Shown here in pieces: positions 1 to 64,000 of a DNA stretch of 64,000 nucleotides. The stretch lies in assembly GCF_014199215.1 (NCBI RefSeq), contig NZ_JACIJC010000004.1:248001-312000 (forward strand). Reading direction: 5' to 3'. Under the pieces are notes generated by a model. That model worked only from the letters and a program-made list of their open reading frames with translations, was not told where the DNA came from and did no database searches. The first letter of the stretch is position 1; every line of letters starts with the position of its first letter. The stretch comes from Sphingobium boeckii (GTDB lineage Bacteria; Pseudomonadota; Alphaproteobacteria; Sphingomonadales; Sphingomonadaceae). The translations under genes were made by a program, and so were the position numbers.

Positions 1-1164
1 TCATTCCGCAGGCACCGCGACGCCACCGGTCTCGACTTCGCGCACGCGCGCGTCCAGCGTCGAACGGCGCTTGCCCAGCCACAGATACAGCCCGCTGCCC
101 AGCACCACGATCGTCGCCAGATCGAGCAACGCCCAGAGGATCTTGAGCGGCAGCGCGCCATAGTCGCCAAAATGGAGCGGCTGGGACAGGAGCAGCGCCT
201 GCACATACCAGGGCAAGGGCCGAATATCGGTGAGTACGCCGGTTTGGGCGTCGATCAGCGCGGGGGTCAGCATCCGCTTGGTCAGCGGCGTATCGCCCTG
301 CAGGAACACCGCATAATGATGCTTGCTGCTGAACGCACCGCCGGGGAAGGCCACGAATTGCGGACGATTGCCGGGCGCGGCGCGCTTGGCGGACTCCACC
401 GCAGCATTGATCGAGCCCAGGCGGCCCGGCGGCGGCGGTGGCTGGTCCCTGTATGCCCCGGTCATCTCCGCAAGTTCGCTCGCCTGCCAGAGCTGGATGA
501 TCGGCGTGGCGAGCGTGTTGATCACCCCGGTCACCCCGACGACGCTGGCCCAGGCGAGGCTCACGATGCCGAGCAGATTATGATAATCGAGCCATTTCAC
601 GCGCCGGCTGCGCGATACGCGAACCGTGCCGAAATCGAGCTTGCGCATGAACGGCGCGTAGAGAACGACGCCCGAAACGATGGCCACGAAGAAGAGCAGC
701 CCCATCAGACCCAGGAAGAGCATACCGGGGAGCCCCAGAAACATGTCGGTGTGAAGCTGGAGGATGAAGTGCATCACCCCGTCCACCGTCTGCGCTTCCC
801 CCGCCGGGGCGCTGATCAAATCGCCCGTGACGCGATCGAACGACTGAAAATACATGTCGGCTTCGGGCGAGTCGGGCCGCGGTCCGGTTGTGATGTTCAC
901 CACCGGGCGGTCTTCGTCGAAACTCAGGAACAGGCCCACCTCACCCGGACGACGCTCAAGCGCGGAGGCCATCACGCGATCGAGGCTGAGCAATGGCGCA
1001 TCGGATGCCGCCGCCAATGCTTCATGTCCGCCGGCGAGTTCATCAATTTCATGGTGGAAAATCAACGGCAAGCCGGTGACGCAGAGCATCAGCAAAAACA
1101 GCGTGCAGACGATGCTCGTCCATTTATGCACCAGATACCACGCACGGATAGCGCCGCGGCTCAT
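1..1164 (-). CDS. PepSY-associated TM helix domain protein
   Basis: An inner-membrane protein of about 387 residues of the PepSY_TM family, which includes proteins linked to ferric-siderophore reduction and TonB-dependent uptake. A first membrane segment follows the start (HKWTSIVCTLFLLMLCVTG), with further segments near the middle (LFLGLMGLLFFVAIVSGVVL), after it (VSLAWASVVGVTGVINTLA) and at the C-terminus (ILWALLDLATIVVLGSGLYL). The start is placed at the ATG at 1162-1164 because the family begins just before the first helix; the in-frame upstream extension to 1347 has no domain-like sequence. The stop codon is the first codon of the window, so the gene is complete. No partner gene is visible on this side of the window edge, so any link to iron uptake is family knowledge only. 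Confidence 0.8.
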   Translation of the reverse strand: MSRGAIRAWYLVHKWTSIVCTLFLLMLCVTGLPLIFHHEIDELAGGHEALAAASDAPLLSLDRVMASALERRPGEVGLFLSFDEDRPVVNITTGPRPDSPEADMYFQSFDRVTGDLISAPAGEAQTVDGVMHFILQLHTDMFLGLPGMLFLGLMGLLFFVAIVSGVVLYAPFMRKLDFGTVRVSRSRRVKWLDYHNLLGIVSLAWASVVGVTGVINTLATPIIQLWQASELAEMTGAYRDQPPPPPGRLGSINAAVESAKRAAPGNRPQFVAFPGGAFSSKHHYAVFLQGDTPLTKRMLTPALIDAQTGVLTDIRPLPWYVQALLLSQPLHFGDYGALPLKILWALLDLATIVVLGSGLYLWLGKRRSTLDARVREVETGGVAVPAE

Positions 1165-1310
1165 CGCCCGTATTCCCGGCCCGATTGCATAATGAATGTC
1201 ATTTGCAAAAGCCCATAAGGGAACACTAGGAGTCGATGCAATAGCTATGCAATGATAGGGAACCGAAAGCCGCGATGCGCGCTTTGGAGAGAGATCGAGA
1301 GGAACGAGCG

Positions 1311-1613
1311 ATGGCAGACGACAAAGCACAGGGCATGGGCGACGCAATCAAGGCGTCAGGGACGAAGATCGCCGAGAATAGCGCGACCGTCAGCCTGAAA
1401 ATGCTTGATTATGCGGAGCAGAATACGCGCGAAGCCTTTGCGGCGATGCGCGCCGCCGCCGGTGCCACCAGCCTCAGCGAAGTGCTGAAAGTGCAGGGCG
1501 ATTTCATCCGCGAACAGGGCGGACGCAGCATGACCCAGGCGCGCGAGATCGGTGAACTGATCGCCGCATTCGGCAAGACCGCCGTATCGCCGTTGACCGG
1601 CAAGAAGGACTAA
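1311..1613 (+). CDS. Phasin family protein
   Basis: A 100-residue protein with the amphipathic helical pattern of phasins, which coat polyhydroxyalkanoate granules or act as related small cytosolic helical proteins. The core NTREAFAAMRAAAGATSLSE is the typical phasin segment (Asn-Thr plus repeated Ala-rich helix). The start at 1311 is chosen because a purine-rich Shine-Dalgarno (GAGAGGAA) lies about 7 bases upstream; an in-frame ATG at 1275 lacks one. Its stop overlaps the stop of the convergent AraC gene by a few bases. No PHA synthase gene is in the window, so the granule role is inferred from the family only. Confidence 0.75.
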   Translation: MADDKAQGMGDAIKASGTKIAENSATVSLKMLDYAEQNTREAFAAMRAAAGATSLSEVLKVQGDFIREQGGRSMTQAREIGELIAAFGKTAVSPLTGKKD

Positions 1614-2521
1614 ATCTCGGCCATCAATTCCGGGCGCGCGCGCAATCGCGCCGCGTCCGCAATGGGCGGGGCACCGAACAGACGACGATATTCGCGGCTG
1701 AATTGAGAGGGGCTGTCATAGCCCACCTCATGCCCCGCCGTGGCCGCGTCCATGCCAGCGCCCAGGATGAGCTGCCGGGCTTCCTGCAGCCTGATCTGTT
1801 TTTGATATTGCAGCGGGCTCATCGCCGTGACCGCCTTGAAATGCTCATGCAGCGCAGAGGTGCTCATCCGCGCTTCTTCCGCCACGCGCCCGATCGTAAA
1901 CGGCTGCGCATAATTCCGCCGGATCCAGCCGATTGCGCGATTGACCTGATTGAGCCGGCTATCCGCCACCGCGATGGCGCGCGCCTGATCCTTCTGATCA
2001 CCGTTCAACAACCGATAGAGAATTTCGCGCTCGACCAGCGGCGCCAGAAACGGGAGATCCCCGGGCGTATCGAGCAGCCGCATCAGGCGGATGGCGGCAT
2101 CAAGCAATTCGGGTGTGCTCCGGCTGAGCGCCAATCCGGGGCCGGGCGCGCCGCCGGGTGCGTCGCCCGGCGCGATCACCCCGGCCGCGCTGACCATCGC
2201 GGCCAGCACCGCAGGATTGAGATCGAACGCAAAGCATAGATAGGGTGCCTCGGCGCTCGCCTCGATCACCTGGCTGACCACCGGCAGATCGGCCGTTACG
2301 ACCAGATAGCAGGCCTTGTCGTATATGATGATCCTGTCTCCGATCATCGCCTGCTTGCGTCCACCGGCGATGATGCACATCGCCGGCTTGTGCAACCCAT
2401 GCACGGGCGCGCTCGGCGCTGAATAGCGCGCCAGCCGCAAGCCCGGCAATGCCGTTTCATGCAGTCCATCCGATCCGGTGTTTCGTTCAATCAGCGCGGC
2501 AAGGTCGTTCAACTGGTTCAT
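1610..2521 (-). CDS. AraC family transcriptional regulator
   Basis: A DNA-binding regulator of 303 residues. The N-terminal half resembles the AraC_N cupin-like domain (ALPGLRLARYSAPSAPVHGL at about residues 22-41, then a beta-rich segment), and the C-terminal 100 residues form the double helix-turn-helix of the family (FTIGRVAEEARMSTSALHEH and VGYDSPSQFSREYRRLFG). The start is the ATG at 2519-2521, preceded by AGGAG at a good distance; longer in-frame starts run through the neighbouring SDR gene. It is divergent from the SDR gene at 2699, and this pairing is common for AraC regulators that control an adjacent dehydrogenase. The 177 bp between the two starts would hold both promoters. The inducer is unknown. 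Confidence 0.88.
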   Translation of the reverse strand: MNQLNDLAALIERNTGSDGLHETALPGLRLARYSAPSAPVHGLHKPAMCIIAGGRKQAMIGDRIIIYDKACYLVVTADLPVVSQVIEASAEAPYLCFAFDLNPAVLAAMVSAAGVIAPGDAPGGAPGPGLALSRSTPELLDAAIRLMRLLDTPGDLPFLAPLVEREILYRLLNGDQKDQARAIAVADSRLNQVNRAIGWIRRNYAQPFTIGRVAEEARMSTSALHEHFKAVTAMSPLQYQKQIRLQEARQLILGAGMDAATAGHEVGYDSPSQFSREYRRLFGAPPIADAARLRARPELMAEI

Positions 2522-2698
2522 CGCTATTCTCCTGAACCCCGACTGCCATCGCGCCCCTGCCCGCGCAAGCCGTGCGACCCCGAATACGGAGGATCGTGCA
2601 AGGATTGCGGAGAAGCGTTCTACCGTTCGAGCCCAGACCCGGTGCAGAAGATGATCAACCGGACCCTTCCACCGTTCCGTCCGATCGGGAGCCCATCC

Positions 2699-3433
2699 AT
2701 GACACCATTGCACAACAAGATCATCCTCATCACCGGCGCATCGAGCGGCATCGGCGAAGCCACCGCGCGTCATCTGGCGGCGCTGGGCGCGCATGTCGTG
2801 CTGGGTGCCCGCCGCACCCAGCGGCTGGAGGCGCTGGTCGCCGAGATCAGGTCCAGCGGCGGCCGAGCCAGCTTCCGGGCGCTCGACGTGACCGATCCGG
2901 CCAGCATGAATGCGTTCATCGACTTCGCGCTGGAGATCAACGGCACGATCGACACGCTGATCAACAATGCGGGCGTGATGCCGCTTTCGCCCTTCGCGGC
3001 GGGCAAGGTGCTGGAATGGAATCGGATGATCGACGTGAACATCCGCGGCGTGCTGCACGGCATTGCAGCCGCGCTGCCGGTGATGAAGCGGCAGGGCCAT
3101 GGCCATTTCGTCAACCTCTCCTCGATCGGCGGCCACCGCGTATGGCAGAGCTGCGGTGTCTATTCGGCCACCAAATTCGCGGTGCGCGCCATTTCCGAAG
3201 GCCTGCGGCTGGAGCATGACGATATCCGCGTCACCATCGTTTCACCCGGCGTGGTCGAATCCGAACTGGCCGATACGATCAGCGATCCGCAGGCGCGCGA
3301 AGACATGCGGGCCTTTCGCGCCATCGCGCTCTCGCCCGACGCGATCGCCCGCGCCATCGGCTATGTGGTGAGCGAACCCGACGATGTTGACGTGAACGAG
3401 ATCATCGTTCGCCCGCTGGCGACGGTGGATTGA
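2699..3433 (+). CDS. SDR family NAD(P)-dependent oxidoreductase
   Basis: A classical short-chain dehydrogenase of 244 residues. The cofactor motif TGASSGIG is at residues 12-19, NNAG at 89-92, and the catalytic residues are Ser142 with the YxxxK pair Tyr155 and Lys159. Arg residues after the second strand (GARR) suggest NADP(H) rather than NAD. The start at 2699 fits the family N-terminus; an upstream in-frame ATG at 2459 would run into the divergent AraC gene. It probably acts on a small carbonyl or alcohol and is probably controlled by the adjacent AraC protein. The substrate cannot be told from the sequence. Confidence 0.88.
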   Translation: MTPLHNKIILITGASSGIGEATARHLAALGAHVVLGARRTQRLEALVAEIRSSGGRASFRALDVTDPASMNAFIDFALEINGTIDTLINNAGVMPLSPFAAGKVLEWNRMIDVNIRGVLHGIAAALPVMKRQGHGHFVNLSSIGGHRVWQSCGVYSATKFAVRAISEGLRLEHDDIRVTIVSPGVVESELADTISDPQAREDMRAFRAIALSPDAIARAIGYVVSEPDDVDVNEIIVRPLATVD

Positions 3434-3440
3434 TCGGTGC

Positions 3441-3466
3441 GGGCGGCGGATTGCGATCCGCCGCCC
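3441..3466. terminator. Hairpin between convergent SDR and phoD genes
   Basis: A perfect 11-bp inverted repeat (GGGCGGCGGAT / ATCCGCCGCCC) with a 4-base TGCG loop sits between the two convergent stops. It can fold on either transcript. It has no T-tract, so it may stabilise 3' ends rather than act as a strict intrinsic terminator. Confidence 0.5.
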
Positions 3467-3473
3467 CATGTCT

Positions 3474-5111
3474 TCATGCCGAAAACGCACGTCGCCCGCG
3501 ATCGACGCTCATGCGATGCGTGCCCGCCAGCGCCAGGTTCTGCGTCTTTATGGTCTGCAGGAACACCCAATCACCTGACACGCGCTGCGGCGTGACCTCC
3601 ATCATCATATAGCCCCGCTGGCTGGTATCGGCCCATTTAAGCTCGGCATTGGCATCGACCAGGCCTTTGGCCACCACTTTGGGATCGGTCTTGGTAAAGC
3701 CCTCAAAGCCGGCCGATGTCACGCTATGCCCGCCAAATTCGACGCCGGCGGGTTTGCCATCCTGCATCAGCCCGAACGCCCAGGCGTTGTGGCTGTCACC
3801 GGTGAGCAGCACCAGATCCGCATCCGCCACCTGCGCCGATTTGAGCAGCCTGGCGCGGGCGGCGGGATAGCCGCCCCAATTGTCGAAACTCATCGGCAGC
3901 CCCAGCTTGCTTGCAGCCATCCCGGCTTCGACGAACGCCTTGGCGCGCGTATCCGCATCCGGCGTCAGCCAGTCCATCGCATTGGCGGGCACCGATGTGA
4001 GGCCCACATTGGTGCCGATTCCCACCAATTGCCAGGCGCTCGTCCGGGCATTCGCTTTCAGGGCGTGCGCCAGCCAGCTTTCCTGGGTCGATCCCATCAT
4101 GGTGGCCGAAGGGTCCATCCACGGGCCGTCACGAAAGGCCTTCAGGGCTGCGGTCGGATCCGCCTCGCGGAATAGCGGCGCGACATCTGGCTGTTGCGTG
4201 CGTGCCAGCAGCCGCGTCTCCGTCCGGTAAAGCGTCGCCAGAGTGCCGATATCATAGGTTTTCCAAGGTTCATCGGAAACCGGCATCCACTCGCGATACG
4301 CCTGCACTGCCATGGCGCGGCGGACGTTCCACAAGCCTTCGGTTTCGGGCGTGTGATTTTCCGCGCCCCCTTCCCAACTGTCGTTGGCGGATTCATGATC
4401 GTCCCACAGTGCGACCATCGGCTTCATCTGATGCAGTTTCTGGAGATCGGGATCGGCACGATAGCTGGCGTAGCGCATCCGATAATCGCCCAGATCGTTG
4501 ATCTCGCGCGCCGGTTCGATCAGCCGGTTCGCCACGGACTGACCCTCGGACGGATAGCCGCCGCGGTGATATTCATACAGATAATCGCCGACATGAAACC
4601 ACAGATCCATATCCTCCCGCGCGGCCGCGTGCGCATAGGCATTGAAATAGCCGAACGGCACGTTCGAACAGGAAAAGACGCCCAGTCCAAAGCGCTTCAC
4701 ATTGCCGATGGGCAACGTCTTGGTGCGCCCTGTGGGTGATTTGCTGCCATCCGGGCCGACGAAGCGATACCAATAGGCGGTGCCGGGGGCCAGGCCGTCG
4801 ACCGTGATCTTGGCCGTCCAATCCCGATAGGCACCGGTCCTTGTTGTGCCGCCGGATATGACCTTCGCAAAATCGGGATCGAGCGCCACCTCCACATCGA
4901 GACGGATCACACCCTGGCCAGTTGCCGGCACGAAGCGTGTCCACAGCAGCATCGAATCGGCACCGGGTTCGCCGCTGGCCACATTGTGCGTAAAGCCTGA
5001 TCCGCCGAACATGCCGGCCGCCAGTGCCCCGCCGCCCGGCATGAGCAGCGCGGCCAATCCAAAGCCTCCGCCAAGGACGATTGAGCGGCGATCGATCTGG
5101 ATAGTCATCAT
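3474..5111 (-). CDS. phoD: Alkaline phosphatase D (PhoD) family protein
   Basis: A 545-residue secreted metallophosphoesterase of the PhoD family, which releases phosphate from mono- and diesters outside the cytoplasm. The N-terminus carries a twin-arginine type signal (DRRSIVLGGG, then a hydrophobic stretch ending ALAA), as expected for Tat-exported PhoD. Family motifs are visible: FSCSNVPFGYFNAYAHAA and FHVGDYLYEY, the metal-binding ALWDDHESANDSW, and LLTGDSHNAWAFGL near the C-terminus. An N-terminal fibronectin-like domain (about residues 38-130) precedes the catalytic part, as in Bacillus PhoD. The start has GGGAG upstream. No Pho box was identified, so phosphate control is an expectation only. 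Confidence 0.9.
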   Translation of the reverse strand: MMTIQIDRRSIVLGGGFGLAALLMPGGGALAAGMFGGSGFTHNVASGEPGADSMLLWTRFVPATGQGVIRLDVEVALDPDFAKVISGGTTRTGAYRDWTAKITVDGLAPGTAYWYRFVGPDGSKSPTGRTKTLPIGNVKRFGLGVFSCSNVPFGYFNAYAHAAAREDMDLWFHVGDYLYEYHRGGYPSEGQSVANRLIEPAREINDLGDYRMRYASYRADPDLQKLHQMKPMVALWDDHESANDSWEGGAENHTPETEGLWNVRRAMAVQAYREWMPVSDEPWKTYDIGTLATLYRTETRLLARTQQPDVAPLFREADPTAALKAFRDGPWMDPSATMMGSTQESWLAHALKANARTSAWQLVGIGTNVGLTSVPANAMDWLTPDADTRAKAFVEAGMAASKLGLPMSFDNWGGYPAARARLLKSAQVADADLVLLTGDSHNAWAFGLMQDGKPAGVEFGGHSVTSAGFEGFTKTDPKVVAKGLVDANAELKWADTSQRGYMMMEVTPQRVSGDWVFLQTIKTQNLALAGTHRMSVDRGRRAFSA

Positions 5112-5188
5112 AGTCTCCCGGTGAAGTGCTGCTCCGTTGCACCGGGATCGTGGCAGTCATGTTACGGGGTGCCGTTAAATATGCGTGG

Positions 5189-7282
5189 TTAAACGCGCTC
5201 CGCTTGGCTCACCGCATCCGCTGCGCGCAATGCCGCCAGAATGCGCATCAGATGATGGAGATCGTGCACCTCCAGATCCACCTGGAAGGTGTGGAAGCTC
5301 GCATCGCGATTTTCCATGCGCAGGTTCAGGATGTTGGCCTTGTGCGTGCCGAAGATGCCCGCCATCACCGCCAGCGCACCCGGCTCGTTCCTGATGACGA
5401 TGTTGAGCCGCGCGGTCCCCGATTCGGAAGCGTCGCCCCAGGCGAGATCGACCCAATCGGCGTCCACCCCGTCACTCAGCGTGGGGCAATCAATGGTATG
5501 GACCTCGATCCCCTCGAACGGGCGACGCAGGCCGACGATGCGGTCACCCGGAACGGGGTGGCAGCATTGCGCCAGGCTGAACGCCACGCCGGGCGTGAGG
5601 CCGCGGATCGAGATCGCCTCGCGCTGCGCCGGGGCTTTCTTGCCCGCCACATCCGCGCCGGTCGATCCGGGCATCAGCGCTTCCATCACCTCATTATCCG
5701 AAATCATCTGCCGCGCGATCGCCTCCATCAGCACGGCCTCATTCGGTTTCTTCAAGCGCTTGAGCGCCTGCGCCAGCGCCTCCTGCCCCAATTGCGCGGG
5801 CAGCCGCTTGACGATCTCGTCATAGATCTTGCGGCCCAAGGCGATGGTTTCGCCGTGTTCCTTGTTGCGCACGAAGCGGCGGATCGCGGCGCGGGCCTTG
5901 CCGGTGACGACGAAATTCAGCCAGCCCGGCTCCGGCTCCTGCCCCTTGGATTTCAGGATCTGCACCTGATCGCCATTGTCCAGCGGCGTGCGCAGCGGCA
6001 CCACGCGGCCATTCACCTTGGCACCCACCGTCTGATCGCCCAGATCGGTATGCACCGCATAGGCAAAGTCCACCGGCGTCGCGCCCTTGGGAAGCTGATA
6101 CAATTCGCCCTTGGGCGTGAAGGCGAAGATGCGATCCTGATACATCGCCATGCGGGTATGTTCGAGCAATTCCTCGGCGCTGTCCGCATTGTCGAGGATC
6201 TCGATCAGATCGCGGATCCAGCCCGCCTGCCCATCGGGCGTGACGCCATTCTGCTTATAGGCCCAATGCGCCGCCAGCCCGAATTCGGATTGCGCGTGCA
6301 TCGCCTTGGAGCGGATCTGCACCTCGATCCGCGTTTCGCCCGCATGGATCACCGTGGTGTGGAGCGATTTATACCCATTGCGCTTGGGCGTGGAGATATA
6401 GTCCTTGAACCGGCCCGGCACCATCGGCCAGCGCTGATGGATCACGCCCAAGGCGCGATAACAGGCATCGGCATCATCGGTGATCACGCGAAACGCCATG
6501 ATATCGGACAATTGCTCGAAGCTGATGTGGCGTTCCGCCATCTTGCGCCAGATCGAATAGGGATGCTTCTCCCGCCCCGAGACATCGACATCCACGCCGG
6601 CGCGCGCCAGCACGAGTTTTAGCCCCGATCCGATCTTCGCGATCCGATCCCCGCCATCGCCCTGCAATTGTTCCAGCCGCTTGGTGATCGAGGCATAGGC
6701 TTCGGGTTCGAGATGCTGGAAGGCGAGCGTCTGCATCTCCTTCATGAATTCATACATGCCGATCCGCTCCGCCAGCGGGGCATAGATATCCATCGTCTCG
6801 CGGGCGATCCGCCGGCGCTTGTCCTCCGATTTGATGAAGTGCAGCGTGCGCATATTGTGCAGCCGGTCCGCCAGCTTGACCAGCAGCACGCGGATGTCAT
6901 CGGACATGGCGAGCAGGAACTTGCGCAGATTTTCCGCCGCGCGCTCATTCTCCGTCTGCGCCTCGATCTTGGAAAGCTTGGTGACGCCGTCCACCAGCCG
7001 CGCGACATTGGGGCCGAACAGTCGTTCGATCTCCTCATGCGTGGTCAGCGTGTCCTCGATCGTATCATGCAGGATGGCGGTGACGATGGTCTCGCCATCC
7101 ATCTTCAGATCAGTGAGGATGCCGGCCACTTCGATCGGATGGCTGAAATAGGGATCGCCCGAGGCGCGCTTTTGCGATCCGTGCATCTGCATCGAAAAGA
7201 CATAAGCGCGGTTGAGCAGGGCTTCATCCGCATCCGGATCATAGCTCAGCACCCTGTCCACAAGTTCATATTGTCTCAGCAC
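5189..7282 (-). CDS. rsh: Bifunctional (p)ppGpp synthetase/hydrolase Rsh
   Basis: The long RelA/SpoT-type stringent response enzyme of about 697 residues. An N-terminal HD hydrolase domain shows His48 and the HD pair at 72-73 (LHDTIEDT). The synthetase domain follows, with the RFKD motif at 291-294, the RxKD form typical of bifunctional enzymes, and then GYKSLHTT. A TGS domain (about 385-445) and a C-terminal ACT domain complete it. The start is placed at the GTG of VLRQYELV, which aligns with Rsh N-termini in other alphaproteobacteria. Earlier in-frame codons reach into the terminator of the upstream gene (7350-7384), so they are unlikely. In most alphaproteobacteria rsh directly follows rpoZ; here two other genes lie between. 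Confidence 0.93.
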   Translation of the reverse strand: MLRQYELVDRVLSYDPDADEALLNRAYVFSMQMHGSQKRASGDPYFSHPIEVAGILTDLKMDGETIVTAILHDTIEDTLTTHEEIERLFGPNVARLVDGVTKLSKIEAQTENERAAENLRKFLLAMSDDIRVLLVKLADRLHNMRTLHFIKSEDKRRRIARETMDIYAPLAERIGMYEFMKEMQTLAFQHLEPEAYASITKRLEQLQGDGGDRIAKIGSGLKLVLARAGVDVDVSGREKHPYSIWRKMAERHISFEQLSDIMAFRVITDDADACYRALGVIHQRWPMVPGRFKDYISTPKRNGYKSLHTTVIHAGETRIEVQIRSKAMHAQSEFGLAAHWAYKQNGVTPDGQAGWIRDLIEILDNADSAEELLEHTRMAMYQDRIFAFTPKGELYQLPKGATPVDFAYAVHTDLGDQTVGAKVNGRVVPLRTPLDNGDQVQILKSKGQEPEPGWLNFVVTGKARAAIRRFVRNKEHGETIALGRKIYDEIVKRLPAQLGQEALAQALKRLKKPNEAVLMEAIARQMISDNEVMEALMPGSTGADVAGKKAPAQREAISIRGLTPGVAFSLAQCCHPVPGDRIVGLRRPFEGIEVHTIDCPTLSDGVDADWVDLAWGDASESGTARLNIVIRNEPGALAVMAGIFGTHKANILNLRMENRDASFHTFQVDLEVHDLHHLMRILAALRAADAVSQAERV

Positions 7283-7349
7283 ATTTTTATGTGGAGGTTC
7301 GAGGGGGTTCAATGCAAGTTTTTTGCGGCCTTGCGCCATATCGAGATGC

Positions 7350-7384
7350 AAAAAAGAGCGTCATGCGATCTCCGCATGACGCTC
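7350..7384 (-). terminator. Rho-independent terminator of the CC_3452-type gene
   Basis: A perfect 12-bp stem (GAGCGTCATGCG / CGCATGACGCTC at 7356-7367 and 7373-7384) with a 5-base loop. On the minus strand it is followed directly by six T. It lies 38 bases after the stop of the gene at 7423-7752, which reads the same way, and upstream of rsh. This is the clearest intrinsic terminator in the window. Confidence 0.88.
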
Positions 7385-7422
7385 AATTGATAACGCCGCT
7401 GAATTTCTCGAGGAGACGAAAT

Positions 7423-7752
7423 TCAGGCCTTGGCGTTGCACTTGGCCAGCGCCTCGGCGCTGAATTCTTCCTGACCGGCCCGGAAGGACACGAGCGCGCC
7501 GATTTCCTTCACCAGCGATTCGCACACGAATGCCGGACGGCTATTGCCCTTGAGCGCGGAGGCGCACCCGGCATCGGAGCATTTCCACAGCGTATCGCGC
7601 ACCACGAGACGCGCGTCGGCCGATGCCTTGATTGGCTTGGCCGCATAATAGGCACCGCCCGTCGCCGCGCTGGATGCCGCAGCCGTCAGCAGCAGCACCG
7701 AAGTGATCGCGGCCGAAAAGAGAGAGATGACAATGGGGGAGGAGCGCTTCAC
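7423..7752 (-). CDS. CC_3452 family secreted protein
   Basis: A small exported protein of 109 residues. It has a signal peptide (MKRSSPIVISLFSAAITSVL, with cleavage likely after ASSA). The mature part has four cysteines spaced as in the CC_3452 family found in Caulobacter and sphingomonads: WKCSDAGC, then FVCESLV and LAKCNAKA. These could form two disulfides in the periplasm. The family has no known function. It is divergent from the HxlR regulator, and the shared upstream region carries matching operator-like half-sites, so it may be the HxlR target. A strong terminator ends its transcript. Confidence 0.75.
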   Translation of the reverse strand: MKRSSPIVISLFSAAITSVLLLTAAASSAATGGAYYAAKPIKASADARLVVRDTLWKCSDAGCASALKGNSRPAFVCESLVKEIGALVSFRAGQEEFSAEALAKCNAKA

Positions 7753-7768
7753 GATTCGGCCCTTTCAA

Positions 7769-7821
7769 TTTAAGTTGCGAATCACTACCTACATAGATAG
7801 ATTTTAAGTTGCAACTTAAAA
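7769..7821. promoter_or_regulatory. Putative HxlR operator in divergent promoter region
   Basis: A perfect 20-bp palindrome, TTTTAAGTTGCAACTTAAAA, lies at 7802-7821. One further copy of its half-site, TTTAAGTTGC, lies at 7769-7778, closer to the CC_3452-type gene. The region is AT-rich against a high-GC background. Its place between an HxlR regulator and a divergent gene suggests dimer binding that represses both promoters. The link to the regulator is inferred from position. Confidence 0.6.
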
Positions 7822-7869
7822 TGCGTATTTCTTTCGCATTGCGCCCTTTTTGGATTAGGCTCGTTGATT

Positions 7870-8370
7870 ATGGGATTGAGAGAACCGCTTAAACAGATCG
7901 CGGATTGCGGCCTGCCCATCGCATTGGAGGCCATGGGAGAGCGCTGGTCGTTCATGATCCTGCGCGCGGCGTTCAACCGCATCTATCATTTCGAGGAATT
8001 TCAATCCGAGCTGGGGATTGCGCGCAATATCCTGGCGAATCGCCTTTCGAGGCTGGTCGAGCACGGCATATTGGGGCGCACCCCCTGCCCCGAGGATCGC
8101 CGCAAGGTGGAATATCGGCTGACGGAAAAGGGGATGGCGCTGCTGCCCGCGATGATCGCGCTACGGCAATGGGGCGAGCTTTATGGATCATGCACCACAT
8201 CGACACCAGTGCTGGTGGATGAGCGGGACAATCAACCGATCCAGCCGGTCACCATTCGCGCGCATGATGATCGCGTGCTCGGGCCGGCCGATCTGTGCTG
8301 GCGCCATGCGGAGGAAGTGAAGCCGCTGGGCGCTTCGCGGGAAGCCGAATTGATGGATCGCGTGGCCTGA
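7870..8370 (+). CDS. HxlR family winged-helix transcriptional regulator
   Basis: A 166-residue MarR-like winged-helix regulator of the HxlR type. The core is intact: CGLPIALEAMGERWSFMILR near the N-terminus, then FEEFQSELGIARNILANRL (recognition helix region) and the wing with RRKVEYRLTEKG. HxlR proteins usually have about 110-130 residues. This one has a C-terminal extension of about 50 residues with an HDDRVLGPADLC segment, seen in some HxlR members, that could bind an effector. The start is the ATG at 7870. The 20-bp palindrome 48 bases upstream is the probable autoregulatory site. The effector is unknown. Confidence 0.85.
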   Translation: MGLREPLKQIADCGLPIALEAMGERWSFMILRAAFNRIYHFEEFQSELGIARNILANRLSRLVEHGILGRTPCPEDRRKVEYRLTEKGMALLPAMIALRQWGELYGSCTTSTPVLVDERDNQPIQPVTIRAHDDRVLGPADLCWRHAEEVKPLGASREAELMDRVA

Positions 8371-8393
8371 AGGCCGAAATTTTGTCCAAAACC

Positions 8394-8465
8394 GTCATTG
8401 CGAGCGCAGCGAAGCAATCCAGTGCTGGACGTATCGCTGGATTGCTTCGCTGCGCTCGCAATGAC
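8394..8465. repeat. REP-like inverted repeat, GTCATTGCGAGCG family
   Basis: Two perfect 29-bp arms (8394-8422 and 8437-8465), starting GTCATTGCGAGCGCAGCGAA and its complement, flank a 14-base loop. A diverged copy lies at 30547-30626. This is a recurrent intergenic repeat type of sphingomonads. Here it separates the HxlR gene and rpoZ, two convergent genes, where it could serve as a 3' hairpin. Confidence 0.85.
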
Positions 8466-8489
8466 GCCGGATTCAAAAAGGGCTAACGA

Positions 8490-8834
8490 TCAGCCGTCGT
8501 AATCGCCGCCGACATTCTGGTTGCGCGGCGGGGCTGCGGCGGTGAGGCGCAGCGCTTCGGCCGACTGCGACAGCGAGCCGATTTCATCCACGGCATCGTC
8601 ATCATCGATCTGGACGCGCTGCAGGTTCATGACCACGGCTTCCTGAAGCTCGAACGGCTGGACGGTCTCTTCCGCGATCTCGCGCAAAGCGACGACGGGA
8701 TTCTTGTCCCGGTCACGATCGACGGTCAGCTCCGCACCGCCTGAAATCTGGCGGGCGCGCTGCGCTGCGAACAACACCAGATCAAACCGGTTGGATACCT
8801 TGTCGACGCAATCCTCGACAGTTACGCGCGCCAT
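8490..8834 (-). CDS. rpoZ: DNA-directed RNA polymerase subunit omega
   Basis: The small omega subunit, 114 residues, which helps fold beta-prime and assemble the polymerase. The N-terminus [13 protein letters not shown] and the following segment [16 protein letters not shown] are the family hallmark, with the conserved [11 protein letters not shown] further on. The C-terminal acidic tail ([10 protein letters not shown]) is longer than in E. coli, as is usual in alphaproteobacteria. It is normally cotranscribed with rsh; here an HxlR regulator and a CC_3452-type gene separate the two. Confidence 0.95.
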
Positions 8835-8984
8835 AGTCGCTCCACTTGCATTTACGAAGGTTCTGGAAAGGGGCGCAGGTAGCGACGATACCGGAGACTG
8901 TCAAGGAAATGCGGGTTTTCACTTGCCCTTGCCACCCTGCACAAACGCCTTGCCCTCGCCCCCGCACGCACCCATTGAACGCGC

Positions 8985-10163
8985 ATGAGCCAGCACGCCG
9001 CCCCCGCGCCCTCCCATACCGAAGCCGTTGTGCGCGTGGTGGATGGCAATCAGCTCACACCCGTCATAGACGGCCCTGCCCAATTGGCCGCCTTGATGGC
9101 TCTGATCGAAAACGCCCGCGTCAGCCTTCGCCTCTATTATTACATCTTCGAGGCCGACGCATCCGGCACGGCGGTGCGCGAAGCGCTGCTCGATGCGATC
9201 AACCGCGGCGTGACCGTATCATTGATCGTCGACGGCTTTGGCAGCAGCGCGGCACCCGCCGCATTCTTCGCCCCGCTTCAGCACGCCGGTTGCGATTTCT
9301 GCCGCTTCCTGCCGCGTTTCGGCCGGCGCTATCTGCTGCGCAATCATCAGAAGATGGCGATTGCCGATGACGGGATCGCGATCATCGGCGGCTTCAACAT
9401 CAGCGACGACTATTTCCGCCCGCCCGAAGAGGGCGGCTGGCACGATATGGGGCTTGAGGTGAAGGGACCGGCTGTGACCTGGCTGGTCGATTATTTCGAA
9501 ATCCTTGCCCGCTGGACGCGGGAGGACAAGGCCAGCATACGCAGCCTGCGCCGCATATTGCGCGAAATGTCCGTTTCAGGCGGCACGCTCTGCTGGCTGC
9601 TGGGCGGACCGACCCGGCGACTGAGCCCCTGGGCCAGATCGGTGAAGCATGATCTGGATCGCGCCCGCAGCGCCGATATGATCGAAGCCTATTTCTCCCC
9701 GGGAAATGCGATGCTCAAGCGGCTGCGGCGAATCGTGAAACGCGGCGGACGGACCCGGCTGGTCACCGCACAGATTTCGGACAATGGCGCGACGATCGGC
9801 GCGGCACGCTTCCTTTATGGCGGGCTGCTGCGCGGCAAGGTGGAGATTTACGAATATCGGCCGACCAAGCTCCATATGAAGCTGATCGTAATCGACGACG
9901 CCACCTATATCGGATCGGCCAATTTCGACATGCGCAGCCTGTTTCTCAATCTCGAATTGATGCTGCGGATAGAGGATGCGGACTTTGCGGCTCTGGCACG
10001 CACGTTCGTCGACCGGGAACTGGCCGATTGCGAACGCATCACCCTCGAATTGCACAAAGCGCGCGCCGGCTTCATCAATCGGCTGAAATGGGCGTTATCC
10101 TACCTTGTGGTCGGCGTGGCCGATTATACGGTCACCCGCCGGCTGAATTTCGGGCTGGACTGA
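8985..10163 (+). CDS. Phospholipase D-like / cardiolipin synthase family protein
   Basis: A 392-residue protein with two HKD (PLD) motifs: His121-Lys123-Asp128 (HQKMAIAD, then IGGFNISDDY) and His297-Lys299-Asp304 (HMKLIVID, then GSANFDMRS). Both catalytic histidines are present, so it should be active as a phosphatidyltransferase or phospholipase, most likely a cardiolipin synthase of the ClsB/ClsC type since no N-terminal membrane helices are present. The gene ends 3 bases before the end of the convergent phospholipid methyltransferase-like gene. The shared theme of membrane lipid work may be coincidence, because the two are transcribed towards each other. Confidence 0.85.
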   Translation: MSQHAAPAPSHTEAVVRVVDGNQLTPVIDGPAQLAALMALIENARVSLRLYYYIFEADASGTAVREALLDAINRGVTVSLIVDGFGSSAAPAAFFAPLQHAGCDFCRFLPRFGRRYLLRNHQKMAIADDGIAIIGGFNISDDYFRPPEEGGWHDMGLEVKGPAVTWLVDYFEILARWTREDKASIRSLRRILREMSVSGGTLCWLLGGPTRRLSPWARSVKHDLDRARSADMIEAYFSPGNAMLKRLRRIVKRGGRTRLVTAQISDNGATIGAARFLYGGLLRGKVEIYEYRPTKLHMKLIVIDDATYIGSANFDMRSLFLNLELMLRIEDADFAALARTFVDRELADCERITLELHKARAGFINRLKWALSYLVVGVADYTVTRRLNFGLD

Positions 10164-10166
10164 GCC

Positions 10167-10796
10167 TCAATCCTTCCAGGCCCAATATAATTGGGCCGGG
10201 GGCACATTCCACCATTCCATGTCGTGATCGATGCGATCGAAATGCGGTGCCATGTAGCTGCGGCATTTGGGCGAATATTGATAGACGAGAAAGGCGCCGC
10301 CGGTGCGCAGAAGCGCGTGGGTTTCCGCCGCGATCTTGGGCGCGATGCCCGTAGGCAGGGTCGAGAACGGCAGGCCGGAAGCGACATAATCGACATGATC
10401 CGCCCCGGTGACTTCCTTCACGATACGCCGCACATCCGCTGCGGACCCCAGGACCGGAATGAAGCGCGGATCGGGGATATCCTCACGCAGATAGTCGATA
10501 AAATCGGGATTCGTATCGATCACGACCAGTTGCGCATCGTGCGGCAGCTTTTTCAGGATCGGGCGGCTGAACGTGCCGACGCCGGGGCCATATTCGACAA
10601 AAATCTTGGTATTGGCCCAATCGACCCGGCTCAGCATCCGCGCAATCAACGCATCGGAAGACGGCACGATCGCCCCCACCATCACCGGATGCTTCAGAAA
10701 TTCCTTGAAAAACATCGTCAAAGGGCCGGTCTTGCGCTGCGCAAATCGAAGCCAAGCTGGAAGCTTTCGTCCGGTCTTGGCGGTGGAAGCAGGCAT
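10167..10796 (-). CDS. Phospholipid N-methyltransferase-like class I SAM methyltransferase
   Basis: A 209-residue SAM-dependent methyltransferase resembling the PmtA group (COG3963), which methylates phosphatidylethanolamine. SAM-binding motif I is VEYGPGVGTFSRP, followed by an acidic loop (VVIDTNPDF). Near the N-terminus, FFKEFLKHPVMVGAIVPSSD is the membrane-binding segment typical of this group. The DYVASGLPFSTLP motif matches the post-II region of the family. The start is the ATG at 10794-10796, with GAAGGGA upstream; a longer in-frame start at 10865 lacks support. The exact acceptor (PE or another amine lipid) is not proven. Confidence 0.8.
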   Translation of the reverse strand: MPASTAKTGRKLPAWLRFAQRKTGPLTMFFKEFLKHPVMVGAIVPSSDALIARMLSRVDWANTKIFVEYGPGVGTFSRPILKKLPHDAQLVVIDTNPDFIDYLREDIPDPRFIPVLGSAADVRRIVKEVTGADHVDYVASGLPFSTLPTGIAPKIAAETHALLRTGGAFLVYQYSPKCRSYMAPHFDRIDHDMEWWNVPPAQLYWAWKD

Positions 10797-10962
10797 GAAA
10801 ATCCCTTCGGGTCGATACTGTGACAATGGGCAGTCGCAAATATGGCGAACATGTTCAAGCTTCACTCAACGCACGAAGCGTTAAAGACTATCCTTCCGAA
10901 GCGCCATTTCCCATTCTAGCGGGCAGGAACCTCGCGATTCGCGGCGGGCACATTGACGTGAG

Positions 10963-12282
10963 ATGGACGGCATGTTGAGCGGGGCCGACTTGGGCGAAAG
11001 CGCCAACCGCCGCGATTTCGGGCTGCTTTTCGTGGTGATGCTGACCATCGCCGCGGGCAACACCGCAATGCAATCCGTGCTTCCTGCGATCGGCCGTTCA
11101 CTGAACGTGCCCGACAGCGCGGTCGCGCTCTGTTTTTCGGTTTCGGCGGCGCTGTGGGTGTTCGCTGCCCCATTTTGGGCCAAAAGGCTTGATCGCCACG
11201 GCCAGCGCAACATGGTGGTGCTGGGTCTCGCCGGTTTCGCGGTCTCCACCCTGCTGTGCGGCGTCTTCCTGAGCGCGGGCATCATGGGATCGATCGCGCC
11301 GATCACCGCCTTTGCCGCCTTCGTGATCGGGCGCATGATCTACGGCATTTGCGGCCCCGCGACTCCCTCTGCCGCGCAGGCGATGGTGGCCGCCAGAACA
11401 TCGCGGCACGAGCGCACCAAGGCGCTCACCATGCTGGCCTCCGCCTTTGGACTGGGCACGATCCTCGGCCCCGCCCTCTCGCCCTATCTGATATTGCCCG
11501 TGGTGGGCATGGCCGGGCCGGCGTTCATCTTCGGCATCCTCGGGATCGCCGTGGCCATCGCGGCGGCGCGCCTTTTGCCCGACGACAAGCCGGGAGACCA
11601 TGCCAAGGGCGCGGCGATGACCTATCCCACGATCGGCGGACAATCCTCGGGCGCCAGTGTCACCGCTGCGGTGTCCGGCCCGTCGATCGAGGTCAAGCTG
11701 CGCGATCCTCGCATCTGGCCCTGGATGCTGAGTGGCCTGGTGATGACCCATGCGCAGGCGATGGCGGGCCAGGCCATTCCATTTCTGGTGATCGATCGCA
11801 TGGGGGGCACGTTGGGCGAGGCGCTGCAGGCGACCGGCCTGGTGCTGATGACGGGCGCAGGCGCGGCACTGCTCGCACAATGGGGGCTGATCCCGATATT
11901 GAACCTGAAGCCCCGCGCGCTGATCCTGATCGGACTCATCCTCTCGGCGCTGGGGTGCCTGTTCACCGGCATGGCCACATCATTTTATGGCATCGCCATG
12001 GCCTATGCGCTCTCGTCGCTGGGCTTCGGCTTCATCCGGCCGGGTTTCACCGCGGGATCGTCGCTGGCGGTGCACAGCAATGAGCAGGGATCGGTCGCGG
12101 GCAAGACCACGGCGGTGAACGGCGCGGCATTCGTCCTCGGCCCGTCGCTTGGCGTGGGCATGTATGAGATCTGGCGGCCGCTGCCTTATAATGTGGCCGC
12201 GGCCGCCCTGGTGATCGTCTTCCTCTATGCGTGGTTCAATCTTCACTCTTCGGAGCACGCTGAGCCGTCATCGCCGGCATAG
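10963..12282 (+). CDS. MFS transporter
   Basis: A 439-residue major facilitator with about 12 hydrophobic segments. The signature loop between helices 2 and 3 reads WAKRLDRHGQRN, close to the GxxxDRxGRR consensus, and the later PATPSAAQAMVAART motif resembles drug:H+ antiporter group members. The C-terminal end ([16 protein letters not shown]) overlaps the 3' end of the convergent AAA ATPase gene by 47 bp. An alternative ATG lies 9 bases downstream of the chosen start. The substrate is unknown; export of a small lipophilic compound is the best guess. Confidence 0.8.
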   Translation: MDGMLSGADLGESANRRDFGLLFVVMLTIAAGNTAMQSVLPAIGRSLNVPDSAVALCFSVSAALWVFAAPFWAKRLDRHGQRNMVVLGLAGFAVSTLLCGVFLSAGIMGSIAPITAFAAFVIGRMIYGICGPATPSAAQAMVAARTSRHERTKALTMLASAFGLGTILGPALSPYLILPVVGMAGPAFIFGILGIAVAIAAARLLPDDKPGDHAKGAAMTYPTIGGQSSGASVTAAVSGPSIEVKLRDPRIWPWMLSGLVMTHAQAMAGQAIPFLVIDRMGGTLGEALQATGLVLMTGAGAALLAQWGLIPILNLKPRALILIGLILSALGCLFTGMATSFYGIAMAYALSSLGFGFIRPGFTAGSSLAVHSNEQGSVAGKTTAVNGAAFVLGPSLGVGMYEIWRPLPYNVAAAALVIVFLYAWFNLHSSEHAEPSSPA

Positions 12283-14536
12283 CAAAGCCGATCGGGTTCA
12301 GTGCCTGCGCATTCTGCTTCAGCTTGGCGGCGATATTGGCATATTCGCCCTCCATCTCCGGCGTGACCGAAGCGCGGCTTTCCTCCAGCGCCTTTTCGAA
12401 ATGCGTCATCGTCACCTCTTTCACATCGAGCGACTGACGCAGCGCGAACAGACCGGCCCGGCGCACCAGATCCCCCAGATCCGCCCCGGTAAACCGATCG
12501 GTCCGTTCCGCCAGCACATCCAGATCGACATCGCCCGCCAGCGGCATCTTGCCCGTCTGGATGCCGAGAATGCGCCTGCGGCCAGCCTCATCGGGCACGG
12601 AGACATAGATCAATTCATCGAACCGGCCCGGACGGAGCAGCGCCGGATCGATCAAATTGGGCCGGTTGGTGGCCCCGATCACGACCACGGACTGCAATTC
12701 CTCCAGCCCGTCCATTTCAGCGAGGATGGTGTTCACCACCCGCTCGGTCACCTGCGGCTCGCCCATGCCACCGCCGCGCGCGGGCACCAGCGAATCGAGT
12801 TCGTCGATGAAGAGCACGCACGGCGCCACCTGACGCGCGCGGGCGAACAGCCGGGCGATCTGCTGCTCGCTCTCCCCATACCATTTGCTGAGCAGGTCGC
12901 TCGATTTGGTAGCGATGAAATTCGCCTGCGCCTCGCGCGCCACGGCCTTCGCCAGCAGTGTCTTGCCCGTGCCCGGCGGCCCATAGAGCAAAAAGCCCTT
13001 GGCCGGGCGGATGCCCAGACGCCGAAACGCATCGGGATCCTTCAGGGGCAGCTCTACGCCTTCCTTCAGACGCATCTGCGCATCATCCAGACCGCCGATA
13101 TCGTCCCAACTCACATTGGGTGCCTGCACCATCACTTCGCGCATCGCGGATGGCTGGACACGCTTGATCGCGGACATGAAATCGTCACGCGTGACCGAGA
13201 GATTGTCCAGCACTTCGGGCGGAATCGTTCCCTCCGCCAGATTGATCAGGGGCATGATCCGGCGCACTGCGTCTATGGCGGCCTCGCGCGCCAGCGCGGC
13301 GATGTCCGCGCCCACGAAGCCATAGGTCATGCGCGAAAGTTCGTTCAGATCGACGCCTTCGGCCAGCGGCATCCCGCGCGTGTGGATGCCGATGATCTCG
13401 CGGCGACCACGTTCGTCCGGCACGCCGACGACGATCTCGCGATCGAAGCGGCCGGGCCGACGCAAGGCTTCGTCGATCGCCTCGGGCCGATTGGTGGCGG
13501 CGATGACGACGAGGTTCACCCGCGCCTCCAGCCCGTCCATCAAGGTCAGCAATTGGGCGACGAGCCGTTTTTCGGTCTCCCCCTGCACCTGGCCGCGCTT
13601 GGGCGCGATCGAATCGATCTCGTCGATGAAGAGGATCGAGGGTGCCGCCTTGGTCGCCGCTTCGAAGATATCGCGCAGCTTCTTCTCGCTCTCCCCATAA
13701 GCCGAACCCATGATTTCGGGGCCGTTGATCAGGAAGAATTCGGCATCGCTTTCATTGGCGACTGCGCGCGCCAGCCGGGTCTTGCCCGTGCCCGGCGGAC
13801 CATGCAGCAGCACGCCGCGGGGCGGATCCACGCCGAGACGCTGGAACAATTCTGGATAACGCAGCGGCAGCTCGACCATCTCGCGGAGTTGATCGATCGT
13901 GGCCGCCATGCCGCCGATATCGTCATAAGTGACGTCCGCACGCCGCGATTCCTTGGGCTCGACATATTCCGCGAGCAATTCCACCTCGGTCTCGGCATCG
14001 ATATGCACCAGCCCCTTGGGCACGGTGGAGATCACCGCGAGGCGGATTTCCTGAAGCGCATAAGCGGGTGCCTGCAGCATCTGACGAAGCTGGGGCGGCA
14101 TATTGCCCTGATCCACCTGCTGCTGGCCAGCCGTCGCCACCACGTCGCCCGCTGTGAGCGGACGGCCGATGAAGCTGCGCTTCAAAGCATTGGCCGATCC
14201 CTGCAGCCGCAAATTCTGCTGCGCGGGGGCAAACACCACCCGCTGCGCGGGACGCGAATCAGCCTTACGAATCTCGATGAAATCGCCCGACCCAACGCCC
14301 GCATTGGCGCGCTGCAGGCCATCGAGCCGGATCAGCTCCAGCCCTTCATCTTCCTGATAGGGGAATACCGCCCGCGCCGGCGTGGTCCGTTTGCCGACGA
14401 TCTCGATGACATCACCCTCGGCCAGCCCGAGCGCCTGCATCGTCGCGCGCGAAAGCCGCGCCAGTCCCCGGCCGCTATCTTCGGGCCGTGCATTGGCAAC
14501 TTGAAGCCGCCTACCTGTATTTTCGCTATCTGCCAT
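12236..14536 (-). CDS. CDC48 family double AAA+ ATPase
   Basis: A 766-residue homologue of archaeal/eukaryotic Cdc48 (p97/VCP), an unfoldase that forms hexamers. The order is an N-terminal double-psi barrel domain (about 10-100), a second N subdomain (110-195), then D1 and D2. D1 has Walker A GPPGTGKT at 246-253 and Walker B ILFIDEID at 301-308. D2 has GPPGTGKT at 519-526 and VLFIDELD at 574-581. Sensor and arginine-finger segments ([20 protein letters not shown] and [20 protein letters not shown]) are intact in both, so both rings should hydrolyse ATP. The pore loops read SAYGESE in D1 and KWYGESE in D2. No C-terminal HbYX motif is present. Its bacterial role is unclear; protein quality control is likely. 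Confidence 0.92.
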
Positions 14537-14602
14537 GATCCCGGCTCCATTCCTTGAAGCGGCAAGATAGGCATGGCTTCCGGGCGTTGCGAGCCTGAGC
14601 GC

Positions 14603-14632
14603 AAAAAAAGGGCCGATCCCTAGGGACCGGCC
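14603..14632 (-). terminator. Rho-independent terminator on the minus strand, orphan
   Basis: On the minus strand a 10-bp stem (GGCCGGTCCC / GGGATCGGCC, with one G-U pair) and a 2-base loop are followed by C and seven T. No confident gene precedes it on that strand before the divergent LysR gene, and it lies 67 bases upstream of the AAA ATPase start. It may end a short unannotated RNA or act as a leader attenuator for the ATPase. A 23-codon frame (14643-14714) ends 10 bases before the stem but has no ribosome site. Confidence 0.6.
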
Positions 14633-14719
14633 TTGAAAAGTTTTAGGAGAGGATGCCTGAAAGGCGCGTTCTTTTTGCGTCGCAGCACATTATGTTGCAA
14701 GTGCGAAAAGACATTCTGC

Positions 14720-14738
14720 GATTGCAAAGAATGCAATC
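14720..14738. promoter_or_regulatory. Putative LysR operator
   Basis: An inverted repeat GATTGCA-N5-TGCAATC, which contains the T-N11-A spacing typical of LysR sites, lies 63-81 bases upstream of the LysR start. This is the usual position of an autoregulatory site. The assignment is from pattern and position only. Confidence 0.5.
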
Positions 14739-14800
14739 ACAAAATTGTCATGAAGCCAGCCTATGGGCAAAGCCGTGATGCGCAAAATGGAAGGAAAACG

Positions 14801-15682
14801 ATGCGGCGATTGCCACCCCTGACGGCGCTGGAAGCCTTTCTCCAGGTGGCCCGGCTTGGCTCGATCAAGGCGGCGGCGGAAGACCTATCCCTGTCATCAC
14901 CCGCGCTGAGCCGCCGGGTTCAGGCGCTGGAACGGTTTCTGGGCCGTCAGTTGTTCGAACGTCGGCATCAGGCGCTCGTGCTCACCAGCGATGGCGAAAA
15001 GCTGCTTCATAACATCGCGCCCGCCATCGATTCGCTCTCGCTCGCGATCGACGAGATGAGTGCCAGCAGCGATGTGATGAAAATTCGCCTGGGTATCCTG
15101 CCGCTCTTCGCATCACAGAAACTGATGCCGCAGCTACCCGAATTGCGCGCGCTGCATCCCGAATTGCATCTCGACATCGATACCGCCGCCCATGCGCTCA
15201 CCCGGCTTGGCGAAGGGCTGGACGTCGCCATTCCGCTGGCGCGCGAGATCGATCCGGCGCTGTATGCGCGCCGCCTGGGCCGCAATATGGTCTATCCGAT
15301 CGCCGGACGGATGCTGACCGAAGGGCCGAACGCGATTCGCGAACCCCGCGATCTGGCGCGCGCCACCGTGCTGCTGCACCGCGACATGCCCGAAACCTTC
15401 GAGACCTTCAAAAACGCGCTGGGCCTGAACGATCTGGAGCCGGCGTCGATCGATCATTTCGATTCGGGGCAATTGATGCTGGAAGCCGCGGCGGGCGGTC
15501 TGGGCGTCGCCTTCATGCTCGACAGTCATCTGGAGGATTCGACCGACGAACGGCTGGTCCGCCTGTTCGATGTCGATGTCGAATCGGTCTATAGCTATTG
15601 GTTCGCCTGCCGCCCCCGCGCGCTGGAATTGCGCCCCGTGCGGATCTTTCACGACTGGATGGTCGAGAAATTCGAGGGATAG
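14801..15682 (+). CDS. LysR family transcriptional regulator (GcvA-like)
   Basis: A 293-residue LysR regulator. The N-terminal winged helix is LPPLTALEAFLQVARLGSIK followed by AAAEDLSLSSPALSRRVQAL, of the GcvA/AmpR type. A periplasmic-binding-like effector domain follows (about 90-290). The start at 14801 has GGAAGGAAAA upstream and aligns with family N-termini. No structural gene is divergent within a short distance, so the target is uncertain; the AAA ATPase begins 264 bp away on the other strand. A hairpin follows the gene. Confidence 0.87.
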   Translation: MRRLPPLTALEAFLQVARLGSIKAAAEDLSLSSPALSRRVQALERFLGRQLFERRHQALVLTSDGEKLLHNIAPAIDSLSLAIDEMSASSDVMKIRLGILPLFASQKLMPQLPELRALHPELHLDIDTAAHALTRLGEGLDVAIPLAREIDPALYARRLGRNMVYPIAGRMLTEGPNAIREPRDLARATVLLHRDMPETFETFKNALGLNDLEPASIDHFDSGQLMLEAAAGGLGVAFMLDSHLEDSTDERLVRLFDVDVESVYSYWFACRPRALELRPVRIFHDWMVEKFEG

Positions 15683-15692
15683 GGCGGACTAC

Positions 15693-15725
15693 AAACACCG
15701 TCCGGGCTGATCCCGAACGGTGTTT
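15693..15725. terminator. Hairpin after the LysR gene
   Basis: Arms AAACACCGTCCGGG (15693-15706) and CCCGAACGGTGTTT (15712-15725) pair with one mismatch around a 5-base loop, 10 bases after the LysR stop. No long T-run follows. It is probably the 3' end structure of the LysR transcript. Confidence 0.5.
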
Positions 15726-15748
15726 CATGACCGGCCTCATTTTGCCAA

Positions 15749-15826
15749 AGACCGTTGGTGTCGAGCGCCGTCGAGACACGTTGCGCGACACCAAACGTCC
15801 CTCGACTTCGCTCGGGACAAACGGCT
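15749..15826. repeat. Degenerate copy of the GTTTGTCCCGAGC inverted repeat
   Basis: The right arm, ACGTCCCTCGACTTCGCTCG plus GGACAAACGG (15795-15824), matches the arms of the repeats at 28396 and 44354. The left arm (from about 15749) is diverged and only partly complementary. It lies between the convergent LysR and cyclophilin genes. Confidence 0.65.
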
Positions 15827-15847
15827 TATTTGCCAGATAACTCTAAT

Positions 15848-16294
15848 TCAGGCGACCGTGGCTTTCACGATCTTGCCCGGCGTGCGGGGCGGTTCGCCCT
15901 TGGGCAGCGCATCGACATTGTCCATGCCGCTCTCGACAACGCCCCAGACGGTGTATTGCTTGTCGAGAAACTTGGCGTCGTCCAGGCAGATGAAGAACTG
16001 GCTGTTGGCGCTGTTGGGGCTGCTCGAACGCGCCATGGAACAGACGCCGCGCACATGCGGCTCGGCATTGAATTCGGCGGCCAGATCGGGCTTTTTGGAA
16101 CCGCCCATGCCGGTGCCGGTGGGATCGCCGCCCTGCGCCATGAAGCCGTCGATCACGCGATGAAAGATCACGCCATCGTAAAAGCCTTCGCTCGCCAACT
16201 CGGCGATACGCTCCACATGGCCGGGGGCCAGATCGGGGCGCAATTTGATCACGACATCGCCGGTATCAAGGGTAAGGGTCAGGGTATCGGCCAT
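15848..16294 (-). CDS. Peptidyl-prolyl cis-trans isomerase, cyclophilin type
   Basis: A 148-residue cytosolic cyclophilin that speeds proline isomerisation in folding proteins. Family motifs: FYDGVIFHRVIDGFMAQGGD near residues 37-56 with the catalytic Arg of FHRV, then SMARSSSPNSANSQFFICL and the conserved W in YTVWGVVESGMD. There is no signal peptide. The start at 16294 has AGGAG upstream; an in-frame upstream extension would lengthen the protein without domain support. It stands alone, with the magnesium transporter divergent. Confidence 0.93.
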   Translation of the reverse strand: MADTLTLTLDTGDVVIKLRPDLAPGHVERIAELASEGFYDGVIFHRVIDGFMAQGGDPTGTGMGGSKKPDLAAEFNAEPHVRGVCSMARSSSPNSANSQFFICLDDAKFLDKQYTVWGVVESGMDNVDALPKGEPPRTPGKIVKATVA

Positions 16295-16463
16295 GAAAGG
16301 CTCCTTTCTCGGAAAAACAGGCGCTTCATATAGCGATGGCTGGGCGAACGGCAACGGCCCAGCGCGCAACGCCCCGCGACCCGGCCAAGATACGTGGATT
16401 GCCTGCGCGGAATTGTGCGCCTAGGGCAGCTATGTTGCACGCGCGAGAAACATGGAGGGCGGC

Positions 16464-17888
16464 ATGAGCGATATCGAGCTGAAGCATCCTCCCCTGTCCG
16501 ACGATGCTCCCCCCGCAGAACCGAGCCTTGACGAGGACGACCGGCTGAAACCCGAATTCGTCCGCGCGGTACTCGAATGCGTGGAGGATGACGATGCGGA
16601 GGGTGCCCGCGCCCTGGTCGCCCCGCTTCATCCGGCCGATATCGCCGATCTGTTCGAGCTGGCTCCGGCGGACAGCCGCGCCGCGCTCGCCGCCGCGCTG
16701 GCGGATCTGCTCGATGGCGATGTGCTGGCGGAAATGAACGATTGGGTCCGCGATGGCCTGATCGACGCGCTGGAACCCCATCAGGTCGCCGAAATCGCGG
16801 GCGAACTCGATACCGACGATGCCGTCGCGATCATCGAGGATATGGAGGAAGACGATCAGCGCGCCGTTCTCCGCGCGCTGGCCCCCGATGATCGCGCCGC
16901 GATCGAGGAAGCGCTGAGCTATGGCGAGGAAACCGCCGGCCGCCTGATGCAGCGCGATCTGATTGCGGTGCCCGAACATTGGTCGGTGGGCGACGTGCTG
17001 GATTATCTGCGCTCGAACGAAGATCTGACCACCGATTTCTGGGAGATCTTCGTGGTCGATCCCAGCCACAAGCCGGTGGGGACGGTGGCGCTGTCGTGGA
17101 TCCTGCGCACCCCGCGCGGCATTGCGATCGCCGATGTGATGGCACGCGAACAGACGCTGATCCCGGTCGACATGGATCAGGAGGAAGTGGCGCTGCGCTT
17201 CCAGAAATATGCGCTGATTTCCGCCGCCGTCACCGATCAATCAGGCCGGCTGGTGGGCATGATCACTGTGGATGACGTGGTCCACATCATTCAGGAAGAG
17301 GCCGGCGAGGATATCCTCAAGCTGTCGGGCGCAGGCGATGGCGATATCAACGAACCGCTGCGGGACAGCTATTCGGCCCGTGTCCGCTGGCTGGTCGCCA
17401 ATCTGGGCACGGCGCTGGTCGGCTCCTCGATCATCGCCTTCTTCGGCGCGGCGATCGAGCATATGGTGGCGCTGGCGATCCTGATGCCCATCGTCGCCTC
17501 GATCGGCGGCAATGCGGGCACGCAGACCATGGCCGTCGCCGTCCGCGCGCTGGCGATGAACCAACTCACCCAATCCAACACGATCCGCACGATCAAGCGC
17601 GAGATCATGATCGCCGCGCTCAACGGGCTGACCATCGCGGTGCTGATCGGCATCGGCGCGGCGCTGGTGTTCCAGAATCATCATCTGGGCTTCGTGATCG
17701 CCGCCGCCATGCTCATCAACGTGATCGTGGCGGGGCTGGCGGGCGTTCTGGTGCCCGTCTTGCTGGAACGGATGGATCAGGATCCCGCGGTCGCATCCTC
17801 GGTATTCGTCACCATGATCACCGATTCCATGGGCTTTTTCGCGTTTCTCGGGCTGGCCGTGGCCAGCGGGATCGTGCCTTCGGCTTGA
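16464..17888 (+). CDS. mgtE: Magnesium transporter MgtE
   Basis: A 474-residue Mg2+ channel. The N-terminal MgtE_N superhelix (about 30-150) has repeated acidic segments such as DTDDAVAIIEDMEEDDQ. Two CBS domains follow (about 155-275; LIPVDMDQEEVALRFQKYAL). The membrane domain has five helices (about 300-470) with the conserved pore stretch SIGGNAGTQTMAVAVRALA. The start at 16464 is favoured over the ATG at 16452 because GGAGG lies 6 bases before it. A family M-box riboswitch could be expected in other phyla, but none is visible in the 94-base leader. DUF1489 follows after 22 bases, possibly cotranscribed. Confidence 0.93.
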   Translation: MSDIELKHPPLSDDAPPAEPSLDEDDRLKPEFVRAVLECVEDDDAEGARALVAPLHPADIADLFELAPADSRAALAAALADLLDGDVLAEMNDWVRDGLIDALEPHQVAEIAGELDTDDAVAIIEDMEEDDQRAVLRALAPDDRAAIEEALSYGEETAGRLMQRDLIAVPEHWSVGDVLDYLRSNEDLTTDFWEIFVVDPSHKPVGTVALSWILRTPRGIAIADVMAREQTLIPVDMDQEEVALRFQKYALISAAVTDQSGRLVGMITVDDVVHIIQEEAGEDILKLSGAGDGDINEPLRDSYSARVRWLVANLGTALVGSSIIAFFGAAIEHMVALAILMPIVASIGGNAGTQTMAVAVRALAMNQLTQSNTIRTIKREIMIAALNGLTIAVLIGIGAALVFQNHHLGFVIAAAMLINVIVAGLAGVLVPVLLERMDQDPAVASSVFVTMITDSMGFFAFLGLAVASGIVPSA

Positions 17889-17910
17889 TCTGCCGTCCGG
17901 GGATCGCCAG

Positions 17911-18324
17911 ATGCGATCCATGCCGCTCAACATCACCAAGGTCGCCTTCGGCTGTGCCTCGCTCGACATCCTGAAGGAACGGGTCGCTGCGCGCGTGGAA
18001 AATGAGGTGGCGATCGTCACCACGCGTTATCGGCCGACCCGGCATGAAGAAATCATCGGCGGATCGCTCTTCTGGATCATCAAGCATCATCTGGTCGCGC
18101 GGCAGACGATCCTCGGTTTTTCCGAGATGGAGGATGAGAAGCGCTGGCGCATCCATCTGGATTCCAGGCTCGTCATGGTCCGTTCGCAACCGCGCCGCGC
18201 GCATCAGGGCTGGCGCTATCTGGCTGCCGAGGATGCACCGGCCGATTTCGACATGAATGATGCGGGACTGGCGGAAATGCCGAGCGCCCTGCGGGGGGAA
18301 TTGTCGGCGCTGGCGCTGATCTGA
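17911..18324 (+). CDS. DUF1489 family protein
   Basis: A conserved alphaproteobacterial protein of 137 residues with no known function. Recognisable family segments are the N-terminal LNITKVAFGCASLDIL, the RPTRHEEIIGGSLFWIIKHH core and QTILGFSEMEDEKRWRIHLD. The start at 17911 has GGGGA at a suitable distance; an ATG 9 bases later is the alternative and matches the family N-terminus about as well. It follows mgtE closely on the same strand. No signal peptide or membrane helix is present, so it is cytosolic. Confidence 0.85.
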   Translation: MRSMPLNITKVAFGCASLDILKERVAARVENEVAIVTTRYRPTRHEEIIGGSLFWIIKHHLVARQTILGFSEMEDEKRWRIHLDSRLVMVRSQPRRAHQGWRYLAAEDAPADFDMNDAGLAEMPSALRGELSALALI

Positions 18325-18354
18325 ATTCCGTAACCACACAGGGTTTGTGGCGTC

Positions 18355-19311
18355 CTAATTCTTCAGCCAGTGGATCGTCGCGAAATAGGCGCTGATGCCG
18401 AACGCAACCAGCGCGCAGACGCCGACCACGCCCCAGAACGCCCAAGGCTCATCGTGATAGGGAATGCCCTGCACGTTCATGCCCAGCAGGCCGGTGAGAA
18501 AGGTCAGCGGCAGGAAAATCAGCGCCACGATCGCGATGAGCAGTGCGCGGGCGTCCATCTGCTCGGCGCGCAGATCGGTGAGTTGTTCGTGCATCAGCGC
18601 CGCCCGTTCGCGCACCGCCTCAAGCTCTTCGGCCATGCGCGCGCAGCGATCCGCCGCCTCGCGCAGGTGCATCCGGTCATGCTCGTCCAGCCAGTCAGCG
18701 CCCAGCGTGGACAGCCGCTCGAGCGCCTGCCGCTGCGGCGAGACGAAGCGGCGATAGGAGATCGCCTGGGACCGCGCCTTGGCCACTTCGCGGCGCATCG
18801 CATAGATGGAGCGGTCTTCCAGCTCCACCTCGCAATCATCCAGCGTATCGCCGAGTTCAGCCACATCGGGATCGAGGCCATTGGTGATCAGCGTCGCCAG
18901 CGTGGAGATCAGATCGCCCGGATCGCGGATCTTGCCCGTTGAAACTTCATGGCACAGCGGCTCCAGCGCGAGCGGGGTGCGGATGCAGACCGATATCACC
19001 CGTCCCTTTTCCGCCCAGATGCGGATCGAGACCAAAGCATCGGGATCGTCTTCGGGGGTGGCACCCAGGCCGCGCAGGTTCACCAGCGCACCCTGCTCCA
19101 TCGCCTCGGTGCGCGGGCGGGTTTCCTGCGCGATCAAGGCCCGATGCGCCACCTCGGGAATTTCGGATTGCCGCTCAAGCCAGGCCAGCGCCGCCGGATC
19201 GCGGCCATCCAGGTGGACCCACAGGAAATCGGCATCGGTTTTCCCGGCGCACACGTCTTCCAGGGTGATCCGCCGCTGCCCGGCCTTGTTCACGATCCAT
19301 GCAAAGGTCAT
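18355..19311 (-). CDS. zntB: CorA/ZntB family divalent cation transporter
   Basis: A 318-residue pentameric transporter of the CorA superfamily. The long cytosolic funnel (about 1-250, with helical EAADRCARMAEELEAVRERA) precedes two C-terminal membrane helices. The signature GMN motif is intact at the end of the first helix (LTFLTGLLGMNVQGIPYHDE). The GIP sequence after GMN and the overall order fit ZntB, a zinc transporter, better than CorA. Its ATG overlaps the stop of the siroheme synthase gene (ATGA), so the two are translationally coupled. A functional link with siroheme is not obvious. Confidence 0.87.
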   Translation of the reverse strand: MTFAWIVNKAGQRRITLEDVCAGKTDADFLWVHLDGRDPAALAWLERQSEIPEVAHRALIAQETRPRTEAMEQGALVNLRGLGATPEDDPDALVSIRIWAEKGRVISVCIRTPLALEPLCHEVSTGKIRDPGDLISTLATLITNGLDPDVAELGDTLDDCEVELEDRSIYAMRREVAKARSQAISYRRFVSPQRQALERLSTLGADWLDEHDRMHLREAADRCARMAEELEAVRERAALMHEQLTDLRAEQMDARALLIAIVALIFLPLTFLTGLLGMNVQGIPYHDEPWAFWGVVGVCALVAFGISAYFATIHWLKN

Positions 19312-20075
19312 GGCTGCGCCTTTCCGAGCAGATACAGCGAAAGTCCAGCAAATGCGCGCGGCGGCGCTGACGTCCGCGTGCGCCCGGCATCGGCGCGTGC
19401 GCGATCGAGGATCGCGGGATGGACGGCGGGGCTATGATAGACATGATCCGCCCGGCCGAGCAGCCGCGCCTCGCCCAATGTGAGATCATCGGGATCATCG
19501 GAGCGGACGACAATGGTGATCAAAGCGGTCGCTTCGGCCTGATCGGCCGACTGAAGCCATGAGGTCACGGCATCCTCGGACAAGGCCGACAGCGGATCGA
19601 GCGGGCCATCGAGCGCGGCGTCGATCGCCTTGCGCCGTGCCGTCGCATCCGGCCATCGGGCGCGAATCGCGGCGCGCGCACCGAACAGACGTGTCGCCAG
19701 ATCGCCCAGCGATGGCGGGAGCAGCGTCTCCAGCCTTTGCCGCAAGGCCTTGGCCAGCCCCGCCGAAGCGCCACCCGTACCGATCGCGATCAGCACGGGT
19801 TCGCGATCCACGATTGCCGGCAGCGTGAAATCGCACAGCGCCGGCCGATCGGTCGCGTTGACGAGCACGCCCCGCGCCTTCAGCCGCACGACCGCCGCTT
19901 CGGCCTCGGCCTCATCCTCGATCGCGACGATGGCGAGCGCGGCATCGGTGTCCTCGCCCACGATTTCGGCCCCCGCCCGCTCCAGCAGCCGCGCCTTGGC
20001 GGCGCGCGCTTCGCCTTCACCCAGAAGAATCACCGGGCGGCCTTGCAGGCGCAGGAAGACGGGCAGGCTATTCAT
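19308..20075 (-). CDS. Precorrin-2 dehydrogenase / sirohydrochlorin ferrochelatase with SUMT-like tail
   Basis: A 255-residue protein matching the CysG N-terminal module, which oxidises precorrin-2 and inserts iron to make siroheme, the cofactor of sulfite and nitrite reductases. A Rossmann segment (VILLGEGEARAAKARLLERA), NATDRPALCDFTLPAIVD and AIGTGGASAGLAKALRQRLE are clear. Residues about 185-232 (ITIVVRSDDPDDLTLGEARL, then ADHVYHSPAVHPAILDRARA) resemble the first 45 residues of the uroporphyrinogen-III methyltransferase module, cut short. The protein looks like a CysG that lost most of its methylase half. The ATG at 20075 is chosen for its AAGG site; a GTG lies 6 bases upstream. It is coupled to zntB. 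Confidence 0.83.
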   Translation of the reverse strand: MNSLPVFLRLQGRPVILLGEGEARAAKARLLERAGAEIVGEDTDAALAIVAIEDEAEAEAAVVRLKARGVLVNATDRPALCDFTLPAIVDREPVLIAIGTGGASAGLAKALRQRLETLLPPSLGDLATRLFGARAAIRARWPDATARRKAIDAALDGPLDPLSALSEDAVTSWLQSADQAEATALITIVVRSDDPDDLTLGEARLLGRADHVYHSPAVHPAILDRARADAGRTRTSAPPRAFAGLSLYLLGKAQP

Positions 20076-20143
20076 CGGCACGCCTTGTTGCGCGGGCCGC
20101 CCCCGATGCCAAGAGCCGGACCGCAGAAATCAATCCGGCAAAA

Positions 20144-21415
20144 TCAATCCGCCAGCCAATCGGGCACGCGCTCGGCGTCGATCAGCGCCGACAGCGGCTG
20201 GCGCGGACGCACCACCGCCCATTGATCACCCGACACCATCACCTCGGGCGCGAGCGCGCGGCTATTGTAGGTGCCCGCCATCGTCGCGCCATAAGCGCCC
20301 GCGGTCATGAAGACGACAAGATCGTCTGCAGCCACCACGTCCATATGCCGCGCGGTTGCGAAGGTGTCCCCGCTTTCGCACACCGGGCCGACCACATTGG
20401 CGGCCGCTTTTTCACCCTTGGGCTTTACCGCGCGGATATCGTGCCACGCATCATAGAGGCTGGGGCGCAGCAGATCGTTCATCGCCGCATCGAGAATGAC
20501 CCAAGGCTGGCTCACGCCTTCTTTCACGCGGATCACGCGCGACAGCAAAACGCCCGCATTGGCCACGATCAGCCGCCCCGGCTCAAACGCCAGCCGCACA
20601 TCCCATCCCGCCGTCGCGCGGCGCACCATCGCGCCATAATCCGTCGGACTGGGGGGCAGCGGCAGAGCGGGATCATAAGGAACGCCAAGACCGCCACCGA
20701 GATCGGCCAGCGTGATATCATGGCCCTCGGCCCGCAGCGCGGAGACCAGAGCGCCCACCTTGCCGAACGCGGTTTCCAACGGGGCGAGGTCGGTCAACTG
20801 GCTGCCGATATGCACCGCCACCCCCTGTAGCTTCAGCCCCGGCAATGCCGCAGCGCGAGCATAGGCATCAATCGCGGTGTCGATCGGGATGCCGAATTTG
20901 TTTTCGGATTTGCCCGTGGAGATCTTGGCATGGGTGCCTGCGTCCACATCGGGGTTCACGCGGTAGGCGACTTTGGCCTCCACCCCCATCGCGCTGGCGA
21001 CCGCGGAGAGCATCTCCGCCTCCGGCTCGGATTCCAGGTTGAACTGGCCGATCCCATGAGAGAGGCCCAGCGCCATCTCCTCGCGGGTCTTGCCCACGCC
21101 GGAAAAGATGATATTTTCCGGCAAGATCCCTGCCGCCAGCGCGCGCATCAGCTCCCCGCCGGACACCACATCCGCGCCCATGCCCGCCCTGGCCATCGTG
21201 CGGAGCACCGCGCCATTGGGATTGGCCTTCACCGCGAAGGCCACCAGCGGCTCACCCTTGCCCGCCCCCGAAACAGCCTCGCGAAACACGCGCACATGCC
21301 GCTCCAGCGTTGCCTGAGAATAAACATAGACCGGGGTGCCGACCGCTTGGGCTATCGCTTCAAGCGAGACGGATTCGGCGTGGATGCTGCCGTTCGAAAG
21401 ATTGAAATGGTCCAT
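20144..21415 (-). CDS. lysA: Diaminopimelate decarboxylase
   Basis: A PLP-dependent enzyme of 423 residues that makes L-lysine from meso-diaminopimelate, the last step of the pathway. The PLP lysine lies in FAVKANPNGAVLRTMA, and family motifs follow: GADVVSGGELMRAL, AVHIGSQLTDL (with the catalytic His), DLGGGLGVPY, AFEPGRLIVANAG and GPVCESGDTF, which supplies the Cys of the dimer active site. The C-terminal AGAYGATMAGTYNSR is also conserved. It is last in the operon argH-lptM-lysA, a standard alphaproteobacterial order. Confidence 0.95.
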   Translation of the reverse strand: MDHFNLSNGSIHAESVSLEAIAQAVGTPVYVYSQATLERHVRVFREAVSGAGKGEPLVAFAVKANPNGAVLRTMARAGMGADVVSGGELMRALAAGILPENIIFSGVGKTREEMALGLSHGIGQFNLESEPEAEMLSAVASAMGVEAKVAYRVNPDVDAGTHAKISTGKSENKFGIPIDTAIDAYARAAALPGLKLQGVAVHIGSQLTDLAPLETAFGKVGALVSALRAEGHDITLADLGGGLGVPYDPALPLPPSPTDYGAMVRRATAGWDVRLAFEPGRLIVANAGVLLSRVIRVKEGVSQPWVILDAAMNDLLRPSLYDAWHDIRAVKPKGEKAAANVVGPVCESGDTFATARHMDVVAADDLVVFMTAGAYGATMAGTYNSRALAPEVMVSGDQWAVVRPRQPLSALIDAERVPDWLAD

Positions 21416-21484
21416 GTGCCCGCCCGATACTGCCGATTCACCGGCGCTCTACGCGAGCGATGCCGGAAACGGGAACTATAATCT

Positions 21485-21724
21485 CTATGTCGGCGGCAGA
21501 TCGAACTTGTCTTCCGTGCGCTCCTGCGAACGGATGAGCACCTCGTCGCTGCGCTGCGGCCGCGCCTGATCCTGTGGAGTCATCAGGTCCAGCGGGGCCG
21601 GTGCCTCCGCCGCACCATAAGGCTTTCCCGGAAGCTGGCTGCCCACATTGGGTTTCAGATCCTGCTTGCTGCCGCAGCCCGCGAGCAAAGCGAGCATCGC
21701 AATCGGAATAAAAGCCTTGTTCAT
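21485..21724 (-). CDS. lptM: LptM-like small lipoprotein
   Basis: A lipoprotein of 79 residues: a short signal peptide ending in the lipobox LLAGC (Cys17), then GSKQDLKPN and a Pro-rich hydrophilic tail. The post-Cys GCGSK segment and the position between argH and lysA match the small lipoproteins now grouped with LptM (YifL), which assist maturation of the LPS translocon LptDE in E. coli. Its ATG overlaps the argH stop (ATGA), so translation is coupled. The identification rests on context and the post-Cys motif, and the symbol is tentative. Confidence 0.72.
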
Positions 21725-23097
21725 GCACCCATTCCAATCGCGGCGCGCGCCTCCGCGATCCGCTTCCTCACTTCGCTCGGCGCCGTGCCACCGTGGCTGG
21801 TGCGGCTTGCGACCGAAGCGTCCACCCCCAATAGGGTAAAACAATCATCGGTGATACGCGGATCGATGGCCTGCAGCTTTTCGAGCGCCAGCTCATTCAG
21901 CTTCACGCCCTCGTCCTCCGCCAGCTTGACCACGCGCCCGGTCAAATGATGCGCCTCGCGGAACGGCAGTCCCGCCTCGCGCACCAGCCAGTCGGCCAGA
22001 TCGGTGGCGGTGGCGAAACCGCTTTCGGCCAGCGCGCGCATCCGATCGGTGCGGAAGGTGGCGCTCTCGACCATGCCCGTCATCGCCGCGATCGAAAGAC
22101 CCAGCAGATCATGCGCCTCGAACACGGGCGGCTTATCATCCTGCATATCCTTCGAATAAGCGAGCGGCAGCCCCTTCATCGTCATGCTGAGCGCCACCAT
22201 GCAGCCGGCAATCCGGCCCGAATGGCCGCGCACCAGCTCGGCAGCGTCAGGATTGCGCTTTTGCGGCATGATCGACGATCCGGTGGACCATTGATCGGAC
22301 AGGGAGACGAAGCCGAAGGGCTGGCTTGCCCAGATGATGAACTCCTCGGCAAGCCGGCTGAGGTGCAAGGCGCATTGCGTGGCCGCCATCAGATAATCGA
22401 GCGCGAAATCGCGGTCCGAGACCGAATCGAGCGAATTGTCCGTCGGTCCCGCAAAATCGAGCGCGGCTGCCGTGGCATGACGATCGATGTTGAAGCCCGT
22501 GCCGGCGAGCGCCGCAGCGCCCAGCGGCGAACGATTCATCCGCGTGCGCGCATCGGCGAAGCGCGAGCGATCACGGCCGATCATCTCATAATAAGCCATC
22601 AGATGATGGCCAAGCGTCACCGGCTGAGCGGACTGGAGATGCGTGAAACCGGGCATCACCGAATCGGTATGATCGCCCGCGCGGCCGACCAGCGCCCGTT
22701 GCAGCGCGGCAAGCGCCGGCTCCACCTGATCAATCGCATCGCGCACCCACAGGCGAAAATCGGTCGCCACCTGATCGTTGCGCGAGCGTGCCGTATGCAG
22801 CCGCCCCGCCGCCGGACCGATCAACGCGGCCAGCCGGCTTTCGGTGACCATATGAATATCTTCGAGCGCCAGATCCTCGGGCACGCCATGGGCTTCATAT
22901 TCGCCCGCGATCGTATTCAGACCGCCGGTGATCGCCGCCGCATCGGCCGCGCTCACGATGCCCTGCTGCGCCAGCATCGCCACATGCGCCTTCGATCCGG
23001 CGATATCCTGCTTCCACAATCGCTTGTCGAAGGGGATGGAGGCGTTTATCTCCCGCATCACCGCGGCCGGGCCTTCCGAGAAACGCCCGCCCCACAT
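21721..23097 (-). CDS. argH: Argininosuccinate lyase
   Basis: The 458-residue enzyme that splits argininosuccinate to arginine and fumarate. Landmarks are [10 protein letters not shown] at the N-terminus, [30 protein letters not shown] (substrate loop), the catalytic [17 protein letters not shown] and the superfamily signature [19 protein letters not shown] with the catalytic Ser. The start at 23097 matches family N-termini; in-frame codons upstream run through the divergent tlpA. The ribosome site is weak. Its start codon is only 16 bp from the divergent tlpA start, so each promoter must lie within the other gene. Confidence 0.95.
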
Positions 23098-23113
23098 GCT
23101 GTTGGAGTCATTC

Positions 23114-23680
23114 GTGCGGTCTGAGATCTTACTTCTCCTTGGAGCCCTGGCGCTTGCCGGCTGCGATAGGCAATCGGAACAGGCGCCGCAACCCGCCGAG
23201 AATGTCGCCGCGCCCGTCAAGGTGGAGGATACAGGCAAGCTCGATATCGAAAATCGCGGCAAGGCGATGCCCGATGCGGTGTTTCAGGATCCGGACGGCG
23301 AGAAGATTTCGCTCGGTGATTTCAAGGGCAAGCCCGTTCTGGTCAACCTCTGGGCCACCTGGTGCGTGCCGTGCGTAAAGGAAATGCCGACGCTGGACGC
23401 GCTGGCGGCGCGCGAAAAGGACCGGCTGGTCGTTTTGGCGGTATCGCAGGATGGCAATGGCAAAGCGGTGGTCGATCCATGGTTCGCCAAGAACAGCCTG
23501 AAGATGATCGAGGCCTATATCGATCCCGAACAGGCGCTGGGCGATCATTTCCAGACCGGAATGCTGCCCACGACGATCCTGTATGATGCGCAGGGCAAGG
23601 AAGTGTGGCGGGTGATCGGTGGCATGGACTGGGACGGCCCGCGCGCCAATACGCTGCTGGCGGAGACGCTGGGCACCTAG
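23114..23680 (+). CDS. tlpA: TlpA family thioredoxin-like lipoprotein
   Basis: A 189-codon (188-residue) periplasmic reductase of the TlpA/ResA type. The N-terminus is a lipoprotein signal with lipobox LALAGC (Cys17). The thioredoxin fold carries the active site WCVPC (Cys84, Cys87), preceded by [11 protein letters not shown], and the cis-Pro region [11 protein letters not shown]. Such proteins reduce apocytochrome c or other periplasmic disulfides. The start is the GTG at 23114 with TTGGAG 6 bases before it; an ATG at 23096 is possible. It is divergent from argH. The stop overlaps that of the convergent tesB. Confidence 0.88.
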
Positions 23681-24570
23681 CTTTTTCGCAGCCGGACCAG
23701 CCCTTCCTGCGCCACGCTGGCGACCAGCCTGCCCTCGCGCGTGAAGATCGAGCCGCGATTGAAGCCCCGCGCATGGCCGGCCCAGGGACTGTCCGTTGCA
23801 TAAAGCAGCCAATCATCGGCCCTGAACACGTCGTGCAGCCATAGGGAATGATCCAGGCTGGCCGACTGCAGATCGGGCTTCATCCAGTCCACATCGTGCG
23901 GGATCATGCTGGTGCCGAGCAGCACCATATCGCTGGCAAAGGCAAGCGTGGCGCGATGAACCAGCGGATCATCCCCCAGCGGAGCCACGGCGCGAAACCA
24001 GGTTTGCTGGACTGGCTCATGCGATCGCATCTCGATCGGAAAGCGCTGCTGGACGGGTCTCAGCTCGATATGACGCGGCCGCAACACCCAATCGCGCATC
24101 GATTCGGGCACCTGATCGATATGCGTGCGGAAATGCTGCTCTTCCGAAATCAGGTCTTCGGGCGGTGGCACCACCGGCATGGCGAACTGATGGCTCAGCC
24201 CTTCCTCCGGCCGCTGGAACGACGCCGCCATATTGAGGATCGGCACCCCGCGCTGCATCGCGATCACCCGGCGCGTGGAAAAACTGCCGCCGTCATGATC
24301 GCGCACCACGCGGTAGATGATCGGCAGCGCCGTATCGCCGGGCCGCATGAAATAGGCATGGAGCGAGTGGATGGGGCGATCGTCATCCACCGATTTGCTG
24401 GCCGCGACCAGCGCCTGGCCGATCACCTGCCCGCCGAAGACCCGCCCCCTGCTGCCCCGCGCCCGCGCCCCGCGATAGAGATCGCGATCAATTTCCTCGA
24501 CATCCAGCAGCGCTTTCAATTGCTCGATCATGATCGCGGGGGATCGCTTTTCCTGCGCGATCTCCGTCAT
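23677..24570 (-). CDS. tesB: Acyl-CoA thioesterase II
   Basis: A double-hotdog acyl-CoA thioesterase of 297 residues, which releases free fatty acids from CoA. N-terminal hotdog: GRVFGGQVIGQALVAASKSV and HSLHAYFMRPGD. C-terminal hotdog: WFRAVAPLGDDPLVHRATLA, then SLDHSLWLHDVFRADDWLLY with the catalytic Asp of LDHS, and SPWAGHARGFNRGSIFTREG. The start at 24570 overlaps the stop of the upstream thioesterase gene (ATGA). The two probably form an operon for fatty acyl-CoA turnover. Confidence 0.92.
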   Translation of the reverse strand: MTEIAQEKRSPAIMIEQLKALLDVEEIDRDLYRGARARGSRGRVFGGQVIGQALVAASKSVDDDRPIHSLHAYFMRPGDTALPIIYRVVRDHDGGSFSTRRVIAMQRGVPILNMAASFQRPEEGLSHQFAMPVVPPPEDLISEEQHFRTHIDQVPESMRDWVLRPRHIELRPVQQRFPIEMRSHEPVQQTWFRAVAPLGDDPLVHRATLAFASDMVLLGTSMIPHDVDWMKPDLQSASLDHSLWLHDVFRADDWLLYATDSPWAGHARGFNRGSIFTREGRLVASVAQEGLVRLRKS

Positions 24571-25334
24571 GAGAAGATCGCCACGCTCTGCATCCCGCTG
24601 GCGACAGGCACGCCATCGGCGTTCCAGATCGCCATCGTCTGGCTGGAGCAACCGCTGCGCGCATATTCGGTCGCGGATTTGAGCAGCCACCAGCCATCGG
24701 TGGTGTCCGGCCTCGCGGCGAGCATGTTCACCAGCCATGTCATCGAACTGACCGGCCCCTTCTCGGTTGCCAGTCCCAGCGCGGCCGGCGGCAACGCATC
24801 GGCCACCGCGAGCAACGCCACCATTGGATCCACCCCGTCGCGCGCCTTCAGCCGCACCCAGCGCAGCAACTCCGATTTGGGCGTATCGGACGCCGCCTCG
24901 ATATATTCGAAATTCTGGAAGAAAAATTTCGCCGCCCCGACGGATTTCGGCACGGGTGCTGGATCGGGAAAGATGGCGGGAGCCGGCATGGCTTCATGAT
25001 CGATATGGGACGGCTGATCGCCCATAAAGACGAACATCGCCTTCATGCCCAAACCCGCCTCGCTGCGCACTTCGGCATCGATGAAGGCGGCGGTTCGTCC
25101 GCGCCGCAGCGTTTCGGCGCTGATCGACACGTCGCCTGACAGCGGCCCTATGAAGGATATCTGCGCGGTCCGCAGCGGCGGAAGATCGTCTGCAACGCCC
25201 TGGGCGGCGGTGAGCGCGAGCGCCGCAGAAACGCCGCCATAGGCGGTTCGCCCCTGCATCCACGTCTCTGGCAGCGTCACATCCAGGCCGGTTGCGTTCG
25301 GGCGGCCGCCCGCGATAATCTCCGCGAGAGTCAT
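24567..25334 (-). CDS. TesB-like acyl-CoA thioesterase family protein
   Basis: A second hotdog-fold protein of 255 residues, more distant from TesB. The N-terminal hotdog contains WMQGRTAYGGVSAALALTAA and AQISFIGPLSGDVSISAETL; the C-terminal one has PVSSMTWLVNMLAARPDT and WWLLKSATEYARSGCSSQTM, matching the PF13622/PF20789 type. The ends of the two hotdogs resemble proteins acting on short or aromatic acyl-CoA esters. It is translationally coupled to tesB. The substrate is not known, and the gene starts 205 bp from the divergent TetR gene. Confidence 0.82.
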   Translation of the reverse strand: MTLAEIIAGGRPNATGLDVTLPETWMQGRTAYGGVSAALALTAAQGVADDLPPLRTAQISFIGPLSGDVSISAETLRRGRTAAFIDAEVRSEAGLGMKAMFVFMGDQPSHIDHEAMPAPAIFPDPAPVPKSVGAAKFFFQNFEYIEAASDTPKSELLRWVRLKARDGVDPMVALLAVADALPPAALGLATEKGPVSSMTWLVNMLAARPDTTDGWWLLKSATEYARSGCSSQTMAIWNADGVPVASGMQSVAIFS

Positions 25335-25539
25335 GCGCGCGCGGCACCGTTAATGCGCGTCAAAGCGCTGGTCCCATGGCCCCTGCGCTGCCGGCGATCA
25401 AACATGGCATTGCCTCCAATCATCCCTTAAAGACCGTTTCCGTCCGCCAAACCACGGCCGCCGTCAAGCGTGTTGCGCAACAGCATTTGCCAAGACGCCA
25501 CCATACCGGTTATTCGAGCGGAGAAGGGACGGTAGGGAT

Positions 25540-26769
25540 ATGGCGGCGGAAATTCCTGAAACTGCGCGATTTCAGCGCAAGCGCGAAACGATACTGGATG
25601 CTGCATCGGCGCTGATCAACGAGCATGGTGCCAAGGGGATGACGCTGGCCGACGTCGCACAATCCGTAGGGTTGAACACCACCAGCGTCACTTATTATTT
25701 CAAGCGCAAGGAGCAGCTTGCCGCGGCCTGCTATGACCGGACCATGGCGCGGCTGGAGGCCGTGGCGCACGCCGCCGCTGCGCAGGCGGATCCCCGCGCG
25801 CGCGTCCGCCATTTCCTGCACAGCCATTTCACGCTTCAGGCGCGCGTCCGCCGTGGCGAGGAGCGATCCGTGACCGTGCTTTCGGACATGCGCGCGATGG
25901 AAGGACCGGACCGGGCAGCCCTTGGAGATCGCTTTCGCGGCATCTTGCGCACGGTGCGCGGCTTCTTCGGCCCGCCCTCCGACGAAGCGGCCAAGGCACT
26001 CCACACGGCGCGCACCCATGTGCTGATGGAAAATATGCTCTGGCTGCCGGGCTGGCTGTTCCGCTATTTCGTCGATGATTTTGATCGGGTGGAGCAGCGG
26101 CTGTTCGATCTGTTCGATCATGGCATCGCACCCGCCAATGCGCATTGGGCACCGGTTCAAGCCAGGCTCGACGCCGACGCGCTGCTGGAGGGGCCGGAAC
26201 TGGCGCGGCACAATTTCCTGGTCGCGGCCACCCGGCTGATCAATGAGCGCGGCTATCGCGGCGCATCGGTCGACCGGATCGCATCCGAGCTGAACGTGAC
26301 CAAGGGCAGCTTCTATCACCATCTCGACGCCAAGGACGATCTGGTGGTGGAATGTTTCCGTCACAGTTTTCTGACCCTGTCCCGCGCGCAGCGGGAGGCC
26401 GATGCGGCGGGCGGGGCGCAATGGGAGCGGCTGTGTTCGGCCATGGCGATGCTGCTCGAAATTCAGCTCGGCACGGATGGACCATTGCTGCGCACCACCG
26501 CGCTGCAGGCGCTGCCGCCCGATATGCGCAACCGCGTGGTCGAACGCTCCAACCGCCTGGCGCGGCGTTTCGCCGGCACGATGATCGACGGGATCAGCGA
26601 GGGCTCGATCCGGGCGATCGATCCGATCATCGCCGCGCAATCGCTGATGGTGATGCTGAACGCCGCTTATGAACTGCGCACCTGGTCCGCCGGGCTGGAC
26701 CGGAGCGCAGCAGTGAGTGCCTACGCCTCCACGCTGGCGTTCGGATTGTTCGATCCACCACGGATCTGA
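25540..26769 (+). CDS. Tandem TetR/AcrR fusion regulator
   Basis: A 409-residue protein made of two complete TetR units. The first helix-turn-helix (about residues 17-62) reads LADVAQSVGLNTTSVTYYF, and the second (about 227-270) reads VDRIASELNVTKGSFYHHL. Each is followed by an all-helical ligand/dimer domain (about 65-200 and 275-405). Ordinary TetR proteins have about 200 residues and dimerise; this one could place two HTH motifs in one chain and act as a pseudo-dimer. It faces away from the thioesterase operon, with 205 bp between, so those genes are plausible targets and acyl-CoA a plausible ligand. The fusion is in one frame with no sign of sequencing error. Confidence 0.88.
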   Translation: MAAEIPETARFQRKRETILDAASALINEHGAKGMTLADVAQSVGLNTTSVTYYFKRKEQLAAACYDRTMARLEAVAHAAAAQADPRARVRHFLHSHFTLQARVRRGEERSVTVLSDMRAMEGPDRAALGDRFRGILRTVRGFFGPPSDEAAKALHTARTHVLMENMLWLPGWLFRYFVDDFDRVEQRLFDLFDHGIAPANAHWAPVQARLDADALLEGPELARHNFLVAATRLINERGYRGASVDRIASELNVTKGSFYHHLDAKDDLVVECFRHSFLTLSRAQREADAAGGAQWERLCSAMAMLLEIQLGTDGPLLRTTALQALPPDMRNRVVERSNRLARRFAGTMIDGISEGSIRAIDPIIAAQSLMVMLNAAYELRTWSAGLDRSAAVSAYASTLAFGLFDPPRI

Positions 26770-26840
26770 GCTGCCCGTTGCCGTAAGCCCCGCCACGCGG
26801 CTATCACCGCCGAAATAGAATCACCTGCACGGGAGCCTCC

Positions 26841-27860
26841 ATGGCCGATCTTGATGCCTTTATTACCGGATTGCCCAAGGCTGAACTGCACCTCCATATC
26901 GAGGGCAGTTTGGAACCCGAACAGATGTTCGCTTTCGCCAAACGCAACGGCGTGGTCATCCCGTTCGACAGCGTGGAGGATATCCGCGCGGCCTACAGCT
27001 TTTCGCGGCTCCAGGATTTTCTCGACATCTATTATCAGGGCGCGGCAGTGCTGCAGACCGAGCAGGATTTCCGCGATCTGGCCTATGCCTATTTCACCCG
27101 CGCGCACGCCGACGCGGTTCGCCATGCGGAAATCTTTTTCGATCCACAGACGCATACCGATCGCGGCATCGCTTTCGAGACGGTTGCGCGCGGCTTGTTC
27201 GCCGGGATGGATGATGCACAGCGCGATTTCGGGATCACATCGCGGCTGATCCTCTGTTTTCTGCGCCATCTGGACGAGGAAGCCGCCTTTGCCACGCTGG
27301 CGCAGGCGAAGCCGTGGCTGGACAGGATCGCGGGCGTGGGCCTCGATTCGGGCGAGATCGGCAATCCGCCCTCGAAATTCGCACGCGTGTTTGCGGCAGC
27401 GGCTGACCAGGGATTGCGCCGTGTGGCCCATGCCGGAGAAGAAGGGCCGCCGGCCTATGTGACCGAGGCGCTCGATCTGCTCGGGATCGACCGGCTGGAT
27501 CATGGCAATCGCGCACTGGAAGATCCGGCGCTGGTGGATCGGCTGGCGCGTGCGGGGATGACCCTGACCGTGTGCCCGCTTTCCAACCTGAAGCTCTGCG
27601 TGGTGAATGACATGGCCGCCCACCCGATCCCGCGCATGTTGGCGCTTGGCCTGAAAGCCACGATCAATTCGGACGACCCCGCTTATTTCGGCGGCTATGT
27701 GAATGACAATTATCGCGCGTTGGCCGCCAGCACGTCGCTTGGCCGGGCCGATTTCGCGACGCTGGCGCGCAACAGTTTCACAGGATCCTTCCTGCCTCCC
27801 GAAGAAATCGCCCGGCATCTGGCGGCACTGGAAACCTATGTAGCGGAGGCCGCGGCATGA
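26841..27860 (+). CDS. Adenosine deaminase family protein, probable adenine deaminase
   Basis: A zinc amidohydrolase of 339 residues in the adenosine/adenine deaminase family. Metal ligands and catalytic residues: His17 and His19 (ELHLHIEG), the HAGEEGPPAY motif with catalytic Glu, LDHGNRALEDP and INSDDPAYFGGY. The EEGPP and SDDPAYFGG forms, together with FFDPQTHTDRGI, match the bacterial Aah1-like adenine deaminases (such as Pseudomonas PA0148) rather than true adenosine deaminases. Its stop overlaps the start of a purine phosphoribosyltransferase by 4 bases, so adenine to hypoxanthine to IMP salvage is a natural reading. RBS: GGGAGCC before ATG. Confidence 0.88.
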   Translation: MADLDAFITGLPKAELHLHIEGSLEPEQMFAFAKRNGVVIPFDSVEDIRAAYSFSRLQDFLDIYYQGAAVLQTEQDFRDLAYAYFTRAHADAVRHAEIFFDPQTHTDRGIAFETVARGLFAGMDDAQRDFGITSRLILCFLRHLDEEAAFATLAQAKPWLDRIAGVGLDSGEIGNPPSKFARVFAAAADQGLRRVAHAGEEGPPAYVTEALDLLGIDRLDHGNRALEDPALVDRLARAGMTLTVCPLSNLKLCVVNDMAAHPIPRMLALGLKATINSDDPAYFGGYVNDNYRALAASTSLGRADFATLARNSFTGSFLPPEEIARHLAALETYVAEAAA

Positions 27861-28381
27861 GCGACAAGCCCCTGCTGACCCCGATTCCCTATGAAGATTT
27901 CGTCAAGGACGTTCGCGTGATCGCGGCCGCGGTGAAGGCCGATGGCTGGGCACCCGATTTCCTGATCGGCATCGGCCGCGGCGGACTTGTGCCCGGTGCC
28001 TATCTCTCCCACGCCACCGGCATCAACCTGCTGTCAGTCGATCATTCGGCCAAGATCTATGGTTTTGGCGATCGGCTCCTCGCCGAACTCGCGCGCCAAT
28101 CGGGCGAGGGCAAGAGGCTGCTGGTGGTGGATGACATCAACGATTCGGGGAAGACGATCCGCTATCTGCGCGAAGCAATGGACGGCGCGGGCGGCGTTTC
28201 GGAGAATGTCCGTTTCGCGGTCCTGCTCAACAATATCCGCTCCCCCGCCAAGGTCGATTACTGCTCCCGCACGATCGACCGGCATACCAGCAAGGACTGG
28301 TTCGTATTCCCCTGGGAAGCGATGGCAGCGGATGCCGTCTTGCACGAGGATGCGATGGCGGTGCCGGAACGATTGGCCTAG
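27857..28381 (+). CDS. Purine (xanthine/hypoxanthine) phosphoribosyltransferase
   Basis: A type I phosphoribosyltransferase of 174 residues. The PRPP-binding loop is LLVVDDINDSGKTIRYL, and the preceding DFLIGIGRGGLVPGAYLSH carries the other PRPP contacts. YSC/W and FPWE near the C-terminus (DWFVFPWEAMA) resemble Gpt-type xanthine-guanine or hypoxanthine enzymes that stack the purine on a Trp. It is translationally coupled (ATGA overlap) to the adenine deaminase-like gene, which supplies hypoxanthine, so the pair likely salvages adenine. The exact base preference needs an assay. Confidence 0.85.
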   Translation: MSDKPLLTPIPYEDFVKDVRVIAAAVKADGWAPDFLIGIGRGGLVPGAYLSHATGINLLSVDHSAKIYGFGDRLLAELARQSGEGKRLLVVDDINDSGKTIRYLREAMDGAGGVSENVRFAVLLNNIRSPAKVDYCSRTIDRHTSKDWFVFPWEAMAADAVLHEDAMAVPERLA

Positions 28382-28395
28382 GCTTGCGCTATAAC

Positions 28396-28460
28396 GGCGT
28401 TTGTCCCGAGCGCAGTTGGTGACGGTTCCCACGTCCCTCGACTGCGCTCGGCACAAGGGG
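28396..28460. repeat. GTTTGTCCCGAGC inverted repeat copy
   Basis: The left arm starts CGTTTGTCCCGAGCGCAGT, and the right arm is ACGTCCCTCGACTGCGCTCG plus GCACAAGG. The arms are imperfect. It sits between the convergent phosphoribosyltransferase and OsmC genes. Related copies are at 15749, 30417 and 44354. Confidence 0.75.
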
Positions 28461-28467
28461 TTACAGG

Positions 28468-28893
28468 TCAAGCCGCCGGCACGGTCGCAATCACCGGATT
28501 GCCCTCCAGCGTCCGTTGCACGGGACAGCGCGAAGCGACGGAAAGCAGCTTTTCCCGCTGCGCATCCGAAAGCGCCGGGCCATGGATCCGCACCGTCTTG
28601 GTAAACACATCGGTATAGGCCGGCTTGCCTTCGATCCCGCCCTTGCGATGGGTGAGGCCCACTTCGACCTCCTCGAGCGGCCAACCCTGCTGCTTGGCGT
28701 AAAAACGCACCGTCATCGCAGTGCATTCCCCCAGCGCCGCCAGCAACAGATCATAGGGCGCCGGCCCCAGATCCTTGCCGCCCGCCGCTTCGGGTTCATC
28801 GCCCAATATCTCGTGACCGGAAACCTGGATGCGCACGGCAAAATCGCTCTCGCCAGTCTCCTGAACATGCGCTTCTATACGACCGTCCGTCAT
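28468..28893 (-). CDS. OsmC family protein
   Basis: A 141-residue peroxide-detoxifying protein of the OsmC/Ohr superfamily. The two redox cysteines lie in LLLAALGECTAMTVRFYAKQ and SRCPVQRTL, as in thiol peroxidases of the group. The GKDLGPAPYDLL segment before the first Cys is the usual GP-xP-Y-LL family motif and fits the YhfA-like subgroup. The start at 28893 overlaps the stop of the upstream cytochrome c gene (ATGA), so the two form an operon. It is cytosolic, with no signal peptide. Confidence 0.88.
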   Translation of the reverse strand: MTDGRIEAHVQETGESDFAVRIQVSGHEILGDEPEAAGGKDLGPAPYDLLLAALGECTAMTVRFYAKQQGWPLEEVEVGLTHRKGGIEGKPAYTDVFTKTVRIHGPALSDAQREKLLSVASRCPVQRTLEGNPVIATVPAA

Positions 28894-29336
28894 CACTTCA
28901 CCGTTTTCAGATAGGCGATCAGATCGGCGCGGTCCTGCGGCTTGCGCATTCCGAAATAGGCCATGCGCGTGCCGGGGATCACCTTTTGCGGCGCTTCTAT
29001 GAAGGCGTAGAGATGGTCTTCGCTCCACACTTCGCCGCTGGCCTTGTTCGCGGGCGAATAGTTGAAGCCGGGCACCTGTCCCGCGGTGCGGCCGACCACG
29101 CCATGCAGCGACGGGCCGATGATATTCTTGCCCGGCTCGATCGCGTGGCAGGCCTTGCACTGCATGAACAGCTTTTCGCCCTTGGCGGCGTCGCCGGTGA
29201 GCGAGGCATAGGCGACAGGCGCGGCGGACACTTCGGGCGCTGCCGCCTGTTCGCTCGCACCACTCTCTTCAGGCTTGGCCCCGGAGCAACCCGCCAGCAC
29301 CAAGGCCAGCCCGGCCACCGTGAAAAATGCCCTCAT
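28893..29336 (-). CDS. Class I cytochrome c lipoprotein
   Basis: A membrane-anchored c-type cytochrome of 147 residues. It has a lipobox (LVLAGC, Cys17), an Ala/Pro-rich linker (about 20-45), then a class I cytochrome fold with haem site CKACH (Cys60, Cys63, His64) and probable sixth ligand Met125 in PGTRMAYFGM. The GPSLHGVVGRTAGQVPGF segment is typical of mitochondrial-type c2/c550 proteins. The chosen ATG at 29336 is the only one that gives a clean signal peptide. It lies upstream of, and is coupled to, OsmC and divergent from hemC. It could pass electrons in the periplasm. Confidence 0.9.
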   Translation of the reverse strand: MRAFFTVAGLALVLAGCSGAKPEESGASEQAAAPEVSAAPVAYASLTGDAAKGEKLFMQCKACHAIEPGKNIIGPSLHGVVGRTAGQVPGFNYSPANKASGEVWSEDHLYAFIEAPQKVIPGTRMAYFGMRKPQDRADLIAYLKTVK

Positions 29337-29462
29337 ATATCTTCCTCTGCACACGTCTTCGCTTCGACCCGCCGGATATACACTGAAAGTCGGGGCGGAC
29401 AATTGCATGACATCATCGCAATGCCCCTTTTCCCTGCGCTGCAAGACCTTTACAGGGCGGCG

Positions 29463-30392
29463 ATGGCCCCTCCCCCGCTTCCCTTGAAACTTGGCACCCG
29501 CGGCTCTCCGCTGGCGCTTACCCAGGCCCATATGGTGCGCCGCGCGCTGATGGCAGCGCATGGCTGGGGCGAGGATGCGATCACCATCGTGCCCGTGAAG
29601 ACCACGGGGGATCGCGTACAGGATCGTCCGCTGTCGGAACTGGGCGGCAAGGCGCTGTGGACCAAGGAACTGGATCACGCGCTGGGCGAAGGCGCGATCG
29701 ATTTCGCCGTGCATTCGATGAAGGATGTGGAGACGATCCGCCCCGAAGCGATCGTGATCGCCGCGATGCTGGAGCGCGCGGACATGCGGGACCGGCTGAT
29801 CGGGGCGGACTCCGTTGCGGCGCTGCCCCGCGGCGCGCGCGTGGGCACCAGTTCTCCGCGCCGGTCCGCCCAGCTTTTGCGGCTGCGCGCCGATCTGGAG
29901 ATCGTGATGTTTCGCGGGAATGTGGATACCCGCCTTTCGCGCCTCAATCTGGGCGAAGCGGATGCGACCTTGCTGGCGGCGGCGGGGCTGGACCGGCTGG
30001 GCCGGCCTGAGATCGGCCATGCCATCGCGACGGACATCATGCTGCCCGCCCCTGCGCAGGGTGCGGTCGGCATCGAATGCCTGGGCACGCGCGATGACCT
30101 GCGCGCAGCGCTGGCCGCGATCGATCATCATGACACGCATCTGTGCGTGCTGACGGAACGCGCATTGCTGGCGCATCTGGGCGCGGATTGCCGCTCCCCC
30201 ATGGCCGCACTGGCGGTGCGCGAGGGCGACAGCGTATTTCTCCGCGCCGAAATCCTGTCCATGGACGGCCGCCTCCACCGCGCCGGGGAAACAACGGCGG
30301 CGGTGGGCGATCATGCGCCGATCGCGGCACTCGCCTCCGCATTGCTGGCCGATGCCGAGCCCGAATTGCGAGCGCTGTTTTCCGGCATCTGA
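29463..30392 (+). CDS. hemC: Hydroxymethylbilane synthase (porphobilinogen deaminase)
   Basis: A 309-residue haem-pathway enzyme that joins four porphobilinogens into hydroxymethylbilane. Motifs: LGTRGSPLALTQA, the catalytic Asp region DFAVHSMKDVETI (Asp80), GTSSPRRSAQLLR with substrate-binding arginines, FRGNVDTRLSRL, and Cys243 in LGADCRSPMAAL, which holds the dipyrromethane cofactor. The ATG at 29463 gives the usual N-terminus; an in-frame ATG at 29418 is possible. hemD does not follow; instead a block of repeats does. It is divergent from the cytochrome c gene, 126 bp apart. Confidence 0.95.
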   Translation: MAPPPLPLKLGTRGSPLALTQAHMVRRALMAAHGWGEDAITIVPVKTTGDRVQDRPLSELGGKALWTKELDHALGEGAIDFAVHSMKDVETIRPEAIVIAAMLERADMRDRLIGADSVAALPRGARVGTSSPRRSAQLLRLRADLEIVMFRGNVDTRLSRLNLGEADATLLAAAGLDRLGRPEIGHAIATDIMLPAPAQGAVGIECLGTRDDLRAALAAIDHHDTHLCVLTERALLAHLGADCRSPMAALAVREGDSVFLRAEILSMDGRLHRAGETTAAVGDHAPIAALASALLADAEPELRALFSGI

Positions 30393-30416
30393 AGCGGACT
30401 GGAGGCATCGACAGCG

Positions 30417-30654
30417 CCGTTTGTCCGAGCACGATCGAGAGACGCTGCACCGGTTCTCGCGCCCCTCGACCCTTCGACTTTGCTCAGGGGAGCCTTCGCT
30501 CGGGACAAACGGTTTAGAGCGCGATGACTTCAGGTCGATCCAACCCGTCATTGCGAGCGTAGCGAAGCGATCCAGAGCGGCTTATGCCACGTTGGATTGC
30601 CGCGTCGCTGCGCTCCTCGCAATGACGGAGCCATGCAATGTCCATCACGCTCTA
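30417..30654. repeat. Composite nested repeat block
   Basis: This stretch accounts for most of the 342-bp gap between hemC and the autotransporter. A GTTTGTCC repeat at 30417-30512 has an inner CCCTTCGACTTTGCTCAGGG segment. A GTCATTGCGAGCG repeat lies at 30547-30626 with slightly diverged arms. Both the gap between them and the second copy are enclosed by an outer inverted pair, TAGAGCGCGATG (30515-30526) and CATCACGCTCTA (30643-30654). Three repeat families are thus stacked or nested. I see no gene in the gap. Confidence 0.75.
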
Positions 30655-30734
30655 GCGCGGCGACCTAGATCAGCCGCCGGATCGATACGCTACCCGATCC
30701 AGCGGCTGACAGCCGCCGCATTTCACATCCCGCC

Positions 30735-33700
30735 TTAGAGGCCGACGTTCAGTGAAACGCGGAAGGCGACGGCGGCGCGGCCCTGCTGTTCTTCGGCGCT
30801 GAATTCGCCGCCCAGCGAGAAGCCCGGAGTGCCACCCACGACGCGCAGTTTGCCGACCCAGCCATTGGTGCGGTCTTCGGGAAGCAGCGTGAAATCAGCG
30901 CCATCCTTGAAACGTGCGGTGGTCCAACCGAGCGAACCGCCGATAAGCTGGCGACGGCCGCCTTCGATTTCAGCACGCATCCAGCCGGCATCACGCTCCA
31001 GGCTGCCGAAATCATAGCCAGCGACCATCGTCCCCGTGGCCGCCAGTTCGTCGCTGGTGCGGCCGTCCACGATCAGGTTGAACGCATCGCCGCCGCCGGT
31101 TTCGGCATAGCCATCTTCCTTCAGACGATAATAATCGATCGCCGCGGTCGGCCGCAGACTGAATCGCTTGCCCAGTCTCACTTCATAGGAAAGCCCGGCC
31201 GATGCGCCGAACAAGGTGCCGTCCCATTCGCCGTCCGCCTGGCGTTCAACCTCTGCGCCGCCGGCCGAACCATTGAAGATGCGTGTGCCATCAAAGCCGA
31301 TGCGGGCCGCCGAGGCGCGCGCGTTCGCATTCAGGCCGCCCCAATGCCCCCGCCAGTAAGCCGCGAGCTCGAACTGGTTGGTATTGACCTCATTATTGGT
31401 GCCGCCATCGGCATCGCTGCCCGCCAGATAGGCCAGCGACAGGCCGAGATTGCCCAGGCCGTCCGTCTTGATTTCAGCGCCACCCGATGCGCCCCAACCC
31501 GTGATATCATAGGCCGCAGTGTCGCCAAGCGATTTGGACGTGCCCCAGGCCACCTGTTGCAGCCAGAAGCCCCAATGCCCCTGATCGGCAAAGGGCGCAT
31601 TGGGATCCGCCAGGAAGCGCGCCGTGGCCCGTGACGCCTGAGTGACCGTTTCGAAAGCGCCGCCCGCATGATCGGGCAGCATCTGCCGCAGGCTGGAGCG
31701 GAAATCGCCGCCATCCTGTATCGCCAGATAGCTGTCTTCGATCGCGGCGTCCTTGCCGATGGCCGTGAAGATCGCATTATAGGCGGCACCCTGCGAACGA
31801 TTGAGGCCAAGCTCCGTGCTCGATTTGCGCGCGATGGAGAGCTTCACTTCGCCCGCCGCATCATTGGCGGCGACGCTGCTCTTGAACATGAAGGGCAGCG
31901 CCACGGCATCGGAGGTGAGGTTCGCGCCGCCGGCCATGGAGCCCGATTTCACGATCAGATAATCGCCCACGGCATTGCTGACCGTATCGATCGAAACGAT
32001 GATCTTGGATCCGGTCGCGAAATTGGCCGCGCCGCCCACCAGATATTGCGTGAAATTGTTCACGTCTCCCGCGATGTTCACCCCGATTCCGCTGCCGCCC
32101 GAAAGCGCGAGCGTGTTGAGCGCCACCGGCCCCGTGCCGGTGACCAGCAATTTGCCGCCCGTGAGATTGGCGTTGAGATTGGTGCTGTTCACCAGCCTGC
32201 CGGTGAATACCGATGTGCCGCCCAGCGTCAGGCTATCGCTGCCGCCGCCGAAATCGATCGTGCCGGTCAGCTTGGTGGCGCCCGCCAGCGCTACGGCATC
32301 ATTGCCGCCGCCGAAGCTCACATCGCCCAGATAGACCGCATCGCCGCCCAGCTTCAGCGTGTTGGTACCCGCGCCGAACCGGGCCGCGCCGGTCACCGTG
32401 CCATCGGCGATATCGAACAGATCATTGCCCGATCCGAACAGCACGTCACCGACAATGGCGGGAGCCGCCGCCGTCGCCGCCACTGCGGGCTGGCGCACGG
32501 TAACGCCGTTTCCGTTGGCGGACACATTGATCGCCACGGCCTTGTCCACGCCGGGTTTCGCGCTGGTGGCCGAGATCGCGCCGCTATTCTCGATCAGGCC
32601 GACCGTTCCGGCCCTGTCGATGACTGCCACCGCCGATCCGTCCACAGCGGCTGCGGCTGTGATCTTGCCGCTGTTGCTGAGCGACGTGACGTTCGCGCCT
32701 GCATCGATCGAGAGCGCGCTGACGAGCGAGGCGGCTGCGCTGCCGCCCTGCGCGGAGATCGTGCCGGCATTCTTGATGATCGGCACGCTGGCCCCATTGC
32801 CGATCCGCACCGCGGTCGCATTGCCGCCGGTCGACACCGCCACCACCGTGCCGTTGACGGTCATCCCGCCTGCGACGGTAACCGTGCCACCCAGGCCGCC
32901 GATCACGATGCCATTGGCCTGCACATCCTTGTAAACGCCGTTGCCGCCGATCGTGCCGTTGATCACGATGCCATGGCCGCCCGCCGCCGTTCCGGCGACT
33001 GCGCCGATCGCGACCGGGCCGGTGGCCGCGCCGATCTGGACCGCGGGGGCTGCACCATAAGAGACGACAGCGGCACTGCCTTCCTTGGCGTCTTCAATGC
33101 CGTCCTTATCTTCATCCTTGTCCGTCGTGCTGGCATCCTTGGGCGGCACATCGAACAGGATGCCGCCCGCGACACTGCCGGACACGATCAGCGCCGGACC
33201 GCCCTGCAGCAGATCATCGGCATCCAGCTTGCTCACATCGGCCGGGGCCGTGGTGGAGCGATAACCGGTGGCGGTGATGGCGCTCTGGATCAGCAAAGCG
33301 CCGCCGATATCGCCCTGAAGCGCGACGCCCACGGCGTTGCCCCCCTGCACGGCAATCGCGCCGCCGTTCAATTTCACATCGCCACTGACGGCACCGGCGC
33401 GGATGCCCACGCTGTTGTCACCCGTCACGGTGATCGTGCCGCTATGATTGAGCGATCCGGCCAGCGGGCCGCCGAGCGCAATGCCCGCGCTGTCATTGCC
33501 TTCGATCACGATGCTGCCGCTGTTGATCACATTGCCCGTGAAGCCGTCCAGCGTGCGGATGCCATAGCGGCGTGCGCCCTGCGCGAACGGACCATCAAGA
33601 TCGCCATCCTTGTCCGTATCGGTGGGCGTATAATTTTCGTCGACGATGATCTTGCCGCTGTTGGCGATCGTGCCAGCCGTGCCGGCATTGGCCTGGATCG

Positions 33701-33962
33701 CGCTCGCATCGTTCGCGCCGGTGATCTGGACGGTACCTTCGTTGGTCACATTGTGATTGCTGTTCATCGTGACGGCGACGCCGCTGGTGGTGGTGGCTAC
33801 CGATCCGGCCGCCGCGATACGAATGGTGTCCGCCGCGCCGTTATTGGCGGTCGCGGTGGCGATGGGGGTGGTGCGCGCCGTGCTGACCACGGTTTCCGCG
33901 TGCAGCGGAAGGGCAAGCAATGCGATGGGGGTCAGGCAGGTGCAGGCAAGAAGGTTGCGCAT
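30735..33962 (-). CDS. Autotransporter with C-terminal beta-barrel
   Basis: A surface or secreted protein of 1075 residues (type V secretion). It has a signal peptide (MRNLLACTCLTPIALLALPL, cleavage after LHA), then a long passenger of Gly/Ala/Val/Asn/Thr-rich short repeats (about 25-720) of the beta-helix type, with many NSG, GNA and GG turns. A linker and the autotransporter barrel (about 800-1075) end in AFRVSLNVGL. Two acidic Asp-rich inserts (DTDKDGDLDG at about 115-124 and TDKDEDKDGIED at about 280) look like calcium-binding loops. The final residue is Leu, not the common Phe. The gene follows the TonB receptor operon on the same strand, 197 bp away. The adhesin or enzyme role is unknown. 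Confidence 0.88.
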   Translation of the reverse strand: MRNLLACTCLTPIALLALPLHAETVVSTARTTPIATATANNGAADTIRIAAAGSVATTTSGVAVTMNSNHNVTNEGTVQITGANDASAIQANAGTAGTIANSGKIIVDENYTPTDTDKDGDLDGPFAQGARRYGIRTLDGFTGNVINSGSIVIEGNDSAGIALGGPLAGSLNHSGTITVTGDNSVGIRAGAVSGDVKLNGGAIAVQGGNAVGVALQGDIGGALLIQSAITATGYRSTTAPADVSKLDADDLLQGGPALIVSGSVAGGILFDVPPKDASTTDKDEDKDGIEDAKEGSAAVVSYGAAPAVQIGAATGPVAIGAVAGTAAGGHGIVINGTIGGNGVYKDVQANGIVIGGLGGTVTVAGGMTVNGTVVAVSTGGNATAVRIGNGASVPIIKNAGTISAQGGSAAASLVSALSIDAGANVTSLSNSGKITAAAAVDGSAVAVIDRAGTVGLIENSGAISATSAKPGVDKAVAINVSANGNGVTVRQPAVAATAAAPAIVGDVLFGSGNDLFDIADGTVTGAARFGAGTNTLKLGGDAVYLGDVSFGGGNDAVALAGATKLTGTIDFGGGSDSLTLGGTSVFTGRLVNSTNLNANLTGGKLLVTGTGPVALNTLALSGGSGIGVNIAGDVNNFTQYLVGGAANFATGSKIIVSIDTVSNAVGDYLIVKSGSMAGGANLTSDAVALPFMFKSSVAANDAAGEVKLSIARKSSTELGLNRSQGAAYNAIFTAIGKDAAIEDSYLAIQDGGDFRSSLRQMLPDHAGGAFETVTQASRATARFLADPNAPFADQGHWGFWLQQVAWGTSKSLGDTAAYDITGWGASGGAEIKTDGLGNLGLSLAYLAGSDADGGTNNEVNTNQFELAAYWRGHWGGLNANARASAARIGFDGTRIFNGSAGGAEVERQADGEWDGTLFGASAGLSYEVRLGKRFSLRPTAAIDYYRLKEDGYAETGGGDAFNLIVDGRTSDELAATGTMVAGYDFGSLERDAGWMRAEIEGGRRQLIGGSLGWTTARFKDGADFTLLPEDRTNGWVGKLRVVGGTPGFSLGGEFSAEEQQGRAAVAFRVSLNVGL

Positions 33963-34068
33963 CGGAACTCCGGTGTTGGGCTGGCGAAGGATCGCCTATG
34001 CTCAACCAGACGGCGCGGCGGATGCGGACCCGCATACAAAAATCGATTTTTCTCCCGCAACGCTTGCC

Positions 34069-34133
34069 CTGAGCTTGTCGAAGGGTCTGCTTGGCTTCGG
34101 CGCAGAGGGAGGAAGAGGCTTCGACAGGCTCAG
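34069..34133. repeat. CTGAGCTTGTCGAAG inverted repeat
   Basis: Arms CTGAGCTTGTCGAAG (34069-34083) and CTTCGACAGGCTCAG (34119-34133) differ by one base from perfect complementarity. This is a well-known repeat form in sphingomonads. It lies between the receptor gene and the autotransporter and may act as a hairpin at the receptor's 3' end. Confidence 0.75.
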
Positions 34134-34159
34134 CCCGAACGGGTCCGGAGATCTAGAAC

Positions 34160-36571
34160 CTAGAAACGCACGTCCATACCGATGCGGATCGTGCGCGGCC
34201 GCAGCGGGGTGATCTGGGATTCGTGAGGCAATGTGAAGGGCGATCCGAGCGAAAAGCGGTTGCCGATCGTGTCGAGCAGATTGGTGGCGCTGAGGAACAG
34301 GCCATAGCCGCCCCGCCCGATCCGCACGCTCATCGCGGTATCGAGAAAATCGCCTTGCGCTACGCCCAGAACGGGGCCGATGCCGAGCCGCGACCGGCCG
34401 ACATAACGCGCCCAGCCGGACAGCCGGAAATCATAATCGCCCCCCAGAATCGTGGCATATTCAGCGCCGATCCGGCCATTGAAGCGCGCCACATTGGGCA
34501 GGGCATTGCTCTCCGCAATCACGGCGTCGGCCGAGATCGGCGCGCCCGCAGCCAGGCTTGACCGCAAAACGACCACATTCACCTGCGGGCTGGTGAGCCG
34601 GCTATCCGCAAACACGCCCGCCGCTTCGATCCGCAAGCCCGGCACGGGCCGCCAGCCCAGAGCCGCATCGACCGACCAGATGCGGCCATCGCCGATATTG
34701 GCGGTTCCGGGCAGCCCGAAGCCGTCGATCAGATCCGCCTGGATATCACGCCAGCGCGTGTGGACGAGGGAGATGGCGGCGTCGAAGCCGGTATCGCCCC
34801 GGCCGCCGTAGCGCAGGCCCAGCTCGGCGGAAGACACATCGTCATTCTGATAGCGCTGGACGATCTCGTTGCGCACCGCGATCCCGCCCGGCCTGAAACC
34901 CTCCTGATAGCGGGCGAACAACGTGAGAGCGTGATGCGGCGCATAGCTGATCGCGAGCGAGGGCAGCACGGTCGTTTCGCCGCGTTGCGCCTGCATCCGC
35001 GTGGCCAGCGCCACTGCCACGGGCGTATCCAGCGCCTCGCCGGAGAGCCGCGCATAGGTCAGCCGCCCGCCGCCCGTGAGGTTCACCGCCGGGGCCACCC
35101 GCAACGTCATTTCCCCGAACAGCGTCGCCTCGTCCACACCGTTCGACACGCCGGTGACCGCGCGCGCGAACGAAACCTGACCCGCAAGCCGGTTCAGCCG
35201 ATAGCGATTGCGCACCAGACTGGTGCCGACCACCCAGCTTACAGACCCGCCGCCATCATGGGACAACCGGTTTTCGCTGGAGAGCAGCGAGATGCGGCTC
35301 TTCTGGCGGAAGAGTGCGGGCGCGCCGCCTTCCGGCGTGGCATCATAGGTTTCGGAAATATCCTGCCGCACCGCGCCTGAGGCCGATACGAAGCTCAGGC
35401 CATTATCCCAATCCTTGCGGATCACGATCTGGCCCAGCGCATAATCATTGGCGAAAGCCTGCGCCACCGGGCTGGCCTTGGTGAGATCAGGCAGATCGCG
35501 ATTGGCCGATTGGCTATCGTCCCCGCGGATCGATTGCAGCGCGCCGCCCAGTTCGATCGTCCAGCCCGACCCCGGCTCGGCGCGCAAGGCCAGGCGGCCG
35601 CCATAGGTATCCGTGCGGTTCACGTCCTGCAGATCGCGCAGGCTATCGTCGATATAACCGCCATCGCGCACGGCATAGCCGACCGCGCGGAGCGCCACCT
35701 TATCCCCCAGCACGGGCAGGTTGATCATCGCGCTGCCATCATAACTCGGCCCGCCATGCGCGGTGGATCCACCCGAGAGCGCGAGGCTCGCCTGCGTCGC
35801 CCCCATGCGGGGTGACACCGGCAGGATGCGCAGCACGCCGCCGAGCGATCCAGCGCCATGCAGCGTGCCTTGCGGCCCCTGCAGCACTTCGATCGTGGCG
35901 ATGTCATAGAGCCGGAGATCGGGATCGGGGGCGTTATAATTGAGCCGCGTTTCCCCCAGATACTGGCCCACCGTGGCCTGGGTCGGCCCGTTGAAGCTCG
36001 AATCCGCAATGCCGCGCATGAACAATTTGTTGCGCCCGGAGCCGAGATGCGTGGAATTGACGCCGGGCAATCGGGACGCGATGGCGTCCGTGCCGGCGCC
36101 ATCAGCGCCCGCCGGGAAATCCGCCATCGTCATTACCGAGACACTGCCGGGATAGCCGGCGAGCGGCATGGCACGCTTGCTGCCCGTGACCACGATTTCC
36201 GCTTCCGGCGCGTCATCGGGCGCGACTGGCAGCGCCGCCGCCATACTTGCACGCTGCGGTCCGGGGCGAGCGCGCGTGCGCACGATGCGCCAGCCATTGT
36301 CGCCCAGGCTTATCGCCCGCGCATCGCTGCCTTTGAGAAGCTGGGCCAGCGCCTGCTTTACGGTGATCTTTCCGCTGACCCGACGCACCGGCAGCGATGC
36401 CAGCGCGGGATCGGAAATGCCGATGCTGATCCCCGCCTGCCGCCCGAGCACCACGATGGCGGGGCCGAGCCGCCCGGCGGGAAGCTCGATCGGCTGGCGC
36501 GACTCGGCATGGGCGGCGGAGGAGACCGCGCCCAACAGGAATATCAGAGCCGCGCGTTCAGCGTGCCGCAT
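34160..36571 (-). CDS. TonB-dependent receptor with N-terminal STN signalling domain
   Basis: An outer-membrane receptor of 803 residues of the FecA type. It has a signal peptide (MRHAERAALIFLLGAVSSAA), then an STN domain (about 28-90; QPIELPAGRLGPAIVVLGRQ), which contacts FecR in the periplasm. A TonB-box-like EAEIVVTGSKR precedes the plug (about 135-250; VEVLQGPQGTLHGAGSLGG with E replaced by I-E-V variants). The 22-strand barrel ends ...RTIRIGMDVRF with a terminal Phe. The start overlaps the FecR stop. With FecI and FecR upstream, this is a complete cell-surface signalling system: ligand binding to the receptor activates the ECF sigma factor. Iron-siderophore or haem uptake is likely, but no ligand is evident. 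Confidence 0.9.
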   Translation of the reverse strand: MRHAERAALIFLLGAVSSAAHAESRQPIELPAGRLGPAIVVLGRQAGISIGISDPALASLPVRRVSGKITVKQALAQLLKGSDARAISLGDNGWRIVRTRARPGPQRASMAAALPVAPDDAPEAEIVVTGSKRAMPLAGYPGSVSVMTMADFPAGADGAGTDAIASRLPGVNSTHLGSGRNKLFMRGIADSSFNGPTQATVGQYLGETRLNYNAPDPDLRLYDIATIEVLQGPQGTLHGAGSLGGVLRILPVSPRMGATQASLALSGGSTAHGGPSYDGSAMINLPVLGDKVALRAVGYAVRDGGYIDDSLRDLQDVNRTDTYGGRLALRAEPGSGWTIELGGALQSIRGDDSQSANRDLPDLTKASPVAQAFANDYALGQIVIRKDWDNGLSFVSASGAVRQDISETYDATPEGGAPALFRQKSRISLLSSENRLSHDGGGSVSWVVGTSLVRNRYRLNRLAGQVSFARAVTGVSNGVDEATLFGEMTLRVAPAVNLTGGGRLTYARLSGEALDTPVAVALATRMQAQRGETTVLPSLAISYAPHHALTLFARYQEGFRPGGIAVRNEIVQRYQNDDVSSAELGLRYGGRGDTGFDAAISLVHTRWRDIQADLIDGFGLPGTANIGDGRIWSVDAALGWRPVPGLRIEAAGVFADSRLTSPQVNVVVLRSSLAAGAPISADAVIAESNALPNVARFNGRIGAEYATILGGDYDFRLSGWARYVGRSRLGIGPVLGVAQGDFLDTAMSVRIGRGGYGLFLSATNLLDTIGNRFSLGSPFTLPHESQITPLRPRTIRIGMDVRF

Positions 36572-37550
36572 CCGCCCCCAGCCGCCAGCCGCCCCCGGCC
36601 TGATCCACCGGAACGCCGAGCACCGCGCTGACGCGCTGACGCACCCGTTCCCGATCGCCCTCGATCTGGATCACGCCGCTGAAAGGCCGGGCCGCAACGT
36701 CGCGGCCCGCCGTGACGCCGAAGCCCAGATTGCGCGAAAGATCGGCGGCGACGGCGGACAGCGGCGTACCTTCATAGATCAACCGCCCCTGCTTCCATGC
36801 CGCCACGCTGCCCGCGTCGATATTACCCACGCGAATCTGCCCGTCGGCGTCCAGCGCGCGCAACACCTTTCCCGCCGCCAGAGTGACCTTCTCGACCTTG
36901 GGATTATAGATCACCACGCCCTCGGATACGGAGACTTCGGTCATCCCGTCCAGCCGGATGACGTTGAACGCGGTGCCGGCGTCCACCAGGGTCGCCCCGC
37001 CGGTCTCCACCGTGAAGGGGCGGCGGGCGTCATGCACCACGCTGAACAGTGCCTCGCCGCGCTCCAGCCGGGCAAAGCGCGGGTTTTCCCGATCCAGCAT
37101 CAGCCGGGTCGCGCCATTCAGATCAATCCGGCTGCCATCGGCGAGCGTCACGCTCTGCCGCTGTCCAGCCAGCGTCTCCACCGCATAAGGCGACGATCCC
37201 GGCATCAGGCTGGTATAGCTGGCGACGCCCAGTAGCGATGCGGCCATCGCCCAACCGACCATGCTCCGGCGCGTAGCCCAACGCGGACGTTCCGGCTTAT
37301 CGTCATTGGCGGGAATCGGATCGCGCGGCGGTGGCGGCGGTGCCACCGGCTCGGGCTTCACAGGCTCGGTTTCTGCCAGCACATCCGCGGCATCGGCATC
37401 AGCCAGCGCCAGTTCGTCGTAGATGGCGGCGTGCACGGGGTCTTCCTCCAGCCATAGGGTGAAGGCATCCCATCCCGCAAATGCAGGGTCTCGCATACGG
37501 ATGATCCATCCGATGGCGGCTTCCTCGATATTGGCGTGCGGTCTGGACAT
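36558..37550 (-). CDS. fecR: FecR family anti-sigma/sigma regulator
   Basis: A 330-residue inner-membrane signal transducer. The N-terminal cytosolic part (about 1-70) has the DUF4880 motif with WDAFTLWLEEDPVHAAIYDE, a Pro-rich stretch, then one membrane helix (about 104-120; SMVGWAMAASLLGVASYTS). The periplasmic FecR domain (about 130-230) holds GQRQSVTLADGSRIDLNGAT and RGEALFSVVHD. The C-terminal STN-like region (about 270-325) contacts the receptor. The gene lies between the sigma factor and the receptor and overlaps the receptor start by 14 bases, as expected for a FecIR operon. Confidence 0.9.
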   Translation of the reverse strand: MSRPHANIEEAAIGWIIRMRDPAFAGWDAFTLWLEEDPVHAAIYDELALADADAADVLAETEPVKPEPVAPPPPPRDPIPANDDKPERPRWATRRSMVGWAMAASLLGVASYTSLMPGSSPYAVETLAGQRQSVTLADGSRIDLNGATRLMLDRENPRFARLERGEALFSVVHDARRPFTVETGGATLVDAGTAFNVIRLDGMTEVSVSEGVVIYNPKVEKVTLAAGKVLRALDADGQIRVGNIDAGSVAAWKQGRLIYEGTPLSAVAADLSRNLGFGVTAGRDVAARPFSGVIQIEGDRERVRQRVSAVLGVPVDQAGGGWRLGADAAR

Positions 37551-37587
37551 TTACATAAGCCTCAATGTCAGGACGTCGCGGTTCACC

Positions 37588-38103
37588 CTAATCCGCATCG
37601 TCACGTCTCCTGAGATCGATCATCGCACGATACGCCTTTTGCAGATCTTTCTCGACCGCGCTCAGGCTGATCCCCAGATCGGCCGCGATATCGCGCTGGC
37701 TTACGCCTTCGATGCGGTATCGCCGGAACACCGTGGCCGCCCGATCCCCCAGCGCTGCCAGCGCGGCCTCCGCTTCGCGCAGTCGCTCGCGCGCGATGAG
37801 CGCCCGTTCGGCTGAAGGTTCGTCGGACACGCCCGGCACGGTGCCGCCCGCGCTGTCGCTCCAATCCTGATCGCGTCGCTGCGCCCGCACGCTGGATCGA
37901 TGTCGATCGAGCATCAGATTGTTGGCGATGCGATAAAGATAGGACAAAGGCTCGGCGATCGGCCCCGCGTCCGCGCTTGAAGCGCGCAGCCACAATTCCT
38001 GCAGCAAATCCTCAGCCGCATCGCCACCACCCCGCGCGCGCAGGAATCGCAGCAACACATCCCGATTGCCGAGAAACACCGCCTCCAGGCCATTCGCCGT
38101 CAT
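37588..38103 (-). CDS. fecI: ECF sigma factor (FecI-like)
   Basis: An extracytoplasmic-function sigma factor of 171 residues. Region 2 (about 10-75) contains DAAEDLLQELWLRA and LSYLYRIANNLMLDRHR, and region 4 (about 110-165) contains RDIAADLGISLSAVEKDLQK, the -35 recognition helix. The start at 38103 matches FecI length; longer in-frame starts are unlikely. It is first in the fecI-fecR-receptor operon and should direct transcription of the receptor gene, and perhaps of the downstream autotransporter. No target -35/-10 pair could be picked with confidence. Confidence 0.88.
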   Translation of the reverse strand: MTANGLEAVFLGNRDVLLRFLRARGGGDAAEDLLQELWLRASSADAGPIAEPLSYLYRIANNLMLDRHRSSVRAQRRDQDWSDSAGGTVPGVSDEPSAERALIARERLREAEAALAALGDRAATVFRRYRIEGVSQRDIAADLGISLSAVEKDLQKAYRAMIDLRRRDDAD

Positions 38104-38351
38104 CGTCAAGGGTTCGCTCTGCGCGTCACGGCGCGATCCATGCCGCGAATTCCACGGTGCGCGCAAGCGTCATCGCTTGATATGCGGGAACAGACTTGTG
38201 GCGGCGTCATCGCTTTCAGGCACCGCTCTCTCCCCGACAGCGGGGCTCCCGCCTCTCCCCCGGATGGCGGGACGGGGAAGGCAAGTCGCGGCCTTCCCCG
38301 CACCTGCCTCCCGCTTGACAAAGGCGAGGCGATCCGGTGATTTTCCCGCCT

Positions 38352-38816
38352 ATGGAGATTCTTCCCGGCGATTTCGCGCAGCCCCAGATCATCGCCCTGC
38401 TCCACGCACATATGGCCACGATGCAGGCGCAATCACCGCCCGAAAGCGTCCATGCCCTGTCGCTGGAAGCGCTGCAAACGCCGGACATCACCTTCTGGGC
38501 AGGATGGGACGGCCCTACGCTCCTGGCTGTCGCTGCGCTGAAGGCGATTTCAGTCGATCATGGCGAGATCAAATCCATGCACACCGCACAAGCGATGCGC
38601 GGCCGCGGTATCGCGCAGATCATGCTCGATCATATCGTCCAGCAAGCCGTGGCGCGCGGCTACGGGCGGCTGAGCCTGGAAACGGGATCGATGGACGCCT
38701 TCCGGCCGGCGCGCGATCTATATCTGCGCAACGGCTTTGCGATCTGCCCGCCCTTTGACGGTTATGCCGAGGATTCCAACAGCATCTGCATGACGCGCAC
38801 GCTGACCCCGCGATAG
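38352..38816 (+). CDS. GNAT family N-acetyltransferase
   Basis: A 154-residue acetyltransferase of the GNAT fold, similar to the YjdJ/PA4866-type proteins whose N-terminus carries ILPGDFAQPQIIALLHAHM. Acetyl-CoA is bound by the A motif MRGRGIAQIMLDHIVQQA (R/Q-x-x-G-x-G/A), and SLETGSMDAFRPARDLYLRN is the B motif region. The ATG at 38352 matches family starts; a GTG at 38337 is an alternative. The acceptor is unknown. About 150 bp with small hairpins separate it from the fecI start. Confidence 0.85.
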   Translation: MEILPGDFAQPQIIALLHAHMATMQAQSPPESVHALSLEALQTPDITFWAGWDGPTLLAVAALKAISVDHGEIKSMHTAQAMRGRGIAQIMLDHIVQQAVARGYGRLSLETGSMDAFRPARDLYLRNGFAICPPFDGYAEDSNSICMTRTLTPR

Positions 38817-38883
38817 CGTTCTGTGCTGGCGCTACTGCCGGATTTGCGTTTAGGGTTTCAGCGGGGATTTTCGCAACGGGTGC

Positions 38884-39894
38884 ATGGAATTGACGCGGAC
38901 GACTATCAAGGATGTTTCGGACGCCGCGGGCGTATCGATCAAGACCGTTTCCCGCGTGCTGAACAAGGAAAAATACGTCAGCGATGATACGCGGCTCCGG
39001 GTGGAGGCCGCGGTGGCCAAACTCAATTATCATCCGAGCCTCGCCGCGCGGACGCTGGCGGGCAAGCGCTCGTTCCAGATCGGCCTGATCTACGACAATC
39101 CCAGCCCCTATTACATCTTCAACATGCAGGCGGGCGTGCGCACGCGCTGCCTGGAAGCCGGCTTCCGCATGATCGTGCAGCCGTGCGACGTCAATTCGCC
39201 CACGCTGTTGGACGATATCGCCAGCCTGATCGATCAATCGCATCTGGATGGCGTGATCCTGACCCCACCGGTGGGGGATGTGCCCGAAGCCCTGGCCGCG
39301 CTGGAGCGGCGCGGCATCCCGTTCGTGCGCGTGCAGCCGGGGGCCGATCCCGCCGCCACGTCTTCGACCTTCATCGACAATGTGCAGGCGGCGGACGACA
39401 TGACCGCTCATCTGATCGGCCTGGGGCATCGGCGGATCGGCTTCGTGGCAGGGCATCCCAATTATGCCGTCAGCAGCCAGCGACTCTGCGGCTATCGGCA
39501 GGCGCTGGAGCGCGCTGGACTCGCCTTCGATACCGCGCTGGTGATCGAGGGCCGGTTCGATTTTCAGTCCGGGTCAGAAGCCGCCGAAACCCTGCTCGCG
39601 CTGCCAACGCCCCCCAGCGCGATCTTCGCCAGCAGCGATGATATGGCGGCGGGCGTGCTGGCCACCGCGCACCGGCTGGGCATCTCCGTCCCGCAGTCCC
39701 TCTCGGTCGCGGGGTTCGATGATACCGATCTCGCCCGTTTCGTCTGGCCGCCGCTCACCACGATCCGCCAGCCGACCTTCGATCTGGGCTATGCGGCCGC
39801 GGGCTTGTTGCTGGAATTCGAAGAGGGTGTGGAGGCGAAACAGCTTCCGCATGATCTGATCATCCGCGCCTCCACCGCACCCCCTTCGCTTTAG
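38884..39894 (+). CDS. LacI family transcriptional regulator
   Basis: A 336-residue LacI-type repressor. The N-terminal HTH (TIKDVSDAAGVSIKTVSRVL) and hinge (NYHPSLAARTLAGKRS) are intact, followed by a periplasmic-binding-like ligand domain (about 60-336) with FIDNVQAADDMTAHLIGLGH. LacI hinge helices recognise TGNNANCGNTNNCA-type palindromes, and three such sequences occur at 41017, 42361 and 46973, all next to the sulfoquinovose-type genes. That makes this the probable regulator of the locus, with SQ, SQ-glycerol or a related sugar as inducer. The end overlaps the convergent exporter gene by 4 bases. Confidence 0.9.
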   Translation: MELTRTTIKDVSDAAGVSIKTVSRVLNKEKYVSDDTRLRVEAAVAKLNYHPSLAARTLAGKRSFQIGLIYDNPSPYYIFNMQAGVRTRCLEAGFRMIVQPCDVNSPTLLDDIASLIDQSHLDGVILTPPVGDVPEALAALERRGIPFVRVQPGADPAATSSTFIDNVQAADDMTAHLIGLGHRRIGFVAGHPNYAVSSQRLCGYRQALERAGLAFDTALVIEGRFDFQSGSEAAETLLALPTPPSAIFASSDDMAAGVLATAHRLGISVPQSLSVAGFDDTDLARFVWPPLTTIRQPTFDLGYAAAGLLLEFEEGVEAKQLPHDLIIRASTAPPSL

Positions 39895-40946
39895 CGCTCG
39901 ATCAGGACCGTCGCAGCCAGAGCGCTCAATCCCAGCGCCACCAATGTGGCCGCGATGATCACCAGCAAGGGCTTGGCACCGCTGCCGAGCAGACTGTTCA
40001 TCGGCGAACGGATGCCCGTCGCGGTGACCGCGCAGGCGAGCAGCGCCGCCGTGCCTGTCTGCGCCAGGCTGGCCACCGCCGCTGGAATCACGCCGATCGA
40101 ATTGACCGCGGCCAGCGCGAAGAAGCCGATGACGAACCACGGCAGGGCGGCGACGCCCACACCCTTCACGCCATCCTGCGGAAAGAACATTGCGACGATG
40201 GCCAGCACCGGCGCCAGCAGCGCGACGCGGGCCAGCTTCACGATCGCCGCGGTTTCGCCCGCATATTGGGAAAATGAATAACCCGCGCCCAGCGCCTGCG
40301 CCACATCGTGGATCGCCGCGCCGATCAGGAAGCCGGCGGACACATCGCCCAGGTTCAATTGATGCGCGATGATCGGATAGACGAACATGGCGAGCGAACT
40401 CATCGCCGAGATGCCGACCAGCACGAGCGCGAGTTGCGCCTGCCCGATCCGCCGCTCCCCAAGCAGGGTTGCGATGGCCATCGCCGCCGATGCGCCGCAG
40501 ATGGCCACCGCGCCGCCCGCCAGCGTGCCGAATGCCGCGCTGAAGCCGAACAGGCGGGCGACCAGCACCCCCGTCGCCAGCGTGAGGCCGACGATCAACA
40601 GGATCGCGATCAGCGCCACCGGGCCAAGATCGATCATCTGGCCGAAGGTGACGCGCAGCCCCACCAGCACGATGCCGATCCGCAGCAGCGTGCGCGAAGC
40701 GAAACCGAGGCCGGGCGCCAGTCTGGGGTCCGCATTGAGGAAGTTGAGCGCCAGCCCGATCAGCAGAGCCATCAGCGTCAGCGGTGCGCCATAATGATCT
40801 GAAAGATAGGCGGCGGCGAGCGCGGCGAAGCCGGTGACCATCAGGCCGGGCACATAATCCCGCCAAATAGTATCGGGGGGCGTTTCCAGATCGCCATAAA
40901 GATCCGCCACCGCAGGCAGCGGCCGTGATGTGGCGCGTTCGCTCAT
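39891..40946 (-). CDS. YeiH/PF03601 family putative sulfate or sulfite exporter
   Basis: A 351-residue inner-membrane protein with about 10 helices of the UPF0324 (YeiH) family, annotated in genomes as putative sulfate exporters. Conserved stretches are SDHYGAPLTLMALLIGLALN, LRIGIVLVGLRVTFGQM, FGTLAGGAVAICGASAAMAI and GFLIGAAIHDVAQALGAGYS. The start has GGAGG upstream. It is divergent from the MFS-AKR-monooxygenase operon, and the LacI-type palindrome at 41017 lies between them, 71 bases from its start. Desulfonation of SQ yields sulfite, so export of sulfite or sulfate is a natural job here. The transported ion is inferred, not shown. Confidence 0.85.
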   Translation of the reverse strand: MSERATSRPLPAVADLYGDLETPPDTIWRDYVPGLMVTGFAALAAAYLSDHYGAPLTLMALLIGLALNFLNADPRLAPGLGFASRTLLRIGIVLVGLRVTFGQMIDLGPVALIAILLIVGLTLATGVLVARLFGFSAAFGTLAGGAVAICGASAAMAIATLLGERRIGQAQLALVLVGISAMSSLAMFVYPIIAHQLNLGDVSAGFLIGAAIHDVAQALGAGYSFSQYAGETAAIVKLARVALLAPVLAIVAMFFPQDGVKGVGVAALPWFVIGFFALAAVNSIGVIPAAVASLAQTGTAALLACAVTATGIRSPMNSLLGSGAKPLLVIIAATLVALGLSALAATVLIER

Positions 40947-41016
40947 AGGCCTTGCCTCCCTGTCCCGCTTATATATCCCTTGGCCGAGACCACAATTAGG
41001 GCTGTTCCTTTGACTC

Positions 41017-41030
41017 TGACAGCGTTATCA
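41017..41030. promoter_or_regulatory. LacI-type operator 1
   Basis: TGACAGCGTTATCA fits TGNNANCGNTNNCA, the shared pattern of LacI-family operators. It lies between the divergent exporter and MFS genes, 30 bases before the MFS start. Two similar sites are at 42361 and 46973. Confidence 0.65.
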
Positions 41031-41059
41031 TATCGGCATAACAAAGCAAAGGGTGAGGG

Positions 41060-42316
41060 ATGACCAAGGCGCAAATGGCCGATCGCAGGCGTTGGATCAT
41101 CGTGGCGCTGGTGTTCGTCGCGATCGTCCTCAATTATGTTGACCGGCAGATCATCGCGCTTCTGAAGCCCACGCTCCAGGCGGAGTTCGACTGGAGCGAC
41201 CGCGATTATAGCCACATGGCATCCGCCTTCCAATTCGCCGCAGCGCTCGCGTTTCTGGGCACGGGCTGGTTCATCGATCGCGTCGGCCTGCGCTGGGGCT
41301 TTGCGCTGGGCGTGGGCATATGGAGCCTGGCCGGCATGGCCCATGCCTTTGCCACCACCGTCTCCGGCTTCATCGCCTCGCGCGCGATTCTGGGCGCGGC
41401 CGAATCGATCGGCACGCCCGCAGCCGTCAAAACCGCCGCCACCTATTTCACGCCGCGTGAGCGCACGATCGCATTGGGCATCGGCAATACCGCGCCCAAT
41501 GTGGGCGCGATCATCACCCCGCTCGCCATTCCCGCCATCGCCATCGCCTTTGGTTGGCAGGCGACATTCCTGCTCGCAGGCGGCCTTGGCCTGCTCTGGG
41601 TGGTCGCCTGGCTTTCCTTCCGCATTCCGCCAGCCCCCGGCGCGGAAAGCGCGATGCGGCCCGCCAAGATCGCGTGGCGATCCTTGCTCACCGATCGCCG
41701 TCAATGGGCGATCATCGTGGCCAAGGCGCTCACCGATCAAGTGTGGTGGTTCCTGCTCTTCTTCATGCCCGATCTGTTTCACCGGATGTTCGGCCTCAGC
41801 CAGGGCACACTCGGCCTGCCCGTGGCGGCGGTCTACGTGCTCGCCGCATTGGGCGCGATCATCGGCGGCTATCTCCCCGCACGGCTGATGGACCGTGGCC
41901 ACAGCCTGAACTTCTCGCGCAAGATCACGATGCTGATCTATGCGATGATCATCCTGCCCGTGCCTTTGGTGCTGCTGACGGACAATGCCTGGGTGGCCGC
42001 ATTGATCCTCGGCATCGCTCTCTTCGCGCATCAGGGATTTTCGGTGAACGTGTTCGGCATCACCACCGATATCTTCGCCGCACGGATCGTGGGTTCGGCG
42101 ATCGGCATTGGTGCCTTTGCTGGCAATCTGAGCGGCATGGCGATGATCGAATTCGCCGGATGGTCGCTTGAGACCGGCCGGGGCTATGCGCCGATGCTGT
42201 TCGTCTGCGCCGGATCCTATCTGGTGGCGCTGCTTGCGGTCCATCTCGTATTGCCCCGGATCGTCGCGGTGGATGATGGCCCGAAGGATGAGGACGCCAT
42301 CGTCATCGGGCATTGA
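41060..42316 (+). CDS. MFS transporter, probable sulfoquinovose or SQ-glycoside permease
   Basis: A 418-residue major facilitator close to the ExuT/ACS hexuronate and organic anion group. It has 12 membrane segments, with VLNYVDRQIIALLKPTLQ at the first helix and the motif A loop WFIDRVGLRWGFALG; RAILGAAESIGTPAAVKTAA is a typical motif of the group. It is first in an apparent operon with the aldo/keto reductase (43-bp gap) and the monooxygenase. The operator at 41017 lies immediately upstream. Because it precedes an SQ-desulfonating pair, the likely substrate is SQ or SQ-glycerol, an anionic sugar similar in charge to hexuronates. The substrate is inferred. Confidence 0.85.
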   Translation: MTKAQMADRRRWIIVALVFVAIVLNYVDRQIIALLKPTLQAEFDWSDRDYSHMASAFQFAAALAFLGTGWFIDRVGLRWGFALGVGIWSLAGMAHAFATTVSGFIASRAILGAAESIGTPAAVKTAATYFTPRERTIALGIGNTAPNVGAIITPLAIPAIAIAFGWQATFLLAGGLGLLWVVAWLSFRIPPAPGAESAMRPAKIAWRSLLTDRRQWAIIVAKALTDQVWWFLLFFMPDLFHRMFGLSQGTLGLPVAAVYVLAALGAIIGGYLPARLMDRGHSLNFSRKITMLIYAMIILPVPLVLLTDNAWVAALILGIALFAHQGFSVNVFGITTDIFAARIVGSAIGIGAFAGNLSGMAMIEFAGWSLETGRGYAPMLFVCAGSYLVALLAVHLVLPRIVAVDDGPKDEDAIVIGH

Positions 42317-42359
42317 TAGGACGCACATTCCCCTTCCCAAAGCATGAGGTTTATGCCAT

Positions 42360-43277
42360 ATGACAGCGATGTCAGAGCTTCCCGCCCCCCTCGCCTCCCA
42401 GCCGCTCGGCAAGAGCGGCATCACCGTCAGCCCCATCGCCTGGGGCATGTGGCGCTTCGCCGGGGACGATGTCCGCGCGGCGCGCGCAAAGGTGGAGGCC
42501 GCGTTCGAAGCGGGGGTGACCCTGTTCGATACGGCGGATATTTACGGGCCTGATAATGGCGAGCCGTTCGGCGCGTCCGAATTGCTGCTGGGCCGCGTGC
42601 TCGCCGAAGCGCCGTCGCTACGCGACAGGATGGTGCTGGCCACCAAGGGCGGCATCGTGATGGGCACGCCCTATGAGTCCAGCGCGGCTTATCTGACCAG
42701 TGCGATCGACGCCTCGCTGACCCGCATGGGCGTAGAGCGTGTGGAATTGTGGCAGATCCACCGGCCCGATATGCTGACCCATCCGCAGGAAGCCGCGCGC
42801 GCACTGGAAGATGCGCATAAGGCCGGCAAGATCGCCGCGATCGGCGTTTCCAACCACACCGTATCGCAGACCGCGGCGCTGGCGACCTATCTGACGATCC
42901 CGATTGCCAGCCATCAGCCCGAATTTTCCGCGTTGAAGCTGAATCCGCTTAGCGACGGCGTGATGGATCAGGCCATGGCCGAAGATATGGCGGTGCTCGC
43001 CTGGTCTCCGCTGGGTGGCGGCCGGCTCGCCGCGCCTGCAGACGAACGCAGCAAGGCTGTGGCCGCGCTGCTCGATGCGAAGGCGGCCGCTTACGAGGTC
43101 TCTCGCACCGCGGCTGCCTATAGCTGGATCATGGCGCACCCTGCCCGCCCGATCCCGATCGTGGGCACGCAGAATCCGGACCGCATCCGCGAGATACCGC
43201 AGGCCACAAAACCGCGCTGGACCCGCGCCGATTGGTATGCGGTGCTCCAAGCATCGATGGGAGAGAGTTTGCCATGA
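42360..43277 (+). CDS. Aldo/keto reductase, probable 6-oxo-glucose reductase (SmoB-like)
   Basis: A 305-residue NADPH-type aldo/keto reductase. The catalytic tetrad is complete: Asp57 and Tyr62 (FDTADIYG), Lys96 (VLATKGG) and His134 (WQIHRPD). C-terminal cofactor residues appear in IPIVGTQNPDRI. Length and N-terminus fit the AKR11-like group. Its stop overlaps the start of the monooxygenase gene (ATGA). In Agrobacterium the SMO pathway uses this pair: SmoC converts sulfoquinovose to 6-oxo-glucose and sulfite, and SmoB reduces 6-oxo-glucose to glucose. The same order here, with a sulfoquinovosidase nearby, makes that role likely. A LacI-type site overlaps its start codon. Confidence 0.85.
   Translation: MTAMSELPAPLASQPLGKSGITVSPIAWGMWRFAGDDVRAARAKVEAAFEAGVTLFDTADIYGPDNGEPFGASELLLGRVLAEAPSLRDRMVLATKGGIVMGTPYESSAAYLTSAIDASLTRMGVERVELWQIHRPDMLTHPQEAARALEDAHKAGKIAAIGVSNHTVSQTAALATYLTIPIASHQPEFSALKLNPLSDGVMDQAMAEDMAVLAWSPLGGGRLAAPADERSKAVAALLDAKAAAYEVSRTAAAYSWIMAHPARPIPIVGTQNPDRIREIPQATKPRWTRADWYAVLQASMGESLP
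42361..42374. promoter_or_regulatory. LacI-type operator 2, overlapping the reductase start
   Basis: TGACAGCGATGTCA fits the same 14-base LacI pattern as sites 1 and 3 and begins on the second base of the reductase start codon. Binding there could block transcription or internal initiation. A chance match inside coding sequence cannot be excluded. Confidence 0.45.
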
Positions 43278-44341
43278 CGAAAGCCCCTTGCGAAATAAGC
43301 TGGTTTTCCGCGCTATGCGATGACGATTACGAGTTTCTGGGCGTGCCCGATGACAAGCTCAAATCGAGCTGGGAGCATTGCCGCGATATCGTGATGCAGG
43401 CCGAAAGCGGCGGCTTTGACAATATCCTGCTGCCTTCCGGCTATGCGCTGGGCATCGACACCACCGCCTTCGCCGCGGCCATCGCACCCATGCTCAAGCG
43501 GATGCGTCTGCTGATGGCAGTGCGCATCGGCGAAACCTGGCCGCCGCAGCTTGCGCGCCAGATCGCGACGATCGATCGGTTGCTGGGTGGCCGCCTGACG
43601 GTCAACATCATCTCGTCCGAAATGCCCGGCGAAACGCTCGGCTCCGCGCCGCGCTATGCGCGCACGTTCGAAGCGATGCAGATCCTCAAGACCATGCTGA
43701 ACGGCGAAAGCCTGGATCATGACGGCGAATTCTGGAAGCTAAAGCTCGATCCGCCGCGCGTCGGCACGGTTTCTGGCAAGGCACCCTTGCTCTATTTCGG
43801 CGGGCTTTCCCCTGATGCGCGGGAAGCCGCCGCCAAGGGCTGCGACGTCTATCTGATGTGGCCGGACAAGGAAGAGACCGTCCGCGAGATCATCGCGGAC
43901 ATGACCGCGCGTGCTGCGAAACACGGCCGCACGCTGAAATTCGGCTATCGCGCGCATGTCGTGGTGCGCGACACCGAGACCGAAGCGCGGACCGCGGCCG
44001 AGCGCTTGCTTTCCAAGCTGGACGCGCAGACGGGCGCGGCGATCAAGGCGAAATCGCTGGATTCGACCTCCGTCGGTGTCAATGCGCAGGTGGCGCTGCG
44101 CGAAAGCGCGTCGGATGATGGTTATGCCGAGGCTAATCTATGGACCGGCATCGGCCGCGCCCGCTCCGGCTGCGGCGCTGCGGTCGTGGGCGATCCCGAT
44201 CAGGTGCTGGCGAAGCTGGAGCGCTATCGCGACATGGGGATCGATGCGTTTATTTTGTCGGGCTATCCTCATGCAGCGGAAGCCGATCTGTTCGCCCGGC
44301 ATGTGCTGCCGAAGATCGAGCATGGGCCTTTGGTGATCTGA
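43274..44341 (+). CDS. FMNH2-dependent sulfonate monooxygenase, probable sulfoquinovose monooxygenase (SmoC-like)
   Basis: A 355-residue flavin-dependent luciferase-like monooxygenase of the alkanesulfonate (SsuD) group. Recognisable family segments are NILLPSGYALGIDTTAFAAA, ARQIATIDRLLGGRLTVNII, YFGGLSPDAREAAAKGCDVY (cofactor phosphate region) and IGRARSGCGAAVVGDPDQVL. The N-terminal SWFSALCDDDYEFLGVPD and HCRDIVMQAESGGFDNI match SmoC-type SQ monooxygenases as I recall them. It would cleave SQ to 6-oxo-glucose and sulfite, using O2 and FMNH2. It is translationally coupled to the AKR. No flavin reductase is adjacent, so FMNH2 must come from elsewhere. Specificity for SQ is inferred from context. 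Confidence 0.85.
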   Translation: MTKAPCEISWFSALCDDDYEFLGVPDDKLKSSWEHCRDIVMQAESGGFDNILLPSGYALGIDTTAFAAAIAPMLKRMRLLMAVRIGETWPPQLARQIATIDRLLGGRLTVNIISSEMPGETLGSAPRYARTFEAMQILKTMLNGESLDHDGEFWKLKLDPPRVGTVSGKAPLLYFGGLSPDAREAAAKGCDVYLMWPDKEETVREIIADMTARAAKHGRTLKFGYRAHVVVRDTETEARTAAERLLSKLDAQTGAAIKAKSLDSTSVGVNAQVALRESASDDGYAEANLWTGIGRARSGCGAAVVGDPDQVLAKLERYRDMGIDAFILSGYPHAAEADLFARHVLPKIEHGPLVI

Positions 44342-44353
44342 TTGGCCCCGAAG

Positions 44354-44425
44354 CCGTTTGTCCCGAGCGAAGTCGAGGGACGTTGGTCGTTACACCACGT
44401 CCCCGACTTCGCTCGGGACAAACGG
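44354..44425. repeat. GTTTGTCCCGAGC inverted repeat, near-perfect copy
   Basis: The left arm, CCGTTTGTCCCGAGCGAAGT plus CGAGGGACGT (44354-44383), pairs with the right arm ACGTCCCCGACTTCGCTCGG plus GACAAACGG (44397-44425), with a short loop. It separates the convergent monooxygenase and dehydrogenase genes and can form the 3' hairpin of both. Confidence 0.85.
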
Positions 44426-44431
44426 GTTAAG

Positions 44432-45595
44432 TTACCGCCAGACCTGCGCATACAATTCCGCAATTTCCGCCGCATCCGGCACGCGCGGATTATTGCCCGG
44501 TGATCCCGACGCCAGCGCCTGTTCGCACATCAGCGGCACCAGCGCGTCCCACCGGCCCGCATTGATCCCCCAGGCCGACGGCCCTGGCACTTCGAGATCC
44601 CGGTTAAGCGCGGCGAGTTCATCGAGCAGCCGCGCGACCGCCGCCTGATCGCCTTCGGCTTCAGGCGCGATCTGCATCGCGCGCGCACAATCGGCATAGC
44701 GATGCAGAGCGGCAGGCGCAGACCATGCGGTGATCGCCGGGAGCAGCATCGCATTGGACAGGCCGTGCGGCACATGGAAATGCGCGCCGATCGGGCGGCT
44801 CATCCCATGCACCAGCGCGACCGAACTGTTCGAAAAGGCGATGCCCGCCTGCGTGGCACCCAGCATCATCGCTTCACGCGCCAGAAGATCGCCCGGATCG
44901 GCACAGACGCGGCGGAGATTGGGGGCGATGGCCTTCATCGCCAGCAATGCCATGCCATCGCTGAACGGATTGGCGCGCTTCGAGACATAGGCCTCGATCG
45001 CGTGGGTCAGCGAATCGATGCCGGTGTCCGCGGTCAGGCGGCGCGGTTTGGTGAGGGTGAGTTCATAATCGACCAGCGCCGCCACGGGAAGATAGGCCAG
45101 ACCCGCGCACAGCATCTTCTCGTCGGTCGTCTCGTCGGTGATGATCGTGAAGCGCGTCGCATCCGATCCCGTCCCTGCCGTGGTCGGGATGGCGATGATC
45201 GGCAGGCCGGGGGCATCCTGCACATGCGGCGTCTTATAATCGGCCATCGCGCCGCCATGCGCGCCCAGCATCGCAATGGCCTTGGCGCTGTCGAGCGGAC
45301 TGCCGCCGCCGAAACCGACCACGCAATCATGCGCGCCCGCCAGCAGAAAAGCGACGCCCGCATCAATCGAGGTGACCGTGGGATCGGGCACGGTATCGGC
45401 AAAGACGCGGCTTTCGATTCCGGCCGCCCGCAGATCCTCCGCCAGCCGATCGGCCAACCCCTGCCCCGCCAGATAGCTGTCGGTCACGATCAGCGGGCGG
45501 GACAGGCCGAGCATCGCCAGAACCTCCGGCAATTGCCGTGAAGCGCCGCCGCCGATGCGCATGATCCGCGGCAAGGCGATATTCGAAATGCTCAA
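44432..45595 (-). CDS. Iron-containing alcohol dehydrogenase
   Basis: A group III Fe-type alcohol dehydrogenase of 387 residues. The NAD-binding GFGGGSPLDSAKAIAML, IPTTAGTGSDATRFTII and the metal site (DSLTHAIEAYVSKRANPFSD and GMSRPIGAHFHVPHGLSNAM, with conserved His residues) are intact. The start is TTG at 45593-45595, with AGGAG 8 bases upstream, overlapping the MFS stop codon (TTGA); no ATG lies nearby. It is second in an operon with the MFS carrier. It could oxidise or reduce a C3 or C6 aldehyde or alcohol, such as a sulfonated or glycerol-derived aldehyde. The substrate is unknown. Confidence 0.87.
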   Translation of the reverse strand: MSISNIALPRIMRIGGGASRQLPEVLAMLGLSRPLIVTDSYLAGQGLADRLAEDLRAAGIESRVFADTVPDPTVTSIDAGVAFLLAGAHDCVVGFGGGSPLDSAKAIAMLGAHGGAMADYKTPHVQDAPGLPIIAIPTTAGTGSDATRFTIITDETTDEKMLCAGLAYLPVAALVDYELTLTKPRRLTADTGIDSLTHAIEAYVSKRANPFSDGMALLAMKAIAPNLRRVCADPGDLLAREAMMLGATQAGIAFSNSSVALVHGMSRPIGAHFHVPHGLSNAMLLPAITAWSAPAALHRYADCARAMQIAPEAEGDQAAVARLLDELAALNRDLEVPGPSAWGINAGRWDALVPLMCEQALASGSPGNNPRVPDAAEIAELYAQVWR

Positions 45596-46926
45596 CTCAC
45601 CATCTCCTCGCGGATCGACGACCGCGCCATCCAGAACAGCGCGGACGCCAGCGCGCCGAACAGGATAAACAACATCAGCGACCAACGCACCCCCTCCGCC
45701 GCGCCAAAGCCCATCGGCCCGCTGATCAGATCGCTGACGGCCCCCACGCCCAGCGGCCCGAGGCCCAGCCCGATGAGGTTGATGAGGAACAGCAACACCG
45801 CCGTGGCGGTGGCGCGCGTTTCGGGGCGGACCAGCCCCTGCACCGCGGCATAGCCGGGGCCGTACCACAGCGTGTTCAGGATCGGCGGGAAGGCGAAGAG
45901 GATGAGCGCGGTCACCGCCGAATCCGCGAGCAGCCCGAAGATATAGAAAGGGATGCCCAGCAAGGTGGAGACGGCAGGGATGGACACATAGGCGCGCAGA
46001 TCCTTCGCGCCGAACCGGTCCGCCAGATAGCCGCCCATATAGGTGCCGACCGCCCCGGTCAGGCCCAATACGATGCCCAATGTGATGCCGAGGAAACCTG
46101 TGAGCCCGAGGCCGAAATCATCGGCCAGCAGCGTGAGTTCGGCGGCGTGATTGCGAAAGAAGAAGGGCGCGAGAAAGGCGGCCGCGCCATAGCCGATGAA
46201 CGCCTTGATCGCAGCGGCGAAAGCGATCAGCCAGAAGGTACGCTTGCTGCGGATTTCGGCAAAAGCCTGCTTCAGGCTGGGGCGCGCGGCGCGGCGGGCG
46301 GCGAGATCGGCGGCGAGCTTGCTGCGCGGCTCCCGAAGCGTGGTCCAGGCGACAATCGCCATGATCACGCCCGGCGCGCCGGCCACGAGAAAGGCCATGC
46401 GCCAGCCATAGGCATCGGCGATCACGCCCCCCAGCGCCATGCCGATCAATCCGCCGATCGGTGTGCCAAGCGCATAAAAAGCGAGCGCAGAGGCGCGCTT
46501 TTCGCGGGGCGTATAATCGCTGATGAGCGAATGCGCGGGCGGCGTGCAGCCCGCTTCGCCGATGCCGACGCCCACACGGCAGAGAACGAGTTGCACGAAA
46601 TTCTGCGCAAAGCCGCAGGCAATGGTAAACAGACTCCACGCGCCCGCCGCCGCCGCGATGATCCGCGGCCGGTTGCCCGTTTCGGCCACACGCGCGATCG
46701 GGATGCCCAGCACGGTGTAGAATAGCGCAAAGGCCAGGCCCGTCATCAGCCCCAATTGCCAGTCCGCCAGATGGAGGTCGTTTTTGATCGGCTCGGCCAG
46801 GATCGCGACGATCTGGCGATCGAGAAAGTTCAGGATATAGATCAACAGCAGCACGCTGAGCGCATAGCGGCGATAGCCGGGCGAGACCGGGGACACCGCC
46901 GGTGCGGTCGGGCTGCGCTCACTCAT
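45592..46926 (-). CDS. MFS transporter (spinster-like)
   Basis: A 444-residue MFS carrier with 12 helices. Signature pieces are ILNFLDRQIVAILAEPIKND, the GEAGCTPPAHSLISDYTPRE loop (typical of the spinster/ACS-like group seen in sphingomonads) and GTYMGGYLADRFGAKDL. The start at 46926 has AGGAG upstream; a start at 46956 is possible. It is upstream of and overlaps the iron-type dehydrogenase gene. The divergent TIM-barrel gene shares a 71-bp spacer with the LacI-type operator at 46973, so it probably belongs to the same regulon. Substrate unknown; a sugar acid or sulfonate is likely. Confidence 0.83.
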   Translation of the reverse strand: MSERSPTAPAVSPVSPGYRRYALSVLLLIYILNFLDRQIVAILAEPIKNDLHLADWQLGLMTGLAFALFYTVLGIPIARVAETGNRPRIIAAAAGAWSLFTIACGFAQNFVQLVLCRVGVGIGEAGCTPPAHSLISDYTPREKRASALAFYALGTPIGGLIGMALGGVIADAYGWRMAFLVAGAPGVIMAIVAWTTLREPRSKLAADLAARRAARPSLKQAFAEIRSKRTFWLIAFAAAIKAFIGYGAAAFLAPFFFRNHAAELTLLADDFGLGLTGFLGITLGIVLGLTGAVGTYMGGYLADRFGAKDLRAYVSIPAVSTLLGIPFYIFGLLADSAVTALILFAFPPILNTLWYGPGYAAVQGLVRPETRATATAVLLFLINLIGLGLGPLGVGAVSDLISGPMGFGAAEGVRWSLMLFILFGALASALFWMARSSIREEMVS

Positions 46927-46972
46927 TCCTGCTCTCCTGTGACGATTGACATCCACCCTGCTGCAGCCTTTA

Positions 46973-46986
46973 TGGCAGCGTTGTCA
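46973..46986. promoter_or_regulatory. LacI-type operator 3
   Basis: TGGCAGCGTTGTCA fits the same pattern as sites 1 and 2. It lies between the divergent MFS and TIM-barrel genes, 11 bases before the TIM-barrel start and 46 bases from the MFS start, so bound LacI could control both. Confidence 0.65.
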
Positions 46987-46997
46987 GAGAGGATGTT

Positions 46998-47831
46998 ATG
47001 GCGCGCTTGCTGGTTTTGCAGTCTGTCTGGGGTCTCGACAAATGCCAAGGGTTCGACATCGAACATGATCTGGATGCGGCGCTGGAACGGGTGATCGCGG
47101 CGGGTTTCGATGGCGTGGGGGTGAATATCGCGCGGGTGGCGCGGACGGCAACCGTCGCGCGGGTGATGAATGCGCGCGGGCTGGCCTGGGAAGGTCAGGT
47201 GCTGGCGCATGACGCCCCGCAACTCGCCGCCTATATCGCCGAAGCGCACCGGCTGGGTGCCCATCATCTGAACGTGCAGGTGGCCGGGCCGGTGCCGCAC
47301 CTGTCCGATGCGCTCATGCTGATAGACAGTCTGATCCCACTCGCGCAAACCGCGCCACTGCCGGTGTGGTTCGAAACGCATCGTGGCCGCCTGACCAATG
47401 ATCTGCTGTTCACGCTGCGGATGCTGGCGGCACGGCCGGGTTTGCGGCTCACCGGCGATCTTTCGCATTATCCCGTGGCGGGCGAGATGGAATTGCCGCT
47501 GCGCCCTGATCAACTGGCTGCGATCGAGACGATCCTCAAGCATTGCCACAATTTTCACGGGCGCGTGTCCACCACGCATCAGGTGCAGGTGGCGCTCGTA
47601 TCGCCGCAGCATCAGGGATGGCTGGATCAGCATAAGGCATGGTGGCGGCGCGGATTCGAATTGTGGCTCGCCCAGGCCGGCGCGGAGGATGCGCTGACCT
47701 TCATGTGCGAACTCGGCCCACCGCCTTATGCGATCACCGCGCCCGATGGCACCGAACTGAGCGACCGCTGGGATGAGGCGCAAAGGATGCGCGATATCGT
47801 GATAGGGCTGTGGGACGAGGTGAATGGCTGA
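46998..47831 (+). CDS. TIM-barrel sugar isomerase/epimerase-like protein
   Basis: A 277-residue protein with the xylose isomerase-like TIM barrel (AP endonuclease 2 family, PF01261). Visible family features are repeated strand-helix units: AGFDGVGVNIARVARTATVA, LGAHHLNVQVAGPVPHLSDA, VWFETHRGRLTNDL with a probable metal-binding Glu, and LTGDLSHYPVAG with Asp/His ligands. Trp residues near the end (WRRGFELWLAQ) may shape the pocket. The GAGAGG before ATG is a ribosome site. The LacI-type operator lies directly upstream, so it belongs to the same regulon as the SQ genes. An isomerase or epimerase of an SQ-related sugar or C3 intermediate is likely; the substrate is not known. Confidence 0.78.
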   Translation: MARLLVLQSVWGLDKCQGFDIEHDLDAALERVIAAGFDGVGVNIARVARTATVARVMNARGLAWEGQVLAHDAPQLAAYIAEAHRLGAHHLNVQVAGPVPHLSDALMLIDSLIPLAQTAPLPVWFETHRGRLTNDLLFTLRMLAARPGLRLTGDLSHYPVAGEMELPLRPDQLAAIETILKHCHNFHGRVSTTHQVQVALVSPQHQGWLDQHKAWWRRGFELWLAQAGAEDALTFMCELGPPPYAITAPDGTELSDRWDEAQRMRDIVIGLWDEVNG

Positions 47832-47833
47832 CA

Positions 47834-49249
47834 TCAGGCTTGGACGGTGATCGCGGCGGACCATCGGGCGAAGGCGTGATCCGCCGCATCGCGGCTGATC
47901 GCGGGCGTGAAGTCCGCATCATAGCGCGCGAGTGCGGGAAGGTCGCTCTCCGCGATCAGGCCCGCCCCCAACCCCGCCGCGATGGCCGCGCCATAAGCCG
48001 TGCCTTCGCGCACGGCATGGCGCCGCACGGGGCGCTGGAGCATATCGGCCTGAATCTGCAAAAAGATATCGCTCGCCGCCATCCCGCCATCCACCGGCAG
48101 GGCGTCCGGCACCGGCAGACTCGCCGCGATCAAATCCGCAATCTCGCGGATGCGGCAGGCGATGCCCGTCAGCGCGCCGCGCGCAAGATGCGCCGGGCTG
48201 GTCGAGAAACTGAGGCCGGAGATCAGGCCGCGATCGTTGAACCGGCCATGCGGCGTGCCCAGCCCCTGCAACGATGGCCGCACCTGGACTCCCCCAGCAT
48301 CGGGAACCGAGCGCGCCGCTGACTCCAGCGCGGCGGGAGTGTCGAACAGGCCGATCGGGCCGCAGAGCCAGTCGACGAAGCTGCCCGCGCTGATCACCAT
48401 GCCCTCGATGCAATAATGTGCCTCACCGGCGATGGTGGCGAGCGCTTGGGCGGGCATGGAAGCATCCGGCGAGAATGGCGCGCCGCCCGCGTTCGCCATC
48501 AGCACGGCGGAGGTGCCATAGGTGGCCTTCCATGCCCCGCGCCGTAGGGCATCATGCGCCACCATCCCCGCCTGCTGATCCGCCATGATGGCGCAGATCG
48601 GAACGCCGTCGGTCGTTTCGGCAATCGCACCCCAGCTATCGGTGAGCCGCGGGAAGAGCGTTTCGGGGAGCGATTGATAGGCGAGCAATCCGGCGTTCCA
48701 GCCCGCACCGCGGTCATAATCCATATAGCCGCTGAGCCACGCGCAGGAAGAGTCGGTGACATGCGCCGCGCCGCCGCTCAACCGGAAGACCAGCCAGGAA
48801 TCGAGCGTGCCCCAGCGCAGGCTTTCCAACGGACGCCCCGCCAGCGCGATCGCCGCAGGCAGCTTGGCCGATGGCACCTGCGGCCAGGAAGCAAAGCCCG
48901 CGGCGCGCAGATCCTTATAGACGTTCATCCCGCGCAGGTCGCTCCAGATCAGGATCGGACAGACGGGTTCGCCGATGGCGCGATCCCAGAGCACAACGCT
49001 GGCGCGCTGGGTGGTGACGCCGATCGCAGCGACATCGGCCATGCTCCGCCCCGCCGCCGCCAGTGCACCCGCGATCACCGCACGGCATGTGTCCCACACC
49101 GCCGCGCCGTCCTGCTCCACCAGCCCGGCGCCGGGATAGCGCGTCTCGATCCCGCATTTGTCCATGCCCAGCACCCGCCCCGCCGGATCGACCAGCATGG
49201 CGCGGGCGCCGGTGGTGCCCGCATCCAGCGCGAGCAGCAGCTCAGGCAT
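47834..49249 (-). CDS. FGGY family carbohydrate kinase, glycerol kinase-like
   Basis: A 471-residue sugar or glycerol kinase of the FGGY family. The N-terminal ATPase fold reads LLALDAGTTGARAMLVDPAG; the central GATSAVLMANAGG-type region and the C-terminal ALPVDGGMAASDIFLQIQAD (phosphate-binding) are characteristic. It is about 30 residues shorter than E. coli GlpK. It is third in an operon glpD-like, AGPS-like, kinase, and overlaps the AGPS-like gene by 8 bases. Since the operon contains a GlpD-like dehydrogenase, glycerol is the natural substrate, and glycerol is a product when sulfoquinovosidase cuts SQ-glycerol. Confidence 0.85.
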   Translation of the reverse strand: MPELLLALDAGTTGARAMLVDPAGRVLGMDKCGIETRYPGAGLVEQDGAAVWDTCRAVIAGALAAAGRSMADVAAIGVTTQRASVVLWDRAIGEPVCPILIWSDLRGMNVYKDLRAAGFASWPQVPSAKLPAAIALAGRPLESLRWGTLDSWLVFRLSGGAAHVTDSSCAWLSGYMDYDRGAGWNAGLLAYQSLPETLFPRLTDSWGAIAETTDGVPICAIMADQQAGMVAHDALRRGAWKATYGTSAVLMANAGGAPFSPDASMPAQALATIAGEAHYCIEGMVISAGSFVDWLCGPIGLFDTPAALESAARSVPDAGGVQVRPSLQGLGTPHGRFNDRGLISGLSFSTSPAHLARGALTGIACRIREIADLIAASLPVPDALPVDGGMAASDIFLQIQADMLQRPVRRHAVREGTAYGAAIAAGLGAGLIAESDLPALARYDADFTPAISRDAADHAFARWSAAITVQA

Positions 49250-50636
49250 CGGGGATCAGATTGCCCGGATTCATGATGCCATGGGGATCGAGTGCGGCCT
49301 TGATCGTGCGGAGAAGAGCGACGCCGTTCGCACCCAGATCATGTTGCAGATAGGGTTTGCGCAGCCGCCCCGCGCCATGATGATGCGCCACCCCGCCGCC
49401 ATGCTTCGCCGTCGCCTCCATGATCGCGTGCCAGCAGGCGAAATAGGCAGGCTCCATCTTCGCCTTATCCTCGAAAGTAGCGGCGAAGCTGAAATAGAGA
49501 TTGATACCGGAGCGATAGACATGGGAGCTGTGCGCCGAAGCATTGACCACGCCCGGCACCGCATTGAGCGCCGCGATAGCATCGGCATAGATCGCGCCGA
49601 TCTGGCTCCATGTGCCGGAAATCTCCACGGTATCGGCGATATAGCCGCGCTCGAACATGTCGCGCCAGGTCGGCACATGATTGCGCCGTTCGATCCAGTC
49701 CTGCGCGGCTTTGGGATCGCCCGGCTCAAGCCCAGTGAGTGCCGCCATCGCCGCGATTTCGGCCTCGACCCGCGCCTGCGGGCCTTCATGCACCATCAGC
49801 AGCATCGCCTGGCCATCGCGCTCATGATCGCGAAACAGGCGGCGGACCTCACGGCCGTCATATTGGCGCATCACCGGTGGCCGCCAATCGGCGCGGATGA
49901 TGCGGCGCTGCGCCTCGAAACCCGCCTCCATATCGGGCGCATAGAAGATGCTGTAGCCGCGATATTCGGGCTTCGCACGGATCGAGAAGGTGACGCCCGT
50001 GATCACGCCCATCGTGCCTTCCGCACCCATCAGCAGATGGCGCAGATCAGGCCCGGCGGCGGCGCGGACGGCCTTGCCCAGCGTGACGATCTCACCATTG
50101 GGCAACACCGCCTCGATCGAATGGATGATATCCTCCACATTGCCATAAGCCGTGGAGAATTGCCCCGATGCCCGCGTGGCGACCCAGCCGCCGACGCTGC
50201 TGATCCCGATCGATTGCGGCCAATGGCCGATCGTCAGACCGAGCGCGGCGACCGCCTCCTCCGCCTCCAGCCCATTCAGCCCGGCGTCGAAACTGGCGAG
50301 CAGATTGCGATCATCGATGAAGCGCACCGATTTCATCGCGCTCATATCGAGCAGGATCGATTCCGGGGTCGGCTCGATCCCGCCGCACACGCCACTGCCC
50401 AGACCGAATGGGATGAGCGGCACACGATGTTCGTTCGCGAGCAACACGATCCGGCGCACGTCCTCCACCGAGCAGGGCTGCACCACCCAGCCGGGGCCGG
50501 GCACGGCCTCCCCGCGCCAGTCTCGCAGATGCTTCACCGCCCATTGATCGAACCGCCGTGCATTGAGCGCGGCTGCATCAGACGCCACCTGCTCCGCGCC
50601 GATCGCCGCCGCCAGCATTTCGCCGAATCTCGTCAT
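49242..50636 (-). CDS. FAD-binding oxidase related to alkyldihydroxyacetonephosphate synthase
   Basis: A 464-residue VAO-type flavoprotein. The FAD phosphate loop (PFGLGSGVCGGIEPTPES) and second FAD segment (GISSVGGWVATRASGQFS) are clear. The C-terminal GGGVAHHHGAGRLRKPYL is the triple-His motif of alkylglycerone-phosphate synthase (AGPS), which makes ether lipids from acyl-DHAP in eukaryotes. Related bacterial enzymes act as lactate, glycolate or glycerol-phosphate type dehydrogenases. It overlaps glpD by 4 bases and the kinase by 8. A role in C3 phosphate or C3 sulfonate oxidation is inferred from position. Confidence 0.83.
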   Translation of the reverse strand: MTRFGEMLAAAIGAEQVASDAAALNARRFDQWAVKHLRDWRGEAVPGPGWVVQPCSVEDVRRIVLLANEHRVPLIPFGLGSGVCGGIEPTPESILLDMSAMKSVRFIDDRNLLASFDAGLNGLEAEEAVAALGLTIGHWPQSIGISSVGGWVATRASGQFSTAYGNVEDIIHSIEAVLPNGEIVTLGKAVRAAAGPDLRHLLMGAEGTMGVITGVTFSIRAKPEYRGYSIFYAPDMEAGFEAQRRIIRADWRPPVMRQYDGREVRRLFRDHERDGQAMLLMVHEGPQARVEAEIAAMAALTGLEPGDPKAAQDWIERRNHVPTWRDMFERGYIADTVEISGTWSQIGAIYADAIAALNAVPGVVNASAHSSHVYRSGINLYFSFAATFEDKAKMEPAYFACWHAIMEATAKHGGGVAHHHGAGRLRKPYLQHDLGANGVALLRTIKAALDPHGIMNPGNLIPDA

Positions 50637-52120
50637 CCCGTCTCTCCCGATCCGTCCGCGAGCACGCGGCGGCTGTCTTTTTCCAGTGTTTGGCAGTGCG
50701 CGATCTGGGCTGTGCGCTCTGCCGCATCCCATCCCAGCAGATCGCCCATCACGTCCGTCGCCGGTGCGAGCACGGCCAGTCCGGCGGCGTCATCAAACCA
50801 CGCCCGCCCGCTGCGGCGGACCCAATAATCCTCCAGCGTGACCGCGCCTTCATGGATCACCGCGCGGCGCGCCTCTGAAGCAACATCATCCGCCGCTTCA
50901 TCCAGTGGCAAGGGGATATCGGCTGTGGCGCAGGGCTTCGCCGTGACGCCAAGCCGCTCGACCACCAGATCGACGACACGCTCCGCCATCGCGCGATAGG
51001 CGCTCAACTTGCCGCCCGCGATCGAGATCATGCCCGATGGCGAAGTCCAGATTTCATCCTTGCGCGACACTTCATTCGCCTTCTTGCCCGGCTGCGCGAT
51101 CAGCGGACGGACGCCCGACCAGAGCGAGACGATGTCATTATCCGTCAGCGGTGCGATATCGAGCGCGGCTTCGGTGGCGCGCAGCAGATAATCCACATCG
51201 CTGCGTTCGGGCGCGGGCCAGTAATCAGCAGTGTCATGAAAAACATCGGTCGTCCCGAGATAGGTGAAGCGCCCGCGCGGCACCGCGAAGATCGTCCTTT
51301 TGTCCGCCGCGCGCAGCAGCACCGTCGCATTGACCGGCAGGCCCGCGCGATCGAGCACAAGATGGATGCCGCGGCTGAGCGACAGGCGCGTGTCGCTTTC
51401 GCCGGTCTCCAGCGCGCGCACTCGATCCACCCAGGCCCCGGCCGCATTCACCACCAGTTTTGCCCGCACCTCCGCCCCGAGATTTTCGCCGGGCGATGTG
51501 GAGCGCACGAGAAGTCCGTCAGGGGTCAGTCCAGCCGCCGCGGCATAGTTCAACACCACCGCACCCGCCGCCTGCGCTGCGCGGATGTTTGCCAGCACCA
51601 GCCGGGCATCGTCCGTCAGAAATTCAGGGTAAATCACCGCGCCATTCAATTTGTCGGTGCGCATCAAAGGCTCACGCGCGGCCAAATCCTTGACGCCGAT
51701 CACCTCATGACGCTCGTCATCGGGTACATTGCCCAGCTTCTCGAAGGTCCACAGGCCGGCGCGCAGCTTGGTCACCATCGCCAGCGATGTGGTGGGAATG
51801 AGGAACGGGCATATCTGCGCCAGATGCGGCGCGATGCGGCGGAGAATCTGGCGCTCCGAAGCCGCCTCCTTGACCAATGCCACATCGCCCTGCGCCAGAT
51901 AGCGCAGGCCGCCATGGATCATCTTGGAGCTGCGGCTGCTCGTGCCGCTCGCATAATCCCGCGCCTCGACCAGCACGACCGACAGCCCGCGTAATGCCGC
52001 ATCCCGCGCGATCCCGGCACCGGTGATGCCGCCGCCGATCACCGCGACATCGAACACGCTCTGTTCCAGCGCGGTCAAGACGGCGCTGCGGTCGCGGGAA
52101 TCGATATTGGCGCTGCTCAT
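50633..52120 (-). CDS. glpD: GlpD-like FAD-dependent glycerol-3-phosphate dehydrogenase
   Basis: A 495-residue membrane-associated flavoenzyme of the GlpD family, which passes electrons from glycerol-3-phosphate to the quinone pool and yields DHAP. FAD motif: DVAVIGGGITGAGIARDAAL; then ARDYASGTSSRSSKMIHGGL and RYLAQGDVALVKEA, which are GlpD hallmarks. C-terminal region: IAGGKLSAYRAMAERVVDLV. The start at 52120 begins MSSANIDSRDRSAVL; a longer in-frame ATG at 52201 would enter the divergent LysR gene. It is the first gene of a three-gene operon. The LysR regulator 68 bp away on the other strand probably controls it. A glpD duplicate elsewhere would suggest a specialised role. Confidence 0.9.
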   Translation of the reverse strand: MSSANIDSRDRSAVLTALEQSVFDVAVIGGGITGAGIARDAALRGLSVVLVEARDYASGTSSRSSKMIHGGLRYLAQGDVALVKEAASERQILRRIAPHLAQICPFLIPTTSLAMVTKLRAGLWTFEKLGNVPDDERHEVIGVKDLAAREPLMRTDKLNGAVIYPEFLTDDARLVLANIRAAQAAGAVVLNYAAAAGLTPDGLLVRSTSPGENLGAEVRAKLVVNAAGAWVDRVRALETGESDTRLSLSRGIHLVLDRAGLPVNATVLLRAADKRTIFAVPRGRFTYLGTTDVFHDTADYWPAPERSDVDYLLRATEAALDIAPLTDNDIVSLWSGVRPLIAQPGKKANEVSRKDEIWTSPSGMISIAGGKLSAYRAMAERVVDLVVERLGVTAKPCATADIPLPLDEAADDVASEARRAVIHEGAVTLEDYWVRRSGRAWFDDAAGLAVLAPATDVMGDLLGWDAAERTAQIAHCQTLEKDSRRVLADGSGETG

Positions 52121-52188
52121 AGGCCAAACGCTATGAGAATGAACAAGCATATGGTAATGCGAAATAGGAATGAAGTGGTGAGCAGCGC

Positions 52189-53136
52189 ATGAATTTGACA
52201 CGATTGCGGCATTTCGAAGCGCTTTACCGGCTGGGCAGCTTTGCGCGCGCGTCGGATGAGAGGGGGCTGACCCAGTCCGCGCTCAGCCGCAGCATCCAGA
52301 AACTGGAATCCGAACTGGGCGCCGCGCTCTTCGATCGCACCACCCATTATGTGCGCCCGACCGACGACGCCGAACGCCTGATCCGCGCCGCACGCGATGT
52401 GATCGCCGCGGCTTCCAATCTGGCCGATGAGGCGCGCGGCCTGAAGCAGCCCAGCTCGGGCACGGTGCGTGTGGGGGCCGGCCCCTATCCGCTGCAACCG
52501 CTGCTGACCGACGCGATCGCGCGCTTTGCCGAAGCGCATCCCGCGGTGCGCGTGACCGTGACCGGCGGGCCATCGGAGCAATTGCTGGAGACATTGGTCG
52601 ATCGGCGGCTCGATCTGGTGGTGTGCGATCGCGCCAAATTCGCGACCTCCGCCCATGCGGACGAAGTGCTCTGCATCCCATTGCCGGCCGAACCGCTGGT
52701 GCTCATGTTCGCCGCCACGCATCCGCTGAATGGTGCGCCGGGGCGGCTGAACACCGCCGCCTGGCCCTGGGCGCTGCCCCGCCCCGCCCCCAACAGCAAT
52801 TTCCCGCGCGCGATCCGGGCGCGGATCGAGGCCGGGAATTTCCCCGATTACGAACTGGATTCGACCGCGGCGTGCATCGATATGATCCGCCATGGCCGCG
52901 CGATCACTGTGGTGCCCCAATCGCTGGCGCGCATCGTCTGCGCGGATGGCACGCTGGTGCAATCGCCCTTGCCGCCCAGCGAGCAGACGCGCGACGCCGT
53001 TCACCTGCTGCGCAACCGCAGCCGCAGCGCGCTCGTTGCCGCCTTCGTGGCGGCGTTGCGCGCAGCGGCGCAGGCGCGCGGTCAGAACGCGGCGATCCCG
53101 GAAAACAGCGCGGCATCGGCAGAACCGGCGCGATAG
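52189..53136 (+). CDS. LysR family transcriptional regulator
   Basis: A 315-residue LysR regulator: HTH MNLTRLRHFEALYRLGSFAR followed by TQSALSRSIQKLES, then an effector domain with LDLVVCDRAKFATSAHADEV and a C-terminal tail rich in Arg and Ala. It is divergent from the glpD-AGPS-kinase operon with only 68 bp between, the classical layout of LysR regulators and targets. The 3' end overlaps the convergent sulfoquinovosidase gene by 55 bp, so transcripts from the two strands overlap. The inducer could be glycerol, a C3 phosphate or a sulfonate; it is not shown. Confidence 0.88.
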   Translation: MNLTRLRHFEALYRLGSFARASDERGLTQSALSRSIQKLESELGAALFDRTTHYVRPTDDAERLIRAARDVIAAASNLADEARGLKQPSSGTVRVGAGPYPLQPLLTDAIARFAEAHPAVRVTVTGGPSEQLLETLVDRRLDLVVCDRAKFATSAHADEVLCIPLPAEPLVLMFAATHPLNGAPGRLNTAAWPWALPRPAPNSNFPRAIRARIEAGNFPDYELDSTAACIDMIRHGRAITVVPQSLARIVCADGTLVQSPLPPSEQTRDAVHLLRNRSRSALVAAFVAALRAAAQARGQNAAIPENSAASAEPAR

Positions 53137-55091
53137 AATAGAGGCGGCTGCCCGAAGGGCGCGGGCACGGTGACCTCCTGCCCGCCCTGGTGCATTGCAC
53201 CGGACCAGACATGCACCCAATCCACGCCTGCGGGCAGATAGGTGGTCCAGTCGCTCCGCCCCGCCTCGATCACCGGTGCCACCAGCAGATCCGCGCCATA
53301 AAGGTAAGCGGTCTGGATCGCATAGGTCTTCGCATCCTCCTCGAAATGCAGGAATAGCGGACGCTGGCAGGGTAGGCCCGTCGCCACGGCCTCGTCGGAG
53401 AGCTTGCGGAGATAGGGCGCGAGATAGGCATAGATCCGCGTCATCCGTGCAAAATGCGCAAGCAATTCGGGGCTGTCGTCATATTGCGTATTCGCGCGCG
53501 GGCGATTGCCCTCATGCGTGCGCATCATGGAGGTGAACGCCGCCATCTCGACCCACCGCATCGCCAGTTCGGGCGTTCGGATCGTATCGAACAGGCTGGT
53601 GTAGCCGCCGATATCGCTGTGATGATAGGCGTTGCCGAGCAGACCGGACGAGAGCGCGGCGGTGATCACCGTGCCGATGCCGTCATGCCGGCTGAAATCG
53701 ACTGACTGATCCCCCGCCCACAGCATCGGCGAATGCGCCTGCACGCCCGAATAGCCCGAGCGCATGAAGAACATAGACTCCCCGGTCATCCCCCGCCCGG
53801 CCACGCCCGTGGCATTGACCGCGCCCCACAGGACGGGCCAGCGATTATGCGCGCGCATGCCTTCCTCGCCATTATGCAGGCGCACGTCGGTGGGCAGATA
53901 TTCGCCGAAATCGGCCATCCAGCCGGAAAGACCGAAATCGATCATGTTGCGCCCGATAATCTCCTCGGCGAACCAGGCGGCCGCCGCGAGATTGGTGAAA
54001 TCGACATGACCGCTTTCGAATTCGCCGAAATCGATCACATAGGGTTCGTCGGCATCGGGGCGCATCACGAGATAGCCGGCCTTGGCGGCGGCGGCATACA
54101 GCGGGCCATCCACCGCGAGATAGGGGTTCACATAGCCGAGGAAGCGGATGCCGCGGTCTTTCAATTCGGCGATGCGCGCGGGCAGATCGGGATAACGCTG
54201 GGCGTTCCACTGCCAATCCCAGAATAGCCGGCTGCCGAAGCTGGTTTCGCGCAGCCCGATCCAGTCTTCACACCATAGCCCGGAGACCGCGACCCCGGCA
54301 TCCTCATAAACCTTCAGCCGATCGAAACTTTTGGCCCCGTCCTTCAGCCCGATGACCGCGCCCTTCAGCAGCCATGCCGGCAGGGGTGGCTGACGCCCGA
54401 AGCGCGTGGAGAGCGCGCCGACCAGATCAGTGAAATGCGGGCGGGCGAACAGCTCGATCCGATCAGGCACACCCCAGATCTCAATCTCGTGATAGGCCGG
54501 ATTGCGGAAATCGAAGGCGGCATAGGCGCTGCTATCCACATGGAGCGCGTAGCGGCGCGCGCTGACGAAGGTCGGCTGCGGAAAATTGGTGTGGTAATAA
54601 TCGCCCCCGGCCCCGCCGCCACGCTGATCGCATTGCCAGGTGAGCAGGGTGGATTTGTCGCGCCCCACCCCCGGCTCTGACACCCAGAGCGGAAAGCGTC
54701 GCCCGGCGAGATCGAAATGGGAAAATTGCTCGCCGCCGCCCCAGATATGTTCGCCCGCCTCACCCGGCACGCGGAACCACAAGCGGTTGATCGAAGGATC
54801 AAGCGACAGGAAATGGATTTCGGCGTCGTCATCATCCGCGGAAAAGACGAGTTCGATCCGCCATGGCGCGCCTGGATGCGCCGCCAGCCGCACCCGATCG
54901 CCCGCCACTTCGGCATGGCGCAGCGCGATGCGCTCGATCAGATGATCCTCGATATGATAATGGCCGCGCAGGCCTTCCACATGCGCATCGCCCGATCCGA
55001 TGAACAGACACGGCGCATCCGCGCTGTGACGGAGGATGGATTGGCCACCCAGGCGCAGTTCAAAGCCGTTGTCGAACGCCTCAAGCGCCAT
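53082..55091 (-). CDS. GH31 sulfoquinovosidase (YihQ/SmoI type)
   Basis: A 669-residue glycoside hydrolase of family 31, close to the length of E. coli YihQ (678). Catalytic residues are Asp394 (GWMADFGEYLPTD, nucleophile) and Asp461 (MLWAGDQSVD, acid/base). The sulfonate-recognition set is complete in the Agrobacterium form K-E-R-W-Y: Lys250, Glu275, Arg288, Trp291 (SRLFWDW) and Tyr497 (HHSDIGGYTS), with spacings of 25, 13, 3 and 206. E. coli has Q-Q-R-W-Y. It should hydrolyse sulfoquinovosyl glycerol and, less well, SQDG, releasing SQ and glycerol or lipid. No signal peptide is present, so SQ-glycerol must be imported. The start overlaps the acyl-CoA ligase stop by 11 bases, so the two are cotranscribed. 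The 3' end overlaps a LysR gene antisense. Confidence 0.93.
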   Translation of the reverse strand: MALEAFDNGFELRLGGQSILRHSADAPCLFIGSGDAHVEGLRGHYHIEDHLIERIALRHAEVAGDRVRLAAHPGAPWRIELVFSADDDDAEIHFLSLDPSINRLWFRVPGEAGEHIWGGGEQFSHFDLAGRRFPLWVSEPGVGRDKSTLLTWQCDQRGGGAGGDYYHTNFPQPTFVSARRYALHVDSSAYAAFDFRNPAYHEIEIWGVPDRIELFARPHFTDLVGALSTRFGRQPPLPAWLLKGAVIGLKDGAKSFDRLKVYEDAGVAVSGLWCEDWIGLRETSFGSRLFWDWQWNAQRYPDLPARIAELKDRGIRFLGYVNPYLAVDGPLYAAAAKAGYLVMRPDADEPYVIDFGEFESGHVDFTNLAAAAWFAEEIIGRNMIDFGLSGWMADFGEYLPTDVRLHNGEEGMRAHNRWPVLWGAVNATGVAGRGMTGESMFFMRSGYSGVQAHSPMLWAGDQSVDFSRHDGIGTVITAALSSGLLGNAYHHSDIGGYTSLFDTIRTPELAMRWVEMAAFTSMMRTHEGNRPRANTQYDDSPELLAHFARMTRIYAYLAPYLRKLSDEAVATGLPCQRPLFLHFEEDAKTYAIQTAYLYGADLLVAPVIEAGRSDWTTYLPAGVDWVHVWSGAMHQGGQEVTVPAPFGQPPLFYRAGSADAALFSGIAAF

Positions 55092-56724
55092 GTTCGGAAA
55101 TCCTTTCGGGAAGGGGGTAAGCCGGGAACTGCGCCCGGAGAATTTTCTTGTCGATCTTGCCCGTGGCGCCCAGCGGCATCGCTTCCACAAAGACGACCGT
55201 ATCGGGCATCCACCAGCGCGCGATCCGGCCTTCGAGGCAGGACAGGATTTCATCGGGCGACGCAGCCTCACCCGGATGGAGCGCGGCGATCAGCAACGGC
55301 CGTTCATCCCAGCGCGGGTGGGGAACGCCGATCACGGCGGCGAGCGCCACCTTGGGATGGCCCGAAGCGATATTCTCGATCTCGATCGAACTGATCCATT
55401 CGCCGCCGGATTTGATCACATCCTTGGCGCGATCGACGATCGCCATATAGCCTTGCGGGCAGATGGTCGCGATGTCGCCGGTGTCGAAATAGCCTTCATC
55501 GTCGAGGATTTCGCCAGCCGCGCCACTGAGATAGGCCGAGGCGACCGTTGGCCCGCTGACATGGAGCCGCCCGGGCACCACGCCATCATGCGGCAGGCGC
55601 TGCCCCGCATCGTCCACGATCTTGAGGTCTATGCCGAAAGGCGGCCGCCCCTGCTTCAGCCGGAAAGGCATCTGATCATCGAGCGGCCGGGCGGCGACCA
55701 TGGGGGTGAGCTTGGCATGGGTGCCGATGGGCGAGGTTTCGGTCATGCCCCAGCCCTGCACGCTCTCCACGCCATGATCGCGCAAGCCCCGCACGATGCT
55801 TTCGGGCAACGCCGCGCCGCCGATGATGACGCGCTTGAGACTGGTCAGCGTGCCGCCGGTCTGCGCCAGATGATGCAGCAGCCCCTGCCATATGGTGGGG
55901 ACCGCGGCGGAGAAGGTGACGCCCTCGCGCTCGATCAATTCATGCAGCGACGCGCCGTCAAGCTGCGCGCCGGGCAGCGCCAGGGTGCAGCCGACCGCCG
56001 CCGTGGACAAGGGCATCCCCCAGGCATTGGCGTGATACATGGGGACGATCGGCATCGCGACATCGTGGATGGAGAGGCCGAACACATCGGGCTGCAGCGT
56101 CATCAGCATGTGGATGACCGTAGAGCGGTGCGAATAGAGCACGCCCTTGGGATGGCCCGTCGTGCCGGAGGTATAGCAAAGCGCGCAGGCGGTTTCTTCG
56201 TCGAAGCCACCCCATGCTGCGTCATCGCTGGCGGCAGCGATCAGCGTTTCCACGGCGAGGGCATGAGGCAGGATCGCACGATCAATCTGCGCGTCACCGC
56301 CCAGCAAGATGATCGCGCCGCGCCAGTCCATCGCGGCCGTCAGCGCGGCGACCAGCGGCTGAAAGCAGGGATCGACCAGAATGGCGCGATCCTCAGCATG
56401 GCTGATGATGTAGCGGAGCTGTTCGGCAAACAAGCGGGGATTGAGCGTGTGGCAGACCGCACCCATGCCCATCACGGCAAACCAGCATTCCAGATGGTGC
56501 GCATTGTTCCACGCCATCGTCGCCACCCGGTCTCCGGGCCTGATGCCTAGGCCGGCCAACGCCGTTGACAGGCGGCGGGCGCGGGCGCGGATGGCGGCAT
56601 AATCGGTGCGGGCGATATCGCCGTCCGCCGCGCGGAAGATCACCGGGCGATCGCCATCCCAATCTGCGGCATGATCGATGATTCGGTCCACCGTGAGCGG
56701 CCAATGCTGCATCAGGCCGCGCAT
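55081..56724 (-). CDS. Acyl-CoA ligase (AMP-dependent synthetase)
   Basis: A 547-residue acyl-activating enzyme of the FadD/long-chain type. Motifs: P-loop CYTSGTTGHPKGVLYSHR, VQGWGMTETSPIG, GYFDTGDIATICPQGYMAIV, IKSGGEWISSIEIEN and the C-terminal MPLGATGKIDKKILR with the catalytic Lys. The chosen start is the ATG at 56722-56724. It is directly upstream of, and overlaps, the sulfoquinovosidase gene by 11 bases. SQDG carries two fatty acids, so activating these for beta-oxidation is a plausible job within a sulfolipid locus; the acid chain length is unknown. A hairpin lies between it and the TonB receptor upstream. Confidence 0.85.
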   Translation of the reverse strand: MRGLMQHWPLTVDRIIDHAADWDGDRPVIFRAADGDIARTDYAAIRARARRLSTALAGLGIRPGDRVATMAWNNAHHLECWFAVMGMGAVCHTLNPRLFAEQLRYIISHAEDRAILVDPCFQPLVAALTAAMDWRGAIILLGGDAQIDRAILPHALAVETLIAAASDDAAWGGFDEETACALCYTSGTTGHPKGVLYSHRSTVIHMLMTLQPDVFGLSIHDVAMPIVPMYHANAWGMPLSTAAVGCTLALPGAQLDGASLHELIEREGVTFSAAVPTIWQGLLHHLAQTGGTLTSLKRVIIGGAALPESIVRGLRDHGVESVQGWGMTETSPIGTHAKLTPMVAARPLDDQMPFRLKQGRPPFGIDLKIVDDAGQRLPHDGVVPGRLHVSGPTVASAYLSGAAGEILDDEGYFDTGDIATICPQGYMAIVDRAKDVIKSGGEWISSIEIENIASGHPKVALAAVIGVPHPRWDERPLLIAALHPGEAASPDEILSCLEGRIARWWMPDTVVFVEAMPLGATGKIDKKILRAQFPAYPLPERISEHGA

Positions 56725-56738
56725 GGTTGATCTCCGGT

Positions 56739-56775
56739 CGAGGGGCAAGACGGTTCGATCATGTCCTGCCCCTCG
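56739..56775. terminator. Hairpin between TonB receptor and acyl-CoA ligase genes
   Basis: Arms CGAGGGGCAAGAC (56739-56751) and GTCCTGCCCCTCG (56763-56775) pair with one internal mismatch around an 11-base loop. It sits 14 bases after the receptor stop and 14 bases before the ligase start on the same strand. It has no T-run. It could lower downstream expression relative to the receptor or protect the receptor mRNA. Confidence 0.5.
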
Positions 56776-56789
56776 GCTTCAGGGAGCGT

Positions 56790-59102
56790 TTAGAAGTTCA
56801 CGCGGCCCGAGACGCCGAAATAGCGTTCGGCATCGCGCGGCGTGATCTGGCGCATGAACGATGTGCCGTTCGGGATGCGCTGGGTCACGAACTGCTTGTC
56901 GGTCAAATTCTTGGCGATCAGCGATACGCTGTATTTCTGATCCTTGGTGCGCAGCGTGATCCCGGCATCCCAGATCGCATAGGCGCTCTGGAAGGCGTTG
57001 GGATTCTGGTTGATATCGAACTGGGTCCGGCTCTGGTAAACCAGCGACGAATTCAGATTGATATCGAAAGCCTCGAACTCAAGCGGCAAGCGCCAGTCAG
57101 CCGTGACCGTCCCCTTATATTTGGGCGCGAACGGCAGCGGCTTGCCGTTGATCGCATCCGCGCATGTGACCGCCGCCCCAGTGGGGCAGATGAATTTGTT
57201 GATATGCGCATCGGTGTAGTTGAAGCCGCCGTTCAGAGAGAAATCGTCGGTGAGCTGGGCATTGAAATCCAGCTCGACGCCGCGGGTGGAGACCGTGCCG
57301 GCATTGGTGAGGCGCGTGACGACCTGCCCGGCGACGAGATCGAGGAAATTGGCCTGATAATTGTTATATTTCGCGTAGAAGGCTGCCAGGTTCAGCGTGA
57401 GGCGGCGATCGAACAGGCGGGTCTTGAGGCCGGCTTCATAGGCATTGGAAGTTTCCGGATCGATCCGACCAGTATCCCGCGCCAGCATGTTGAAGAACAC
57501 GTTGATCGCCGGGCCCTTATAGCCGCGAGTGTAGCTGACATAGCTCATGATATCGTCGTTGACGTCAAACTGCAGGCCGGCATTGCCCGACCAGCCATTG
57601 TCCTTGATCGAGCCCGACGAAGCAAAGGCCGGATTCACGCCCGCAAAAGCGGCTGTCGAGGTCGATCTGCGCGCGAAATCATAACCCACCTTGTCATTGG
57701 TATGACGCAAGCCAGCGACCCCGCGGAACACATCGGAGAAATTGGCCGTAAGCTGACCGAAGGCGGAATAGCTGGTGAGCCGCGTCGTGAAATCGGCATT
57801 GCCCTCATTGGTGACGAAGGTGGACGCCGCCGCAGTGCAGGGTGTGAGGCCGTTCACCGTAGGCAGCGTAGATGCGGTGCATGAGGTGACCGTGCGGTTG
57901 AAGAAGTCCACTTCCTTCGTCTTGTAATAATAGACGCCCGCGACATATTCGAGGAATTGCGGGTTTGACGAGGCAATGCGCAATTCCTGCGTGAACTGAT
58001 CGAATTTCAGATCACCGCGGTCATGCGAGCGGACATCGCCTGCCGCCGTGCCGGTATTCACATAGGTGGGCGAATCCGAACGAAAATCGCCATCGCGCTG
58101 CTGATAATTATACCAGTGGCGATAAGCGGTGATCGAGGTGAGCGTGGCCGCACCCAGATCCACATCGACCTGCGCCGAGACGCCGCTATTCTTGTCGCGC
58201 GTCAGCGGATCGAGATCGTTGTCGATATCCTTATTCTTGCCGTTCAGCGTGAGCGGCGCGAGCGAGGGGATGAACACCGCATTGTTGAAGGCCGAGCTGA
58301 AGACCGTGCCGATGCTGTCTGCATAGCCATTGTCATTGCCCTTCGAGAAATCCGCGATCAGCGCGATCTTCACATTGTCGCTGGGCTCGGCGATCAGCTT
58401 CCCGCGGACACCCCAATGCTTATAGCCATTGACCTCGTGATTGTTGAACACGTTGCGGCCATTGCCATCATAGCGCGAGAAGAAGCCCGTCAGCGAACCG
58501 AGCAGACCGTTGGCGAGCGGGCCGGAGGCGCTGGCACGGATGCGCAGTTCATTGCCCTCATAATAAGCCGCATCGAAATAGCCCTTGGGCGTCTCGCTCG
58601 GCTCACGGGTGATGATGCTGATCACGCCGGCGGAGGCGTTCTTGCCGAATAGGCTGCCCTGCGGGCCGCGCAACACTTCGATCCGGTCGACATCCAGGAA
58701 ATCCGATGTCTGCTGGCCGGTGCGGGCATAGACGACGCCATCGATCACGGTGGAAACCGAAGGCTCCACGCCCGATGCGAAGGAGATCGTGCCGACCCCG
58801 CGGATGGAGAGCGCGGAATCCTTATTGGTGTTGCCCTTGCGGAAGGTGAGCGTGGGCACCTTCTGGAAGAGCTGTTCCGCCGAATTGACATTGCCCGATT
58901 CGAGCTGGGCGCCCGACACCACCGAGATGGCGAGCGGCACATCCTGCAGATTTTGCGAGCGCTTTTGCGCGGTCACGATGATTTCCTGCACACCGCCTGT
59001 GGGTTGATCCGCGGGCACGGCCTCCTGCGCAAAGGCGCTGGTGGTGATCGCACACGTTATGACAGCGGTGGACAGCTTAAGGCACAGTTTGAAATTGGTC
59101 AT
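56790..59102 (-). CDS. TonB-dependent receptor
   Basis: An outer-membrane receptor of 770 residues. It has a signal peptide (MTNFKLCLKLSTAVITCAIT, cleavage near SAFA), a TonB box (QEIIVTAQKRSQ), then a plug domain (about 60-165; LRGPQGSLFGKNASAGVISI) and a barrel ending ...RYFGVSGRVNF with terminal Phe. No STN domain is present, unlike the receptor at 34160. The start at 59102 has a strong GGAGGGGAAGAA site. It lies upstream of the acyl-CoA ligase and sulfoquinovosidase genes on the same strand. This family in sphingomonads often takes up glycans or lipid-like compounds; SQDG or SQ-glycerol is a good candidate. Confidence 0.88.
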   Translation of the reverse strand: MTNFKLCLKLSTAVITCAITTSAFAQEAVPADQPTGGVQEIIVTAQKRSQNLQDVPLAISVVSGAQLESGNVNSAEQLFQKVPTLTFRKGNTNKDSALSIRGVGTISFASGVEPSVSTVIDGVVYARTGQQTSDFLDVDRIEVLRGPQGSLFGKNASAGVISIITREPSETPKGYFDAAYYEGNELRIRASASGPLANGLLGSLTGFFSRYDGNGRNVFNNHEVNGYKHWGVRGKLIAEPSDNVKIALIADFSKGNDNGYADSIGTVFSSAFNNAVFIPSLAPLTLNGKNKDIDNDLDPLTRDKNSGVSAQVDVDLGAATLTSITAYRHWYNYQQRDGDFRSDSPTYVNTGTAAGDVRSHDRGDLKFDQFTQELRIASSNPQFLEYVAGVYYYKTKEVDFFNRTVTSCTASTLPTVNGLTPCTAAASTFVTNEGNADFTTRLTSYSAFGQLTANFSDVFRGVAGLRHTNDKVGYDFARRSTSTAAFAGVNPAFASSGSIKDNGWSGNAGLQFDVNDDIMSYVSYTRGYKGPAINVFFNMLARDTGRIDPETSNAYEAGLKTRLFDRRLTLNLAAFYAKYNNYQANFLDLVAGQVVTRLTNAGTVSTRGVELDFNAQLTDDFSLNGGFNYTDAHINKFICPTGAAVTCADAINGKPLPFAPKYKGTVTADWRLPLEFEAFDINLNSSLVYQSRTQFDINQNPNAFQSAYAIWDAGITLRTKDQKYSVSLIAKNLTDKQFVTQRIPNGTSFMRQITPRDAERYFGVSGRVNF

Positions 59103-59168
59103 TTCTTCCCCTCCGATATTTTCCAGCAGATCTTCGTCCGCTTGGAGCGGGCGCGACAGGCGCCCTAA

Positions 59169-59189
59169 TGTCAATCTGATTAATTGACA
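59169..59189. promoter_or_regulatory. Inverted repeat upstream of the TonB receptor
   Basis: TGTCAAT-N7-ATTGACA lies about 67-87 bases before the receptor start, a usual place for an operator. It does not match the LacI pattern found elsewhere in the locus. A GGGCGC-N5-GCGCCC hairpin (59149-59165) follows it in the leader. The cognate regulator is unknown. Confidence 0.45.
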
Positions 59190-59264
59190 ATAGTCTTCAT
59201 CTCACCCTGCAACCAATGGTCATCGCAGTCCAATCGAAAATTATCGGTAGTTCATTCACCAATA

Positions 59265-60185
59265 CTATGACTGGGTCATCAACCCCTGAACCTCGGCCAG
59301 GCATGAGGTGGTGGCGCGGTCCACTTCATCATGCAGCCAGGTCACGATTTCCGGGGTCGGGCCGATATCGGGCTCCAGCAGCGCGAAATCGAGGAAGATG
59401 GCAGGCTCGATCGGACGCACCACCACACCCAGTCGCGTAAAGAGCGGCGCGCTGAACGGCTCGGCGATCGAGACCCCGAGACCGGCCTCCACAAAGGCAT
59501 AAAGGATTTGCGAATGCTGCGTTTCCAGCCGGCGGGACACGGGAATGCCCGCGGACTCGAGCGCCGCATCGATCCCGTTCCACAGCGCATCCGCTTCGTG
59601 CATCGGGCCGATGAACTCTTCGCCGGAGAGATCGGCGACCGCCAGGCGCTTGCGGCCCGCCAGTGGATGCCCCGCAGGCAGCACGCAGACATATTCGGCG
59701 CGGGCCAGCGGCGTGATGCGGACGCCTTCACGCGGCGGAATGCTCACGCCGATGCCGAGATCGGCCTGCCCCAGGAACACACGCTCCTCGATCGCGCGCT
59801 GGCCGAGCGATTCCACGGTGATCTTGATGTCGGGATAGCGCTCCTGAAACCGCCGCACCACCGGCGGCAGGATTGTCATCGCCAGCGCCGCCAGCGCCGC
59901 GATCCGCACGGTGCCCACGGGATGCGCGCGGATACGGCGCGCGGCCTGGTCGAGCAGATCAAGCCCGGTATAGCTCCGCCGCACCGCTTCAAAGAGCGCC
60001 TGCGCCTGATCCGTGGGATGCACCCGCGCGCCGCGCCGATCAAACAGGCGGAAGCCCACGGCACGCTCCAGATCCGCGATCAGCCGGCTCACCGACGGCT
60101 GGCTGATATTCAGCATCGTGGCTGCGGCGGTGATGCCACCGCTCATCATGACGGCGCGAAACGCCTCGACCTGCCTCATCCTCAT
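59265..60185 (-). CDS. LysR family transcriptional regulator
   Basis: A 306-residue LysR protein. HTH segment: RQVEAFRAVMMSGGITAAAT followed by MLNISQPSVSRLIADLERAV, a form common in regulators of opine, arginine or sugar acid use (OccR/NocR-like). Effector domain about 90-300. Two ATG codons (60185 and 60179) are equally possible starts. It is divergent from the PhyH dioxygenase gene, with an inverted repeat between them, and upstream of the TonB receptor on the same strand. It therefore probably controls the dioxygenase operon; a role in the TonB receptor unit is also possible. Confidence 0.85.
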   Translation of the reverse strand: MRMRQVEAFRAVMMSGGITAAATMLNISQPSVSRLIADLERAVGFRLFDRRGARVHPTDQAQALFEAVRRSYTGLDLLDQAARRIRAHPVGTVRIAALAALAMTILPPVVRRFQERYPDIKITVESLGQRAIEERVFLGQADLGIGVSIPPREGVRITPLARAEYVCVLPAGHPLAGRKRLAVADLSGEEFIGPMHEADALWNGIDAALESAGIPVSRRLETQHSQILYAFVEAGLGVSIAEPFSAPLFTRLGVVVRPIEPAIFLDFALLEPDIGPTPEIVTWLHDEVDRATTSCLAEVQGLMTQS

Positions 60186-60191
60186 CAGGCC

Positions 60192-60222
60192 ATTGTATAT
60201 GCGTATGACCTGACGATACAAT
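60192..60222. promoter_or_regulatory. Putative LysR operator before the dioxygenase gene
   Basis: ATTGTAT (60192-60198) and ATACAAT (60216-60222) form an inverted pair 17 bases apart in the 117-bp space between the divergent LysR and dioxygenase genes. Several GTAT/ATAC elements lie within. It is the best candidate site for the LysR protein. Confidence 0.45.
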
Positions 60223-60302
60223 TCGATTGGATACGATGGCTGCTTTGCGCGATACGAGTGCCCACGACAGGACACGCAAGTCCGCATCAATCGGAGAGCA
60301 TG

Positions 60303-61067
60303 ATGGATTATCCGGACCAGCGCGCGCAATTTGCGCAAGAAGGCTATGCGGTGTTCGAGCGTGTGCTCGAAGGGCCGTTGCTCGATCTTCTGCGGGCGCA
60401 ATGCACCGAGGTGATCGCTCGGGAAGACGCGCGGCTGGACGGGTTGGGCGTCGAGGTGGACGGCATCAGCCACAAGGGGAAGCGCTATTTCGCGGGTGAA
60501 TGCCAGCGCTCCCAGCCCGCGCTCCGCACGATGCTCTATAGCGATACCATGGCCGATATCTGCCGCGCCACGCTGGGCGACGATGCCTATTTTTTCTACG
60601 ATCAATATGTGGTGAAGGGCGCGAGCAAAGGGCTTCCTTTTAGCTGGCATCAGGATTCGGGCTATGTGGTGGGCAATGGTGGCCCGGCCGATCACAAGCC
60701 GTATCTCACCTGCTGGTGCACGCTGGACGATACCACGGTGGCGAACGGCACCGTGCGGATCCTGCCTTTCTCGCAGGCGCCCGCGACGCGTGACGGCATC
60801 GTGCCGCATGAGCGCCAGCCGGGAAGCAACGATCTGGTGGGCTATAGCGGCGAGGCGGAAGGCGTGACGCTTGAAGTGCCGGCCGGCAGCGTGGTCGCCT
60901 TTTCAAGCCTGGCGCTCCACGCCACCGGAGCCAACACCACGGACAAGATGCGCCGCGTCTATCTGGCGCAATATTCGCCCGAGGCGATATTAAACCCCGG
61001 CACGAAGCATCTGCGGCGCAACGCGGTGCCGTTCCTGCGGGGCGGAACCAAGGTGATGGTCGGCTGA
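60303..61067 (+). CDS. PhyH family Fe(II)/2-oxoglutarate-dependent dioxygenase
   Basis: A 254-residue non-haem iron oxygenase of the phytanoyl-CoA dioxygenase family. The iron ligands are visible: His116 and Asp118 (SWHQDSG) and His206 (LALHATGAN), with Arg218 (RRVY) a likely 2-oxoglutarate contact. The start at 60303 is preferred over the ATG at 60300 because GGAGAGC is better spaced. It is followed by the UxaA-type dehydratase (about 70 bp) and the quinone oxidoreductase on the same strand, probably an operon. Dioxygenases of this family can hydroxylate sugars, small acids or sulfonates. The substrate is unknown. Confidence 0.85.
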   Translation: MDYPDQRAQFAQEGYAVFERVLEGPLLDLLRAQCTEVIAREDARLDGLGVEVDGISHKGKRYFAGECQRSQPALRTMLYSDTMADICRATLGDDAYFFYDQYVVKGASKGLPFSWHQDSGYVVGNGGPADHKPYLTCWCTLDDTTVANGTVRILPFSQAPATRDGIVPHERQPGSNDLVGYSGEAEGVTLEVPAGSVVAFSSLALHATGANTTDKMRRVYLAQYSPEAILNPGTKHLRRNAVPFLRGGTKVMVG

Positions 61068-61137
61068 GGCGGCCGAAAAGCAATATCGCGCGTCGGCGAC
61101 CGTCGCCAAAACCCGACCGACGGCCTATATGGCGGGA

Positions 61138-62664
61138 ATGACGACCAACACCATCATTCTCCCCGCGACGACGATCCTCCTCGACCCCGCCGATGACGTG
61201 GCCATCGCCATCGCCGATATCGAAGCGGGCAGCCTGCTTCCCTATGGCGACACGATCGCGATCGAGGCCATTCCGGCGGGCCACAAGATCGCACGCCACG
61301 CCATCGCCGTCGATGCGCCCGTGCGCCGCTATGGCCAGGTGATCGGCTTTGCCACGCAGCCGATCCCGGCGGGCGCGCATGTGCATGTGCACAATATCGA
61401 AGTCCGCGATTTCGCGCGCGCCGATGCGTCCGGGCGGGATTATCGGGCCACCGCCATGGTGCCGCACCCCGCGACGTTCGACGGGTATATGCGCGCGGAT
61501 GGGCGAGCGGGGACGCGCAACTATGTGGGCATCATCGCATCGGTCAACTGCTCGGCCACGATCTGCCGCGCGATTGCGGACCGGTTCCGTGGCGAAGATT
61601 TCCCCGGCATCGATGGCGTGGTGCCGATTACGCACAGCCAGGGCTGCGGTATCGACACATCCGGCGAAGGCATGGACGTGCTGCGCCGCACGCTGGCGGG
61701 CTATGCGCGCCATCCCAATTTCGGCGCGGTGCTGCTGATTGGCCTGGGCTGCGAAGCCAATCAGATCGCCGGCATGTTCGATGCCGAATCGTTGGAAACA
61801 GGACCGCGGCTGCGCACCCTGGTGATCCAGGATGAGGGCGGCACCGTGGCGACGATCAGGCGCGGTGAAGACATCGTCCGCGAATTGATCGCTTCGGCCA
61901 GCGCGGACCGGCGTACCGCCCTGCCCGTCTCTCACCTGACGCTGGGCCTGCAATGCGGCGGATCGGATGGCTATTCGGGGATCACCGCCAATCCTGCGCT
62001 GGGCGCGGCGGTCGATCTGCTCATTGCCAATGGCGGCACGGCGATTCTCTCCGAAACGCCCGAAATCTATGGTGCGGAACATCTGCTGACGGCGCGCGCC
62101 GCCTCCGCGGATATTGCCGACAAGCTGAATGCGCGCATCCGCTGGTGGGATGGCTATACCGCGCGCAACGGCGGCGAGATGGATAACAATCCCTCCCCCG
62201 GCAACAAGAAGGGCGGGCTGACCACGATCCTCGAAAAATCCCTGGGCGCGGTGGCCAAGGCGGGATCGACCGGGCTGATGGACGTGGTTCAATATGCCGA
62301 GGAGGTCCGCACCCGCGGCCTCGTTTTCATGGATACGCCCGGCTATGATCCGGTGTCGGCCACAGGCCAGGTGGCGGGCGGCGCGAACGTGATCTGTTTC
62401 ACCACCGGGCGCGGCTCCGTCTACGGCTGCAAGCCGACTCCTTCGTTGAAGCTGGCCACGAACAGCCGCATGTATCGCGCGATGCGCGACGACATGGATT
62501 TCAACTGCGGCGCGATCATCGACGAGGGCCTTTCGGTGCAGGCGGCCGGGGCGCAGATTTTCGATCTGATCCTGGCCACCGCATCGGGCGCGCCCAGCCG
62601 CAGCGAGGCGCATGGTTTCGGCGTGGACGAATTCGTGCCCTGGCAACTTGGCGCGGTGATGTGA
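61138..62664 (+). CDS. UxaA family hydrolase (altronate/galactarate dehydratase-like)
   Basis: A 508-residue dehydratase. The N-terminal SAF domain (about 1-105; DDVAIAIADIEAGSLLPYGD) is fused to the UxaA C-terminal domain with DGRAGTRNYVGIIASVNCSA, ITHSQGCGID, LGLQCGGSDGYSGITANPA and MDNNPSPGNKKGGLTTILEK, the usual altronate-dehydratase signatures including the metal-site cysteines. The full length matches altronate dehydratase. The same superfamily contains sulfolactate sulfo-lyase (SuyAB), so a sulfonate substrate is an alternative given the nearby SQ locus. The ATG at 61138 has GGGA upstream; an ATG at 61129 is possible. Confidence 0.85.
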   Translation: MTTNTIILPATTILLDPADDVAIAIADIEAGSLLPYGDTIAIEAIPAGHKIARHAIAVDAPVRRYGQVIGFATQPIPAGAHVHVHNIEVRDFARADASGRDYRATAMVPHPATFDGYMRADGRAGTRNYVGIIASVNCSATICRAIADRFRGEDFPGIDGVVPITHSQGCGIDTSGEGMDVLRRTLAGYARHPNFGAVLLIGLGCEANQIAGMFDAESLETGPRLRTLVIQDEGGTVATIRRGEDIVRELIASASADRRTALPVSHLTLGLQCGGSDGYSGITANPALGAAVDLLIANGGTAILSETPEIYGAEHLLTARAASADIADKLNARIRWWDGYTARNGGEMDNNPSPGNKKGGLTTILEKSLGAVAKAGSTGLMDVVQYAEEVRTRGLVFMDTPGYDPVSATGQVAGGANVICFTTGRGSVYGCKPTPSLKLATNSRMYRAMRDDMDFNCGAIIDEGLSVQAAGAQIFDLILATASGAPSRSEAHGFGVDEFVPWQLGAVM

Positions 62665-62706
62665 CGCGCCGTTCAGGGCGAATGGCATAGAGGGAGCGAC
62701 AGAACG

Positions 62707-63681
62707 ATGGCACGGGTTGCGTATATCGAGGCTCATGGCGGGCCGGAGGTCATTCAATGGCGCGACGTGGATCTGCCCGCGCCCGGCCCCGGCGAGGTGC
62801 GAATCCGCCAGAGCGCCGTCGGCCTGAACTTTCTGGATGTCTATCACCGGCGCGGTATCTATCCGATCGACCTGCCCGGTGGCCTGGGCATGGAATCCGC
62901 CGGGACGGTGACCGCGCTGGGCGAAGGCGTGACGGCCCTGTCGGTGGGCGATCGCGTCGCGACCTTCGGCCCGGTGCGCAGTGCTTATGCCGACGAACGC
63001 AATGTGCCCGCCGCCGCGCTGTTCAAACTGCCCGGCGATATTCCCGATGACGTGGCCGCAGCGGCTCTGTTGAAGGGCTGCACGGCGGAATTCCTGATCG
63101 AGCGCTGCACCCGGGTGCAGCCGGGCTGGACCGTGCTGGTCCATGCGGCCGCGGGCGGCGTCGGGCTGATCCTGGTGCAATGGCTGAAGGCGATCGGCGC
63201 GATCGTGATCGGCACGGTAAGCACCGAGGACAAGGCCGCAGCGGCAAAGGCCGCGGGCACGGATCACATCATCTTCTACAAGACCGAGGATATCACGGCC
63301 CGCGTGCGGGACATCACCGGCGGCAAGGGTGTGCCCGTGGTGTTCGACGGGATCGGCATGGCGACGTGGGAGGCCTCACTGGCCGCCACGGCACGGCGCG
63401 GCATGATCGTGAGCTATGGCAATGTCGGCGCGCCGGTGACCGGCGTCGGCCTCAGCACGCTGGCGGCCAAGGGCAGCCTGTTCGTCTCCCGCCCGACACT
63501 ATTCGATTATTATGTCGAAGCCGAGGAGCGCGCCGCGGGCGTGGATCGGCTGTGGTCGATGATCCGATCGGGCCAGGTGACGATCGAGATCGGGCAGCGT
63601 TATGCGCTGGAAGAGGCCGCGCAGGCACATCGCGATCTTGAGGCGGGCCGGACAACGGGATCGACCGTATTGATCCCGTAG
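62707..63681 (+). CDS. Quinone oxidoreductase (NADPH:quinone reductase, MDR family)
   Basis: A 324-residue zinc-independent medium-chain dehydrogenase. The N-terminal GroES-like domain contains VGLNFLDVYHRRGIYPIDLP and GLGMESAGTVTALG; the nucleotide domain has HAAAGGVGLILVQWLKAIGA (AxxGGVG) and FDGIGMATWE. C-terminal GQRYALEEAAQAHRDLEAGR is typical of Qor. It is third behind the dioxygenase and UxaA genes. It likely reduces quinones or enoyl carbonyls with NADPH. Its relation to the other two genes is unclear. It ends 5 bases before the stop of the enoyl-CoA hydratase gene, which faces it. Confidence 0.92.
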   Translation: MARVAYIEAHGGPEVIQWRDVDLPAPGPGEVRIRQSAVGLNFLDVYHRRGIYPIDLPGGLGMESAGTVTALGEGVTALSVGDRVATFGPVRSAYADERNVPAAALFKLPGDIPDDVAAAALLKGCTAEFLIERCTRVQPGWTVLVHAAAGGVGLILVQWLKAIGAIVIGTVSTEDKAAAAKAAGTDHIIFYKTEDITARVRDITGGKGVPVVFDGIGMATWEASLAATARRGMIVSYGNVGAPVTGVGLSTLAAKGSLFVSRPTLFDYYVEAEERAAGVDRLWSMIRSGQVTIEIGQRYALEEAAQAHRDLEAGRTTGSTVLIP

Positions 63682-63686
63682 GAGCG

Positions 63687-64000
63687 CTAAGGAAACTTCG
63701 GTTTGCGCTTTTCGACAAAGGCGGAGACGCCTTCGCGAAAATCAGGGAGCGTGAAGGCCTCCGCGAACAGGGCGCGAGAGTGCGCGTCCTCATCCATCTG
63801 CCCCTCCAGGATCCGGCGGATCGCCTTTTTGCTTTCGCGCACGCTATGGGCAGACCCATCAGCGATGCTGGCGGCGAGCATATCAGGCTCTTCGGCGATC
63901 ATGTCGATCAGACCGATGCGCAGCGCTTCTTCGGCGTCGATCAACTGGCCGGTGAACAGAATTCTCTTGGCTTGCGCTGGCCCGACGAGATCGACCAGCA
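63687..64000 (-). CDS. Enoyl-CoA hydratase/isomerase family protein, partial
   Basis: The C-terminal part of a crotonase-fold protein, cut by the window end. The frame stays open to position 64000, with LVDLVGPAQAKRILFTGQLI followed by DAEEALRIGLIDMIAEE, the usual family segment before the C-terminal helices. The last residues FREGVSAFVEKRKPKFP match the classic crotonase C-terminus (EGxxAFxEKRxPxF). The N-terminus, with the oxyanion residues, lies outside the window. It acts in fatty acid or aromatic acid beta-oxidation. It is convergent with the quinone oxidoreductase gene. Confidence 0.88.
   Translation of the reverse strand, partial: LVDLVGPAQAKRILFTGQLIDAEEALRIGLIDMIAEEPDMLAASIADGSAHSVRESKKAIRRILEGQMDEDAHSRALFAEAFTLPDFREGVSAFVEKRKPKFP

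Follow-up and report, generated by a model that had tools for sequence, protein, structure and literature searches.

In a window of 64,000 nucleotides from Sphingobium boeckii, the whole stretch of DNA analysed here, an aldo/keto reductase (AKR) gene and a flavin-dependent monooxygenase gene lie coupled behind an MFS transporter gene (Table 1). The question raised by this locus is whether the two enzymes open the carbon-sulfur bond of the plant sulfosugar sulfoquinovose (SQ) and recover its carbon, or whether the monooxygenase serves another sulfonate.

Table 1. Features of the locus, their position in the window and the evidence for their assignment
Feature	Coordinates	Strand	Evidence
LacI-family regulator, probable local SQ-responsive regulator	38884..39894	+	PF00356/PF13377
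YeiH-type protein of the putative sulfate exporter family, candidate for sulfite export	39891..40946	-	PF03601 E 2.6e-54
MFS transporter (MFS1), candidate SQ or SQ-glycerol importer	41060..42316	+	PF07690 (MFS_1) E 3.1e-46
AKR, putative SmoB/SquF role (6-dehydroglucose reductase)	42360..43277	+	PF00248, tetrad, position
FMNH2-dependent SQ monooxygenase, SmoC/SquD type	43274..44341	+	54% to 7oh2/7olf; Foldseek ranks 1-4
Long inverted repeat, possible terminator or dispersed repeat	44356..44423	.	read by eye
Iron-containing alcohol dehydrogenase (Fe-ADH)	44432..45595	-	PF00465/PF25137
Second MFS transporter (MFS2), inserted unit	45592..46956	-	PF07690; 81-87% in 8 of 80 named relatives
TIM-barrel protein, sugar phosphate isomerase/epimerase-like, inserted unit	46998..47831	+	conservation; L197 annotation; UlaE fold
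FGGY kinase, glycerol-kinase-like, altered glycerol pocket, inserted unit	47834..49249	-	PF00370/PF02782; motif changes
Alkyl-DHAP-synthase (AGPS)-like flavoprotein, inserted unit	49242..50732	-	best PDB matches AGPS
GlpD-like FAD dehydrogenase, inserted unit	50633..52201	-	PF01266/PF16901; 3da1 glycerol-3-phosphate dehydrogenase 316 bits
LysR regulator of inserted unit	52189..53136	+	PF03466/PF00126
GH31 sulfoquinovosidase	53082..55091	-	5ohy 951 bits; 5aed (named Sulfoquinovosidase) 705 bits; key residues
Long-chain acyl-CoA ligase	55081..56748	-	PRK06018 796 bits, cut-off 766
TonB-dependent receptor, candidate for outer-membrane uptake of sulfolipid fragments	56790..59174	-	PF00593/PF07715

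The gene pair and its conservation

The AKR ORF encodes 305 residues with the complete catalytic tetrad D57, Y62, K96 and H134. The monooxygenase ORF (43232-44341, +) codes for 369 residues from a TTG and for 355 from the ATG at 43274; counted from this ATG it overlaps the AKR gene by 4 bp. Pfam assigns the former to Aldo_ket_red (PF00248, E 2.5e-50) and the latter to Bac_luciferase (PF00296, E 2.3e-48), a bacterial-luciferase-like fold, both matches being far above chance. The MFS1 gene ends 43 bp ahead of the AKR gene. A sequence-only reading of this DNA had described an AKR with full tetrad and an SsuD-type monooxygenase behind an MFS carrier, with a sulfoquinovosidase about 9 kb off, and both parts of that description hold: a GH31 gene carrying all key residues (see below) is found 8.7 kb downstream of the monooxygenase.

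The two genes are conserved together, the AKR gene lying immediately 5' of the monooxygenase gene on the same strand in 114 of 120 related loci, and in 110 of 115 without the five stretches that repeat named loci (repeats judged on the middle 200 bases only). Among the 120, five loci have no AKR match and one has an AKR 1.6 kb away; in a Rhizobium homologue locus (L155) no AKR is annotated beside the monooxygenase. Of the 199 same-family genomes, 50 (own genome included) contain a match to the monooxygenase with an E-value of 1e-60 or lower, and stretches from 40 of these 50 were used. Neighbouring genes were counted in these 40 stretches and in 80 named relatives, kept from at least 578 confirmed relatives, by any tblastn match at 1e-20, so that the counts include weak paralogues. 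In the 80 kept relatives the AKR is matched in 77, the LacI-family regulator in 54 and the YeiH-type protein in 38, and the YeiH family is also annotated in the L156 and L196 stretches; TonB and MFS1 matches at about 40% may be paralogues.

Identity of the monooxygenase

The monooxygenase shares 54% identity with PDB entries 7oh2 and 7olf, whose titles name monooxygenases for the oxidative desulfurization of sulfoquinovose, versus 37-38% with SsuD/MsuD-type enzymes. Bit scores follow the same order, with 398 (7oh2) and 392 (7olf) against 227 for 7jv3 (MsuD) and 208 for 1m41 (SsuD). Foldseek run with a structure model (mean pLDDT 81) gives ranks 1-4 to 7oh2/7olf chains at E 6e-37 to 8e-36, the rest scoring 1e-30 and weaker; TM-scores bring no separation, with 0.84-0.85 for the SQ enzymes (0.84 for 7oh2) and up to 0.88 for MsuD. 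Among the best 40 of 902 plasmid records, a SmoC-like group reaches down to 45.7% identity and the next record stands at 38.8%. In a tree of 24 chosen aligned rows the three SsuD/MsuD-type rows form a clade of their own (100/100), the backbone joining the window and Agrobacterium clades is unsupported and 10 of the 21 inner branches are open.

The window enzyme has fold, flavin chemistry and sulfonate-site columns in common with SsuD/MsuD. The columns W, R, H, R, Y and H, which we take to bind the sulfonate, are found in both, so they give no proof of SQ as substrate. Within the columns inspected, differences from SsuD are confined to the cysteine of the RSGCG motif and to the Cys54 position, occupied by Cys in all three SsuD/MsuD rows and by Leu in the window enzyme. 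These common columns and a score of 254 bits to the SsuD model TIGR03565 speak for a sulfur-scavenging alkanesulfonate enzyme lying near the sulfoquinovosidase by accident. We hold this to be very improbable: the score is far under the 518-bit cut-off, identities, bit scores and Foldseek E-values all favour the SQ enzymes, an AKR stands immediately upstream in nearly all distinct loci, and the neighbouring proteins scanned gave no match to an ABC transporter family. A second protein of the genome (G000:C4:87076-88068) scores 183 bits to the same SsuD model.

Identity of the reductase

The AKR is 34.1% identical to 7bbz, presumably the Agrobacterium SmoB, and 32.0% to 4r9o, a YdhF-like reductase, and phmmer places 7bbz ahead by 148 to 122 bits. 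A tree of 18 chosen rows groups 7bbz with 4r9o, under a warning for long branches. The AKR that accompanies the monooxygenase in SL42 is 79.3% identical to 7bbz, and the window AKR is 57.9% identical to the one in the Novosphingobium pentaromativorans cluster. A clear kinship to SmoB over AKRs of the YdhF kind was not found at these values, and the pathway role proposed for the protein comes from its genomic context and from the precedent of SquF in Novosphingobium. The SmoB/SmoC-like pair put forward by the sequence-only reading is supported with qualifications: the SmoC-like half stands, the closer match to SsuD that would have spoken against it having failed to appear; the AKR keeps its place by position, and a close kinship to SmoB is not borne out.

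The near-equal distance to both reductases leaves room for an AKR acting on another aldehyde or in the reverse direction, with 6-dehydroglucose handled elsewhere, for instance by the Fe-ADH, which alone is kept between monooxygenase and GH31 genes in L126 and L146. Such a role, which partly overlaps the reading preferred here, appears very improbable since the Fe-ADH is found in only 10 of the 80 relatives kept of at least 578, adjoining the monooxygenase, versus 77 for the AKR. The degrees of confidence given in this text to the preferred reading and to its alternatives overlap and should not be read as adding up to one.

Sulfoquinovosidase and other neighbours

The GH31 protein, whose start was re-set to the ATG at 55091, is by its sequence closely homologous to sulfoquinovosidases and has all the key residues: E335, R348, W351, Y557, D454 and D521 (numbering of the 729-aa ORF). 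We assume that this set, comprising nucleophile, acid/base and the sulfonate-binding E, R, W and Y, defines the family. A GH31 match within the flank is found in only 23 of the 80 named relatives (of at least 578), some loci being short, and in a Sphingobium homologue locus (L196) a sulfatase gene and a gene of a dioxygenase family are present, with no GH31 annotated in the stretch. The 57 relatives without GH31 match, and an identity of only 54% to the crystallised SQ enzymes, would fit a pair acting on another sulfosugar or SQ derivative, such as sulfofucose or intact SQ-glycerol, instead of free SQ. This is very improbable in our view: the pair is coupled to GH31 in the window and in eight of the 80 relatives (of at least 578), those with the inserted unit described below, where the GH31 gene is cut by the locus end, and a Novosphingobium plasmid couples it to an annotated alpha-glucosidase.

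The monooxygenase and Fe-ADH genes converge, with the inverted repeat between them. On the far side, the acyl-CoA ligase ORF overlaps the GH31 start by 11 bp, and the TonB receptor has an 84% homologue beside GH31 in L126 and L146. The YeiH-type protein reaches 125 bits to TIGR00698, under the cut-off of 232.6.

No flavin reductase was found in the 64-kb window. All proteins of the genome that match PF01613 or PF03358 are encoded elsewhere: one PF01613 protein on contig 10 beside a P450 gene, with HsaB and FerA as best models, below their cut-offs, and seven PF03358 matches scattered over the genome. Three SmoA-type queries gave a best E of 0.027 in the window and nothing at 1e-5 in the 120 related loci; as a control, they match on C10 at 2e-29 to 3e-20. 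Two PF00174 proteins of the genome could be sulfite oxidases.

Relation to known sulfoquinovose pathways

The Smo pathway of Agrobacterium tumefaciens reportedly employs SmoA, SmoB and SmoC. The window resembles it by a monooxygenase 54% identical to the crystallised enzyme, a very close GH31 sulfoquinovosidase and the pairing of AKR and monooxygenase, and differs by the distance of its AKR to 7bbz, by MFS and TonB genes in place of an ABC transporter and by a SmoA-like gene not found in the window. In the related SL42 cluster the order is monooxygenase, AKR, flavin reductase, whereas in the window the AKR precedes the monooxygenase.

In N. pentaromativorans, a TonB receptor gene precedes a row of genes annotated as alpha-glucosidase (taken as GH31), LacI, aldo/keto reductase, monooxygenase, GlpD and GlpK. 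The sulfo-ASMO pathway of N. aromaticivorans (SquD, SquF; Liu et al. 2021) is reported biochemically in the review PMC9594981, and a bacterium of the same order thus already has a published SQ monooxygenase pathway; the review describes its cluster as free of a flavin reductase, and none was found in the window. By that account, both are sphingomonad clusters found via a sulfoquinovosidase, with an SsuD-like SQ monooxygenase and a PF00248 reductase (SquD and SquF being likened by description), and the window adds a glycerol-type unit and the Fe-ADH. PMC13372026 recognises a sulfo-SMO gene cluster by SmoB and SmoC encoded together; here the SQ monooxygenase is present and the AKR fits by position but is only 34.1% identical to 7bbz. 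A search of the open-access literature for sulfoquinovose in Sphingopyxis found no paper.

Having directly observed the order and families of the genes, their nearest relatives, the catalytic residues and how the pair is conserved, we privilege the interpretation that the pair is very probably the catalytic core of the sulfoquinovose monooxygenase pathway (sulfo-SMO, the same as sulfo-ASMO), its form being best read as the Novosphingobium SquD/SquF type. The GH31 enzyme would release SQ from SQ glycosides, and the monooxygenase, with reduced flavin supplied by a reductase encoded elsewhere and O2, would split the C-S bond of SQ to yield sulfite and 6-dehydroglucose. The AKR would then turn 6-dehydroglucose into glucose with NAD(P)H, so that all six carbons would be kept, and sulfite probably exits via the YeiH-type protein.

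A glycerol-type unit inserted in the locus

The pair is a well-supported member of an already known pathway, and the genes inserted between monooxygenase and sulfoquinovosidase are the less expected part of the locus. They encode LysR, a GlpD-like protein, an AGPS-like flavoprotein, an altered glycerol-kinase-like protein, a TIM barrel and an MFS transporter. The unit occupies the same place in 8 of the 80 named relatives (of at least 578), LysR being present in 6 of the 8, which overturns a chance insertion in one genome; Sphingomonas colocasiae (L073) shows this arrangement, and in one further genome it adjoins a sulfoquinovosidase homologue without a nearby monooxygenase. Among the 80 relatives kept of at least 578, FGGY has 11 matches and the GlpD-like protein 13, only 8 each above 65% identity, and MFS2 has 10, two of them at 33%. 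Fe-ADH, MFS2, AGPS-like and LysR queries found no match (tblastn, 1e-20) in any of the 40 same-family stretches, where FGGY and GlpD-like matches are of 34-39% only, and among 199 family genomes the AGPS-like protein occurs only in the one that contains the window.

The TIM-barrel ORF is 73-86% conserved in the 8 relatives versus 46-56% for the antisense ORF 46923-47864 (-), which was discarded as a gene. At its position L197 has a gene annotated as sugar phosphate isomerase/epimerase, and its model (mean pLDDT 80) weakly matches UlaE (14% identity, TM 0.58). The flavoprotein has AGPS as nearest PDB relatives (2uuu 189 bits, 4bby 183 bits; best non-AGPS 119 bits) and keeps the positions of Tyr578, Arg419 and HHH615-617, residues which we presume catalytic, with Ser at the Thr309 position. 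It differs from AGPS in being bacterial, shorter, encoded by an operon that also has kinase and GlpD-like dehydrogenase genes, and probably catabolic. In a comparison of 11 chosen rows, the FGGY protein of the window and of 6 relatives has QRAS for QRET and PQVP for PYFS, L182 has QRSS and PQVP, and L186 has QRTS and no PYFS, whereas both canonical GlpK rows keep the two motifs, which we take to line the glycerol pocket. An ordinary glycerol kinase was rejected for this protein, as these motifs are absent and the canonical GlpK of the genome is encoded elsewhere (G000:C4:226217-227662, 581 bits, cut-off 498).

From these assignments, the inserted unit may break down 1-O-substituted glycerols. 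The opened-pocket kinase-like enzyme would phosphorylate such a compound (sulfoquinovosyl-glycerol or an acyl- or alkylglycerol), its C2 would be oxidised by the GlpD-like enzyme, and the AGPS-like flavoprotein, as lyase or hydrolase, would expel the substituent to leave dihydroxyacetone phosphate; any fatty acid would be taken up by the acyl-CoA ligase. That the whole locus is a sulfolipid-processing island, coupling the SMO pathway to another route, so far undescribed, that handles the glycerol part of the lipid, is a tentative idea that we rate as unlikely though conceivable. A bacterial AGPS catabolic operon like this unit was not found in the portions of the open-access literature consulted, which is no proof of its absence.

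The 6-dehydroglucose reductase appears from these comparisons to have two deeply diverged forms, and surveys relying on strict homology to SmoB could therefore miss the diverged one. The inserted unit, if it works as proposed, would be a new bacterial way of dismantling glycerolipids.

The reductase-monooxygenase pair

The ORFs of the aldo/keto reductase (AKR) and the SsuD-type flavin monooxygenase overlap by 4 bp and lie 43 bp behind an MFS gene, bearing out the coupled pair behind a carrier proposed in the sequence-only reading. The full AKR tetrad (D57, Y62, K96, H134) is also present as proposed.

Positions of the features discussed, in the window (G000:C4:248001-312000; genome size 4.03 Mb) or, with an L prefix, in related loci of other genomes
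Feature	Position	Strand	Remark
ECF sigma factor, FecR and TonB receptor genes	34160-38166		upstream of the locus; ordinary signalling set
YeiH-type protein	39891-40946		candidate sulfite exporter
Aldo/keto reductase, 305 aa	42360-43277	+	
Luciferase-like monooxygenase, 355 aa	43274-44341	+	
Long, near-perfect inverted repeat	44356-44423		between convergent genes; terminator- or dispersed-repeat-like by eye
Fe-ADH and unit: MFS, TIM barrel (+), FGGY kinase, AGPS-like flavoprotein, GlpD-like dehydrogenase, LysR (+)	44432-53136		between monooxygenase and GH31
GH31 sulfoquinovosidase	53082-55091	-	
Monooxygenases of Bacteroidota plasmids (Spirosoma, Emticicia)	L157:8962-10092, L193:4947-6122		
Fatty-acid-hydroxylase-family (PF04116) and aldehyde dehydrogenase genes	L182:5673-6722, L182:3721-5121		beside the unit
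Sphingobium yanoikuyae plasmid stretch	L196:8510-16696		

Among solved structures the monooxygenase matches best 7oh2 and 7olf (398 and 392 bits, 53.9% and 54.2% identity), whose titles refer to oxidative desulfurization of sulfoquinovose (SQ), followed by 7jv3 (227 bits), 1nqk and 1m41 (208 bits each). It is thus closer to the SQ enzymes than to SsuD, and its identity to three SsuD/MsuD-type sequences is 37.3-37.9%. A search with its AlphaFold2 model (mean pLDDT 81, less reliable at residues 15-30) ranks the 7oh2 and 7olf chains 1 to 4, with MsuD chains next, from 1e-30; the TM-score gives no such separation (SQ enzymes 0.84-0.85, MsuD up to 0.88), so this ranking rests mainly on sequence-aware scores. 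Six alignment columns that we take to be the sulfonate site are identical in SmoC, the SQ monooxygenase of Agrobacterium, and SsuD. The window enzyme has Leu at the position of the SsuD-type cysteine, presumably Cys54, and shares the RSGCG-loop Cys with SmoC. A second protein encoded elsewhere on contig 4 gives 183 bits to the SsuD model.

The reductase is 34.1% identical to 7bbz, which we take to be Agrobacterium SmoB, and 32.0% to 4r9o, a putative reductase with a score similar to E. coli YdhF. 7bbz is itself 79.3% identical to the AKR adjoining the Rhizobium SL42 monooxygenase. In phmmer 7bbz is the best hit (148 versus 122 bits), and the tree groups 7bbz with 4r9o, under a long-branch warning. 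The near-equal identities and this grouping leave close kinship to SmoB undemonstrated, so of the proposed SmoB/SmoC-like pair the monooxygenase part stands, at about 54% identity to 7oh2/7olf, and the reductase is named by role only. For that role its position is strong evidence: it lies directly upstream of the monooxygenase and in the same orientation in 38 of 40 same-family loci and 76 of 80 public-genome loci, or 110 of 115 distinct loci once five detected repeats are removed. It is 57.9% identical to the AKR of the N. pentaromativorans cluster.

Distribution and pathway context

A monooxygenase match at E 1e-60 or better occurs in 50 of 199 same-family genomes, source genome included. 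The public-genome scan gave at least 578 relatives, of which 80 (79-91% identical) were kept for comparison, mostly from Sphingomonas, Sphingopyxis, Caulobacter, Phenylobacterium and uncultured Alphaproteobacteria. Among the 40 listed of 902 plasmid records, identities fall from 76% to 45.7%, the next value being 38.8%. The Spirosoma and Emticicia plasmid enzymes, 45-47% identical to that of the window, have Leu replacing the last active-site His, and their stretches have no AKR among the annotated genes; they possibly use a different substrate. The S. yanoikuyae plasmid combines an AKR-monooxygenase pair with a phytanoyl-CoA-dioxygenase-family gene, a sulfatase and a second LLM monooxygenase, with no GH31 among the annotated genes of the stretch.

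The identity of the sulfoquinovosidase expected near the pair is supported: the GH31 protein gives 951 bits to 5ohy and 705 to 5aed, named Sulfoquinovosidase, and has the residues that we assume to act as nucleophile, acid/base and sulfonate ligands. Ahead of GH31, sharing 11 bp with its start, is an acyl-CoA ligase gene, and immediately ahead of that is one for a TonB receptor. This neighbourhood suggests that acylated sulfolipid fragments are taken up and used. The YeiH-type protein may export sulfite; two further SmoC-type stretches also have an annotated gene of this kind.

The searches yielded no flavin reductase in the window, and the genome's single PF01613 and seven PF03358 matches all lie outside it. 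A search restricted to SmoA-type flavin reductases rather than the PF03358 kind, which recovers the genome's own PF01613 protein, has no match at 1e-5 in 120 related loci. The cluster of N. aromaticivorans likewise has no flavin reductase gene, other reductases being presumed to serve, according to PMC9594981. The SMO reading as a whole stands, with the flavin reductase outside the cluster. The pathway itself is already known: PMC12890257 names the same two model organisms, Agrobacterium and N. aromaticivorans, and PMC13372026 reports labelled SQ carbon incorporated by Novosphingobium sequences, with sulfo-SMO predicted from their closest reference genomes.

A unit inserted between the monooxygenase and sulfoquinovosidase genes

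In L033, the closest of the 40 same-family loci (monooxygenase 89% identical), GH31 directly follows the monooxygenase. The unit occupies the same place in 8 of the 80 public-genome loci, six of them with LysR, and two loci (L126, L146) have the Fe-ADH alone there. Its absence beside the pair in most compared loci suggests that it is dispensable for SQ breakdown.

The AGPS-like protein is found at 1e-60 in 7 of 385 genomes of the class, source genome included. In one of them, L182, the GlpD-like, AGPS-like, FGGY, LysR and TIM genes are linked to a homologue of the window's GH31 gene (66% identity), accompanied by acyl-CoA ligase and TonB receptor genes; no monooxygenase or reductase match occurs within this 20-kb stretch. 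Its hydroxylase-family gene, of a superfamily that presumably includes alkylglycerol monooxygenase, and its aldehyde dehydrogenase gene are in line with ether-lipid use. The other five AGPS-like stretches, one of only 12 kb, have no GH31 match. On a Novosphingobium plasmid the unit and the SQ monooxygenase gene lie some 185 kb apart, and the pair is missing beside the unit. The window, L182 and this plasmid show the unit to be a separable module, and its linkage to a sulfoquinovosidase gene takes two different forms.

The AGPS-like flavoprotein keeps Tyr578, Arg419 and HHH615-617, with Thr309 replaced by Ser (numbering counted on 4bby), residues to which we assign their presumed roles in AGPS. 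The FGGY kinase keeps the QRET Arg and the Asp-Gln pair, with Glu to Ala and Tyr to Gln substitutions, identical in 6 relatives, at positions that we take to form the glycerol pocket; L182 has Ser and Gln there, and another related locus (L186) Thr and another Tyr replacement. A canonical GlpK is encoded elsewhere in the genome. One hypothesis that fits these residues is that the unit acts on a 1-O-substituted glycerol, which would be phosphorylated by the kinase, oxidised at C2 and relieved of its substituent in a flavin-assisted step.
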